IMG/VR virus record: IMGVR_UViG_3300031566_000111
Location: 1-43,306 of that record
Length of the DNA: 43,306 nt
Source of the DNA: a virus
Direction: 5' to 3' (one strand)
Part shown: positions 1 through 43,306 of the stretch, one piece after another
How the letters are laid out: every line of letters starts with the position of its first letter
Numbering within the stretch: position 1 is the first letter of the stretch
Notes under the pieces: generated by a model
Databases searched by the model: none
What the model was told of the DNA's origin: nothing
What the model saw: only the letters and a program-made list of their open reading frames with translations
Program-made: the position numbers and the translations under genes

Positions 1-160
1 TGAGGCCCAGGCATACGTCGATAAAGTAAAGTCTGCCGGCAGAATCGAAGACCCTCACGGGTCAGGTTATGACATCGACCCCTCCTCTGTGAAGATGGTT
101 GATCTTCGGGACTACAATCGAGATCCTGCTACCTTCGTCAACATGATGCGGTATCTGCCG
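1..160. repeat. Terminal redundancy, left copy (circular assembly overlap)
   Basis: These 160 bases are repeated at 43147-43306 with one difference: T at 34 against C at 43180. The difference changes a Ser codon TCT to TCC and is silent. Because the repeat lies inside one open frame, it is best read as the overlap of a circularly closed assembly, not as a physical packaging end. Confidence 0.9.
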
Positions 161-1963
161 GCACTCAAGGCGCAGTTCGACCAGGAAGGGATGAGCGACT
201 TTAAGGCCTTTGCTCAGGAAATCTCAAGCGAATACTTCAAGCGGTTCGCATCCGGCCGGTTTTCCCACAGGAACAACGTGCCTGGGCACAGCGTAGACTA
301 TCAGCGGGCACTCAAGTCCTACCTCCACTCTGTTCCCTGGAGCCTCCTGAAAAGGTTCAGCCGACCCGCAGTTGAAGACGTTATCGCTGGCCTTCCTTCC
401 GGCCGGCGCAACTATGCAAGAGACCTGGTTCAGTTCACGTTTGGTGAGAAGGATTACGAGGGGAAGATCAACCGTGGAATCAGGCGTGGAATGTACGACT
501 ACTTCCTCGGGCTCAAGCCTTCCTTTGGTATTCTCAACCTCACACAGAGAGTCCAGACGCTTCTTCCTTGGGCCTACCATAAGGCCAGAGGAGGGGGAGT
601 CAAGTCTCTCATGGAGGCACAGGGCAAGGAGTTGTCGTTCTGGCGTTACTATGCCAAGCAAAGGAAAAACATGGGCCTGTCCGAGGCCATCCGGAAAGCG
701 ACACACCTAGACGGATCGAAGATATTCGACATCACCGACACTCGGGTCCTGACAAAACTCCTGGAGATGGGCGAGCTCGGAGCCCTCCGTCACAAGGAGA
801 TCACAGGAGAGAGCCAGTCAAACGTCATTGAGAAGCTGGGCTTTTGGTCAGAGCGTTCGAACCGTATCGTCTCGGCCTTGGCCGGGTCAGCAATCGCAAA
901 GAGGATGAACCTGAATCCCTACGAGGCAGTCGAGTATGCGAGGGAAGCGGTGCAGCAGACGCAGTTTATCTACTCGAAGTCAACCCGGATGCCCATCGCT
1001 CGAGGGTGGAAGGCTCCGCTCTTTGTATTCAAGAGCTTCTCTCTCAACTACCTCAGCCTGATGAGGGACTTCGCCAGGACGAAGGACATCCCTGCCCTTT
1101 CGATGGGTGTTGCCATCTTCGGAGCCATGTCCGGACTCGGTGGGACTATCGTCTACCCTATCCTGAAAGACATTGTTGGCACAGTCGCCGGCGCCATCGG
1201 TAAGAAGGAGGACTACTTCAAAACCATGGACGAGTTCGAGCGCAATCTCAACAAGCACACGAACGGGATGGTGATGTACGGCCTGCCGGCCATGCTTAAC
1301 ATACAGGGTGACTACGCCTTCGGTTCATCGGAACTCTTTGGCCTGGCTCCGCAGGGCCTCTATGATTCAGTCAAACAGTTCGGCCGGGACATCGGCAGGA
1401 AGGGGATTGACTGGTGGGAGAAGACGAAGCGACTCACCCCGACTGAGGTTCGCCACGTCCTCCGGGCCATCGATCTTTTCCAGGGCAAGCTCCCTCCAAC
1501 CGCAGACGGAAAGCCCCGAGTGAGGGACGATATTCTACAGCGCACACCGAAGCATCTCCGCTCCTACGTGAAAGAAATCATTGACGAGCTCCCCACAATA
1601 GAGGATATTTCTACATGGGAAAAGGTCATGTACGGCATCGGCTTCCCCACCACAAAGATGACGAAGTACAGCGAGGGAAGTTACCGAGCCAAGAAGATCG
1701 GCCAGCTCGGGAGAGAGCAGAAGGGTGACACACAAAAGGTCATTGGAAAGATGATGGCGCAGAGCTTAAAGGACAACGAGGCTCTTTCCCTGAGGCTTTC
1801 CCGGATGACCCCGACTGATTTTAAAAAGGCTTTCAACGGGCTCCTCAAACAGATGCCCGAACGCTCAAGGAATAAAATTAAAGAGATGATAATGGACTGG
1901 AGAGAGAAGGGGAATCCAATAACTTTCTCATCCGTCCTTGGACATCTTCAAGATTACTTATAA
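1..1963 (+). CDS. Giant polyvalent ejection protein, C-terminal part (continues from 37727..43306)
   Basis: This is the last quarter of the gene that begins at 37727. The window ends overlap, and the frame (codons starting at position 2) is the same as the frame reaching 43306. The joined protein is about 2460 residues, and this part is residues 1808-2460. It is rich in charged helices. At about residues 2140-2200 (window 1000-1200) there is a hydrophobic stretch after the motif APLFVFKSFSLNYLSL, which resembles the C-terminal domain class of large polyvalent phage proteins (LPD38-like, by eye). Such proteins are packaged in the capsid and injected with the DNA. A GTG at 89 could be mistaken for a start, but coding continues upstream without a stop. 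The stop at 1961-1963 is followed at once by the ribosome site of the transglycosylase gene. Confidence 0.85.
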   Translation, partial: EAQAYVDKVKSAGRIEDPHGSGYDIDPSSVKMVDLRDYNRDPATFVNMMRYLPALKAQFDQEGMSDFKAFAQEISSEYFKRFASGRFSHRNNVPGHSVDYQRALKSYLHSVPWSLLKRFSRPAVEDVIAGLPSGRRNYARDLVQFTFGEKDYEGKINRGIRRGMYDYFLGLKPSFGILNLTQRVQTLLPWAYHKARGGGVKSLMEAQGKELSFWRYYAKQRKNMGLSEAIRKATHLDGSKIFDITDTRVLTKLLEMGELGALRHKEITGESQSNVIEKLGFWSERSNRIVSALAGSAIAKRMNLNPYEAVEYAREAVQQTQFIYSKSTRMPIARGWKAPLFVFKSFSLNYLSLMRDFARTKDIPALSMGVAIFGAMSGLGGTIVYPILKDIVGTVAGAIGKKEDYFKTMDEFERNLNKHTNGMVMYGLPAMLNIQGDYAFGSSELFGLAPQGLYDSVKQFGRDIGRKGIDWWEKTKRLTPTEVRHVLRAIDLFQGKLPPTADGKPRVRDDILQRTPKHLRSYVKEIIDELPTIEDISTWEKVMYGIGFPTTKMTKYSEGSYRAKKIGQLGREQKGDTQKVIGKMMAQSLKDNEALSLRLSRMTPTDFKKAFNGLLKQMPERSRNKIKEMIMDWREKGNPITFSSVLGHLQDYL

Positions 1964-1976
1964 AGGGAGTAAAAAA

Positions 1977-2624
1977 ATGAGTAAAGATGACGAAATTTTA
2001 AGCGATTCTGAGCCCCTTGGGAAGGTGGGTCCGCCCTCGTACCCCCCAACCCCAGTAAAAACCCCGCCACGGTCGCCTGAGGCCCTAGAATCGGGTGATT
2101 TAAGTGCCTTTCCGTCCACCAAAATCGACCTGGATAAGGTATTTTGTATGGCGGCCAAGGAATTCAACCTCGATCGAATACTTTTGAAGGCCGTCGCCAC
2201 CGTTGAGAGTTCTCTCAATCCCATGGCCTACCGCTTCGAACCGAAGTATTGGGATAGGTATCTGGCTGATAATGCGGACTTCAATCACATGGAGCCTGAG
2301 CGTGCGGCCGCTTCCTATGGTCTCATGCAGATTATGTATCCCACAGCCGTCATGTTCGGGTTCACCGGGGAGCCAGAGGAACTCTATGAGCCTGTCTATA
2401 ACGTCATGCTCGGAGCGAGGATCATCCGTCTACATATCAACAAGATCACCGAGTCAACAAACGTCACCTTCTGGCCCATCGACATCGCCCTAGCTCGATA
2501 CAACGGTGGCAACCGAAGGAACCCGGGACCGGACGGTAAACTCAGAAACATCGCCTACCTCAAAAAAGTCAAGCAAGCATACTGGGACCTCCTGGGAGAG
2601 GGAGAACATGATTGCGATGATTAA
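1977..2624 (+). CDS. SLT-type lytic transglycosylase
   Basis: This 215-residue enzyme should cleave the MurNAc-GlcNAc bond of peptidoglycan. The N-terminal 45 residues are a proline-rich, probably disordered linker. The lysozyme-like fold follows: the catalytic Glu is E77 in AVATVESSLNP, then SYGLMQIM (113-120), a typical SLT motif, then YNVMLGARII and ALARYNGG. The start is ATG 1977, preceded by AAGGGAG; a longer in-frame start at 1938 has no ribosome site and would overlap the previous gene. No signal peptide is seen. It lies between the ejection protein and a holin-like gene. It could therefore be the virion enzyme that opens the wall during injection, or the endolysin; the lysis-cassette position favours the latter. 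Confidence 0.85.
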   Translation: MSKDDEILSDSEPLGKVGPPSYPPTPVKTPPRSPEALESGDLSAFPSTKIDLDKVFCMAAKEFNLDRILLKAVATVESSLNPMAYRFEPKYWDRYLADNADFNHMEPERAAASYGLMQIMYPTAVMFGFTGEPEELYEPVYNVMLGARIIRLHINKITESTNVTFWPIDIALARYNGGNRRNPGPDGKLRNIAYLKKVKQAYWDLLGEGEHDCDD

Positions 2625-2808
2625 GTCCACTCGATTCATCATCATCCAGGAGGGAATTTTCATCGGGTTTGTCGCCTGTTTGATCTATGCTTTTAAGCAG
2701 AGCTTCCCGATCATCCCCTTCCTGAGTTATCTCGGACCGATAGTTCTCGGGGCATACGGTATAAAAAGTTATGCCAACTTTAAATCGAATGGAGGTGAAA
2801 CCAAATGA
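2608..2808 (+). CDS. Small membrane protein, holin candidate
   Basis: This 66-residue protein has two predicted membrane segments: residues 11-25 (IIIQEGIFIGFVACLIYAF) and about 29-50 (IIPFLSYLGPIVLGAYGI). The tail is short and polar, with lysines near the end. Size, two segments and position directly after the transglycosylase fit a class II holin, which would let a cytoplasmic endolysin reach the wall. The start ATG 2608 follows GGGAGAGGGAGA and overlaps the upstream gene by 17 bases, so translation is probably coupled. No family is recognised by sequence, and other small phage membrane proteins cannot be excluded. Confidence 0.6.
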   Translation: MIAMIKSTRFIIIQEGIFIGFVACLIYAFKQSFPIIPFLSYLGPIVLGAYGIKSYANFKSNGGETK

Positions 2809-3008
2809 CATACGATCTTTATCTTGTTTCAGATGGAAACGACTATAAGTATGGAAACTATGCGACGTCAGCGGCCGCTCAAACAGCCGCAACAAACATA
2901 AGGTCAGCCGGCTATGCTATGATCGAAGCAACAGACGGAAACCCTATCAAAAGAATCATTCCCTATCATGGAATTCGTCTTCTCGAGGTGAGGAGCGTTA
3001 ATTCGTAA
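2805..3008 (+). CDS. Small hypothetical protein
   Basis: This 67-residue soluble protein begins MTYDLYLVSDGNDYKYGNYA and has no membrane segment or cysteine. The alternation of short β-type strands with an Ala-rich helix (SAAAQTAATNI) suggests a small α/β fold. The ATG overlaps the stop of the holin candidate (ATGA) and follows a strong AATGGAGGTG ribosome site inside that gene. It is the last gene before the DnaA-box region. I do not recognise the family, and its role in lysis is only a guess from position. Confidence 0.6.
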   Translation: MTYDLYLVSDGNDYKYGNYATSAAAQTAATNIRSAGYAMIEATDGNPIKRIIPYHGIRLLEVRSVNS

Positions 3009-3052
3009 TGAAATCAAGCACTTAAAATATCCACCTCAGGGATTTCCACATT

Positions 3053-3072
3053 TTATCCACAGGTTATCCACA
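3053..3072 (+). promoter_or_regulatory. Tandem perfect DnaA boxes
   Basis: TTATCCACA occurs at 3053-3061 and again at 3064-3072 in the same orientation, matching the bacterial DnaA consensus TTATNCACA at every position. The 11-base repeat distance would place two DnaA molecules on the same face of the helix. I saw no other perfect box in the window. The boxes could recruit host DnaA for replication, or for transcriptional control of the gene at 3194. Confidence 0.7.
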
Positions 3073-3084
3073 TTTTGAAGTTTA

Positions 3085-3114
3085 GTTTCTCGGGGAAACG
3101 CACAAAAAATGTGC
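3085..3114. repeat. Two adjacent small hairpins beside the DnaA boxes
   Basis: GTTTC/GAAAC (3085-3089 with 3095-3099, loop TCGGG) is followed directly by GCACA/TGTGC (3100-3104 with 3110-3114, loop of five A). Both stems are perfect. Side-by-side hairpins next to DnaA boxes and an AT-rich stretch are common at single-strand entry sites, but no function is proven. Confidence 0.5.
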
Positions 3115-3193
3115 ACTCTTACTTCTTATAGATATTAATTCTTAAGGATTTAAGAGTATATATTATTGTTATATAATAAAAGCGGAGGTAAAA

Positions 3194-3910
3194 ATGAAGG
3201 AAGCAATCAAGAAACTATGGGTGAAGTACAAGGTTTACATTATCGTGGGCTTGATTTTGGTCCTCGGAATTATGTTGACGGTACAAACCTGCAAAGTGAG
3301 GAGAGGATACGATGACCTGAGCATCTCCAAGGGAGTAGAAAAGGCCTTACAAAAACAGCTTGAGGCAAAAGATAAACTCCTGAAAGAGAACGAAGAAACC
3401 TACGAGGAACGGATCGGATACCTGAACGGACACCTTGACTCAGACATGACCGTGATCACGGAACTGAACGGTGACATTGAGGCAGAAAAGGCGAAGGTTG
3501 AGGATCTGAAAAATAAGTTAGCCGCCGTCCCTACCGGGGACTTGTCCGCAGAGAATACTATTCTCAAAGGAATCAACCAGGAACAGGAGAAGCTGATCGT
3601 GAAACTGGAGGAACAGATAGCGAAACTCGGACCACCCCGGCAGGTTGAGCTGTCAGACGGAGAGACGGAGATCGTATATCCGGAGGGCTCTATCACCTGG
3701 AGCCTGAATCAGAAGTACCTTGAGGCGATGTACCGGGGAGACAAATGGAAAGAGGGATACGATGACGCTATCGTTTTACTTGGAGTGAGAGCCGGGCTCA
3801 TTGGTGATCTCGAACGCTCTCTTGCAAAAAAGAAAGCCTCGGCCAACCTGAATAAGTGGGTCAGCCGAGGCCTTGTGGTAGCCCTGGGTGTGGCGCTTTT
3901 TAAGAAGTAG
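3194..3910 (+). CDS. Membrane-anchored coiled-coil protein, spanin-like?
   Basis: This 238-residue protein starts with a positively charged segment, then one strong membrane helix (about 14-32, YIIVGLILVLGIMLTVQT). A long heptad-like coiled coil follows (about 45-150, rich in E/K/L, e.g. QEQEKLIVKLEEQIAKL), then a short globular part, and it ends with another hydrophobic segment (WVSRGLVVALGVALFKK). The ribosome site AGCGGAGGT precedes ATG 3194. An N-terminal anchor plus coiled coil at the end of the lysis cassette resembles an inner-membrane spanin, but the size and hydrophobic C-terminus are unusual and no partner lipoprotein is seen. The last 11 bases overlap the convergent gene, and the 3' end contains that strand's terminator. 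Confidence 0.7.
   Translation: MKEAIKKLWVKYKVYIIVGLILVLGIMLTVQTCKVRRGYDDLSISKGVEKALQKQLEAKDKLLKENEETYEERIGYLNGHLDSDMTVITELNGDIEAEKAKVEDLKNKLAAVPTGDLSAENTILKGINQEQEKLIVKLEEQIAKLGPPRQVELSDGETEIVYPEGSITWSLNQKYLEAMYRGDKWKEGYDDAIVLLGVRAGLIGDLERSLAKKKASANLNKWVSRGLVVALGVALFKK
3826..3874 (-). terminator. Leftward rho-independent terminator inside the convergent gene
   Basis: Read on the minus strand, an 8-base perfect stem GCCTCGGC/GCCGAGGC (plus positions 3864-3871 and 3836-3843) can be extended by AAG/TTT outside and GACC/GGTT inside. It is followed by TTTCTTTTTT. That is a classical terminator for the leftward early transcript, placed about 30-75 bases past its last stop codon and within the coding end of the 3194-3910 gene. 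On the plus strand the same hairpin has no U-run after it. Confidence 0.75.
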
Positions 3911-4064
3911 ACTCCTCCTTGACCGGCTTCTCCTCATAAGTAACGGTGAGGCTGTGTGTTCCGGAACCTTGAGTAAACCTCTTTGTGGTCTTCGGGTCCA
4001 CATCGAACTCCTTACAGACCCTCAGCCATTCATCCCAGGTCTTAACAATTAATTCTGTGTTCAT
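3900..4064 (-). CDS. 54-residue small protein, paralogue of its upstream neighbour
   Basis: This short gene reads ATG (4064) to TAA (3900), 54 residues, starting MNTELIVKTWDEWLRVCKEF and ending EEKPVKEESTS. The AAAGGAGGA ribosome site lies 6-7 bases before the start. It resembles the C-terminal 51 residues of the next gene: both have TW-acid-acid-W near residue 10, a helix, F-x-(V/P)-D/P, a middle β part and a PxKE(E/D) tail. The two therefore look like a tandem duplication. It is the last gene of the leftward block and overlaps the end of the convergent gene by 11 bases. Function is unknown. Confidence 0.75.
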   Translation of the reverse strand: MNTELIVKTWDEWLRVCKEFDVDPKTTKRFTQGSGTHSLTVTYEEKPVKEESTS

Positions 4065-4066
4065 GA

Positions 4067-4342
4067 TCAGTCCTCCTTTGTGGGCTCCGGGCCCGTGTAA
4101 ATATACGTATCGACTTCTCCCCTTCCCAAGTGAACATCGACTTCCCTTTCTTCGTGGGGGTTAAAGCCCAGGTGCTCAGCAATATTTTCCCAATCTTCCC
4201 AGGTTGACACATAGGTTTTCATTTCGTCTCCTTTCGGTTTAATGAGAACCGTGAAGTTAAATTTACTCCCGATGATGTGGCCGATAAAAATAATCACAGA
4301 AGACACGACTGCAGCGAGGCCGATAAGGACTAGGTGTTTCAT
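4067..4342 (-). CDS. Small membrane-anchored protein with probable internal start
   Basis: The full frame is 91 residues: a membrane helix (LVLIGLAAVVSSVIIFIGHI, 4-23), a short linker, then a 51-residue domain starting MKTYVSTWEDWENIAEHLGF. Inside it, ATG 4222 is preceded by GAAAGGAGACGAA, a better ribosome site than that of the first start, which depends on ATGA overlap with the gene upstream. Two products are thus likely, one anchored and one soluble, or the anchor is a separate tiny gene fused by loss of a stop. The soluble domain is similar to the 54-residue protein downstream. No family is recognised. Confidence 0.65.
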   Translation of the reverse strand: MKHLVLIGLAAVVSSVIIFIGHIIGSKFNFTVLIKPKGDEMKTYVSTWEDWENIAEHLGFNPHEEREVDVHLGRGEVDTYIYTGPEPTKED

Positions 4343-4686
4343 TTGATTTTCTCCTCACCGTAGTATCCGTTCCTCTCAAGCCACTCCTTAATATCGATGT
4401 CATAGAGGGTGAAGTTTTTGTTCGTGTCCAGATTGGCGATCACATCAATCTTGAAGCCCTGGTATAAATTCTCGACCGACTTCTGATTCCCCGTGAACTC
4501 AGTGAGGATTGCGAGGGCCAGGTCAGCCGGGCCACTCCCGAGGTATCCCCAACTAAAGCCCGTGGGACTGTGCCTCCTGACATGGAACAACTCCTCGACC
4601 CTACAGACATTCCCTTCATCGTCCTGTTCTTCAACGATGACCATCGATGGCTCACAAAAACCACGGTAAAACTTTTTTAGCGACAT
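4339..4686 (-). CDS. DUF6166-like protein
   Basis: This 115-residue protein starts at ATG 4686, chosen because AGAAGGAGA lies just upstream; a longer GTG frame from 4773 has no ribosome site. It opens MSLKKFYRGFCEPSMVIVEE and contains FSWGYLGSGPADLALAILTE (about 55-74) and a late W-L pair in DIDIKEWLERNGYYG. The GY-G-SGPA-LA-A-L pattern is the hallmark of DUF6166 proteins found in phages and bacteria, whose biochemical role is unknown. Its stop overlaps the start of the next gene (ATGA). Confidence 0.7.
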   Translation of the reverse strand: MSLKKFYRGFCEPSMVIVEEQDDEGNVCRVEELFHVRRHSPTGFSWGYLGSGPADLALAILTEFTGNQKSVENLYQGFKIDVIANLDTNKNFTLYDIDIKEWLERNGYYGEEKIK

Positions 4687-4778
4687 ATCTTTCTCCTTCT
4701 TTCTTGGAGGGGAGAGGCGACCTATTTGATAGGCTTGTGAGGCGATCTCAAGGAGGACGGCCGCCCCTCCCACTATGG

Positions 4779-5783
4779 TTAAAGTTCAGGCATCTCGTCT
4801 TCTGTCCGGGAACTGATGTCCACCCGGACACGCGGAGCCATCTCCTTGAATTGGGCCTTCATTTCATCCGGGATTTTGTAGGTCGTTGATTCATATTCCG
4901 TTGACTTAATGATGAACCTCCCGACCAGAACGTTCCGGCCCCGGAACATTTTCTTGAGTTTGTCGTCCAGGCCCTTGTATTCCTTGTGAGCCTTGATCAG
5001 GGAGTCCCGTTGTTCAAGAAGGACTTCGGCTTCCTGATCAGAGAGCACCTCCACCTCGGCCTCAGCCTTGACGAGGCCCATCCCTTTCGTGAAGCAGACG
5101 GTTGACGCAAAGGCGCACCGATAACAAGCCCTGACCTCCCGAGCAGGGGGAGCCTCCTTGTTTTCCACGTACCTGTTGACACGCTTCAACCCGGCGAAGC
5201 AACTGTCCATCGTGGCTTTGTCGTAAACTGCCGGGATGTTCACCTTCTCTCCGGAGGATTTGTTTTTGAATTGGAGGAGGCCATCTTCAATCCCCTCGGC
5301 CACCTGATACAGGTTGATCTGAATGGGATAGTGTCGAACCCAGATCATCTTCGATTCAAAGAGGGACTGAGCATCGGTGATCCCTGAAATCTGATTGTAG
5401 ACTCCCTCCGAGCAGGACTTGTAGTCCACAACACAGGGACGCTCGATGCTTGGGCCGTCAACGATGATGTCATCTGCCTCCAGTTTCAGCTTGAGGTCGG
5501 GGATGAGTTTGCCTGTCGGCTTTTCCATAACGAACCCGGCTTCCACCATGTCAGCCCTCATAATCTCCTCTTGCCTACGGCCCTCGATGAACCGCCTGAT
5601 CTGATCGATCGAGAGGGGCGTTGCCTTACTTGGGACGAGGCGTTGGAGGACGAGGTTCCTCTCGCAGTCGAACACCCACCCGGCACTTGAGGCCCGGTTC
5701 ATCCCGACCACCTGTTCCTTTTGAAGTTCGAGGTAGTTTCTTTGAGCCACCTCGTCCAAATGTTTTGTCATATTTTCAATCAT
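4779..5783 (-). CDS. Cas4/RecB-type PD-(D/E)XK exonuclease with Fe-S cluster
   Basis: This 334-residue protein shows the RecB-nuclease pattern: Glu-rich helix EGRRQEEI (67-74), metal-binding Asp in ADDIIVDG (D104/D105), the core VVDYKS (D120, K122), and Q-x3-Y in QINLYQ (Q155, Y159). Four cysteines at C40, C220, C223 and C230 (C-x2-C-x6-C at the C-terminal end) fit the 4Fe-4S arrangement of Cas4 and AddB nucleases. The start ATG 5783 follows AAAAAGGAGGA and overlaps the small gene upstream. With the annealing protein just upstream it should form a two-component recombination system in which the nuclease makes 3' or 5' single strands for annealing. Polarity cannot be told from sequence. Confidence 0.85.
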   Translation of the reverse strand: MIENMTKHLDEVAQRNYLELQKEQVVGMNRASSAGWVFDCERNLVLQRLVPSKATPLSIDQIRRFIEGRRQEEIMRADMVEAGFVMEKPTGKLIPDLKLKLEADDIIVDGPSIERPCVVDYKSCSEGVYNQISGITDAQSLFESKMIWVRHYPIQINLYQVAEGIEDGLLQFKNKSSGEKVNIPAVYDKATMDSCFAGLKRVNRYVENKEAPPAREVRACYRCAFASTVCFTKGMGLVKAEAEVEVLSDQEAEVLLEQRDSLIKAHKEYKGLDDKLKKMFRGRNVLVGRFIIKSTEYESTTYKIPDEMKAQFKEMAPRVRVDISSRTEDEMPEL

Positions 5784-5905
5784 GAGTCCTCCTTTTTGAC
5801 TCGGTGTGCACGTCTCCCGAGAGCCAAACCCAGGACATGTGGGGCCAATGGCCCAAGGTTCACGTTTCGCACAATCCAGAATAGAAGTTTTCTTATTGCT
5901 CCCAT
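5780..5905 (-). CDS. 41-residue basic small protein between annealase and nuclease
   Basis: ATG 5905 overlaps the stop of the annealing protein (TGATG), with GGAGG of that gene's last codons as its ribosome site. Its own stop overlaps the nuclease start (ATGA). The product begins MGAIRKLLFWIVRNVNLG and ends GRRAHRVKKEDS. It is basic, with an amphipathic or weakly hydrophobic N-terminal helix. Precise overlap on both sides and a good ribosome site argue that it is translated. It could be a small accessory protein of the recombination pair or only a translational coupler. Confidence 0.65.
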   Translation of the reverse strand: MGAIRKLLFWIVRNVNLGPLAPHVLGLALGRRAHRVKKEDS

Positions 5906-7038
5906 CACTCCTCCAGTTTATTAATCGTCTTCCCGACCATCAGGAGGACGGTGCGCTGTTCGTCCGGGGTGAGGAGCGACATGTTCTTCACGGGCTCGTC
6001 TCTCTGTTTGCTCATGTGGCCGAGGATTTTGTTGATAACCTCTGGCCGGCTCCGTCCGTGATGCTTTACCAGATGATCGATGCCTTTCTGGATGAGCTCA
6101 AAAACCGTGGGCTCTTTTTTTGCCGGGGCTTTTTCTTCCTCCTCGGTGTCGTCTTCCGGGGCTAGACCCAGGAGAGGATACTGTCCTCGCTCGTCCGGCT
6201 CTGCCACCTCGTCGTCCCCCTCATCGTCGTCCGACTCGATCGACTCCGGTTCGATCGGCTCCAGGTTTTCCCCTCCCCCGTCCACGGGCCACGGCGCCTC
6301 ATTAGGGTCAGCCGTAGGTTTGGGTTCCGGTTTTGGTTTGGCTTTGCTTTTGGCCTTTGGCTTCGGCTCCGGTTCGACCTTCTCTGTCTTCTCCGGTTCG
6401 GGCTCAACCACGGGCTCATGTTCCACATCGATCGGGATAGGCTCGGCCTTGATAGCTTTCGCCTCATCCTTAAACTCAAACTCCGGTTCCGTAGAAACCT
6501 CGTCTGCCGTGTACGGCAGGTCTTCGAAGTCATTCGGGAAGAACACCCGGAAACCACGGGAGACACAGCACTTGTAAAGCATGTACTCCGCATCCTTTTT
6601 CCAGAAGCGGTTCGGAGTGCCGTCCTTCTTGAGGTTCACGGCCTGAGAATACCGCAGTTGGAACGTCCACTTCTCCCCCTCCCAGTCCTTCGGGGCAATC
6701 CAGAAACTTGCGACCAGGGTCTTCGGTTGATCGGGATCTCCCACGATCGTGCAGTTCCACTTGAACGGTCGCTTTGTGTTGATCATGTCGGCTCGTCTCA
6801 GGTAGACGTAGAAGCTGACCACCATAGAGAACTCTCCTCCTTCTACGAACTTCACAATATGAACGTCCGGATTCGGGGGGAAGGGATCGAGCCCGGCCTT
6901 GTTGCAGAAGGCCATGAGTATCTCTCCCTCTGCCCTGTTCATCTTGTTGTTCACATGCTTGAGAAAATTCTCAAACGATAACGGTAACGTTGGGGTGAAT
7001 CCATCGGCCTTCACCATAGCCGTTTTCTTTTCAGCCAT
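5905..7038 (-). CDS. RecT/Redβ-type single-strand annealing protein
   Basis: This 377-residue protein anneals complementary single strands in phage recombination. Residues 17-185 carry the Redβ/RecT core, with AFCNKAGLDPFPPNPDVHIV (44-63), a β-sheet segment SMVVSFYVYLRRADMI, and AEYMLYKCCVSRGFRVFFP near 150-168, where most family members have a K/A-M-lined helix. Residues about 195-310 are a low-complexity linker rich in Pro, Lys and Glu/Asp. A separate helical domain (315-377, VFELIQKGIDHLVKHHGRSR) closes the protein and may bind the nuclease or SSB, as the C-terminal domain of λ Redβ does. The start ATG 7038 follows CGGAGGT. It is coupled to the 41-residue gene and the Fe-S nuclease. Confidence 0.85.
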   Translation of the reverse strand: MAEKKTAMVKADGFTPTLPLSFENFLKHVNNKMNRAEGEILMAFCNKAGLDPFPPNPDVHIVKFVEGGEFSMVVSFYVYLRRADMINTKRPFKWNCTIVGDPDQPKTLVASFWIAPKDWEGEKWTFQLRYSQAVNLKKDGTPNRFWKKDAEYMLYKCCVSRGFRVFFPNDFEDLPYTADEVSTEPEFEFKDEAKAIKAEPIPIDVEHEPVVEPEPEKTEKVEPEPKPKAKSKAKPKPEPKPTADPNEAPWPVDGGGENLEPIEPESIESDDDEGDDEVAEPDERGQYPLLGLAPEDDTEEEEKAPAKKEPTVFELIQKGIDHLVKHHGRSRPEVINKILGHMSKQRDEPVKNMSLLTPDEQRTVLLMVGKTINKLEE

Positions 7039-7303
7039 TTGAAACCTCCGTTTCTTTGTCGGGACTTAGCTTTGCCACATACTCCTTGAGTACCATAGAG
7101 ATCGGGGTCAGCGCAAGTATCTTTCCCTTCTCAACGTGAGCCTGGGACGGAAAGGTTTGATTAGCACTCCCCTCCATCTTCTTCGCGAGAGCGTTGTACG
7201 CTCCCCGTGCCCTTCTCAGCGAGTCCTCAACGGTAATGACGAGGGCCTCAAGGAACACGGAACACGGCACGCCTACTATCGGTTTTGTTTTTGTTTCGCT
7301 CAT
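7031..7303 (-). CDS. Hypothetical early protein
   Basis: This 90-residue protein begins MSETKTKPIVGVPCSVFLEA and appears mainly helical (ITVEDSLRRARGAYNALAKKM) with an acidic C-terminal end. It overlaps the annealing protein start by 8 bases, so the two are probably translated together. The ribosome site before ATG 7303 is weak (GAAGCGAG). No family recognised; position suggests a role with the ParB-like and annealing proteins. Confidence 0.65.
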   Translation of the reverse strand: MSETKTKPIVGVPCSVFLEALVITVEDSLRRARGAYNALAKKMEGSANQTFPSQAHVEKGKILALTPISMVLKEYVAKLSPDKETEVSNG

Positions 7304-7315
7304 GATATTCTCGCT

Positions 7316-9151
7316 TCACAGAGTAGGGATGCCGTTGCCGTTAGGACTCTCAACCACGTCTCCCGTTTCGAGATCGGTCGCCTCTTTGGGCTCAGCTTTC
7401 TTTTTGGCTTTGGCTTTGGCTTTGGCCTTGGGCTTGGGCTTTTCACGCAGAGTGATGACTTCCCGGTGTTCGATGATCTCAGGAACAGTGTCCCCGGTCA
7501 TGTCGATACCGCTGTTGAGGAGAGCGTCCACCAGTTCGGACTTCTTCGCCTTCTTCCAGTCGTCAATCTTCTTGATGGCTCCGTACTCAGCCATATTTTT
7601 GTCCATCCACCACCCGAAGTGATCACCAAGGGCAAGGACTTCATTCTTCGTTTTCTTTCCGAAGAAGAACTCTGTCGGGACGTATTGCTTCTCGATGTCC
7701 AGACCCAGGTGTTCGCCCACCATCCACCGGGTAGACGTGGCCGACTCGATGTCTTTCCCCATGAGGACGGAGGTCACAACCCCAATGAACAGGGAGCGCA
7801 ACTGATCTTCGCTGAGGGTCGCGATCTTTCCGAAGACGCTCGCCTCACCGAGGGCCTTGATGTCTTCCCATGACCGCTTCGATTCGTCCTCATCCAAGAG
7901 CCCGAGCATGTAGCCCACGGACTTCTTTGCTTCCGTGTTGAGGCGCATGAACAGAAGGATGGCGATTCGGATTCCTTCCATGCTTCCCGGTTCAAGTGCC
8001 AACATCGCAGATGGGATTGTTTCGGCATAGAATTCCTCACGGAACGCTTCGCCATGCCATGCCACCCGAGGGGTGTCTCCGGAGAAGACATGAACCTCAC
8101 CTTCCGGTGACGAGGGGAGCCCGGCCTCTTCATTCGCTTTCTGAATGGCCTTCTTCTCTACCTCTTTGGCGAGGCTCTTGTAGCAGGGCTTGTCCAGACA
8201 CGCTCTCCTCCTGGCCTGATCCAAGTCTTCGTCAAAAACGGTGACGAACTTCTCGCATGAGAAGCACTTCTTGAAAGGTTTCTCGTCTCCGTGGTCGAAG
8301 GACATGAACTTGTCCTCATCGATGTCCTCACGGAAAACCGGGCCGTTTGTCTTGTTGTCCTTCCGGTACTCTGTCGCTTCCCATGATTCACCCAAGAACA
8401 GCTTGGTCTTGCTTATGAAACAGGCCTTGTTCATACATTGGGCTTCCGGTGTTGCGATGTCAAACAGGTCTCCCTGTACCTGAGTGTTCTTGACGCACGT
8501 TCGGCAATCATCCAAAGGGAAGGGAGCCTTCGCAAGGTTCACGTGCAGACGATTCACGAAAAGCCGGACATATTCCACGCTGTTCCCACCCATGACTTGG
8601 TATTCGAAGATGTCCTTCCGGATGGACTTGTCCTCCACTCTCAGCAGTTGCTCAACGTGACCGAACAAGATCGCTCCCTTTTCCCACGCATCCTTGATGT
8701 ACTTCGGGAGGACTGAGATCACAGCGTACCGTTTCCGGATATAGGAATCCTTGAGCCCTGTTCTTTCAGCAAGGTCTTTGATGCGCTCCTCCCTGTCGTC
8801 CGAGCCGTTGATGTATTCGAAGAACATCATTGACTCTTCAAACTGTGTGAGGTCTGCCCTTTGCAGATTCTCAATGACGAGACTGTCGAACGCCTCATCG
8901 TCTGTCATCTCCGCAAGGACGGCCGGAATGACCGAAGAAGGACTGATCTTTTTGATAGCCTCAACCCTCCGGTGTCCGAAGACGATCTCCGCTTTGCCGT
9001 CCACCATGCGGATAGTGATAGGACTCTGGATCCCACGTTTTTTGATGGACTCCACCAACTCGTCAAACGCTCTGCCTTCGAACCGCTTCCGGGGATTCCG
9101 GGGGTTTGCTCTCAGTGCCGAAACTTTGATGTCTGTCAATATAAGACTCAT
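7316..9151 (-). CDS. ParB-like protein with two zinc-type cysteine modules
   Basis: This protein has 611 residues. The start ATG 9151 is preceded by AATGGGAGAA; a longer frame from 9202 lacks this. The N-terminal part is a ParB CTPase-type domain with VFGHRRVEAIKK (58-69) and ENLQRADLT (94-102), followed by a helix-turn-helix region (about 125-180). Residues 216-323 hold two similar modules: C216-x2-C219-x19-C239-x4-C244 and C296-x2-C299-x18-C318-x4-C323, most simply two zinc sites. A helical domain follows, and near the C-terminus a run of alternating Lys, Ala and Pro. No ParA partner and no clear parS site are seen, so a role in gene control, replication or DNA organisation is as likely as partition. 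Confidence 0.8.
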   Translation of the reverse strand: MSLILTDIKVSALRANPRNPRKRFEGRAFDELVESIKKRGIQSPITIRMVDGKAEIVFGHRRVEAIKKISPSSVIPAVLAEMTDDEAFDSLVIENLQRADLTQFEESMMFFEYINGSDDREERIKDLAERTGLKDSYIRKRYAVISVLPKYIKDAWEKGAILFGHVEQLLRVEDKSIRKDIFEYQVMGGNSVEYVRLFVNRLHVNLAKAPFPLDDCRTCVKNTQVQGDLFDIATPEAQCMNKACFISKTKLFLGESWEATEYRKDNKTNGPVFREDIDEDKFMSFDHGDEKPFKKCFSCEKFVTVFDEDLDQARRRACLDKPCYKSLAKEVEKKAIQKANEEAGLPSSPEGEVHVFSGDTPRVAWHGEAFREEFYAETIPSAMLALEPGSMEGIRIAILLFMRLNTEAKKSVGYMLGLLDEDESKRSWEDIKALGEASVFGKIATLSEDQLRSLFIGVVTSVLMGKDIESATSTRWMVGEHLGLDIEKQYVPTEFFFGKKTKNEVLALGDHFGWWMDKNMAEYGAIKKIDDWKKAKKSELVDALLNSGIDMTGDTVPEIIEHREVITLREKPKPKAKAKAKAKKKAEPKEATDLETGDVVESPNGNGIPTL

Positions 9152-9219
9152 AATATTCTCCCATTTAATTTTCTTCTTCCCTAGCCCTGCCCTTTCGGAC
9201 AACGATACCTTTCACGCTA

Positions 9220-9633
9220 TCATTCTGTCATTTTGCACCTCTCCTCGAAGTCGTCAATTGCCGAGTGAAGAGATCGGAAGTAATGACCATAAGCACAGTC
9301 ATGCTTGTCAGCACCGCACCACCATGTGATGAAGCATGTCTCACTGTTGTCATCGAAAGCAAGGACGATGTATCCCGTCCTCCGTCCTTTCACCTCCTCC
9401 TCCACATGGAAGTCGATCACCATCGCTCCGTTCGGAAGGATGAGCCCCTTCTTCATGAGAGGAGCCTCTGCCATCTTGAGACGTAGTTCTGACCCGGCTT
9501 CGCCACAAGTCAGGAACCCCTCGACCACCTCTTCGATGCGCCGAGAGACCTTTGTGTACGAGCCCGCAATCATTTCGTCATCGCGATCACGACCAGTATT
9601 GATGGACACGCTTAGTATTGGATAGCCCTTCAT
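9220..9633 (-). CDS. Hypothetical early protein
   Basis: This 137-residue protein has four cysteines in its last third (ETCFITWWCGADKHDC) and ends with YFRSLHSAIDDFEERCKMTE. The F-x-TW ... GHYF ... A-x-x-DF-x-x-R pattern is of a kind I have seen in small phage proteins of unknown role, but I cannot name the family. A TATGGAGGT ribosome site precedes ATG 9633. It lies between the ParB-like gene and the run of very small early genes. Confidence 0.65.
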   Translation of the reverse strand: MKGYPILSVSINTGRDRDDEMIAGSYTKVSRRIEEVVEGFLTCGEAGSELRLKMAEAPLMKKGLILPNGAMVIDFHVEEEVKGRRTGYIVLAFDDNSETCFITWWCGADKHDCAYGHYFRSLHSAIDDFEERCKMTE

Positions 9634-9669
9634 GTTTGTACCTCCATATAATGACTTAGGTCTGGAAAT

Positions 9670-9927
9670 TTAGACCGCATCTTTCTTGATGTCGAAGATT
9701 GATCTGCCTGTCATAATGAGGATAGGCCAAACCGGGCATGTAATCCCGAGCCGTTCCATAACCGCCATCGCACCACACAGAAAGTCAGCCTCGCTCTTGA
9801 GTGCACCAACTGTATGCCTCCTTGTCATCACGTCCTCGATTGCCGTACACAGTGCCTTGCGGTCATCCTCCTTCAAATCAACCTGTTGGATGGGATTATC
9901 TCCCCACTTCTGTTCTTGGTAGTTCAT
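9670..9927 (-). CDS. Hypothetical early protein
   Basis: This 85-residue protein starts MNYQEQKWGDNPIQQVDLKE, with a helical centre (ALCTAIEDVMTRRHTVGALK) and a hydrophobic stretch (FLCGAMAVMERLGITCPVWP) too broken to be a sure membrane helix. ATG 9927 overlaps the stop of the gene upstream (ATGA), with GAGGAGG just before. No family recognised. Confidence 0.65.
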   Translation of the reverse strand: MNYQEQKWGDNPIQQVDLKEDDRKALCTAIEDVMTRRHTVGALKSEADFLCGAMAVMERLGITCPVWPILIMTGRSIFDIKKDAV

Positions 9928-10115
9928 TCGTCCTCCTCACATTTTTTCTCGACTTCGAAGCCACCGTTCTTTACATCGAACTGTACCGAAACAATCTGAG
10001 AGTGTTCCTCCTTCGGTATGTCCAACTGTTGAAGGATGTAATCGAAGTAATGAGTCCCTTCGCTGTCCTTGTTGTCTGAATAATCAGACCTGTCAATTGT
10101 CACGTACATAGCCAT
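9924..10115 (-). CDS. Small acidic hypothetical protein
   Basis: This 63-residue protein begins MAMYVTIDRSDYSDNKDSEG and ends CEEDE. It is acidic overall with a β-type ending (IVSVQFDVKNGGFEVEKK). AATAAGGAGC precedes ATG 10115. It is coupled to the next gene by ATGA. No function can be assigned; small acidic early phage proteins often target host enzymes, which is only a general consideration. Confidence 0.6.
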   Translation of the reverse strand: MAMYVTIDRSDYSDNKDSEGTHYFDYILQQLDIPKEEHSQIVSVQFDVKNGGFEVEKKCEEDE

Positions 10116-10125
10116 GATAAGCTCC

Positions 10126-10749
10126 TTATTTGAGATATTCGATCACGTCCGCACCGTCTTCTTCCCGTGTCCTCCAACACCGCAGACAGTCCAGACATTT
10201 TCCACCACAGTTGACCTTGTCCCTGAGATTGAACGGAGAGTCCTTGAAGATCGGAGTGAACGTCCGCTCAAAACCTCCCGGCAGTGACGGCTCCAGATTT
10301 ATCCTTCTCGCAGAATAAACCAACATGAGATTCTCAGGCTTTTTGATGTTCAATTCTGCAATTAGTTGGCTCCGCTTTGTGAACAGACAGAACGTTGTGT
10401 CAGGATTTGCCACCGCAATTCTTGTCAGATTGAAATAGTGACAGTGATTGATCAATTCCCCGTGCGAAGAAAACCGGGCATACAGATGATTCGTCCTCGG
10501 AAGGTCGTGATCTTTGATGATGCCTCTGCTGAGTATCCTCCCATACTCTGCAAATAATGGCTCCGCATTCTTTCTGCATGAGGACAACATCTTGATCGAA
10601 TAGCATTGCCGACAGATGATGTCAGCACTCATCTTGTAATCGCCCGACATCCTCATGCAGAATTCATTCTGAAACGGACTTGTGTTGATGGATGGAATCC
10701 CCTCCATCTTTCCGCTTCCCCTCGAAAACTTCAACACACCTTTTGTCAT
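10126..10749 (-). CDS. Cysteine-rich Gp88-like phage protein, possible Fe-S protein
   Basis: This 207-residue protein starts at ATG 10749, which overlaps the upstream stop (ATGA). After GKMEGIPSINTSPFQNEFCM comes a cysteine cluster IICRQCYSIKMLSSC. The middle part has ARFSSHGELINHCHYFNLTR followed by NPDTTFCLFTKRSQLI. The protein ends with NCGGKCLDCLRCW, a C-x3-C-x2-C-x2-C cluster. A cysteine-rich start, an H-x-GE segment and an NPD-x-F-x-x-F-TK segment resemble phage Gp88/DUF5131-type proteins, some of which are thought to bind iron-sulfur clusters. The match is by eye and modest. The final cluster contains a C-x3-C-x2-C spacing as in radical SAM enzymes but at the wrong end of the protein. 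Confidence 0.6.
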   Translation of the reverse strand: MTKGVLKFSRGSGKMEGIPSINTSPFQNEFCMRMSGDYKMSADIICRQCYSIKMLSSCRKNAEPLFAEYGRILSRGIIKDHDLPRTNHLYARFSSHGELINHCHYFNLTRIAVANPDTTFCLFTKRSQLIAELNIKKPENLMLVYSARRINLEPSLPGGFERTFTPIFKDSPFNLRDKVNCGGKCLDCLRCWRTREEDGADVIEYLK

Positions 10750-11060
10750 TTGAGACCTCTCTTCTGCAGTGCTTTGTACCATCCAAGAGGAGAGCGAATC
10801 TTCCGCAGTTTCTTTTTTGAGTACAGAGAGAAATTCGCCTTTTGTGGATTCCCTTCGAAGTCGTTGAAGATAATCTTCAACTCAAAAAGGAATGTACCAG
10901 AAGACAACTGGTTTTTTGTCACCGTAATTTCTTCAACATCATGGATGTTTGCGTCAATCCTCTCAAACCTCACCTTCTCCCCGTCTTCAAAGGAAATCGC
11001 CACATTCCCTCCGTTGATGCAGTACCGCCATTCGTTGATCTGAAGCTTGTCAAAATACAT
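10746..11060 (-). CDS. Hypothetical early protein
   Basis: This 104-residue protein begins MYFDKLQINEWRYCINGGNV. The start ATG 11060 is chosen for the TGAGGAGGAAT upstream; a longer frame adds only six residues. The predicted fold is largely β (VAISFEDGEKVRFERIDANI, FLFELKIIFNDF) with a basic C-terminal helix (SKKKLRKIRSPLGWYKALQK). ATGA overlap with the gene downstream shows co-translation. No family recognised. Confidence 0.65.
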   Translation of the reverse strand: MYFDKLQINEWRYCINGGNVAISFEDGEKVRFERIDANIHDVEEITVTKNQLSSGTFLFELKIIFNDFEGNPQKANFSLYSKKKLRKIRSPLGWYKALQKRGLK

Positions 11061-11061
11061 T

Positions 11062-11256
11062 TTACAATTCCTCCTCAAAACTGAAGTAAAACCTCGGACG
11101 ATCCTGAAACATTAGAGTACCCTTTACCTGATCGGACTTTCTCCTGACCACCACAAACGGAGCCAGAAATGATATGAATTCGTACTTCTCCGTTGCCTCC
11201 GCAGTTGTCAGAATCTCGCCATCGACCTCTTTTGCCAATTCTTCTTTTTCCATCAT
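11062..11256 (-). CDS. Small hypothetical protein
   Basis: This 64-residue protein begins MMEKEELAKEVDGEILTTAE and ends with aromatic-rich DRPRFYFSFEEEL. ATG 11256 overlaps the upstream stop (ATGA) behind GAAGGTG, which decides against a longer start at 11304 that would bury the neighbour. A hydrophobic centre (FISFLAPFVVV) is too short for a membrane helix. No function recognised. Confidence 0.6.
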   Translation of the reverse strand: MMEKEELAKEVDGEILTTAEATEKYEFISFLAPFVVVRRKSDQVKGTLMFQDRPRFYFSFEEEL

Positions 11257-11456
11257 GTCACCTTCACGATCACGCCATCTTTGCAGACGACTTTTGCATA
11301 CCATTTTCGGCTCCGATACGCATCCGGTCCGACAACAATGTTTTCCCCATCGGGCTTGAATTCATTCCCGAACATCGATGTCTCGACATACTGGAACCTC
11401 TTCCCGACAGACTCTTTTAAGTCTTTCTTTGTTTTGTACCCATAAACTCCCATCAT
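11253..11456 (-). CDS. Small hypothetical protein
   Basis: This 67-residue basic protein begins MMGVYGYKTKKDLKESVGKR and appears to be α then β (ENIVVGPDAYRSRKWYAKVV). CAGGAGGAC stands before ATG 11456. It is one of five consecutive very small early genes; no family recognised. Confidence 0.6.
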   Translation of the reverse strand: MMGVYGYKTKKDLKESVGKRFQYVETSMFGNEFKPDGENIVVGPDAYRSRKWYAKVVCKDGVIVKVT

Positions 11457-11482
11457 TTTCTTGTCCTCCTGATTAGATTAGA

Positions 11483-11785
11483 TTAGAACAACAGACCTTG
11501 ACCCGAATTCGTGAGAAACGCCCACCGTGAAAGCATCCCGGGTTTCTTCTTCCCGTGATTCTCCCGATTCATCTGTTTGAATTCTTCGTTCACCTCAGTG
11601 ATAAACTTGTGGCTCTTGATCATGAGGCGATAGATGAAAAGATTGAACGGGACGTAATAGCGTTTCTGTGTCGGCAGAAAACGCACCTTCAAGAGCCGAA
11701 CTTCCCGGCCTTGCTCCTCATCCCAGAGATAGCGATTGCTAATCTCTTTGAGACGACTCTCGAAATCTTTTTTGAGGTACTTCAT
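11483..11785 (-). CDS. First gene of the leftward early block, hypothetical
   Basis: This 100-residue, strongly basic protein begins MKYLKKDFESRLKEISNRYL and has a helical middle (LFIYRLMIKSHKFITEVNEE). CAAGGAGGA precedes ATG 11785. Being first after the control region, it should be the earliest and most strongly expressed leftward product. An inverted repeat lies 25 bases upstream of its start codon. No family recognised; a small basic first-early protein could act on host or phage DNA, but nothing in the sequence shows this. Confidence 0.65.
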   Translation of the reverse strand: MKYLKKDFESRLKEISNRYLWDEEQGREVRLLKVRFLPTQKRYYVPFNLFIYRLMIKSHKFITEVNEEFKQMNRENHGKKKPGMLSRWAFLTNSGQGLLF

Positions 11786-11809
11786 AATGTCCTCCTTGAC
11801 ATAAATTTA

Positions 11810-11831
11810 AGAGACACCTCACATTGTCTCT
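11810..11831. repeat. Inverted repeat, candidate operator of the leftward block
   Basis: AGAGACA (11810-11816) and TGTCTCT (11825-11831) form a perfect 7-base inverted repeat with an 8-base spacer. It lies 25 bases upstream of the first leftward start codon, where a repressor could block transcription or a leader hairpin could form. The XRE-domain protein encoded at 12297 is a possible ligand. Confidence 0.45.
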
Positions 11832-12029
11832 CACTATATAACTATATTATGGAATCCAATCCATCACCCCTCTCCCCTCCCCTCCCGTTTACTATATATA
11901 CTATTATTATTATTCCTCCCCTCTCTCTTATTGATATTAATTAATTATATATATCATTATCCATATGCTTAATTATCGACTGACCATAGGGAAGGAGTAT
12001 CTTCCCCCCTCTCTCTCCTCCGCTTAATA

Positions 12030-12050
12030 AGTATTAATATATATAATACT
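12030..12050. repeat. AT-rich dyad with embedded TATAAT
   Basis: AGTATTA (12030-12036) and TAATACT (12044-12050) are perfect inverted arms around ATATATA. A plus-strand TATAAT lies at 12042-12047 within the dyad. It could be an operator covering a −10 element, but no −35 match lies 16-18 bases upstream. Confidence 0.4.
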
Positions 12051-12214
12051 ATCCCGGTCCCCACCACCACACCACACACCACAAGCAGAGCCAGAGCCAC
12101 AGAGGATTGACCGCCTCTCTTTTTCCTCCTCCTCCTCCCCTCTCATTCAGCACACAAGGTAAGGACGCCCCCCCGGGGTAAGGGGAATTTGGCATCCGGG
12201 TTAAGTATTAAGGG

Positions 12215-12243
12215 TTGCACCTTCCTCCGGATAATTTCATAAA
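12215..12243 (+). promoter_or_regulatory. Candidate σ70-type promoter for the rightward early block
   Basis: TTGCAC (12215-12220) and CATAAA (12238-12243) are 17 bases apart, giving 4 of 6 matches each to the −35 and −10 consensus. Transcription from here would leave a leader of about 45 bases before the start codon at 12297. Confidence 0.35.
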
Positions 12244-12296
12244 AAATTTTTAGGGGATTTAGTTGCCAGGATTTGGTAATAGGGAGGAGGTGATTA

Positions 12297-12875
12297 ATGA
12301 AGGTAGAATTCAGGTTGACTGTAAAGAACGCGCATTTTCGGGAGATACGCGAGGGGTTGGGGATGACACAGAAAGAGATGGCTGAATATCTTGGTGTGGC
12401 GCAGGGTGCGGTTTCGGCCATAGAGTGTTTCAGGTGGTATCCGAGGGGGCCGGAGTCGATCGAGAAGTACACGTTGGGGTTAGGGATGATGTTTGAGGAG
12501 ATATTTCCGGAGGAGTTTTGTCGTGCGGTTGACGACAGGGTTCCGACGAGGACTTCTGTGACGAGGGAGGTTTCGTATATTCCATTGGCTGGTCCGGAGA
12601 CGTTGATATTGCCTGATCCGGAGGAGGAGTACATGAGGGCCCGGAAGGTTGAGAGGCTGGACAGGGCGTTGATGATATTGACGGACAGGCAGAGGCTTGC
12701 GATTGTTCACAGGTACGGGCTTCACGGGGAGGATGAGAAGACGCTCAGTGGGGTGGGGAAGATTTTGGGGGTGACGGCGACTCGGGCGGATCAGATAATT
12801 AAAAAGGGGCTGAGGAAGTTGGGGAGAGAAAGGGCAGGGAAGTTTCTGAAGGGCGAGACTTCAAGGATATTTTAA
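12297..12875 (+). CDS. XRE helix-turn-helix fused to σ70 region 4-like domain
   Basis: This 192-residue protein starts at ATG 12297 behind AGGGAGGAGG. Residues 13-65 form an XRE/Cro-type DNA-binding domain: FREIREGLGMTQKEMAEYLG followed by VAQGAVSAIECF. Residues about 122-178 look like region 4 of a primary sigma factor: LTDRQRLAIVHRYGLHGEDE, then TLSGVGKILGV, then a recognition-helix part ADQIIKKGLRKLGRE. Sigma regions 2 and 3 are missing. It is the first gene of the rightward block, so it is probably the phage's main transcription regulator. It may repress through the XRE domain and contact the −35 element or RNA polymerase flap through the other. Confidence 0.8.
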   Translation: MKVEFRLTVKNAHFREIREGLGMTQKEMAEYLGVAQGAVSAIECFRWYPRGPESIEKYTLGLGMMFEEIFPEEFCRAVDDRVPTRTSVTREVSYIPLAGPETLILPDPEEEYMRARKVERLDRALMILTDRQRLAIVHRYGLHGEDEKTLSGVGKILGVTATRADQIIKKGLRKLGRERAGKFLKGETSRIF

Positions 12876-12895
12876 ATTTACAAAGGGAGGAAGAG

Positions 12896-13366
12896 ATGAT
12901 TATCGACAAAGAACGGTTGAAGAAGAGGGTAAGGGAGTGGGTTGGGGCGCACGAAGACAAGGAGAGCGTCTCTGTTCAGGCGTGTATTGAAAATGAGGCT
13001 GTCCTTAAAACCATCCTGGGCCTGATCGACAAGGAGGATGGGAGGGACAAGGATGTAAGTAAGAGGCAGCACTACCATGGATACCCGCTTGGACATGTGG
13101 TGGCGCACCTGAAAATGGAGGAGGCCGAGAAGAAGAAGGAGGGGGAGATTTGTTTGGTTGACGAGTTCACGAATAAGGCGGTGGCTGAGTTTTTCGAGTG
13201 GCTGAATCGGAGGCTCCACAGGTTGTCTGTAGCGAGTCTTCCCAACCAGTTCTCTTCGGCTGACCTCTATGCCCACGACGCGAAGAAGGCGCTGGACTTC
13301 GCTGAGCTTTGTCAGTGGGCGGCGGCGAGGTTGCGGAAACTGGAGAAGGAGGGGGAGGATGACTAA
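12896..13366 (+). CDS. Hypothetical early protein
   Basis: This 156-residue protein begins MIIDKERLKKRVREWVGAHE. It is helical and highly charged, with an acidic/basic patch (EEAEKKKEGEI) and a helical tail (ALDFAELCQWAAARLRKLEK). AAAGGGAGGAAGAG precedes ATG 12896. It overlaps the next gene by 8 bases. No family recognised. Confidence 0.65.
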   Translation: MIIDKERLKKRVREWVGAHEDKESVSVQACIENEAVLKTILGLIDKEDGRDKDVSKRQHYHGYPLGHVVAHLKMEEAEKKKEGEICLVDEFTNKAVAEFFEWLNRRLHRLSVASLPNQFSSADLYAHDAKKALDFAELCQWAAARLRKLEKEGEDD

Positions 13367-13619
13367 ACCAACGGATGAACAAATCGAAGGGGCGTTAATT
13401 TATGTCGGGAAAATGCGGAAGTGGGCCATAGAGGAGGAGGATAATAATCATCTCGATGTCATCCGCACCGCCCTTGAGGAGTACAAGCCGAAGATGGTGA
13501 CGAGGGAGTGGGTGGGAAAGGCGACGGAGTTCCTGTGTGAAATGTCAGAATCTGGTGGATTAATGGATGTGCATTTAGTCGCAATATTGGATGAACTCGG
13601 CATCGAGGTCGGGGAGTGA
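13359..13619 (+). CDS. Small hypothetical protein
   Basis: The start ATG 13359 is chosen because GGAGGGGGAGG lies just before it and it overlaps the upstream stop by 8 bases; a longer frame has no such support. The 86 residues (MTKPTDEQIEGALIYVGKMR to DELGIEVGE) are mostly helical and acidic, with NNHLDVIRTALEEYKPK in the middle. Function unknown. Confidence 0.6.
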   Translation: MTKPTDEQIEGALIYVGKMRKWAIEEEDNNHLDVIRTALEEYKPKMVTREWVGKATEFLCEMSESGGLMDVHLVAILDELGIEVGE

Positions 13620-13623
13620 GGGG

Positions 13624-13878
13624 ATGAACGCCTGGAAGTTGGCGATGGTGTGCAGGCTGAGTCCTCACGATTTTTATTATCCGGATGATCCGAGGTTGGC
13701 AGACGTGGCGCTCTTTGAGACGATCTCTCATGTGTTGGAATTTTATTTCCAGCCGTGGTTTATGCGCCAACTGGAGTGGATGCAAAGGCGTGATGCGATT
13801 TTTGAATCGTTTCGGTACGCCCCCTTGGTGAAGGAAGGGAAAAGCGCATACGTCCCTATTCGGGACATTAAATCTTAA
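13624..13878 (+). CDS. Small hypothetical protein
   Basis: This 84-residue protein begins MNAWKLAMVCRLSPHDFYYP. ATG 13624 follows GGGGAGTGAGGGG, 4 bases after the upstream stop. It is rich in aromatic residues (ISHVLEFYFQPWFMRQLEWM) and appears soluble. No family recognised. Confidence 0.6.
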   Translation: MNAWKLAMVCRLSPHDFYYPDDPRLADVALFETISHVLEFYFQPWFMRQLEWMQRRDAIFESFRYAPLVKEGKSAYVPIRDIKS

Positions 13879-13901
13879 ATTTTTCAAAGGAGAAAGAATC
13901 G

Positions 13902-14318
13902 ATGTGTGAAAACAAAACAAGTGATGGTCCGAAGTTTTCGGATGCGACAACTTCTCTTGACGAGAAGATCGCCCATATGGAAAGGGAGCACTATAAGCTG
14001 GCCGGGGGGGTTATCCCTGCCTCAATGACACAGCCTCCGAGCAGTGAGTTGGTCGAGGTGAGGGAGAGGCTTGTTTCAATCGACTCGGTGTTGCGGGAGG
14101 TGATCATAAGGCTGAGAGGGCTCGACGAGTTCCTGTATGGATCGTCAACCGAAGAAGCCTTGGGTCCAGAAGAGAAACCCCAAGTCGGCGGAGTGATTGG
14201 CGATCTATTCTGTGGCCTGGATATGACAATGAAGGACGCGAACTGGATATTTTGTACGCTCGGGGGGTTAGCGGAGAAGTTGGGGATGAGCCCCGTGGAG
14301 AAGGGAGGAGGACGATGA
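13902..14318 (+). CDS. Hypothetical early protein
   Basis: This 138-residue protein begins MCENKTSDGPKFSDATTSLD. AAAGGAGAAAG precedes ATG 13902. It has a coiled-coil-like segment (LVEVRERLVSIDSVLREVII) and a Gly-rich end. It overlaps the MazG-like gene by ATGA. No function recognised. Confidence 0.6.
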   Translation: MCENKTSDGPKFSDATTSLDEKIAHMEREHYKLAGGVIPASMTQPPSSELVEVRERLVSIDSVLREVIIRLRGLDEFLYGSSTEEALGPEEKPQVGGVIGDLFCGLDMTMKDANWIFCTLGGLAEKLGMSPVEKGGGR

Positions 14319-14638
14319 AACAAGAAGAAATCTACAGGAGAGCGGTGAAGCATTGGGGAACCAATCTCCAGATCAGGATGGCGTGTGAGGAGATGGCTGA
14401 GTTGTCGGTTGTGCTTTTGAAGACGATCAGGTCGGGGGACTTAAGTCTGCTCGACAACGTGTACGAGGAGATTGCTGACGTTGAGATCATGTTGGGGCAG
14501 ATGAGGGAGGTGTATCCGCATGTGGAGAAGAACGTGCAGAGGTGGAAGCGGATAAAGAAATACAGGCTGTCGAAGATGCTCGAGGAGGCGGAGGTGGAGG
14601 AGGCGACTGAGGACATCCTTGAGGGAGTGGAGCTGTGA
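14315..14638 (+). CDS. MazG-like nucleotide pyrophosphohydrolase
   Basis: This 107-residue protein has the all-α NTP pyrophosphohydrolase signature: E-E-x-x-E in ACEEMAELSVVLL (about 24-36) and E-E-I-A-D-V-E in NVYEEIADVEIMLGQ (about 48-62). These Glu/Asp side chains bind magnesium for hydrolysis of nucleoside triphosphates to monophosphates and pyrophosphate. Phage MazG-like enzymes are thought to lower alarmone levels or clean nucleotide pools. The start ATG 14315 follows AAGGGAGGAGG. The C-terminal end is an acidic tail not needed for the fold. Confidence 0.75.
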   Translation: MKQEEIYRRAVKHWGTNLQIRMACEEMAELSVVLLKTIRSGDLSLLDNVYEEIADVEIMLGQMREVYPHVEKNVQRWKRIKKYRLSKMLEEAEVEEATEDILEGVEL

Positions 14639-14865
14639 TCCGCTACATAGACCTGGGGGATCAGATAAACGAATACCACGATGAGGGAGAACATGACTTC
14701 GCCTGGTTCGACACGATCATTGATCGGTTCCTGATGTATAACGAGACTCACGTGTGGTCGAACTGGGAAGAGTTCGCCAATGACCACAGGGACGGCGAAG
14801 AAGACGACTATCCCCTGGAAAGGTTCGAGGCGCTGTTTCCGAAGGACAGGAAGGAGGGGGGATGA
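14635..14865 (+). CDS. Small acidic hypothetical protein, GTG start
   Basis: This 76-residue protein starts at GTG 14635, which overlaps the MazG-like stop (GTGA), with GGGAG upstream. It opens MIRYIDLGDQINEYHDEGEH and is strongly acidic and aromatic (HVWSNWEEFANDHRDGEEDD), a composition often seen in DNA-mimic or inhibitor proteins, though nothing proves that here. Confidence 0.55.
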   Translation: MIRYIDLGDQINEYHDEGEHDFAWFDTIIDRFLMYNETHVWSNWEEFANDHRDGEEDDYPLERFEALFPKDRKEGG

Positions 14866-15080
14866 GCGACAAAGCGGAGTTCGTTGCGATCGACGATCTT
14901 AAAGTCCTGGAGGCTTGGGCCGACGAGATGATCGACAAGTGGGCCCACTCTCTCAGGGGGATGGACGTAAACAAAGGTACGGGCGTTGTCTATCATTCCC
15001 TCGCTCACAGTCTTCGGTGCCTGAAAGGGATGAAGAGGATGGTCGTCAGGAATAGGGCCGTAGAAAGGATGGAGTTATGA
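14862..15080 (+). CDS. Small hypothetical protein
   Basis: This 72-residue protein begins MSDKAEFVAIDDLKVLEAWA. ATG 14862 overlaps the upstream stop (ATGA) behind GGAGGGGG. It is helical with a basic C-terminal half (SLRCLKGMKRMVVRNRAVER). It is coupled to the nuclease gene by ATGA. No family recognised. Confidence 0.6.
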   Translation: MSDKAEFVAIDDLKVLEAWADEMIDKWAHSLRGMDVNKGTGVVYHSLAHSLRCLKGMKRMVVRNRAVERMEL

Positions 15081-15484
15081 CAAGCAACACACAGAGGACG
15101 CTCAAGGCCCTGAGAGCGGCAGGGTGGACAGCGGAGGTGGTGGAGAAGTGGATTCCCTACCATGGAAAGAATCCGCAGATGTTGAGGGCTGGAGGAGTGA
15201 GGGTTGATCTTTTCGGATTCATCGACATCGTAGCCTTTAAGGACAATCAGATCATGGCCATCCAAAGCACGGGTCAGAACTTCAAGGCCCATGACGAAAA
15301 GATCAAGTCGATCGACCTGGCCCTGGGATGGATTCAGGCCGGGGGAATCCTGGAGTTGTGGGGTTGGCGCAAGGTCCGAGATAAAAGCAAACCGAAGGCG
15401 ATGAAGTGGGACCCTCGGGTTTATCGCTACGGGACAAGGGACTGGGTTAAGGCCAAAGACTGGCTGAGGGAGCTCGACCTATGA
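15077..15484 (+). CDS. Resolvase-like PD-(D/E)XK nuclease
   Basis: This 135-residue protein carries VRVDLFGFIDIVAF (42-54) and IMAIQSTGQNF (59-69). D44 and D50 before a β-strand pair, then Q63-x-T65, match the variant active site of small phage nucleases related to Holliday-junction resolvases and VRR-NUC proteins, in which the usual E-x-K is Q-x-T. The N-terminal WTAEVVEKWIPY is also typical. It probably cuts branched DNA made during recombination. It is coupled at both ends by ATGA and stands two genes before SSB. Confidence 0.65.
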   Translation: MTSNTQRTLKALRAAGWTAEVVEKWIPYHGKNPQMLRAGGVRVDLFGFIDIVAFKDNQIMAIQSTGQNFKAHDEKIKSIDLALGWIQAGGILELWGWRKVRDKSKPKAMKWDPRVYRYGTRDWVKAKDWLRELDL

Positions 15485-15855
15485 CAAAGAGGCCAGCTTC
15501 ATACGGATCGTTCAACCTGGTTGTCAATGAAACGAAACGGTACACTCCCGAGGAACGGATGATGCTTTCCCATATCAGCGAAAACCTGAAAGACTATCTC
15601 CGTGGGATTATTTCTGGAGCCAAGGCGAGCCCTCTATTCCCTATCGCGGCGGCCTGGCTTTTCGATTCCACTAAAAGATCCGAGCATCACGTCTTTGGCT
15701 TCGTCTTCACCTGCAGGTATTTCGGGATTGATCCGGAGAGGATGAGGAAAAAGATCAAGGAGATCGATACCCCGGAAAAGGCCAAGGCGATTCTCTCTCT
15801 ATCGAAGTATGGCCCATACGAAAAGAAAGGACATGACGATGGCGATAACCTGTAA
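15481..15855 (+). CDS. Hypothetical early protein
   Basis: This 124-residue protein begins MTKRPASYGSFNLVVNETKR. It contains a helical core (MMLSHISENLKDYLRGIISG) and FGFVFTCRYFGIDPERMRKK, a possible helix-turn-helix. It starts at ATG 15481 overlapping the upstream stop and overlaps the SSB start by 17 bases. A DNA-related role is suggested only by its neighbours. Confidence 0.6.
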   Translation: MTKRPASYGSFNLVVNETKRYTPEERMMLSHISENLKDYLRGIISGAKASPLFPIAAAWLFDSTKRSEHHVFGFVFTCRYFGIDPERMRKKIKEIDTPEKAKAILSLSKYGPYEKKGHDDGDNL

Positions 15856-16222
15856 TATTGCGATATTGCTCGGGTACGTTGGGAAGGACGCTGAATTAAA
15901 GTACACAAAAAATAAACAGAAAGCCATCCTGACCTTCGACATGGCGACCTCCGTCTTCACGGGCGGGAAGAACTACACGACCTGGCATAGGGTTGTTGTA
16001 TGGGGCCAACTCGCTGAGGCTGTTGCTAAGTACATTCGGAAAGGGGCGCTAGTCTTTGTTGAGGGGAGTAACGAGAAAAACAAATACAAAGTCGATAATC
16101 AATCCAGGACCTACCAACACATAAAGGCAAAGAAGATCATCTGCATGGGAGAAGGCGCCGGAGAGTCCGATGGAGGCTACCCGGAGGACTGGGACGATAT
16201 TGACGAGGAGATAGACCTATGA
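15839..16222 (+). CDS. ssb: Single-stranded DNA-binding protein
   Basis: This 127-residue OB-fold protein begins MAITCNIAILLGYVGKDAEL, with the expected G-(Y/N)-x-G-x-D-x-E-L pattern, followed by TTWHRVVVWGQLAEAVAKYI and GALVFVEGSN. It coats single strands made by the nuclease and handles partners through its acidic C-terminus. That tail ends WDDIDEEIDL; the usual final Ile-Pro-Phe is missing. ATG 15839 is preferred to 15833 because the AAAGG site lies 8 bases before it. Confidence 0.85.
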   Translation: MAITCNIAILLGYVGKDAELKYTKNKQKAILTFDMATSVFTGGKNYTTWHRVVVWGQLAEAVAKYIRKGALVFVEGSNEKNKYKVDNQSRTYQHIKAKKIICMGEGAGESDGGYPEDWDDIDEEIDL

Positions 16223-16422
16223 CAAATTTTAACAGAAAACGAAACATGAGCGATCTTGAGGTTCATTCGATGATTCAACTGACTCCGAGGACAGAGACGC
16301 TCCTTGTTAATCAGCACATCATGATCAACGTTCTTCTTGACATCAGAGACATTTTGCTCGATATTAAACCTACACGGACGAGACGCGGGGCCGTAAGGGA
16401 CGACGAGCCCCCTCTCCTTTAG
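16219..16422 (+). CDS. Small hypothetical protein, last of the rightward early block
   Basis: This 67-residue basic protein begins MTNFNRKRNMSDLEVHSMIQ, contains a hydrophobic helix (HIMINVLLDIRDILLDI) and ends PPLL. It is coupled to ssb by ATGA and directly precedes the terminator. No family recognised. Confidence 0.6.
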   Translation: MTNFNRKRNMSDLEVHSMIQLTPRTETLLVNQHIMINVLLDIRDILLDIKPTRTRRGAVRDDEPPLL

Positions 16423-16440
16423 TTACCTTTTTATCGGTCT

Positions 16441-16469
16441 GCCCGGCTTCGCGGCCGGGCTTTTTTTTT
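16441..16469 (+). terminator. Rho-independent terminator of the rightward early block
   Basis: GCCCGGC (16441-16447), loop TTCGCG, GCCGGGC (16454-16460), then nine T (16461-16469). It has a perfect 7-base GC stem and a strong U-run. It separates early genes from the packaging and head genes. Confidence 0.93.
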
Positions 16470-16516
16470 GCCTAAAACCCGCCATAATTAAAAAACAAAA
16501 AAACAATTATGCCCCG

Positions 16517-16563
16517 TTGACAAAACTCTAGCCTTGACAACCACTCGTCTTTACGCTTATTTT
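16517..16563 (+). promoter_or_regulatory. Candidate late promoter with two TTGACA elements
   Basis: TTGACA occurs at 16517-16522 and again at 16534-16539, exactly 17 bases apart. The second has TATTTT at 16558-16563 with an 18-base spacer as a fair −10. It sits just after the early terminator and 55 bases before the first late gene, the right place for the late start. Confidence 0.5.
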
Positions 16564-16618
16564 TAAAACATGCCTTATATTCGTAAGGGAAAAAATCTTT
16601 CAAACACATGGAGGTAGT

Positions 16619-17299
16619 ATGGAAACCAACGAAGAATACGCACCCAAGCAGAAGATGAGCCAGCTTCAAAAGGATGGGCTCGTCAAGGGCGTAACGGGAC
16701 TATGGAATGAAATCGCGGGCTCCACAAGGTTCGCACTGGACAAATTTCTTTTAATGATCTCATCGAGCCATGACAACAACCATGACTTCCTGATGAACCA
16801 CTCAGGGGTATGGTACAGGGTTCCTTTTCAGTTGCTCGACGAGTATTTCCGGACACACGCCAAGCCGACAAGAAGCCTTTCCCTCAAAGAGGAGAACACG
16901 AAGCTGAAAACAGAACTCAGTGCGATGAAGGCTCTTCTCGAGAAAATCAGAGACGGCGAGGCTGTTGAGATTCCGGAGAAGGTCGGGAGTTCGGCCGTCA
17001 TGGACTTCATGGTCAGCTACCAGGGCGACCGCAAACGAATGGTGGCCAACAAGAAGTCTCTCATCGACTCCAAGCTGAGGGAATATGCCGGAGACGTTGA
17101 CATGGAAGACATCGAAGACTCCATGAAAATACCGGACGACACCCCCACAATCGATGATGTGCCGACCCAGGCCGAGATCGAGGAGGCAAGGAGTCGTCCC
17201 CCGACCACCATCGAGGAGGCGCAGCGGGACATCCAGGAACAGATCAAGAAGAGCACACGCAAGCCCATCCCGATGAACAGGCCCATCAAATCCAAATAA
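16619..17299 (+). CDS. First late gene, hypothetical coiled-coil protein
   Basis: This 226-residue protein begins METNEEYAPKQKMSQLQKDG behind ATGGAGGT. Residues about 90-130 form a coiled coil (KEENTKLKTELSAMKALLEK) and the last 70 residues are acidic and proline-rich, ending in a basic tail (STRKPIPMNRPIKSK). Its stop overlaps the terminase small subunit start (TAATG). It may take part in packaging or late regulation, but there is no recognised domain. Confidence 0.65.
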   Translation: METNEEYAPKQKMSQLQKDGLVKGVTGLWNEIAGSTRFALDKFLLMISSSHDNNHDFLMNHSGVWYRVPFQLLDEYFRTHAKPTRSLSLKEENTKLKTELSAMKALLEKIRDGEAVEIPEKVGSSAVMDFMVSYQGDRKRMVANKKSLIDSKLREYAGDVDMEDIEDSMKIPDDTPTIDDVPTQAEIEEARSRPPTTIEEAQRDIQEQIKKSTRKPIPMNRPIKSK

Positions 17300-17799
17300 T
17301 GACACAAAGGAAAGGCCCACCGACAGAGATGCAGCAGGACTTCTATGTTGAGTGGGCCAAACTTAACTTCGACCCGAAGAAGAAAACCCTTGCCGCAAAG
17401 AACGCTGGATACAAGGAGCCGGCCCATGCTGCCTCGAGAGCCCTCCTGTCCTCAAGGGCAAACGATCTCCTCCGGTTCACGATGGACCGGAAGGGGCTCA
17501 CCCTCGGGGTCGTTATCGACAAGATGAAGGTTCTCCTAAATGCCGTGAACTACAAGATCAAAGACTCCCTGACCGGGCTTCCGGTTCCGGATTTCGAAAT
17601 GCAGTACAAGGCCGTTGAACTGGCTCTCCGCGCCTGGAACGCCATGCCTCCCACAAAAATCGAGGTCGATAAAAGAGAGGTCAGCCAACACTTTATTTCT
17701 TTGCAGAAGATGAGGGAGATCGAGGAATACACGGGCAAGACGCTGATCGAGCATGAGGACATCATAGAGGGGGAGCTCATTGAAGAATCCCGTAGTTGA
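17299..17799 (+). CDS. terS: Terminase small subunit
   Basis: This 166-residue protein is the likely DNA-recognition subunit of the packaging motor. Its N-terminal part (MQQDFYVEWAKLNFDPKKKT, then AAKNAGYKEPAHAASRALLS) has the helix-turn-helix arrangement and the N-A-G-Y-x-(E/D) motif of Terminase_2-type small subunits. A helical oligomerisation part follows, with an acidic end (IEHEDIIEGELIEE). It overlaps the large subunit by 20 bases. Confidence 0.8.
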   Translation: MTQRKGPPTEMQQDFYVEWAKLNFDPKKKTLAAKNAGYKEPAHAASRALLSSRANDLLRFTMDRKGLTLGVVIDKMKVLLNAVNYKIKDSLTGLPVPDFEMQYKAVELALRAWNAMPPTKIEVDKREVSQHFISLQKMREIEEYTGKTLIEHEDIIEGELIEESRS

Positions 17800-19261
17800 C
17801 CTCTTAAGGGCCCTCACCCCAGGCAATCTTCTGGAGGAGTGCAGGAGCCTTTTCTTCCTCTGTAAGTTCGTCCTCTCGGAGGTGTGGCTCGACAAGTTCA
17901 ACAACATGGGGGTGATGCACAGGATTCTCTGCGACTACCTTGAGAGGCCTGACCTCCAAAGGAAAATCCTCACCTGCTTCCGTGGTTCCTACAAAACAAC
18001 GATGCTCATGGGCTACATCGTCTGGCTCATGATATGGTCGATCATCAACAAAAAACCAGTCTCAGTCGTTTACAATACGGCCTCTAAAGATAACGCCGAG
18101 GCTTTCAACCTGGACGTCCGGAACATGATCCTTGAAAGCAAACTGATCAAGCTGATGCTCCCCTGGTGGCCCACGAAGGCGGCGGACTTTGACAAGTGGT
18201 CGAAGTGGAAGGTCCAGTACAAGTGGTTCAGGTTCGACGTTGCCTCCCTCGACACCCGGCAGGTCTCCCGGCACTACACCGTCATTATCAACGATGACCT
18301 TGTGAACGATGACAACGCTTTCTCAGAAACAGAGAGAGAAAAGATCAAGAGGAAGTGGAAATATCAGAAGTCGATTCTGACGAAATACAAGAAGCTAAAG
18401 GTCGGGATGGAACTCGAGGTCGGGACTCCCTATCACAAGCATGACCTCATGGCCGAGCTTCTGCTGAAAAAATCAACCTACGTCAAGTGCATCATTCCTT
18501 ATGAGATCGACGGAGAGTTGACGTTCCCGGAGATGTATACCTGGGAGGACTTCGAGGAAATCCTTGAGGACCAGGGTCCGACAATTTTCTCCACTCAGTA
18601 CAAGCTTGTTCTCCTCGATGAGCAGGACGTTATCTGCAAAGAGGAATGGCTTCAATCCTATGAGTCGCTTCCCCGAAACAGAATCCGCGTGATCATGGTT
18701 GATCCGGCCGGAACCGAGAAAGAGAAGTCGTCTGTTACGGCCATCATGGTGGCTGACTTCGATGAGACAGGGAACATCGATATAATCTACGCCAAGAAGC
18801 TGAAGGTCACTCCCTTCAAGCTCATTAAAGTTCTGCAGAAACTCAAGAAAGCCTTCGATCCTGATCACGTCTGCATGGAGCTCGAGAAGTACAGCATCAC
18901 CATCAAGAGTACGGTTGATCATTTTGTTGAAGATTTAGACATAGAGCTTGTTTCCCATGGGAATAAGCCCAAGCCAAAGAGAATCGCAGTTCTCCAACAG
19001 TGGTATGAGACCGGAAGGATTTTCCATAACCCGAGGGGGCTCCCCGATTACACGCCTGACCTCCTGGATTATCCGGACGTCAAAGACACGGGAATCATTG
19101 AGGTTGCGGCATATCTCACTCAGATCCATGAGAAGGCCCCATCGAAGTATAGAAGGGAATATGAGCCCGAGGTTTCCTCCGGGTTCGATAAAGAGTTCGA
19201 CGAATTCCTAAAATTACAGGGAAACTTCAAAGAGGAGGAGTTTTACGATGCGTATTTCTAA
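17780..19261 (+). CDS. terL: Terminase large subunit
   Basis: This 493-residue protein starts at TTG 17780, with AGGGGGAG as its ribosome site. It is the packaging ATPase and nuclease. The Walker A is the unusual CFRGSYKTT (K72), and Walker B is YTVIINDD (166-173). The C-terminal nuclease domain shows VIMVDPAG (D308), CMELEKYS (E367/E369) and an acidic region near DYPDVKDTGIIEVA. Length and order are typical for a headful or cos podovirus terminase. The stop overlaps the start of the next gene. Confidence 0.92.
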   Translation: MKNPVVDLLRALTPGNLLEECRSLFFLCKFVLSEVWLDKFNNMGVMHRILCDYLERPDLQRKILTCFRGSYKTTMLMGYIVWLMIWSIINKKPVSVVYNTASKDNAEAFNLDVRNMILESKLIKLMLPWWPTKAADFDKWSKWKVQYKWFRFDVASLDTRQVSRHYTVIINDDLVNDDNAFSETEREKIKRKWKYQKSILTKYKKLKVGMELEVGTPYHKHDLMAELLLKKSTYVKCIIPYEIDGELTFPEMYTWEDFEEILEDQGPTIFSTQYKLVLLDEQDVICKEEWLQSYESLPRNRIRVIMVDPAGTEKEKSSVTAIMVADFDETGNIDIIYAKKLKVTPFKLIKVLQKLKKAFDPDHVCMELEKYSITIKSTVDHFVEDLDIELVSHGNKPKPKRIAVLQQWYETGRIFHNPRGLPDYTPDLLDYPDVKDTGIIEVAAYLTQIHEKAPSKYRREYEPEVSSGFDKEFDEFLKLQGNFKEEEFYDAYF

Positions 19262-19559
19262 ACGAGAGAGGCGAATGAAGAGGATTCTTACTGAAACCCT
19301 GATCGAAGCTGCGGCTCCGGAGGTAAATAGCCTCAGGGAGGCTGTGGAGGCCCTCAGTGTGGTGATGGAGACGGGTCTCGACAATCAAAACAAGATGATT
19401 TCGGCCCTTATCAACAGCCAGTCGCGCGTAATGGCCGCCACAACCAAACTTTTCGAGTCAGCGTCCGAACTTTTCGCCAAGGAAAAAGAGGCCGTGGAGC
19501 GACATATCCAGCTATCCCAGGAAGCGGTGAAGCCTACGGAGTTTGACGACAGATTTTAG
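19248..19559 (+). CDS. Hypothetical protein between terminase and portal
   Basis: This 103-residue helical protein begins MRISKRERRMKRILTETLIE, basic at first then acidic, with a coiled-coil-like region (FESASELFAKEKEAVERHIQ). AAGAGGAGGAG stands before ATG 19248, which overlaps the terminase stop. A small head or packaging factor is possible from position only. Confidence 0.6.
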   Translation: MRISKRERRMKRILTETLIEAAAPEVNSLREAVEALSVVMETGLDNQNKMISALINSQSRVMAATTKLFESASELFAKEKEAVERHIQLSQEAVKPTEFDDRF

Positions 19560-19567
19560 GAGGCCTG

Positions 19568-21592
19568 ATGGCCGAAGAAAAAAAAGCAAAGAAAGAAACA
19601 AAAAGCCTCAACATCAACACGGAGGTTTTTAAAACCAAGTCCCTAGAAGAACATGCCACCTGGGTTGCGTCTCAGTACACCGCGCACCCTGTCGTAAAAA
19701 ACCACCACGGCATCTGGAAAGAGCTGATCGCCTGGGCCGAGGGAGACCAGTTCTCCCTTTGGAGCACAAAAGACAGGGCCGTCAAGTCTGTCCCCCTCAA
19801 TCGCCGGAAAAAGCGCATCGTGATCAACCTCATGAAGCCTCTCGTTGAAACCATCGAGGGGAAACTCAACATCTTCCATCATGTCGTGGGCGTTCCGAAC
19901 AGTGAGGAGCAGGGAGACATCTTCGGAGCCGAGGTTGCAACTAGACTTATCGAATACAACGACTATACCGCTGACCGTGGACAAATCCTCGAGGACGGAA
20001 AGTACGACCTCACCCGAACGGGGCAGTATTGCGAGAGGTGGTACATCGATCCAAGCGTGAAGTCGAAGGCGGCCATCCTCGGGAAGAACAGGGAAATCGT
20101 GACCACCCATGACGAGGAGGGGGAGGTCGTGGGAGAGCTTATTCCCATCTTCAACGTGAGGCCTGACCCGACCGCCAGGACTCCGAAAAAGATGCGGTGG
20201 ATTATCGAGTTTAAGGAAACAACCAGAGACGAACTCCTTGACCTGCAGGGAGTCACCAATGAAATCCTCGACGATATTAAGGATGCCACCGGTACCGGAG
20301 ACAAGCACTCCGGAATGAACGTCGATGCCCACGATCGCGACAAGGACCAGGAGACATTCGTTATTGCTGAATATCATGAGAAGCCAAGCTCGTCCTATCC
20401 AAAGGGGAGGCACACAATCAGTGCCGGGAATACGGTTCTTTATGGAGACGTGAACAAGAATCCGGATCACGAACTCGGCTATTATTTTTACTTCTATCAC
20501 AAGACCCCGTATAGCTTTTGGGCCAAGGGTCCGCTTCATTTTGTCCAAGACATCCAGAGGGAATTCAACCGCATGATGTCCATGATCAGCGAGCACATCG
20601 AATCGTGGCGGCCGAAGCTGGCAGTCGGGTCCGGTTCTCTCAAAAGGATTCAAAGCCTGACCGTTGACCCGTTCGAAATCGTTGAGATTGATTACTCGAG
20701 GGGCGAACCGAAGCCGATCTCCATGCCCGAACTCTCCGCCCAGGTCGGAGCCTTTAGGGACTTCCTCCAGTCCGCGATCGATCTTGTCAGCAACATCCAT
20801 GAGGTCAGCTACTCTCGCCTTCCGCAGTACGCATCCAGGGCCCCCGCCTCTCTCTACTCCATGATGCTCGAGCAGGAGAACATTAAGTTCACCCCGATGC
20901 TTAAGAGGATAAACACCACACTGGAAGACTCAGCGACCTATCGGCTGAAACTCATGGACAAATGCTACAAACACAACCGCATGGTGAAAATCCTCGGTAA
21001 CGTGAGAAAGAGCCGGCTGGCTTATTTCTCCGCTACGGACCTTAATCACAACTTCGACGTCCGGCTTGAGGTCGGGGTCAGCCTTGCCATGAGCCCTACT
21101 ATCCAACAGAACATCCTGCTTTCCCTTTGGGATCGTGGGATCCTCGCCGGGGAGGACAAGGACCTTATCCTCAAGTCAACAATGCTCGGGACAGCAGAAC
21201 CCGAACTCCGGGCAAAGATGGTCGATACAGAAAGAGCCCTAAGAGAGAACCAGTGTTTCCTCGAAAACGACTGGAGAGGGGAGGAGGAGAGGGATGGAGT
21301 CTTTGTCCTCAAGCATGACAACCACGACACTCATCTTCAATATCACACGAACCTCCAGAAATCTGAGGAGGCCCAGGAATTCAATGACGAGACCTGGACG
21401 GCTCTCGATCTCCACATTGAAACACACCTGGCTTTCCTGATGCTGGAGGCTCAGCTTGGAGGAGGAGCGGGAGGAGCAATCGCCCCAGGAGGGGTAGGGA
21501 CGCCTCCCTCGCCAGGAGGAATGGGAACAACACCCTACGGTATGCCAGGGGGAGGGATGGGACAAGAACCCTCTATCTTTGAAGCGCAATAG
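19568..21592 (+). CDS. P22-type portal protein
   Basis: This 674-residue protein forms the dodecameric DNA gate of the head. It has the features of the P22 portal family: an N-terminal part EGDQFSLWSTKDRAVKSVPL with RIVINLMKPLVETIEGKL, NVRPDPTARTP near the middle, FVQDIQREFNRMMSMISEHI, and a long helical C-terminal half. The last 50 residues are Gly/Pro-rich and flexible. TTAGGAGGCC precedes ATG 19568. It lies directly before the scaffold. Confidence 0.88.
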   Translation: MAEEKKAKKETKSLNINTEVFKTKSLEEHATWVASQYTAHPVVKNHHGIWKELIAWAEGDQFSLWSTKDRAVKSVPLNRRKKRIVINLMKPLVETIEGKLNIFHHVVGVPNSEEQGDIFGAEVATRLIEYNDYTADRGQILEDGKYDLTRTGQYCERWYIDPSVKSKAAILGKNREIVTTHDEEGEVVGELIPIFNVRPDPTARTPKKMRWIIEFKETTRDELLDLQGVTNEILDDIKDATGTGDKHSGMNVDAHDRDKDQETFVIAEYHEKPSSSYPKGRHTISAGNTVLYGDVNKNPDHELGYYFYFYHKTPYSFWAKGPLHFVQDIQREFNRMMSMISEHIESWRPKLAVGSGSLKRIQSLTVDPFEIVEIDYSRGEPKPISMPELSAQVGAFRDFLQSAIDLVSNIHEVSYSRLPQYASRAPASLYSMMLEQENIKFTPMLKRINTTLEDSATYRLKLMDKCYKHNRMVKILGNVRKSRLAYFSATDLNHNFDVRLEVGVSLAMSPTIQQNILLSLWDRGILAGEDKDLILKSTMLGTAEPELRAKMVDTERALRENQCFLENDWRGEEERDGVFVLKHDNHDTHLQYHTNLQKSEEAQEFNDETWTALDLHIETHLAFLMLEAQLGGGAGGAIAPGGVGTPPSPGGMGTTPYGMPGGGMGQEPSIFEAQ

Positions 21593-21621
21593 GGTGTAAT
21601 ATAAAAAACAAGGAGTAACTT

Positions 21622-22827
21622 ATGCCAGACAAAATCGAAGGCGAGCAGCCCATTGACCAAGAGAAGGTCGAGCCGAAGGCTGATCCAAAGGAAACCAAAG
21701 AGAAAGAGCCCGAATGGGCTGTGGACCCTTGGAACGTCGGCAAAATGGAAAAGTATCTCGCTGAGGCTGATCTAGCGGCGGGCTCTGCCCCCAAGAAAGA
21801 ACAGCCAAAAGAGGGAAAGCCCTGCGAATCCTGTCCTGACGAAGCAGACCTCAGTCGGTACGCAAAGGAAGATGGAACGAAACCGATCGACGTCATGAAG
21901 GTGGGGGACAAGGAAATACCGATCTGGACACGCGAGGATTATCACAAGGTCGCCAAGGAGACACCGGGAGCGGGATCAAAGCCAGGCGATGAAGCAATCC
22001 GGCGTGAGATCGATGAACGCCAAAACCAACTCAATCAACTTGCGGGCCCGCTACAGGAGTTTCTTAAGCTCGCCCGGGAAGGCAAGATTCCTGATGTCAA
22101 ACCCAAAGCCGGGAAAGACCTGGAGAATGTGGATGAGATCGGGGACCTGGACTTCATGGACGATGAAGTGAAGGCCGTCTTCACGAAACAGCAAAAACTT
22201 CTGGACTCCCAACAAAAAGAGCTTTCAATCCTTAAAACAAAGCTGAACGAGCGGGACCAGGTTGACACACAACATTATGTTGAAAAGCAAATCTCCGACA
22301 TGAACACTCATTTTGTTGAGTTAAGGAAGACAGTGCCTTTCGACGAAGTAAAATCCACTGATGGAACCAATATTACTCAAACGCTTTATGCGGGAGCGGT
22401 CTCAGTTCTGGCTAATCTCGACATGGCAAGGCAGGCAAAAGACCCATCATTCAAGGCAAGGGATATACCTGCCCTCATGTCGGAAGCGGCTAAACAAATG
22501 AACGCTGTTGAGCTCCACTATAGAAAGAAGTTTTCAGGAAGCGGGGGCGGAGAATCCCCTGCGACGATAACAAAAGAAGCTCTCAAGGAGAAGAACGCCG
22601 ATCTCTTCAAAGAAATCGGACAGGACGCTATCGCGGCCTACTTCAAAGAGAACACAGACGGGCGGGCCCCCGTGGTTAAGTCCACGCAGAGGGAGGCCAG
22701 CATGTCCGCGAAAGATGACCCCAAAACCTATAAGACCACCAGGGAGGCTATCGAGGCCGCCATGGGTGACGATGAGGTTGGCCAGGGTCTCAGCGATCTG
22801 AGTGAAAGGTTCCGCCAGGGTATATAA
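21622..22827 (+). CDS. Scaffolding protein
   Basis: This 401-residue acidic, helical protein sits between portal and coat, as scaffolds do. It begins MPDKIEGEQPIDQEKVEPKA with a long Pro/Glu/Lys-rich disordered part, then coiled coil (FTKQQKLLDSQQKELSILKT), and ends with a short helical region (SDLSERFRQGI) that would bind the coat. AACAAGGAG precedes ATG 21622. There is no protease signature, so it may be released whole as in P22. Confidence 0.8.
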   Translation: MPDKIEGEQPIDQEKVEPKADPKETKEKEPEWAVDPWNVGKMEKYLAEADLAAGSAPKKEQPKEGKPCESCPDEADLSRYAKEDGTKPIDVMKVGDKEIPIWTREDYHKVAKETPGAGSKPGDEAIRREIDERQNQLNQLAGPLQEFLKLAREGKIPDVKPKAGKDLENVDEIGDLDFMDDEVKAVFTKQQKLLDSQQKELSILKTKLNERDQVDTQHYVEKQISDMNTHFVELRKTVPFDEVKSTDGTNITQTLYAGAVSVLANLDMARQAKDPSFKARDIPALMSEAAKQMNAVELHYRKKFSGSGGGESPATITKEALKEKNADLFKEIGQDAIAAYFKENTDGRAPVVKSTQREASMSAKDDPKTYKTTREAIEAAMGDDEVGQGLSDLSERFRQGI

Positions 22828-22845
22828 AATCCTACAGGAGGAACC

Positions 22846-24132
22846 ATGAGCGTTTTCGGTCCATATACCGGATCATCCGGTACGGACAAACTTTTTCTTG
22901 AATATGTCATGCCCGGCATGACAAGCCAACTCAGAGAGGACTCCAAGCTCTACGACCGGTTCAAGACGAACTCCCAGGACTTAAAAGGGAAATACGCCCT
23001 GTTCAAATGCAACACGGCAAGTCCCAAGTCCTTCCGGCCCTCGAGCTCCACAACCCTTCCTACCGCACAGCAAGGAACCTATGACGAGTTCCTGCTTTTC
23101 ATGAAACGAGGCGGATACGGCCAGCTTCAATTCGATGGCCTCGCCCTCGCCTGCGGAAAAGGAAAGGGTGCTGTTATGGAAATCCTCAGCGCCGAACTGG
23201 ACAGCCTCGAGACCTATATGTCTCGGAAGCTGAATCACCAGTATTGGGGCGATGGGTCCGGCCGACTGGGGCAACTCAGCGCGGCAAGTTCGAACTCCAC
23301 GACCGTTGTAATCGACGGCCCGCTTTTCGGACAGGACTCGAACGAATACACGAACCCGGCCGAATATCTCCATGAAGGGATGTTGGTCGACATTTACGAT
23401 ACGAGCGGAAACCTCGAGGTCGAGGAGGTGGAGATCAGCACGATCACGGATAACGGCGATGGAACCGCCACGATTGTCATGGCGGAGGCTGTTACAGCTT
23501 CGGATGATTCCTACATTTTCGATCACGATACGTATGCCGCAAGTCAGGCCATCGGAACAGGTGTGCCCCAGGGTCTCACTGGAATCATTTCTACTGCCGA
23601 TCCCTACACAGGGATCACCGAGACCTCATTCCAGAACATCGACCGCGACACCTACACCTGGGCCAGAGCCCAGAACGTTTCCTGCGCCTCGGCCGCAATT
23701 TCAAACGTCAAGATTCTTCAGCTTATCCAGAAAATCGAGAAGTTCGGCACCGTTGGAGTCATGTTCACAAACGAAGTGATCTACCGATGCTACTATGAGA
23801 TTTTGGAAGCCGACAAAACCATGCCGAATGATCCCGCTTTTTGGGGAGGCCTTTCGGGCATCACGTTCTACGGTGGGAAGAAGGGGAAGATCACCCTCCT
23901 CAATGACACCGACTGCCCGGATAATTCCCTCTATGCTTGGGACGACAAATACATCGAAATTTTCAGTCCTACCAAAAACGGCATGACGTGGCTCAAGGGC
24001 GAAAACGGAATCCTGAGAATGGTTTCGGGCAAAGACGAGTGGGTTGCCAGTTTGGTGAACTACTATAACATGGGGTCACGGAAACCTCAGGCTATGGGTT
24101 ATCTCTCGGCGATCAAGCACGCGAGTTCATAA
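22846..24132 (+). CDS. Major capsid protein, HK97 fold
   Basis: This 428-residue protein builds the shell. Its start MSVFGPYTGSSGTDKLFLEY is typical of podovirus coats, and YDRFKTNSQDLKGKYALFKC resembles an N-arm and E-loop. ETYMSRKLNHQYWGDGSGRL lies in the spine-helix region. Residues about 180-225 (MLVDIYDTSGNLEVEEVEIS and on) look like an inserted β-domain. A strong CAGGAGGAA ribosome site suits high expression. Confidence 0.9.
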   Translation: MSVFGPYTGSSGTDKLFLEYVMPGMTSQLREDSKLYDRFKTNSQDLKGKYALFKCNTASPKSFRPSSSTTLPTAQQGTYDEFLLFMKRGGYGQLQFDGLALACGKGKGAVMEILSAELDSLETYMSRKLNHQYWGDGSGRLGQLSAASSNSTTVVIDGPLFGQDSNEYTNPAEYLHEGMLVDIYDTSGNLEVEEVEISTITDNGDGTATIVMAEAVTASDDSYIFDHDTYAASQAIGTGVPQGLTGIISTADPYTGITETSFQNIDRDTYTWARAQNVSCASAAISNVKILQLIQKIEKFGTVGVMFTNEVIYRCYYEILEADKTMPNDPAFWGGLSGITFYGGKKGKITLLNDTDCPDNSLYAWDDKYIEIFSPTKNGMTWLKGENGILRMVSGKDEWVASLVNYYNMGSRKPQAMGYLSAIKHASS

Positions 24133-24143
24133 GGAGGAATGAT

Positions 24144-24581
24144 ATGTTTCAAGGACCTAACCAATGGATCAAAAAATTCCGCCTGGACAAGTTGCTCGAC
24201 CTGACTGGTCATGCGGACCCCGATGTCGGACCCCAGATTCTCCTGAGGACGCAGCTCAAGACCGCAGACTATACGGTCAAACTGATTGACAGCGGGACCA
24301 TCTTCACGACCTATGGTGATACGGGAGCCATTATTTTTACGCTCCCCTCCGTCATCAAGAAAGGCGTGTTCTGGCTTTTCCTTCAGTCGGTCGATCAGAA
24401 CATGACCATTACCGCGGGGACGGCAGACACCCTCATCGCCAAGAACAATTTGGCCGCTGACGGTACGTCCCTCGTCACAAGCTCGAACAAGATCGGCGGG
24501 CTGATTCTCGTTTTTTGCGACGGGAACGCCTACCACGCAGTCAATCTCGGTCAGCACACAGAAACCGTAGTTGACGCCTAA
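24144..24581 (+). CDS. Capsid decoration or head-fibre protein
   Basis: This 145-residue β-rich protein follows the coat directly, with AAGGAGGAAT before ATG 24144. The central part (TADYTVKLIDSGTIFTTYGD and LPSVIKKGVFWLFLQSVDQN) resembles small jelly-roll modules found in head fibres and decoration proteins. No catalytic motif is seen. A very stable hairpin lies just after the stop. Confidence 0.65.
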   Translation: MFQGPNQWIKKFRLDKLLDLTGHADPDVGPQILLRTQLKTADYTVKLIDSGTIFTTYGDTGAIIFTLPSVIKKGVFWLFLQSVDQNMTITAGTADTLIAKNNLAADGTSLVTSSNKIGGLILVFCDGNAYHAVNLGQHTETVVDA

Positions 24582-24592
24582 ACCGAAACACC

Positions 24593-24617
24593 GGGGGGGG
24601 GGCTTCGGCCCTTCCCC
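24593..24617 (+). promoter_or_regulatory. Very stable UUCG-tetraloop hairpin between capsid genes
   Basis: Ten G (24593-24602) are followed by C-TTCG-G (24603-24608), CCC, TT, CCCC (24609-24617). G24594-24602 can pair with this arm through two G·T wobbles, closed by a C(UUCG)G tetraloop, one of the most stable RNA loops known. There is no T-run, so it is more likely an mRNA stabiliser or partial attenuator than a terminator. Assembly errors in a run of ten G are possible. Confidence 0.6.
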
Positions 24618-24676
24618 TTAACGCCCAGGGGTCAGGGTTCCCATGTGCAGCCCGCTCTGGGGAAAAGGAGAATAAC

Positions 24677-25540
24677 ATGGGACAATTAATGGGACAAGTA
24701 ATCTCAGGTCGGCTTCGAGTGAAGTACGGCCTTGACTTCACTATAGCAGAAGCCAAATGCGACGGCCCCGAGATAAAATTCAAAAACGGGACCACGTTGG
24801 GATGTGCCGATGCGGACACCGCTCCGGAGATGGCCGGAAACATGACCTTTGCTTTTTCGGGAACGGCTGCGGGCCATCTTATCAATGCCAGTAGCATCGA
24901 TGTTTCCGGTGGATATAACGTTCTTAAGGCCGGGTCCTACAGTTCCCCGATGCAACTTGGGGCGAGTGGGATACTTATGGTTCTTGAGGGGGTGACGCCC
25001 GCCGCTATCACAACCGGCGTTTCGACAATTACATGGGTGCTGGGAAGAACAGAAGGGAAAGGGGGGATAATTGCTGAGTCCGCCCTGGCCGAAGCGAATT
25101 GCCTGACCTCAACCGGGCCTACGGTCCTTGAAGGGTCGCAGTTCATGGCTTCTGTTGGAGCCAACGCTTATTTCTCCGGAAGCCTTAGCGGAGTAGATGG
25201 GATGTTTGCTCAATGGCTGAAAATCTATTGCGCAGCTTCATCCCATATCACCGGAGGGGCCGCTGTCCAATGGCTTGACGCCCAGATGGGGATGAGTCCT
25301 TCTGGAGGACTTTACATGCTAAGGTGTACGAGCGGAGGAGCCACTCCGGATTCAATCATCCTGATCGAGTCCAACGCTTCCGGTTATACTCAGTTCATCA
25401 AGTTCAACAGCGACATGAATGGGAAGTCTCCCATCGCCGCCGCCGTAGATACGGACGGAGGAAACTCCGACTGGAGCATCAAGGTTCTCGGGCCGACAGG
25501 AACACAGGGCTATATTCCGGTTTTTAATAGCCTTGCATAA
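24677..25540 (+). CDS. β-rich structural protein, probable capsid decoration
   Basis: This 287-residue protein begins MGQLMGQVISGRLRVKYGLD. It is rich in Gly, Ser, Ala and Thr and in short strands (YNVLKAGSYSSPMQLGASGI, DSIILIESNASGYTQFIKFN), as in capsid surface or fibre-like proteins. AAAAGGAGAA precedes ATG 24677. It sits between two hairpins, in the capsid module. No exact family recognised. Confidence 0.6.
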   Translation: MGQLMGQVISGRLRVKYGLDFTIAEAKCDGPEIKFKNGTTLGCADADTAPEMAGNMTFAFSGTAAGHLINASSIDVSGGYNVLKAGSYSSPMQLGASGILMVLEGVTPAAITTGVSTITWVLGRTEGKGGIIAESALAEANCLTSTGPTVLEGSQFMASVGANAYFSGSLSGVDGMFAQWLKIYCAASSHITGGAAVQWLDAQMGMSPSGGLYMLRCTSGGATPDSIILIESNASGYTQFIKFNSDMNGKSPIAAAVDTDGGNSDWSIKVLGPTGTQGYIPVFNSLA

Positions 25541-25547
25541 AGCGAAC

Positions 25548-25580
25548 AAAGGGGGGAGGTATATATACTCTCCCCCTTTT
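25548..25580 (+). terminator. Hairpin after capsid module, probable partial terminator
   Basis: AAAGGGGG (25548-25555) pairs with CCCCCTTT (25572-25579). The inner bases continue with two wobbles and one mismatch to the palindrome GTATATATAC (25559-25568). The arm ends in four T. It should end or reduce transcription from the capsid genes into the tail genes, and it works about equally on both strands. Confidence 0.65.
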
Positions 25581-25603
25581 GAAATATCTTAAAGGAGATT
25601 GAC

Positions 25604-25945
25604 ATGAAATTATCAGGAAAGGAATGTTTGATTTTGCAGGGGATTTTCCCTGAAGGTGGAAACTTTTTGACGATTGACATCACAAAAGACGTCCTCAAAA
25701 AAGTCAAGCTTTCCCAGGAAGAAGGAACGTTAATCGAATTAAAAGTGGTGGGCAACCAGATTTACTGGAATGACAACAAGGAAGGCCTTGTATCGAAAGA
25801 CGTCACGTTCACCAAGGCAGAGCTCGAGTACATGATGACGATCATCAACAAGATGGAGACCCAAAATCAGATCACCATCGTCAACAGCGACACCCTCAAG
25901 AAGATAAGGGCGGCTTCAACAGCGAAGGAAGAAGAAAAAAAATGA
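25604..25945 (+). CDS. Hypothetical structural-region protein
   Basis: This 113-residue protein begins MKLSGKECLILQGIFPEGGN, has α/β composition and ends in a charged tail (STAKEEEKK). AAAGGAGATT precedes ATG 25604. It lies in the head-tail region and is coupled to the next gene by ATGA. No family recognised. Confidence 0.6.
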   Translation: MKLSGKECLILQGIFPEGGNFLTIDITKDVLKKVKLSQEEGTLIELKVVGNQIYWNDNKEGLVSKDVTFTKAELEYMMTIINKMETQNQITIVNSDTLKKIRAASTAKEEEKK

Positions 25946-26193
25946 GCGACAAGGAAGACGTCAAGAATAAAAGGATCGAACACTTCAATGATCGTGCGAA
26001 AAAATTCATTGACGAAGGATACAGGATTATAGCCTTCGGAGTGAAAGGGGTGGAAGCCACCTGCATGATCCAGGAGTGCACCGACCTTGAGAGCCTAAAG
26101 GTTTGTGAGCTCGTCTTCCATGAGCTTGTCCCTCGAGTCAGCGTTCCTAAAGAGCCAACGCTTATTATCCCAGGCCGGAGGAATACACATTGA
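25942..26193 (+). CDS. Small hypothetical protein
   Basis: This 83-residue protein begins MSDKEDVKNKRIEHFNDRAK and contains RIIAFGVKGVEATCMIQECT. It is coupled on both sides (ATGA at its start, TTGA at its end). No family recognised; its place suggests a small head-completion or assembly factor. Confidence 0.55.
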   Translation: MSDKEDVKNKRIEHFNDRAKKFIDEGYRIIAFGVKGVEATCMIQECTDLESLKVCELVFHELVPRVSVPKEPTLIIPGRRNTH

Positions 26194-26585
26194 AAGCCCC
26201 TGAGTGGTTCCTCAAACAGCTCAAGGACCTTGGGGAATACTACCTTGTCTGGAATGAACAGAACCTCTATTGGGAAGTGAAGCACTCGCTCACCTTTGTC
26301 CGGTGGAGGGATCGCCTGGGAGAATTCCAACAGGTAACGGTAAACCCCACGGTCGCTGTTTTCAAAACCCTCAACGACGCGGCCATGGATGAACTCAAGC
26401 GCCGGCGCAAAGTGGCCGAGGAATGGGACTATACCAGCGACCCGCGTCGTTACTGGGAGCACCTCAAAAAACAAGAGCGTGAATCGAGACGAAAAGCTAA
26501 GCAAATGGGCAGAGAGCAGATGGCGGAAGGCTTAATGAAGATCGTCGAAAGGGAGCTCAATAAGCAGAAAAAGATTTTCACTTAG
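26190..26585 (+). CDS. Hypothetical protein, TTG start
   Basis: This 131-residue protein starts at TTG 26190, overlapping the previous stop, with GCCGGAGGAAT as its ribosome site. It opens MKAPEWFLKQLKDLGEYYLV and has a highly basic, helical C-terminal half (KRRRKVAEEWDYTSDPRRYW, ESRRKAKQMGREQM). It lies directly before the adaptor. Function unknown. Confidence 0.6.
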   Translation: MKAPEWFLKQLKDLGEYYLVWNEQNLYWEVKHSLTFVRWRDRLGEFQQVTVNPTVAVFKTLNDAAMDELKRRRKVAEEWDYTSDPRRYWEHLKKQERESRRKAKQMGREQMAEGLMKIVERELNKQKKIFT

Positions 26586-26593
26586 GAGGTCTC

Positions 26594-27310
26594 ATGACCA
26601 AAGCTCAAATCCGGACGGCTGTCCGGAATCTTATGAAGGAGCAGTCTACGGATGCGGGGGCCCTCCTTGGTTCCGGCAATACGATGATTGACGACTTCAT
26701 CGATGATGCCGCAGGGCTTGTTCTCCTCGACCTTATTAAGCAACTCCCGACTAGGTTCACTTCAACCGAGTCAATCTCCCTGGAGGCCGGCACAGCCAAC
26801 TATGATCTCACCGCGACGTGGATGACGATTCTTGATATTTTAAAAACCGTCACGGGCCAAAGGCCAAGGCCAATTCCATACGTCGAAATCCAGGAAAAGG
26901 CTGACATCGAGATCCTCCACGGGCATACGGCCGCAGACCCGAAAGGGTTCACCCTGATCGGGAAAACGATCTATTTCTATCCGACGCCATCTGAGGATAA
27001 GGACGATTATTGTACGGCATTATTTCATGTCGCAGAAACCGAACCGCTTCCGGATGCAGGCCCGACCTACATTCCCGCCATCGCCCACCGCTGTATCGTC
27101 TATAAGGCCTGCGATTTGGCCGCCGTCATGTCGGACGCAAAGACGAGCCCGTTTGAAAAACTGTATGAACGAAGGATTGTAAAGTGCATTGAGATTCTCG
27201 GGGCCCAGGTTCATCAACCTCGATTCCTGGGTGGCTCTTTTATGGACAGGATTGTGGGGGACGCCAGGGACCCCGCCTTCTTTGATTTAACAGGAATCAT
27301 CGATGATTGA
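26594..27310 (+). CDS. Head-tail adaptor (P22 gp4-like)
   Basis: This 238-residue protein begins MTKAQIRTAVRNLMKEQSTD and has the adaptor pattern: an N-terminal helix pair ending in DDFIDDAAGLVLLDLI, then a β-part (TSTESISLEAGTANYDLTAT) and a helical end (HRCIVYKACDLAAVM). These proteins dock under the portal and bind the nozzle. TAGGAGGTCTC precedes ATG 26594. It overlaps the nozzle gene by 8 bases. Confidence 0.75.
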   Translation: MTKAQIRTAVRNLMKEQSTDAGALLGSGNTMIDDFIDDAAGLVLLDLIKQLPTRFTSTESISLEAGTANYDLTATWMTILDILKTVTGQRPRPIPYVEIQEKADIEILHGHTAADPKGFTLIGKTIYFYPTPSEDKDDYCTALFHVAETEPLPDAGPTYIPAIAHRCIVYKACDLAAVMSDAKTSPFEKLYERRIVKCIEILGAQVHQPRFLGGSFMDRIVGDARDPAFFDLTGIIDD

Positions 27311-29951
27311 CAGCACCCCTTTGACGCAAATCCACTTTGAGCCCACTGGTGGTGTCAACGAAGTTGCGGCCGTCACAAAGGTTCCGCTCACCGCTCTAAT
27401 CGAGATGGAGAACTTCCGTCTTTCTGACGATGGGGCGAGGATCGAGAAAAGGGACGGATCGGCCAGTGTCGCCACCGCTGCAACCTTCGGCGCGAAAAAG
27501 ATTTTCGCCTATCACACATACTACGACGGAACCCCGGCGTTCTGCCAGCTTGTCGTGACCGAGGAAAAGGTATGGAGGAAGATCGCCGCCGGAAGCTGGG
27601 CTGCGATTCATACCTGGGCCTCAACCCTGGACCACCCGGTTCGTCCCCTGGAGATTCAGGACAAACAGATCATCGTCACCGAAATCGAGAACATTATGAT
27701 CCTTCCGGACGGGACGAAAGTACAGCTTGGGATCACTCCCCCCTCTACGGCGATCGCCCTTGCTGAGTCCTATGATTCCACCCTGCTCGATGAAGACATG
27801 GCCGTGATCACGGATTGGACCGATGATGATGACGGCGCCGGGGCAAGCACCCAGGCCACCTATGACAGTCGGTCCACCATGAAGCTCCTCAATACAGGAA
27901 GCGCCGGGGATCGTGCCAGGAGGTACAGGACTGTTTCCAACATTGGAGCAAAGTACACCGCCGAAGTGACGATGTATATTGCCACGAACGGAATCTATCA
28001 GGACGGAAATTATTTTGAGATCGCCATCTACAACGGCCGCGTGAGGGCCAGGGTCAGGATCGACACGAAGGACGTCTACGTTTATTCTGGGGCCTACTGG
28101 GTTTCGGCCGGATACAAACCAAAGGAAGACGAGTGGGTTACTTGGAGAATTCACGTCAACACCGAGGACCCGGATGACGAGTTCGCTGAGGTCTATGCCG
28201 GGAATGAATTCGTTTGCCAGCTTTACGTCTCAGATAAAGATGAGACAAACGTAGGGAAGGTCATGGTCCATCTCTACGGGATTACAGTCGCTACAGAGGC
28301 CTATATTGATTCGATAAAAATTGGGGATTCGAGCTCCGGTATGCTCAACGGACTTTACCGTTATGCCGTTACATTCTTCCGAGGCGGGAATTATCCGAAT
28401 GAATCAAACCCCCTTAAAAGCCTTATCGGAACACCCTCTCAAACAGGAAGCGGAACGGACGATTTGACCGTGAGCTCGGATTCCTCATATACGGGGTCAA
28501 AGGACAGAACCATCCGGGTTACGATCGATGGCACCACCCCGGACACGATGAAGTGGTCAGAAGATGGGGGGACCACCTGGAATTCAACAGGCATCCCTCT
28601 GTCCTCAACGATGTACCTGAGTTACGGTGTCATTCTGGCCTGGGCCTCGACAACCGGCCACACCCTCAATGACTATTGGGACATCTCCTGTGATGCCTTT
28701 GTCGCGGCGGCCTGCCACCAAAAGGTCACTATCACCAGCATACCTGTTTCGAGCGATGCCCAGGTCACGGCTCGGCGCATTTACAGAACGGTGTCGGGAG
28801 GGACGGCCTATTATCTTGTGGCAACGATCAACGACAATACGACCACCACCTTTGTCGATAATATCAGAGATGCTGTTCTCGGAACCGATATGCGTGAAGA
28901 CCACGATATTGCCCCCCTCGGGAAGTACGCAGAATGGTGGGACGATGCCCTCTGGATTGCCGATCAGGACGAGAACATCACCTATCACAGCCGGATTAAT
29001 TATCCGGACGCTTTCGACATTTCAAGTAGGTTTGTGAGCGCAAGGGACGGCCGTGGCCATGATAAGATCACTCAGATTCTCAACTATAAAACATACCTGT
29101 TCGTTTTCAAACGCCACTCCATCCAAATGATCAGGAAAAAACTCACAAGCTACTATGGGATTTACGAGGTTTGCAAGGGATACGGGGCAATCGCTCCCTG
29201 GAGCGTCATCGAGGTCTACGGCCTGGTCATGTTCCTTTCTCACCGGGGATGGGAAGTGTTCAACGGGTGTTCCGCCATCGAGGACGAGTTCAGCCGGCCG
29301 ATCCTCCCGTTCATAAAGACTATCGACAAGTCCAGCAGTAAACTCGAGTACATCTCAACGGGCCACCTTCACAGCAGGTCCGAGGTGTGGCTCGCTATCC
29401 CGGACAGAAAGAGCAGCGCCGCCGATAAGGTCGCTGTCTGCAATTACGGCAAGGGGATATTTTATTATTTCGATTTCCCGGAAGTCCCGAGCACGCTCAA
29501 TGAAATCACCGACAGTTCGAATGACGTACAGCTTGTGATGGGATCTCGGGATGGAAACGTTTTTACCTGTGACTCGGGCTTGACGGATGCCGGAACGAGC
29601 ATTTCTGCGAAGGCTAGGATTCCCTGGACGACCTTCCACAAATATGCCCAGGCCAGGCTTTTTGAGATCGAGTACGAACTCCCCGCAGACTATAATCTCA
29701 CCGTGAATTTTTACGTAAACTTTGAACACGCCGCGCAGAGGACGGCCACCTTTGCCGGATCCACGCCGGCGACAGTTACCGACAGGTCGATCCGGCTCCC
29801 GATTAAAAATTTTGCAGAACTCGGTATCAACGGGAAGTATCACGCCATAAAGTTTACAAATGCCGAGGCCATTGGCTCTGACCTAAAGATCAACTGGTTC
29901 GATCTTTACGTAAACGTCTTCGCCCGGAAGCTAGAGGTGGAGGGAAACTGA
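27303..29951 (+). CDS. Tail nozzle (P22 gp10-like) with inserted ConA-like domain
   Basis: This 882-residue protein begins with the motif ENFRLSDDGARIEKRDG (36-52), as in P22 gp10-type DNA-stabilisation/nozzle proteins, followed by β-propeller-like repeats. Residues about 155-345 look inserted: a jelly-roll-like set of strands (ITDWTDDDDGAGASTQ, EVTMYIATNGIYQDGNYFEI, VRARVRIDTKDVYVY, EAYIDSIKIGDS), much as in LamG or concanavalin-like lectin domains. The nozzle resumes with LNGLYRYAVTFFRGG. It probably closes the head and could also bind a surface sugar. It is coupled at both ends (8-base overlap, TGATG). Confidence 0.75.
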   Translation: MIDSTPLTQIHFEPTGGVNEVAAVTKVPLTALIEMENFRLSDDGARIEKRDGSASVATAATFGAKKIFAYHTYYDGTPAFCQLVVTEEKVWRKIAAGSWAAIHTWASTLDHPVRPLEIQDKQIIVTEIENIMILPDGTKVQLGITPPSTAIALAESYDSTLLDEDMAVITDWTDDDDGAGASTQATYDSRSTMKLLNTGSAGDRARRYRTVSNIGAKYTAEVTMYIATNGIYQDGNYFEIAIYNGRVRARVRIDTKDVYVYSGAYWVSAGYKPKEDEWVTWRIHVNTEDPDDEFAEVYAGNEFVCQLYVSDKDETNVGKVMVHLYGITVATEAYIDSIKIGDSSSGMLNGLYRYAVTFFRGGNYPNESNPLKSLIGTPSQTGSGTDDLTVSSDSSYTGSKDRTIRVTIDGTTPDTMKWSEDGGTTWNSTGIPLSSTMYLSYGVILAWASTTGHTLNDYWDISCDAFVAAACHQKVTITSIPVSSDAQVTARRIYRTVSGGTAYYLVATINDNTTTTFVDNIRDAVLGTDMREDHDIAPLGKYAEWWDDALWIADQDENITYHSRINYPDAFDISSRFVSARDGRGHDKITQILNYKTYLFVFKRHSIQMIRKKLTSYYGIYEVCKGYGAIAPWSVIEVYGLVMFLSHRGWEVFNGCSAIEDEFSRPILPFIKTIDKSSSKLEYISTGHLHSRSEVWLAIPDRKSSAADKVAVCNYGKGIFYYFDFPEVPSTLNEITDSSNDVQLVMGSRDGNVFTCDSGLTDAGTSISAKARIPWTTFHKYAQARLFEIEYELPADYNLTVNFYVNFEHAAQRTATFAGSTPATVTDRSIRLPIKNFAELGINGKYHAIKFTNAEAIGSDLKINWFDLYVNVFARKLEVEGN

Positions 29952-30442
29952 TGCCAACGCTCAATGAATACGAGGCGATCAAGTCCGCTGTGCTCAATCA
30001 GCAGGTTGCCCAGGACATCACGCCTCAGAGCCCATTTTCTGATCAGTCCATCAATAACTGTGTTTTGAATGACGTTGCCGGCTATGACCTTGCCGATAGG
30101 GTCGGGCTCCCCGGAGACAACCTAAAAATCACCATCGATGACGTTGACGGAATGACATACCTGAAACTCGACGACACCGACAATACTTACAAGGGGAAGG
30201 CCGGGAAGTTCCCGATGGTCAAGGATGGCGAGGACGGTCTCGAATTTTCAGACGGCGGAGGGGAGAGCCTCTGGAAGACACGCGGTCGCCATATCTACAA
30301 CAAAAACTACCGGGACGGCTGTGTCGGGATGGGCACGAACGATCCGAACGAGGACTACAAGGCTCACGTCGAAGGAGACTTCCTGACCAGGGCTGCCGCT
30401 TCCGGAAGTGAAGTGTGGTCCGATGTTGTGGGGAGAGATTAA
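29951..30442 (+). CDS. Small tail or fibre-associated protein
   Basis: This 163-residue protein begins MPTLNEYEAIKSAVLNQQVA. It contains DNLKITIDDVDGMTYLKLDD and a fibre-like Gly-rich part, then RHIYNKNYRDGCVGMGTNDP. It is coupled to the nozzle (TGATG) and to the fibre (TAATG), so it is likely a fibre base or connector. No exact family recognised. Confidence 0.6.
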   Translation: MPTLNEYEAIKSAVLNQQVAQDITPQSPFSDQSINNCVLNDVAGYDLADRVGLPGDNLKITIDDVDGMTYLKLDDTDNTYKGKAGKFPMVKDGEDGLEFSDGGGESLWKTRGRHIYNKNYRDGCVGMGTNDPNEDYKAHVEGDFLTRAAASGSEVWSDVVGRD

Positions 30443-32679
30443 TGGCCGTTCCGTATCGGGAATTCACCCAGGCCGATGACGAGATCGAGCTTCTGGCGGC
30501 CCACTGTACCGACCCGGACGATAACTCTTACAATCTTTATACGGATTGGGAGGACGCGAATGATGCTCCCGCCCTGAAAATCGGTGGCAAGAAAAACGCT
30601 TCCGGATATGAACTTTGGTGCCTCAATATCAGGCCAGACGGAGACCTTGTTTCCGGGGCCGACGTCGGATGCTTTGCGAAAATAACGGCCACCATGACCC
30701 TTGAATTGAACAATCCGTCACTCTTGACGTTTCGGAGTACGAGAGGGATTTGCAACACAGTCTGGCATCCAACCTTAGTGACCGGTAGATATTATGATGG
30801 GTCGAACATATGGGCCACCTACCCGATCTACGCCAACAAAGAATACGAAGTTAATGTATATGGCGATACCGATGTCACCGTGTCGGCTCTTCCAAAAACG
30901 CTTACGGTTTACTGCCCGGCTTGCGAAGCGGGCGCAGGGAAGGTCTTTTTCGGTGGAGACCCAACGGGGTCCGGATACCAGTATGACGACGACCTTTTTG
31001 ATCGAGGGTTTTGGTTCAGGCTGTCGAATTACGTGAACTCAGGCGGCGATCACTTTATAACGAGTTGGAGCGCCGGCCAGGAGTTCTCTCTTTATCTCAC
31101 GGTCTTCGTCGCTCGGGTTTATTACTTCAACCCCGTTGTTAGCGCCGTCAGCCTGACCGAGCTAAGTGCGGCCGGAGGGGAAACGATCGTTCTTACTGGC
31201 CTTGGGTTTGATAACGCAGATGCCGACATTGAAGAAGGATCAACCGTTTCTCATGGGGCATGGGTGGATGATGTCTATGAGATAGACTTCGAGGGACAGG
31301 AAGGACAGGGAACAACCACCATCAAGTCCGCAGATTCAGACTTCACGATCGACAGCAACGCGCAGATCACGCTCACAACTCCGGCTCTTTCCGAGGGGAC
31401 CTATCACATGGTCCTCTATAAAAACCGGACCGCCGGCGGCCGGCACGAAACAGAGAGAATCGTCAAGGCATACGTCGGAGACTGGACCCTGACTGGGGCA
31501 GAGATGGTTGCCGGGACAAGGACGATCTTTACTGTCGCAGTGGGGACAGAGTTTGGGCGCAGATGGAGCTTTATCGACTCAACCCCGGCCCTTCAAACTC
31601 TATGGAAGATGAGTTCATTCACGGGCGTTCTTACTGGAAACCTGACGCTTGTTAATATGCAGACCGAGAGCACCATTTGGACCGCCAGGATCACTGACGA
31701 CGTGCTCCGCCTTCATACCCAAGTGGAGGTGGAAACAGGGGTCCGCTTTGTGGATTCAGCCAGGGCTTATGCCGGGATCAAGGCCCCTGCCGCATACGCC
31801 TCATCGGTCGATTATAAGCTCCCCACGGCTGACGGAACGAACCTCCAGGCCCTTTGTACGGATGGAAACGCACAGCTTTCTTGGAGGAGTGTTGGGAACG
31901 TGGCTGGTCCGCTTTCCTCTACAGACCATGCGCTTGCCCGGTGGGACGGGACAAACGGAAGGCTACTCCAAGACTCATCCCTGATTCTTACTGATGCCGG
32001 GCTCCTTTTGTTGGGCGAAACCATAAACACTTTTATGACGATTGGCCTGACCCTCAACCAGGCCGCGAATAATGACGAAATACTTGCCATGAAGTCCTCC
32101 AGTATCGCCCATGGATGTACGGACTTTGCCGAGACTGACACCTGGGGCCGGACGATAAAGCTCAACTTTACAAACGGGGGGCTCGGCCTAGATGGATTTG
32201 GAGCGGGAGCTGTCGGCGCCGCGTTACGTGGATATTATGGGACAGACAACACGGCCAAAACGACAGCGGCCCTGGCCTCCGTTAATATAATCGGCTATAA
32301 AATCAGCGGGACAGGGATCACGAACGCCGCGGCAGATCAAAATATTCTTGCCGTCCGGACACAAAGGGGGGGGGCCCTTACAACGGTTATGATTGTCGAT
32401 GAGGACGGAGACATTTACTACGACGGAGCACTCACCAATTATGATGATTTCGATGACGCCTTGGCCTGCCGGGATGCGAAGGAAATGCTTTCCGGGGGGC
32501 TTAGGGGGTTTGTGAAATACAACAGAAAGGCTCTTGAGGAAATGGGGGTCGTTTCTGACGGAGGCTTCATTTCAAACAAGGGCATAACCGCTCTCATGCT
32601 TGGGGCGATCGCGCAGTTGAGGGAAAGAAACGATAGGTTAGAATCGCAAATTTTGTTACTACAGGAGGCTAGAAGTTGA
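30442..32679 (+). CDS. Tail fibre with IPT/TIG-like domain
   Basis: This 745-residue protein starts at ATG 30442 overlapping the previous stop (TAATG). Residues about 230-330 (FNPVVSAVSLTELSAAGGET then IVLTGLGFDNADAD) match an IPT/TIG immunoglobulin-like domain. The middle is β-rich with repeats typical of trimeric fibres (SSTDHALARWDGTNGRLLQD). The C-terminal end (RDAKEMLSGG, then ITALMLGAIAQLRERNDRLE) is a helical trimerisation or chaperone-like tail. It should recognise the host surface. A ribosome site for the next gene lies at its 3' end. Confidence 0.75.
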   Translation: MAVPYREFTQADDEIELLAAHCTDPDDNSYNLYTDWEDANDAPALKIGGKKNASGYELWCLNIRPDGDLVSGADVGCFAKITATMTLELNNPSLLTFRSTRGICNTVWHPTLVTGRYYDGSNIWATYPIYANKEYEVNVYGDTDVTVSALPKTLTVYCPACEAGAGKVFFGGDPTGSGYQYDDDLFDRGFWFRLSNYVNSGGDHFITSWSAGQEFSLYLTVFVARVYYFNPVVSAVSLTELSAAGGETIVLTGLGFDNADADIEEGSTVSHGAWVDDVYEIDFEGQEGQGTTTIKSADSDFTIDSNAQITLTTPALSEGTYHMVLYKNRTAGGRHETERIVKAYVGDWTLTGAEMVAGTRTIFTVAVGTEFGRRWSFIDSTPALQTLWKMSSFTGVLTGNLTLVNMQTESTIWTARITDDVLRLHTQVEVETGVRFVDSARAYAGIKAPAAYASSVDYKLPTADGTNLQALCTDGNAQLSWRSVGNVAGPLSSTDHALARWDGTNGRLLQDSSLILTDAGLLLLGETINTFMTIGLTLNQAANNDEILAMKSSSIAHGCTDFAETDTWGRTIKLNFTNGGLGLDGFGAGAVGAALRGYYGTDNTAKTTAALASVNIIGYKISGTGITNAAADQNILAVRTQRGGALTTVMIVDEDGDIYYDGALTNYDDFDDALACRDAKEMLSGGLRGFVKYNRKALEEMGVVSDGGFISNKGITALMLGAIAQLRERNDRLESQILLLQEARS

Positions 32680-32682
32680 ACA

Positions 32683-32982
32683 ATGGAAGCAATACTAAAA
32701 CTGGCACTAGAGGGTGGCCCAACGGTACTGGCTCTTTTAGGTGTAATTCTTCTTATCCTGATGATGAGGTCGATGGTGAAGAAGCCAAAGTGCAACGACA
32801 CCCGATGCCTGGAAAGCCCGGCCATGACCACCATGCACCTAAACTCCATTCACAACAGGGAGGCCCTGGATGCCCTGGCCACAGCGCAGGTCGCACAAAA
32901 CAGAGAGATGATAAAGCAAACCGTCTGTCTAAAAATAATCGCCAGAAACGGAAAAGGAGAGTTGTTTGACTTTGAGGAATAA
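32683..32982 (+). CDS. Small single-pass membrane protein, holin-like
   Basis: This 99-residue protein begins MEAILKLALEGGPTVLALLG, with one strong membrane segment (13-30, PTVLALLGVILLILMMRS) followed by a basic stretch and a helical domain (MHLNSIHNREALDALATAQV). It lies after the fibre, away from the lysis genes. It could be a second holin or a membrane factor of the tail module. The AGGAGG site is 15 bases before ATG 32683; an overlapping TTG frame from 32676 gives a low-complexity product and was discounted. Confidence 0.65.
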   Translation: MEAILKLALEGGPTVLALLGVILLILMMRSMVKKPKCNDTRCLESPAMTTMHLNSIHNREALDALATAQVAQNREMIKQTVCLKIIARNGKGELFDFEE

Positions 32983-32987
32983 ACACA

Positions 32988-33293
32988 ATGATCGACCTCA
33001 ATTATCAGATTAAAAACCTTGACACGGGCGAGGTTATCGCCCTTCCTAGCGGGAAGCCGTACACGCTGAGACAGGCCCTTCTCGCGGCCTTGGGGAACGA
33101 ATACGGAGGAACCCAGAAAATAAAACAACAGATGCACAGGGTCGCCACGAAGATTCGTGGGGTTGACAGGCAGCTTGATCTATCAGAAGATGAACTTGGA
33201 ATCGTCGAGATTTCTATTGGCAGATTCTTTAGTGCCCCGATGATCTTGGGGCAGATATGGGACTGCCTGGGAATAGAAAAGGAGGGAAAATGA
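32988..33293 (+). CDS. Hypothetical protein before the glycosidase-like gene
   Basis: This 101-residue protein begins MIDLNYQIKNLDTGEVIALP and is α/β with an acidic middle (LDLSEDELGIVEISIGRFFS). It overlaps the next gene by ATGA. No family recognised; a structural or assembly role is suggested by place. Confidence 0.6.
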   Translation: MIDLNYQIKNLDTGEVIALPSGKPYTLRQALLAALGNEYGGTQKIKQQMHRVATKIRGVDRQLDLSEDELGIVEISIGRFFSAPMILGQIWDCLGIEKEGK

Positions 33294-34717
33294 AGTTTAC
33301 AAAGCATTGGTTTTTTGGTGTCAACAGTCTTTGGGCGAAGTTTTGCCGCTTCATCGGAAAGGAAAGGTGGATCCACAAAAGGCCGACCGTCACGGTGGAG
33401 TGTTGCCCTCGGTGGGGGACTAACCCTGAGACGGCCCAGGGGGGAACGGACCTTTGCCGTAATCATTACGGAACCCTTGTGGATGTCGAATTTTTGAAAG
33501 GTAAAGAGCCGGCAGACTGCCCACTCAACCACGTTGTTTTGACAGAGCGGCCCGTCTGTCCGCTCACGAAGTACAAGAGGAACCACTGGTGTCCAGACGC
33601 TATCAAGGTGCTGATGTCGGACGAAGAATGGACGAACCTTGCCTGGTGCGCCGTCCACAAAAAGCCGGTCACGCCTGAAATACCGAAGAAGGTTCCCGCA
33701 GTCCTGAGGGTTCCCCAGATCGTGAGAGAACTCGGCTACCCTGTTTTTGCATCGGCCACCTTCATCCCGGCCTACGGGAACATTGAGGACAAGTATCTCG
33801 ACAGGAAGAAGTTCAACGAGGAAATCCTCGACTTCCTTTGCGAGGAGGCGATCGACAACACGGACCGCATCTTCTTCATGGGAAACTGGGAGAACAACGT
33901 CAACAAAAAGCTGAGCTCTCCGTACATGAAAACGGCCGATGGAAAATATGACCTCAAGACCTGGAATATGGCTCACTTCGACAAGATCAAGAAGGACATC
34001 GCAGAGAGAGCAAAGCGGTTCCGGTTCTCGATCATCACCCTCATCGACAACTGTAGCACGCACGTCAACGTTCCCGGCTTTTGGTCTACCCATCCCTGGA
34101 ATGGCGACTGCAACGTGAACGGAACCTCAAGCTGGAGGCCCTCCGTCTATCACTTCTATGAACCCGAACACCAGGATAAAAAGGGGATACCCGAATCCTG
34201 GAAGCGCATCGAGGAGTACGTCCGGCGGGTTGTTGCAGAGCTCTACAGTGAGTTCTACCCCCTCATCGGATTCGAGATTTGCAACGAAGGACAGGGGGCT
34301 CACGACCTTCATAAGCTGATCCGGGGATGGCTGAAAGAGGGGGGAGTTGAGGAGAACTGGCGCGTCCTGACTTCCTTCGATGGGGTGTACGACGAGTTCT
34401 ACAAAAAGGAGATGGACTTCCTGAATTATTCCATCCACGGCATCGATTCCCTCATCGGATTCGAGGAAAAGAAAAAACTCGTTTTGAGTGGACATAAATT
34501 TCTGGCCTCAGGAGACGGCACCAAGCCCGACTACGAGAGGCCGAGGGTTTACAAGGAGCTTGTGTACCAATTCCTCTTGGACGGAGCCCTCGGGTTCGAG
34601 CTCAATGAGCGGTTCTATTGGCACAACAAGTCTGTTTTCAAAATCGCAGACCTCGACAAAGAGGTAATGAAAGCTGTCGGTGAAGGGCTCAGGAGGTGGG
34701 CTCAAGAAAAGCTATAA
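33290..34717 (+). CDS. Glycoside hydrolase-like (clan A TIM barrel) tail-module protein with Cys-rich N-terminus
   Basis: This 475-residue protein starts at ATG 33290 behind AAAAGGAGGG. Residues 38-120 hold nine cysteines (from ECCPRWG through CPLTKYKRNHWCPDA to LAWC), probably a zinc- or disulfide-stabilised domain. Residues about 150-475 follow the clan GH-A order: LDRKKFNEEILDFLCEEAID, then TWNMAHFDKIKKDIAERAKR, and LIGFEICNEG with E333 as candidate acid/base. The nucleophile is uncertain; E391/E392 (GFEEKK) or E437 (GFELNE) are candidates. It probably degrades a cell-surface polysaccharide. No signal peptide is seen, so it is likely part of the virion. Confidence 0.65.
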   Translation: MKFTKHWFFGVNSLWAKFCRFIGKERWIHKRPTVTVECCPRWGTNPETAQGGTDLCRNHYGTLVDVEFLKGKEPADCPLNHVVLTERPVCPLTKYKRNHWCPDAIKVLMSDEEWTNLAWCAVHKKPVTPEIPKKVPAVLRVPQIVRELGYPVFASATFIPAYGNIEDKYLDRKKFNEEILDFLCEEAIDNTDRIFFMGNWENNVNKKLSSPYMKTADGKYDLKTWNMAHFDKIKKDIAERAKRFRFSIITLIDNCSTHVNVPGFWSTHPWNGDCNVNGTSSWRPSVYHFYEPEHQDKKGIPESWKRIEEYVRRVVAELYSEFYPLIGFEICNEGQGAHDLHKLIRGWLKEGGVEENWRVLTSFDGVYDEFYKKEMDFLNYSIHGIDSLIGFEEKKKLVLSGHKFLASGDGTKPDYERPRVYKELVYQFLLDGALGFELNERFYWHNKSVFKIADLDKEVMKAVGEGLRRWAQEKL

Positions 34718-34733
34718 ATCAACGGAGGTTGAT

Positions 34734-35087
34734 ATGGACATCGGCACAATTTTGGCCTTGGTTATGGCCGGGATGAGCATGTTTGGGAAGAAGCCTACCC
34801 CGGAGTCACAGCAAACCACGCAGGAGACAACCACAGAAACGCCCCGTATGGGCTACCAGAGCCCGCTGACGGGCATGATGGACATGGGGATGGCCGAGAC
34901 CCTTCTCAAGGGCCTCGGGGCTTACGGTAACTGGGGAGGACAAAACATCGCCTCACCCTGGATTCAGAAGATGCTCGACGCCCTCGGGACTCAGTGGCCC
35001 GACGTTCTCCAGAACGCAACGACACCTGGGAGAAACCCTAATGCGATACCGGGACCGAAGACGAAGCTCCCGCTGTTAGGAGCTTAA
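34734..35087 (+). CDS. Small virion-module protein
   Basis: This 117-residue protein starts at ATG 34734 with ACGGAGGTTGAT upstream; an in-frame upstream start overlaps the hydrolase and lacks this. It has an N-terminal hydrophobic helix (IGTILALVMAGMSMFG), a Thr/Gln/Glu-rich stretch and a Gly/Met-rich rest (LTGMMDMGMAETLLKGLGAY). The composition fits a small injected membrane-active protein. Confidence 0.6.
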   Translation: MDIGTILALVMAGMSMFGKKPTPESQQTTQETTTETPRMGYQSPLTGMMDMGMAETLLKGLGAYGNWGGQNIASPWIQKMLDALGTQWPDVLQNATTPGRNPNAIPGPKTKLPLLGA

Positions 35088-35088
35088 G

Positions 35089-36411
35089 ATGTCGTACTTC
35101 GGACAAAGAACATTAACGGCGGGAACCGCAACTAATCCGGTCGATCCAACCACTAGCCCGACTGGACTTGGGGACAGGACTAAGCTCCCTTCCGGCGAAC
35201 CCGAAGCACCGATCCGGGAAACGGGCTGTCCGGACGGCTATAAGGGCCAAAACGTTCAACAGGCGGACGGGTCGTGGGCTCTCCTCTCTCCGTGTAGGGC
35301 TGGATTCAAGCCAAAGAAAACCCCCTCCGGGGTAGTTTGGTGTTGCCCGGACGGAGGCGAGGGCGGCGGAGAAAACGGCTCTCCTTGCGAAGGTGGATAC
35401 AAGGGCCAGCAGGTTAAAGGAACAGACGGCAACTGGCACCTCCTTAGTCCCTGTAGAGATAAGCACAGCGCCAAGAAAGACTCAGCCGGAAACATTTGGT
35501 GCTGTCCTGAAAGGACCGAGCCTCAAGGGTGCGAGGGTGGACATCCGTTAGTCGGCACGTCTCAATGCGGGGAGGGGTTCCAACTCAAAAGAATCAACGG
35601 CTCTCCCTGGTGCTGTCCTACGACACCCCAAGGACAATCCTGTGAGGGCGGATACAAGCTGGCCGACAACCCCCTTCTTCCGGAAGGCGGGTCTCCGTGG
35701 GGCGAAACCCCAGGCTACAACAGGAATTTGGCCGAGGGTCACTGGGTTTACAAGGACGGCCAGTATTACAACGTGAACGATGTCATCGCTTTCCAAAACG
35801 GAACAGGCCCGGCGCCAACGTCTCTCGGCACTACGGCTTGTCGAAAAGGCTATGCCAAAAAGAGCATTAACGGCGAAGACTACTGCTGTCCCGAAGCCGG
35901 GCCGGGGCCAGACCCGGGTGACGAAGACCCGGATGCGGGGAAATGGTCCTTCTCCCCTGAAATGCAGGACTTCTTCAAGAACCTCATAGGGAGGGGACAG
36001 GAGTACCTGGCTCGGAGGCCGGGATATTCAGATCCCATGATGTCAAAGATGTTCGGGAGAGACTTCGATGTTCTTCGCCAACAGGGAGCAAACAGAACGA
36101 GTGAGGCAGAAAACTTCCTCTCCTCCCAGGGGCTCCTGGGAACCGGGGCCGCAAAGGACGTGATGGGGGATACCGCTTGGCAGACCGAGCGGGGAATTGG
36201 AGACCTTATGCGTGACCTTGCTATCTCGGCCGAGGACCGGAAAAGAACGGATCGCGCGGACTACACCGACATAGCGAATCGGATTTTCGGTTCCGGGATG
36301 AATTTCGAAACGATTGGAGAACAGCTCAACGCCGGCCGGAGGGGAGAGCAAACAGCTTATGTGGCTATGCTTCTCCAGTATCTCACTAGCCTCATGTCGG
36401 GCTGGCAATAG
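35089..36411 (+). CDS. Virion-module protein with four four-cysteine repeats
   Basis: This 440-residue protein carries four N-terminal repeats, each with Cys, Cys and a CC pair: C47-C69-C85/86, C100-C122-C138/139, C148-C160-C175/176 and C185-C251-C266/267. The first two share 21- and 15-residue spacings. Each ends W/Y-C-C-P and starts C-x-G-G-(Y/H) or similar, as in GCPDGYKG, PCEGGYKG, GCEGGHPL and SCEGGYKL. The C-terminal part (about 285-440) is helical without cysteine (EMQDFFKNLIGRGQEYLARR). The 16 cysteines fit small disulfide-linked modules, or metal sites. It sits between the glycosidase-like and ejection genes; no known family matched. Confidence 0.7.
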   Translation: MSYFGQRTLTAGTATNPVDPTTSPTGLGDRTKLPSGEPEAPIRETGCPDGYKGQNVQQADGSWALLSPCRAGFKPKKTPSGVVWCCPDGGEGGGENGSPCEGGYKGQQVKGTDGNWHLLSPCRDKHSAKKDSAGNIWCCPERTEPQGCEGGHPLVGTSQCGEGFQLKRINGSPWCCPTTPQGQSCEGGYKLADNPLLPEGGSPWGETPGYNRNLAEGHWVYKDGQYYNVNDVIAFQNGTGPAPTSLGTTACRKGYAKKSINGEDYCCPEAGPGPDPGDEDPDAGKWSFSPEMQDFFKNLIGRGQEYLARRPGYSDPMMSKMFGRDFDVLRQQGANRTSEAENFLSSQGLLGTGAAKDVMGDTAWQTERGIGDLMRDLAISAEDRKRTDRADYTDIANRIFGSGMNFETIGEQLNAGRRGEQTAYVAMLLQYLTSLMSGWQ

Positions 36412-36420
36412 GAGTAAACA

Positions 36421-36717
36421 ATGGACATCTCACAAATAATCGATATGCAAATGCAAAAGGCCGGGCAACCGTTGATCTCGAAATCGACGTCAACCCTCAC
36501 TCCTCCACAGAATAACTTCGATATGTCTATCCTTCCCCTGTTGATCATGGCGATTATAGGAGGAGGAGGAGGAGGCGACAAAAAAGGCCTCGGCCTTCCG
36601 GGAAACGAGTCATGGTATGGAGTAGACGGCGGGATGGGTGTCGGGCCCGGGTCTAACAGTATGACCCCGATGGGGCTTTTCAATATGCTGTCCGGGATCG
36701 GTAAGCAGTCTTACTAA
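36421..36717 (+). CDS. Small membrane-active virion-module protein
   Basis: This 98-residue protein begins MDISQIIDMQMQKAGQPLIS and has a hydrophobic helix (MSILPLLIMAIIGG, about 35-48) followed directly by six glycines, then a Gly/Met-rich end (GVDGGMGVGPGSNSMTPMGL). Its place between the cysteine protein and the ejection genes and its similarity in style to the 34734 product suggest one of the small injected proteins. Confidence 0.6.
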   Translation: MDISQIIDMQMQKAGQPLISKSTSTLTPPQNNFDMSILPLLIMAIIGGGGGGDKKGLGLPGNESWYGVDGGMGVGPGSNSMTPMGLFNMLSGIGKQSY

Positions 36718-36726
36718 GGGGGCGCT

Positions 36727-37773
36727 ATGGCTTTAACTGTTAATCCTCAAAACTGGAACGAGATGATGAAGGGACTCACCGAGTTTCTTCTTCAACAAAA
36801 ACTCATGAACCAACGACAGCGCGGTTCTATGGACCTCCTAGAAAAACAACAGCAGGGCTCTATGGGCATCGTCCAGGAACAGAACAAGGGCTACAGGGAG
36901 AACGAGCTCCTCCGGCACGAAAACATTATAAAAACCATGAGCCAAGACCTTGCCGATAAAATCACGCTTATGCCCGTCGGCCAACGCCTACAGGTGCAGG
37001 CTCATATAGCGAAGTCAAAGGGGGAGGACCCAACCCCGTACATCGATGAGCTTCGGGGCTTAGTGACGAATGAAATCTCAGGGGCTCAGGGCCTTTTGGG
37101 TGGAGCCTCGGTGAAAGACTTGTCTCCCGAGGAACAGTCTGCCCTCAGTTATCTTGAGGAGGCGACCATCAAGACAATCCTGGGTGATCTCGGGGCACAG
37201 GCAACGCTTCAAAAACGAGCCGACGAGATCACAAAGCCGACCCTCGCAGCGCAAGATCGACAGACGGACGTGCGGAAATACGGTACTGACGTTGAGGGAT
37301 ACAAAGCCGAGACCGACAGGATGAAGCTCATCGAGGAGACTAAGGCCGGGCCGGGAGCGACAAAGGGGGGACCCAAGCCCTCGGATTGGAACAGCCTCTA
37401 TGATCGCCTCATGGCTGACGAGAAAGAGCTCGTCAAGATGATGAGCGATCTCGAACTCGACAATATCGGGGGGGAGATGAGCCCCGAAAACAAGCAGGAG
37501 TACGACTCTCTCTCTGGAGCCCTTGCAAATATCCAGGCTCAGAAAACGGAGATCATGAATTCTTATCGGTCGTCTATGGGCCTACCTCCCCTCTCCGGGG
37601 CGGCCGTTGCCCCTCCGGGAGTGGGCGCTGATGCTGGTGCCACTCCTGAGCAGACCCTTCAACAGACGGTTGAGATCCTCATGAGCAAGTACAAGTGGCC
37701 CTATGAGAAGGCGTACAGGAGAGCCTATGCTGCAATTTACGGAAAAGAGCCCGGAACAGAAATCAATCGCTGA
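36727..37773 (+). CDS. Helical virion/ejection protein candidate
   Basis: This 348-residue protein begins MALTVNPQNWNEMMKGLTEF. It is nearly all helical and Gln/Glu/Met-rich (LLEKQQQGSMGIVQEQNKGY) with a Gly/Ala/Pro linker (LSGAAVAPPGVGADAGATPE) before a final helix (MSKYKWPYEKAYRRAYAAIY). Size, composition and position upstream of the giant protein resemble P22-type ejection proteins (gp7/gp20/gp16). Its last 47 bases overlap the giant gene in another frame. Confidence 0.65.
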   Translation: MALTVNPQNWNEMMKGLTEFLLQQKLMNQRQRGSMDLLEKQQQGSMGIVQEQNKGYRENELLRHENIIKTMSQDLADKITLMPVGQRLQVQAHIAKSKGEDPTPYIDELRGLVTNEISGAQGLLGGASVKDLSPEEQSALSYLEEATIKTILGDLGAQATLQKRADEITKPTLAAQDRQTDVRKYGTDVEGYKAETDRMKLIEETKAGPGATKGGPKPSDWNSLYDRLMADEKELVKMMSDLELDNIGGEMSPENKQEYDSLSGALANIQAQKTEIMNSYRSSMGLPPLSGAAVAPPGVGADAGATPEQTLQQTVEILMSKYKWPYEKAYRRAYAAIYGKEPGTEINR

Positions 37774-40700
37774 GAAGATCGCTGACAGCCTGGCCGCTGA
37801 AGCGTCCCTTTCGTTTCCTGGCCAATACCCACGTGGAACTGGCGACCTTGCAAACAGTAATGTACTGTTGGGCTCATTCAGTATTAACGGGAAAGTCTAC
37901 GTTCTCCCCACAATGGAAAATGGTAAAAAAATCTACGACCCGGCTTCCGTTGCCCATGGCTATGGCCTTGAGAAATACCCTCAGTTTAATTCTGTAAAAG
38001 AAGCGGAGGCTTGGATTCAGGAGAACCACGGGAGGGTAAACGAAGACGGTACCCTTTCTGGCCGCCCATTCAGTGGGGGGGCTCTACCTGATCCCGAAAC
38101 TCTGGCCGCTCAACTGAACCAAGGATACCCAGAAATTGACGAAACAAAAGACCCGGAAAGCATAGCGCAACTCCTTGTCCAAAAGGACTACGAGGAGATG
38201 GGCGCCGCCCCGCCGGCAGGATATAAGGAGCTAGGCGGAGGCCTTCGTCAAGAGCTCCCCACCAAGGAAGTCAAAAAACACATGACCGACGTGGGCTGGA
38301 GTGCCTTCCAGAACCAGAAGCGTCAGGCGGCCGGTAAGGCCCTGGCGACTACAGCCAATACAATGCAGCGGTTCTGGGACTCTGCCACCCTGGGCTTTGC
38401 AAAGAAGCTTGGGGTCCGCCTCATTGAAGACGAAAACGTTCCCGACGACGTGTTGACCACAGTCCTTGGAGAGCTCGGTGGGTTTACCGGGTTCCTCGCG
38501 ACGCCCATGAAGATCGGGAAGGGTGTCGCGGCCGTCATGGGTGGGCGACTGGCGAGGCTGGCGAAGACACCCAAGATCGCCCGTTGGCTCAAGTATGCGA
38601 TCGAGGGTCCGACCGCCCTGGGTGTGGCGACGGCTGTCTCTGACATCCCCTCCCTCAGTAAACAGGTCAACGAGTCTGGAGATAAGATAAGCACCATCCA
38701 GACCATCGCCCAAAGGTTCGGAAGCGGCGCCGCCTTCGGTGCTGTTTTCGCTGTCACCGGCATGAGCGGGATCGCAAAGAGCAAGGTCGTCAATCAGGCC
38801 ATCTCCCAGGTCGGGAGCAGAGTCCTCGGCAACCTCGTCGGCATGTATAGCCCCGAGATTCTAAAGGGGGCGGCCCTCACGAATGAGGAGCTCGGCCGCG
38901 CCTTTTGGGAAGAGCTTACCTACAGTTGGTTCTCAAGGAAGTCAACGAATCCCAAACGGATGAACGCCGAGATCGCCAAGTGGGAGAAGGAGACGAAGAC
39001 CAAGGTTTCCCAAGCCGTCATTGAGCGTCTGGCCCGGCCCGAGGAGACTAGGAGAGCCGAGCCCATAGAGGAGGCCCCTGCGGAGGGAGTCGTCGGGCTT
39101 GAGGCGATCCCCGAAAACGCCCAAGAGAACGTGCTCAGTATCCTCAAATTCAACCGGTCGATGGACAAGACCTACATCACTTTCGACAAGATCAAGAGCC
39201 ACCCCGTTGTCATGTCCGGAAGGGTCGAGGCAAAAACGCTAGCGGATTTTCTCGGCAAGAACGGGCTAAACGTGACAGGCGTCGAGGAGTGGCAGCGGAC
39301 CCTTAAAGAGCAGGTGTCTGGCGAAAAGCCCGTGCCTGAGCCTGTGCCGGAACCCATCCTGCAGGACGCCTCTAGGCAGGGGCTTACTCCCGAGCTTGAG
39401 GCTCGTCTTCTTGGGTGGCGAGAGAAAAACACGGCCGACTACGCCGACATTGTTGACTTCGGTTTCGAGCTCGGGAAAAACCCTGACGACATCGCTGATT
39501 ACCTCAGTAAGACAGGGATCGCGGTCACCGGGAGGGAGGAGGCTCCAAAGCCCGAGGTTCCTGGTGAGAGGGTCATGCGTGCGAGGAGGCAGATAGAGGG
39601 GAAGGTGGCAGAGAAAGAACAGCCAGCCAGGTTTGAGTTCGGAGAGAAGGGTCTTTCCCTTGAGCCTGAGCAGGCTGCCGATCTTCCGGAGGGAAGGTTC
39701 AATGAGTGGCTGGAATCCAGGATCGGCAAGGGAGTGCCGGCTCAAATAAGGGACCTCACGGAGGCGGCCAGGGCCCAAACGCTGAGGCACGTAGAGGGGC
39801 GCCAGGACTTAGCCCCGGAAGAAAGGCCTACAGAAGAACCGTCAACAGAGAGGGAAACCCCCGGCGTCTACCTCCAAAGATGGGCCGAAAAGTTTGGAGC
39901 AAAACCCTGGGAGATGACCCAGGCTGAGTTCCACGAAGTATTGAATAAAAAGTACAAAAAAAGCGGCGAAGCCTGGTATCTTCTCATAGAGAATGTCGGG
40001 CAAAGGACGATTGAGAGAGTGGGGTCCTCAAAGCCGTCCGACATTCTGGATCACTATATCCAGAAATACAACGTCACCGAGCTGACTCTTTCGTTATCCA
40101 AAGAACCAACGACCAAGAATTCTTTGGGAACCTATAGGCTTTATGAGTCGTGGTATGGCAAGATGACTGGCGAAATTTCTATCAATGAAGACGCGATCGC
40201 TTCGCTCGCCAATCGTCATGGTGTCAACAAGGATGCCTTGAGGGCCGGCGCTCTCCGCCACGAAATCGAGCACGCCCTTGACTTGTCTAAAAGAGACTAC
40301 AATAGCCCTACTCAGGTAAAAGAATCTCCGTCCCCCGGCGACAGCCTCATTGGTTATATCAGAGGGTGGATGAAGGATCACTTCGCTAACTATGCTGCCT
40401 TTGAGACGGACTATCTCCACAGGAGCCTGGTCAGGGAGGCTGATAAGCTCGGCCTTAAAGTCCCCGATAACGTCAAGAGCGACGTGCGGAACAGAGACGC
40501 CGCGACATATATGGGGCGGGAATTCGATAAGCTGTTGGCTGACACCCTGGCAAAGATTACAGGAGAGAAAACCCTCCCTACCTTCGAGGAGGCCGACTCC
40601 AAGGCGAAGCGTGAGGCTGAGGATAGGGCGTTTGAAAAGACTCCGGAATACAAGGAATTCAAGGCTGGGAAGATCAGCGACCAGGTTGCTCGTTTAAGGT

Positions 40701-43306
40701 GGCGCCAACGGACAGGCCAAGAGAAGCAGGGGCTCCCTCCTCCCACAGAGAAGCCCCCTGGACAGGCTGAGTTGGAGTTCGGTGAGGGAGAATTCAAGAG
40801 CATAGACTTGCGTGAGAACAAGACGTTCTTCGAATGGAAAGACAAGCCCATCAAGGACATCGAGGCCAACAAGGAAAAGATTGGCTGGCATCTTTACCGT
40901 GAGCTTATCTCCCACAAAAAGGAGATGATTGAACTCGAGAGGATGAAGGCCTATGAGACCCCGGAGAAGGGCGGAAAGCCTGGGCCCGAGGTTCTCGATG
41001 ACCTGTACGCAAGGAAGATCATCTCGGAAAAAGAATACAGAGACAGGCTCCGTGAACACTACGGCTATGACTCTATGGAGAAGGCCGAGGCTGAGATGGC
41101 CCAGGAAGCCGAGGCGAAAAGGAAGGCCCAGGCGGAGGTCCGCAGGGTTGAGCGGTATCGTGAACGAGGAGAGATGGCTCCCCAAAAACTTTACGAGCCG
41201 GAGAAGGTTAAGGAGCCCCCCAGTTTCAAGGACATTCGGGTTCCCTTTGATCCTGATGCGATCAGGCGTTTCCGGAACGCAGAGGGGAAGCGCATCCGTT
41301 GGCCGGAAGGATGGGAGAAAGGCTATCATCTGACCTGGGGGAGAGACCGTGTTGATCAGGCAGTCAAGGCCCTCCCGAAGGGATGGAAGTATCAGATTGG
41401 TCCAACAAACAAGGCCGACGTTTTTTGGGTGAAACTGGCCGGGTTCAAGGAAGGTGGCGGAGGAGAGATTCCTTCACCGAAAAAAGCCCTGAAAGAAGGC
41501 GGACTTCTTTTCCCGGTGGGTGAAGACATCTCCACCACTGTCAGGAAAATCCAGTTCGGTCAGACTCATTACGCCGTGAACGAAAAAGAGATTCCGGCAG
41601 ACAGCCTTGAGGCTATCCGGAAGGCCATCACTCCTCAGGAAATACGGGACGCCCTCGCCATCGAGGAAGCCAAGATTGCCAGGGCCACAACAGGGAAAGC
41701 CCTACTCACTTCCCGTGAGGCGGCCGACCTTATGTCAAGCGTTCTCAAGGACAGGAAGGTCGAGCATGAGATCATGGTTGGAGAGAACGATGCCGGCCAA
41801 GCCCATGCCTGGATTCAGATCGACAGGAAGGGTTACGATCCAACGAGCCAGGGACTCGGCAGTCCGGGTGAATCGATTGCCTACTATCATCCGGTAAACG
41901 CTCCTCGAGGGGCTGATCCCCGGCTCATGGACGCTCTCCCCATCCTCAGGAAATGGTCTCGGCTTATCCCTCGTCAACACTGGGGCCCCATCGTGGAGGC
42001 CGTGGGCGACAGATGGATTGGAGGCAAGGCCAAGGACCTCACCCTCGAGCATTTTATAAAACGGGAAGCGAAGATGCTGAGAGAAAAGAGGCCCCCCGAA
42101 AGACTCGAGAGAGAGAAGGGAGACCTCGGTCAGGAGCCCGAGACTGGATTCGGTGAGGTTCCGGAGGGAAAAAGCGCGACGGCCGGGTATGTCGAAAAGG
42201 CCGGGGAGGAGGCCGAGCTTTCAGATGTGAGGAAGGCCGTATCTGAGGTGCTCGACAGCCTCTCTGAGAAGGACAGGAAAGTTGCCGAGGCTTGGGACAT
42301 GACGGACAGGCAGCTTGGAGAGGAGCTCGGGGTGTCGCACACCCAGGCGAACAAGATGAGGCGTGACGTGTTCGACAAGATGCGCCGGAACCCGAAGGTC
42401 CAGGAGGCCGCTCGGCAAATGAGCGACAAGCTGGAGGTCCAGGAGGCCGGGGAGAAGGGGAAGGGAGACCCGAAGAAAGCCTACCTCAAGACCATCCATC
42501 GCATCATCAATATGCCAGAGTCTCTCCACTTCCAGGAGATTGAGGAACTCCCGCAGGGATGGAAGAAGGTCATCTCTGATTTCGGCAACAAGTTTGTTGA
42601 CTTCAAGGACGAACTGCTCGAGAACTGGGCAGCCGGCTCGAAGAAAGCGGCCGACCTGATCAGGCTCCCTCAGTGGTCTAAGTTCTACCGCCCCCTGGCT
42701 GAGAAACTGGTAGACATGGAGGCTGAATCAAACCGGGTGTCTGACAAGTCTTTCCGTATGGCCCAGGGGTTCTTCACTCGGGACAAGGATTCGATTAAAA
42801 GGTTTGGTCGCGCCATCGAGAGGGAGGAGGAGATCAACCGCAGGCTCCGTCCGGAAGAACTTGCCGAAGAATACGATATGACCCCCGCAGAGGCGAAGGC
42901 TTTCATCGGGATGACGAGAGCCCTCGACTTCATCGCTAAGAGATGGGCTCCCCGAGTGATGCGCCGGGCCGGTGTTGACGAGCAAAGGATTCTTGAATAC
43001 CTCAACAGCCTTGAGGCTCAGGGTGCTTACTGGCCTCACTTGAGATTCGGTAGGTACGGTGTCGTCACCAAGGGGATGAGCGCACAACGGGAGATGCCCT
43101 TCAAGAAACCTCCTACACTAGAGTTCACCGCCTTTGAGACGAAGCGTGAGGCCCAGGCATACGTCGATAAAGTAAAGTCCGCCGGCAGAATCGAAGACCC
43201 TCACGGGTCAGGTTATGACATCGACCCCTCCTCTGTGAAGATGGTTGATCTTCGGGACTACAATCGAGATCCTGCTACCTTCGTCAACATGATGCGGTAT
43301 CTGCCG
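37727..43306 (+). CDS. Giant polyvalent ejection protein, N-terminal part (continues at 1..1963)
   Basis: ATG 37727 follows CAGGAG at a 5-base spacing, inside the end of the previous gene; ATG 37703 is a weaker alternative. The frame stays open to the window end and joins position 2, giving about 2460 residues. Domains in order: a GSFSINGKVYVLPTMENGKK module (43-100) frequent in injected phage proteins; a hydrophobic region (240-350, LGGFTGFLATPMKIGKGVAA); LRHEIEHALD with the HExxH metalloprotease signature (H845, E846, H849); a transglutaminase-like signature with Ser in place of Cys (S1329, H1360, D1371); a σ-region-4-like helix-turn-helix (about 1508-1560); then the LPD38-like end. It is probably packaged in the head and injected, combining several host-directed functions. 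Confidence 0.85.
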   Translation, partial: MLQFTEKSPEQKSIAEKIADSLAAEASLSFPGQYPRGTGDLANSNVLLGSFSINGKVYVLPTMENGKKIYDPASVAHGYGLEKYPQFNSVKEAEAWIQENHGRVNEDGTLSGRPFSGGALPDPETLAAQLNQGYPEIDETKDPESIAQLLVQKDYEEMGAAPPAGYKELGGGLRQELPTKEVKKHMTDVGWSAFQNQKRQAAGKALATTANTMQRFWDSATLGFAKKLGVRLIEDENVPDDVLTTVLGELGGFTGFLATPMKIGKGVAAVMGGRLARLAKTPKIARWLKYAIEGPTALGVATAVSDIPSLSKQVNESGDKISTIQTIAQRFGSGAAFGAVFAVTGMSGIAKSKVVNQAISQVGSRVLGNLVGMYSPEILKGAALTNEELGRAFWEELTYSWFSRKSTNPKRMNAEIAKWEKETKTKVSQAVIERLARPEETRRAEPIEEAPAEGVVGLEAIPENAQENVLSILKFNRSMDKTYITFDKIKSHPVVMSGRVEAKTLADFLGKNGLNVTGVEEWQRTLKEQVSGEKPVPEPVPEPILQDASRQGLTPELEARLLGWREKNTADYADIVDFGFELGKNPDDIADYLSKTGIAVTGREEAPKPEVPGERVMRARRQIEGKVAEKEQPARFEFGEKGLSLEPEQAADLPEGRFNEWLESRIGKGVPAQIRDLTEAARAQTLRHVEGRQDLAPEERPTEEPSTERETPGVYLQRWAEKFGAKPWEMTQAEFHEVLNKKYKKSGEAWYLLIENVGQRTIERVGSSKPSDILDHYIQKYNVTELTLSLSKEPTTKNSLGTYRLYESWYGKMTGEISINEDAIASLANRHGVNKDALRAGALRHEIEHALDLSKRDYNSPTQVKESPSPGDSLIGYIRGWMKDHFANYAAFETDYLHRSLVREADKLGLKVPDNVKSDVRNRDAATYMGREFDKLLADTLAKITGEKTLPTFEEADSKAKREAEDRAFEKTPEYKEFKAGKISDQVARLRWRQRTGQEKQGLPPPTEKPPGQAELEFGEGEFKSIDLRENKTFFEWKDKPIKDIEANKEKIGWHLYRELISHKKEMIELERMKAYETPEKGGKPGPEVLDDLYARKIISEKEYRDRLREHYGYDSMEKAEAEMAQEAEAKRKAQAEVRRVERYRERGEMAPQKLYEPEKVKEPPSFKDIRVPFDPDAIRRFRNAEGKRIRWPEGWEKGYHLTWGRDRVDQAVKALPKGWKYQIGPTNKADVFWVKLAGFKEGGGGEIPSPKKALKEGGLLFPVGEDISTTVRKIQFGQTHYAVNEKEIPADSLEAIRKAITPQEIRDALAIEEAKIARATTGKALLTSREAADLMSSVLKDRKVEHEIMVGENDAGQAHAWIQIDRKGYDPTSQGLGSPGESIAYYHPVNAPRGADPRLMDALPILRKWSRLIPRQHWGPIVEAVGDRWIGGKAKDLTLEHFIKREAKMLREKRPPERLEREKGDLGQEPETGFGEVPEGKSATAGYVEKAGEEAELSDVRKAVSEVLDSLSEKDRKVAEAWDMTDRQLGEELGVSHTQANKMRRDVFDKMRRNPKVQEAARQMSDKLEVQEAGEKGKGDPKKAYLKTIHRIINMPESLHFQEIEELPQGWKKVISDFGNKFVDFKDELLENWAAGSKKAADLIRLPQWSKFYRPLAEKLVDMEAESNRVSDKSFRMAQGFFTRDKDSIKRFGRAIEREEEINRRLRPEELAEEYDMTPAEAKAFIGMTRALDFIAKRWAPRVMRRAGVDEQRILEYLNSLEAQGAYWPHLRFGRYGVVTKGMSAQREMPFKKPPTLEFTAFETKREAQAYVDKVKSAGRIEDPHGSGYDIDPSSVKMVDLRDYNRDPATFVNMMRYLP
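43147..43306. repeat. Terminal redundancy, right copy
   Basis: This repeats positions 1-160 with one silent difference (C at 43180, T at 34). It shows the genome is about 43,146 bases round and was assembled as a circle, or as circularly permuted molecules. Confidence 0.9.

Follow-up and report, generated by a model that had tools for sequence, protein, structure and literature searches.

The protein encoded at positions 35089-36411 of the window (the whole 43,306-nucleotide stretch analysed here) carries four copies of a four-cysteine module in an N-terminal insert, followed by a C-terminal domain (CTD) that recurs in all orthologues found. The four-module pattern is not a product of chance, and the blocks, though they differ in length, form a single repeat family. 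Our preferred interpretation, held with moderate confidence, is that this is an ejection-cassette protein in a gp14-like position, and that its four disulfide-rich modules would oxidise after expulsion or lysis.

A repeated four-cysteine module

The gene and its parts are as follows.

35089..36411, plus strand: whole ORF, 440 aa with an ATG start; cysteine-rich N-terminal region and helical C-terminal domain
35227..35349, plus strand: module 1, aa 47-87, CPDGYKGQNVQQADGSWALLSPCRAGFKPKKTPSGVVWCCP; kept in the orthologue of contig L010; AlphaFold2 pLDDT 70-80, two beta hairpins
35386..35508, plus strand: module 2, aa 100-140, CEGGYKGQQVKGTDGNWHLLSPCRDKHSAKKDSAGNIWCCP; identified from the cysteine pattern, the L010 comparison and the AlphaFold2 model
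35530..35619, plus strand: module 3, aa 148-177; first half shortened; missing from L010
35641..35892, plus strand: module 4, aa 185-268; 65 residues separate its first and second cysteines, an insertion shared by the L010 counterpart
35953..36408, plus strand: CTD, aa 289-440, helical and cysteine-free; kept in seven of seven orthologues

The 16 cysteines are located at residues 47, 69, 85 and 86; 100, 122, 138 and 139; 148, 160, 175 and 176; and 185, 251, 266 and 267 of the 440 aa protein. All four blocks follow the formula C-x(n)-C-x(14-15)-CC-P, with W or Y preceding the CC pair. Modules 1 and 2 show 56% mutual identity and the same spacing (21 and 15 residues between cysteines), while the corresponding distances are 11 and 14 in module 3 and 65 and 14 in module 4. 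Following 100,000 shuffles of residues 1-275, four CCP motifs were never obtained and four CC pairs were obtained 307 times. Alignments of all module pairs tested beat those of shuffled sequences, with the observed score reached in at most 1 of 2,000 shuffles. The sixteen cysteines in four blocks with W/Y-C-C-P ends that were noted in the preliminary description are therefore confirmed by their positions, by shuffling and by a diverged orthologue, and the spacing described there as nearly equal in the first two blocks is in fact identical. Internal two-fold symmetry of the module is weak, as most half pairs tested gave no significance. The linkers between modules (within the N-terminal 275 residues) are rich in glycine, proline and aspartate. 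Outside the cysteine blocks, the CTD of approximately 150 aa makes up about one third of the protein and contains the motifs FGRDF..R..G, GLLGTGA and AWQTER in common with the orthologues.

When AlphaFold2 was run with six sequences, modules 1-3 were each predicted as two beta hairpins (pLDDT 70-80), and a single-sequence run gave similar strands at lower confidence. Values for the CTD, module 4 and the linkers were 35-50, with the CTD helices predicted at low confidence. Searches of the PDB and BFVD with Foldseek and VIA-align returned no significant fold match; because the query models were of low confidence, these blanks are not evidence of a new fold. Follistatin and Pfs25 EGF chains ranked first in Foldseek with the full model as query, but without significance, and are not counted as support. 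TMEM55B RING-like domains appeared in low-ranked rows (one at E 2.8) and were rejected as noise.

The cysteine-rich protein had no match in Pfam, PHROGs, NCBIfam or PDB sequences, and when the modules were searched singly against Pfam the best match was cEGF (E 0.074, one member only). Whole-protein and CTD searches of a phage collection gave nothing meaningful, and a whole-protein search of viral contigs gave no relative. A tandem-module DNA pattern matched six stretches among 2.9 million viral contigs, with a true module only in the L010 contig. The tandem-module profile gave 71 pattern matches and 0 confirmed relatives in 84,980 genomes; because these tandem-module scans depend on short, exactly matching patterns, they could miss modules that have diverged further. 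The nozzle gene had no match in the same 84,980 genomes, and neither of these genome scans pointed to a host. From these searches, the module appears to belong to no catalogued family, as had been supposed, and the tandem form appears to be rare, with the same module type seen in one other contig only (L010).

Gene neighbourhood

Based on profile matches to TerL, a P22/SU10-type portal, a major head protein and a large tail protein, the window derives from a podophage. A direct repeat of approximately 160 bp (window 1-160 and 43147-43306) has one mismatch, at position 34. Because this repeat is found at both window ends, the record probably represents a nearly whole genome with terminal redundancy, in which the giant ORF from 37703 to the end continues into 89-1963. 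The genes flanking the cysteine-rich gene are as follows.

34734..35087, plus strand: short gene, hydrophobic N-terminus, cysteine-free; upstream partner in L046, L047, L006 and L060
36421..36717, plus strand: short gene, hydrophobic segment SILPLLIMAIIGGG, cysteine-free; downstream partner in L047, L006 and L060
36727..37773, plus strand: 348-aa gene, cysteine-free, in the gp15 position; syntenic genes of 350-415 aa in L006, L045, L048 and L060
37703..43306, plus strand: giant ORF, cysteine-free, polyvalent-type, in the gp16 position; runs past the window end
89..1963, plus strand: C-terminal part of the giant protein, beyond the 160-bp terminal repeat; resembles structural and PLxRFG proteins of Pseudomonas phages

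The resulting order (short hydrophobic gene, CTD gene, short hydrophobic gene, gene of approximately 350-415 aa, giant gene of 1,868+ to 3,011 aa) is shared with L006 and L060 and, over the stretch that these two contigs cover, with L046 and L047. In L045 and L048 both short genes are missing and the hydrophobic N-terminus is found on the CTD gene itself, and gene fission or fusion within the cassette is suggested by the sequences. The three genes of window 34734-36717 align in order with one gene in each of these contigs (L048:10560-11201 and L045:10295-10933). Relatives of the giant protein in Pseudomonas and Cellulophaga phages are annotated as virion structural proteins. The injection-region location proposed earlier is thus borne out by a conserved cassette leading to a giant polyvalent-type gene. 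The other cassette proteins read contain no cysteine; at 0.5% cysteine, the window partners, with some 3,000 residues in total, should contain approximately 15.

Other cysteine-containing or noteworthy genes were observed elsewhere. A 486-aa ORF at window 33257-34717 has 12 cysteines, among them an N-terminal CCP and several others, and its GFEICNEG stretch recalls glycoside hydrolases; searches of Pfam, PHROGs and NCBIfam gave it no match, and L046, L047, L006 and L060 lack it at the corresponding position. In the early region, genes on the minus strand at 10126-10782, 5905-7038, 7316-9202 and 4779-5783 have GP88-like (10 cysteines), RecT, ParB-like/methyltransferase-like and Cas4-type exonuclease matches. 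In L054, a distant relative, at 8994-10253 and from 13492 onwards, among fibre genes, lies an ORF that by eye resembles a fusion of glycosyltransferase-like and methyltransferase-like parts.

Orthologues and exchange of the insert

Distant contigs were reached via the tail gene at 27303-29951 and then with a CTD profile, and seven of these hold an orthologue. That of L010/L046 (446 aa, 16 cysteines) has three modules, one of them bearing the long insertion between its first two cysteines, plus a CX3C...CX3C pair. Between this protein and that of the window, the aligned cysteines are identical at 12 of 12 positions and the other residues at 53 of 153 (35%). Where the window-type module occurs, the cysteines are thus its most conserved residues. 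In the L023/L047 orthologue (350 aa, 18 cysteines), repeated CX3C and CxxxxxCPxGxxCxxGxC motifs replace the modules; specifically, L047:671-1720 (minus strand) encodes a helical-hairpin-like array (CX3CX6CX3C / CX3CX6CX3C) followed by the Dickkopf/WAP-like CxxxxxCPxGxxCxxGxC. The L006 and L011 orthologues (188 aa, 4 cysteines) have the CX3C...CX3C pair alone, while that of L060 (262 aa) has a single two-cysteine unit, CPNGILL...GRVWGCP, resembling half a module. The L045 (213 aa) and L048 (214 aa) orthologues are cysteine-free and both have a hydrophobic N-terminal segment. Cysteine counts for the window protein and the seven orthologues are 16, 16, 18, 4, 4, 2, 0 and 0, every one of them even.

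As orthologues carry the same, different or no cysteine motifs, the insert is an exchangeable part of a protein whose CTD is conserved, with four module copies in the window and three in L010. The preliminary description had treated the cysteines as a feature that close relatives should keep. This holds for the module-bearing relative at about 41% identity, which retains all aligned cysteines, but not for the more distant orthologues with other motifs or none.

Possible role and comparison with known systems

The N-terminus of the cysteine-rich protein has no hydrophobic export signal by hydropathy, and since the protein lacks such a signal its cysteines would be made in the reducing cytoplasm. 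This lack of a hydrophobic N-terminus for export during synthesis is consistent with the earlier suggestion that the protein folds only after leaving the cell. We infer a virion location, disulfides, a gp14-like role and a channel or ligand function, and the mechanism that we propose assumes a host with an outer membrane and periplasm. The protein would be synthesised in reduced form in the cytoplasm and packaged together with, or beside, the other ejection proteins. Once it reaches the oxidising envelope of the host on expulsion, or at cell lysis, each module would close its disulfides and become a compact unit of paired beta hairpins. The insert may then stabilise a nozzle extension or outer-membrane pore, or grip an envelope ligand, while the helical CTD would pack in the channel. 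A broader proposal, which we regard as possible and more tentative, is that such interchangeable disulfide modules stay reduced in the cell that makes them and become locked through periplasmic oxidation in the next host, so that host redox would be the folding trigger in genome delivery. An ejection protein with 16 conserved cysteines in swappable modules would mean that oxidative folding, whether in the host envelope or extracellularly, is part of DNA delivery in some phages, and its cysteines would offer a handle on the refolding of ejected proteins.

The strongest alternative, which is still rather unlikely, is the surface-exposed adhesin of the preliminary description: an exterior protein of the tail tip or capsid surface whose displayed modules oxidise in the medium after lysis and bind the cell surface. 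The change in copy number (four versus three) and the swapping of modules are typical of host-contact surfaces, a tail/fibre-like gene with a TIG domain (30415-32679) is located approximately 2.4 kb upstream, and a crass-like phage is known with disulfide-linked proteins on the outside of its tail (PMC10172136). However, gene order links the cysteine-rich gene to the cassette leading to the giant polyvalent gene rather than to the fibre genes, and a holin-like membrane gene intervenes. The cysteine-free orthologues of 213-214 aa with a hydrophobic N-terminus are unlike fibres, fold searches found no fibre or lectin match, and there was no PHROG or Pfam match to a known fibre or receptor-binding family. 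Position and conserved partners point instead to an internal ejection cassette, and none of the findings favours the adhesin over it.

It is improbable that each module is instead a metal (e.g. zinc) site that folds in the cytoplasm, where redox would be irrelevant. Four cysteines per module would suit one zinc, and RING-like domains are among the weak Foldseek rows. However, the CxxC knuckle is absent from the whole 440-aa sequence, two of the four cysteines are adjacent, and neither a zinc ribbon nor a zinc finger was matched in Pfam or the PDB. The replacements seen in orthologues (CX3C...CX3C pairs, the DKK/WAP-like motif and the two-cysteine hairpin) suit disulfides better. The lack of a CxxC knuckle and the even cysteine counts in every orthologue suggest that the modules are disulfide-like rather than zinc ribbons, as first proposed, and the zinc-ribbon or fibre-family match that was sought as a refutation of that proposal was not found. 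Least probable of all is an assembly or scaffold role confined to the producing cell, in which the protein does nothing after lysis and its cysteine-rich linker is under weak selection: AlphaFold2 confidence is low outside the modules and several orthologues have a different insert or none, but the retention of every aligned cysteine against 35% of other residues, the even counts and the prediction of modules 1-3 as folded units argue against it.

The preferred reading, an ejection protein in a gp14-like position, can be compared with characterized podophages. In these, the ejection operon encodes a gp14-like protein, next gp15 and next the larger gp16; gp14 proteins are 181-240 aa in length and gp14 homologues average only 19% identity (PMC8954989). 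The cassette described here has the same layout as T7 gp14-15-16 and P22 gp7-20-16, except for an extra short gene in between in the window. The orthologues of L045 (213 aa), L048 (214 aa), L006 and L011 (188 aa) fall within the gp14 size range, while those of L060 (262 aa) and the window (440 aa, owing to the insert) fall outside it. Like T7 gp14 and P22 gp7, the CTD is predicted to be helical and, in L045 and L048, follows an N-terminus that is hydrophobic by hydropathy; in contrast, the hydrophobic segments of the window are found (likewise by hydropathy only) in the two flanking small genes. Profile comparison of the CTD with T7 gp14 and P22 gp7 detected no sequence homology (hhalign probabilities <1%). 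Because homology was tested and none was detected, the likeness, which is drawn from gene order, size and hydrophobicity, would mean that the protein works like gp14 and not that it is gp14. In T7, antiparallel helix pairs of gp14 extend the nozzle through the outer membrane (PMC11784390). Phages are believed to package their polyvalent proteins and inject them (PMC5512222). The C-terminal part of the giant neighbour resembles large polyvalent virion proteins of the DarB/PLxRFG type and of F116-like Pseudomonas phages and Cellulophaga phi19:3, phages in which the cysteine-rich protein itself has no match.

EGF, WAP, Dickkopf, follistatin and granulin modules are likewise short, cysteine-framed, beta-hairpin and tandem, and granulins also end in WCCP. 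The window module differs from them in its four-cysteine C-C-CC framework and in the absence of a profile match. The CX3C...CX3C motif in the N-terminal region of the L006, L011, L010 and L023 orthologues recalls the twin CX3C hairpins of small Tim and CHCH proteins, a likeness of motif only, and is absent from the window protein.

Disulfides in ejection proteins have no precedent in the literature searched, and cysteine is not mentioned in two papers on these proteins (PMC8954989, PMC11784390). T7 gp15 and gp16 and P22 gp7, gp20 and gp16 contain no cysteine and T7 gp14 contains one, while the window protein has 16 within an insert of 230 residues. Among podophage ejection proteins, which in T7, P22 and this cassette are almost without cysteine, a member with 16 stands out.
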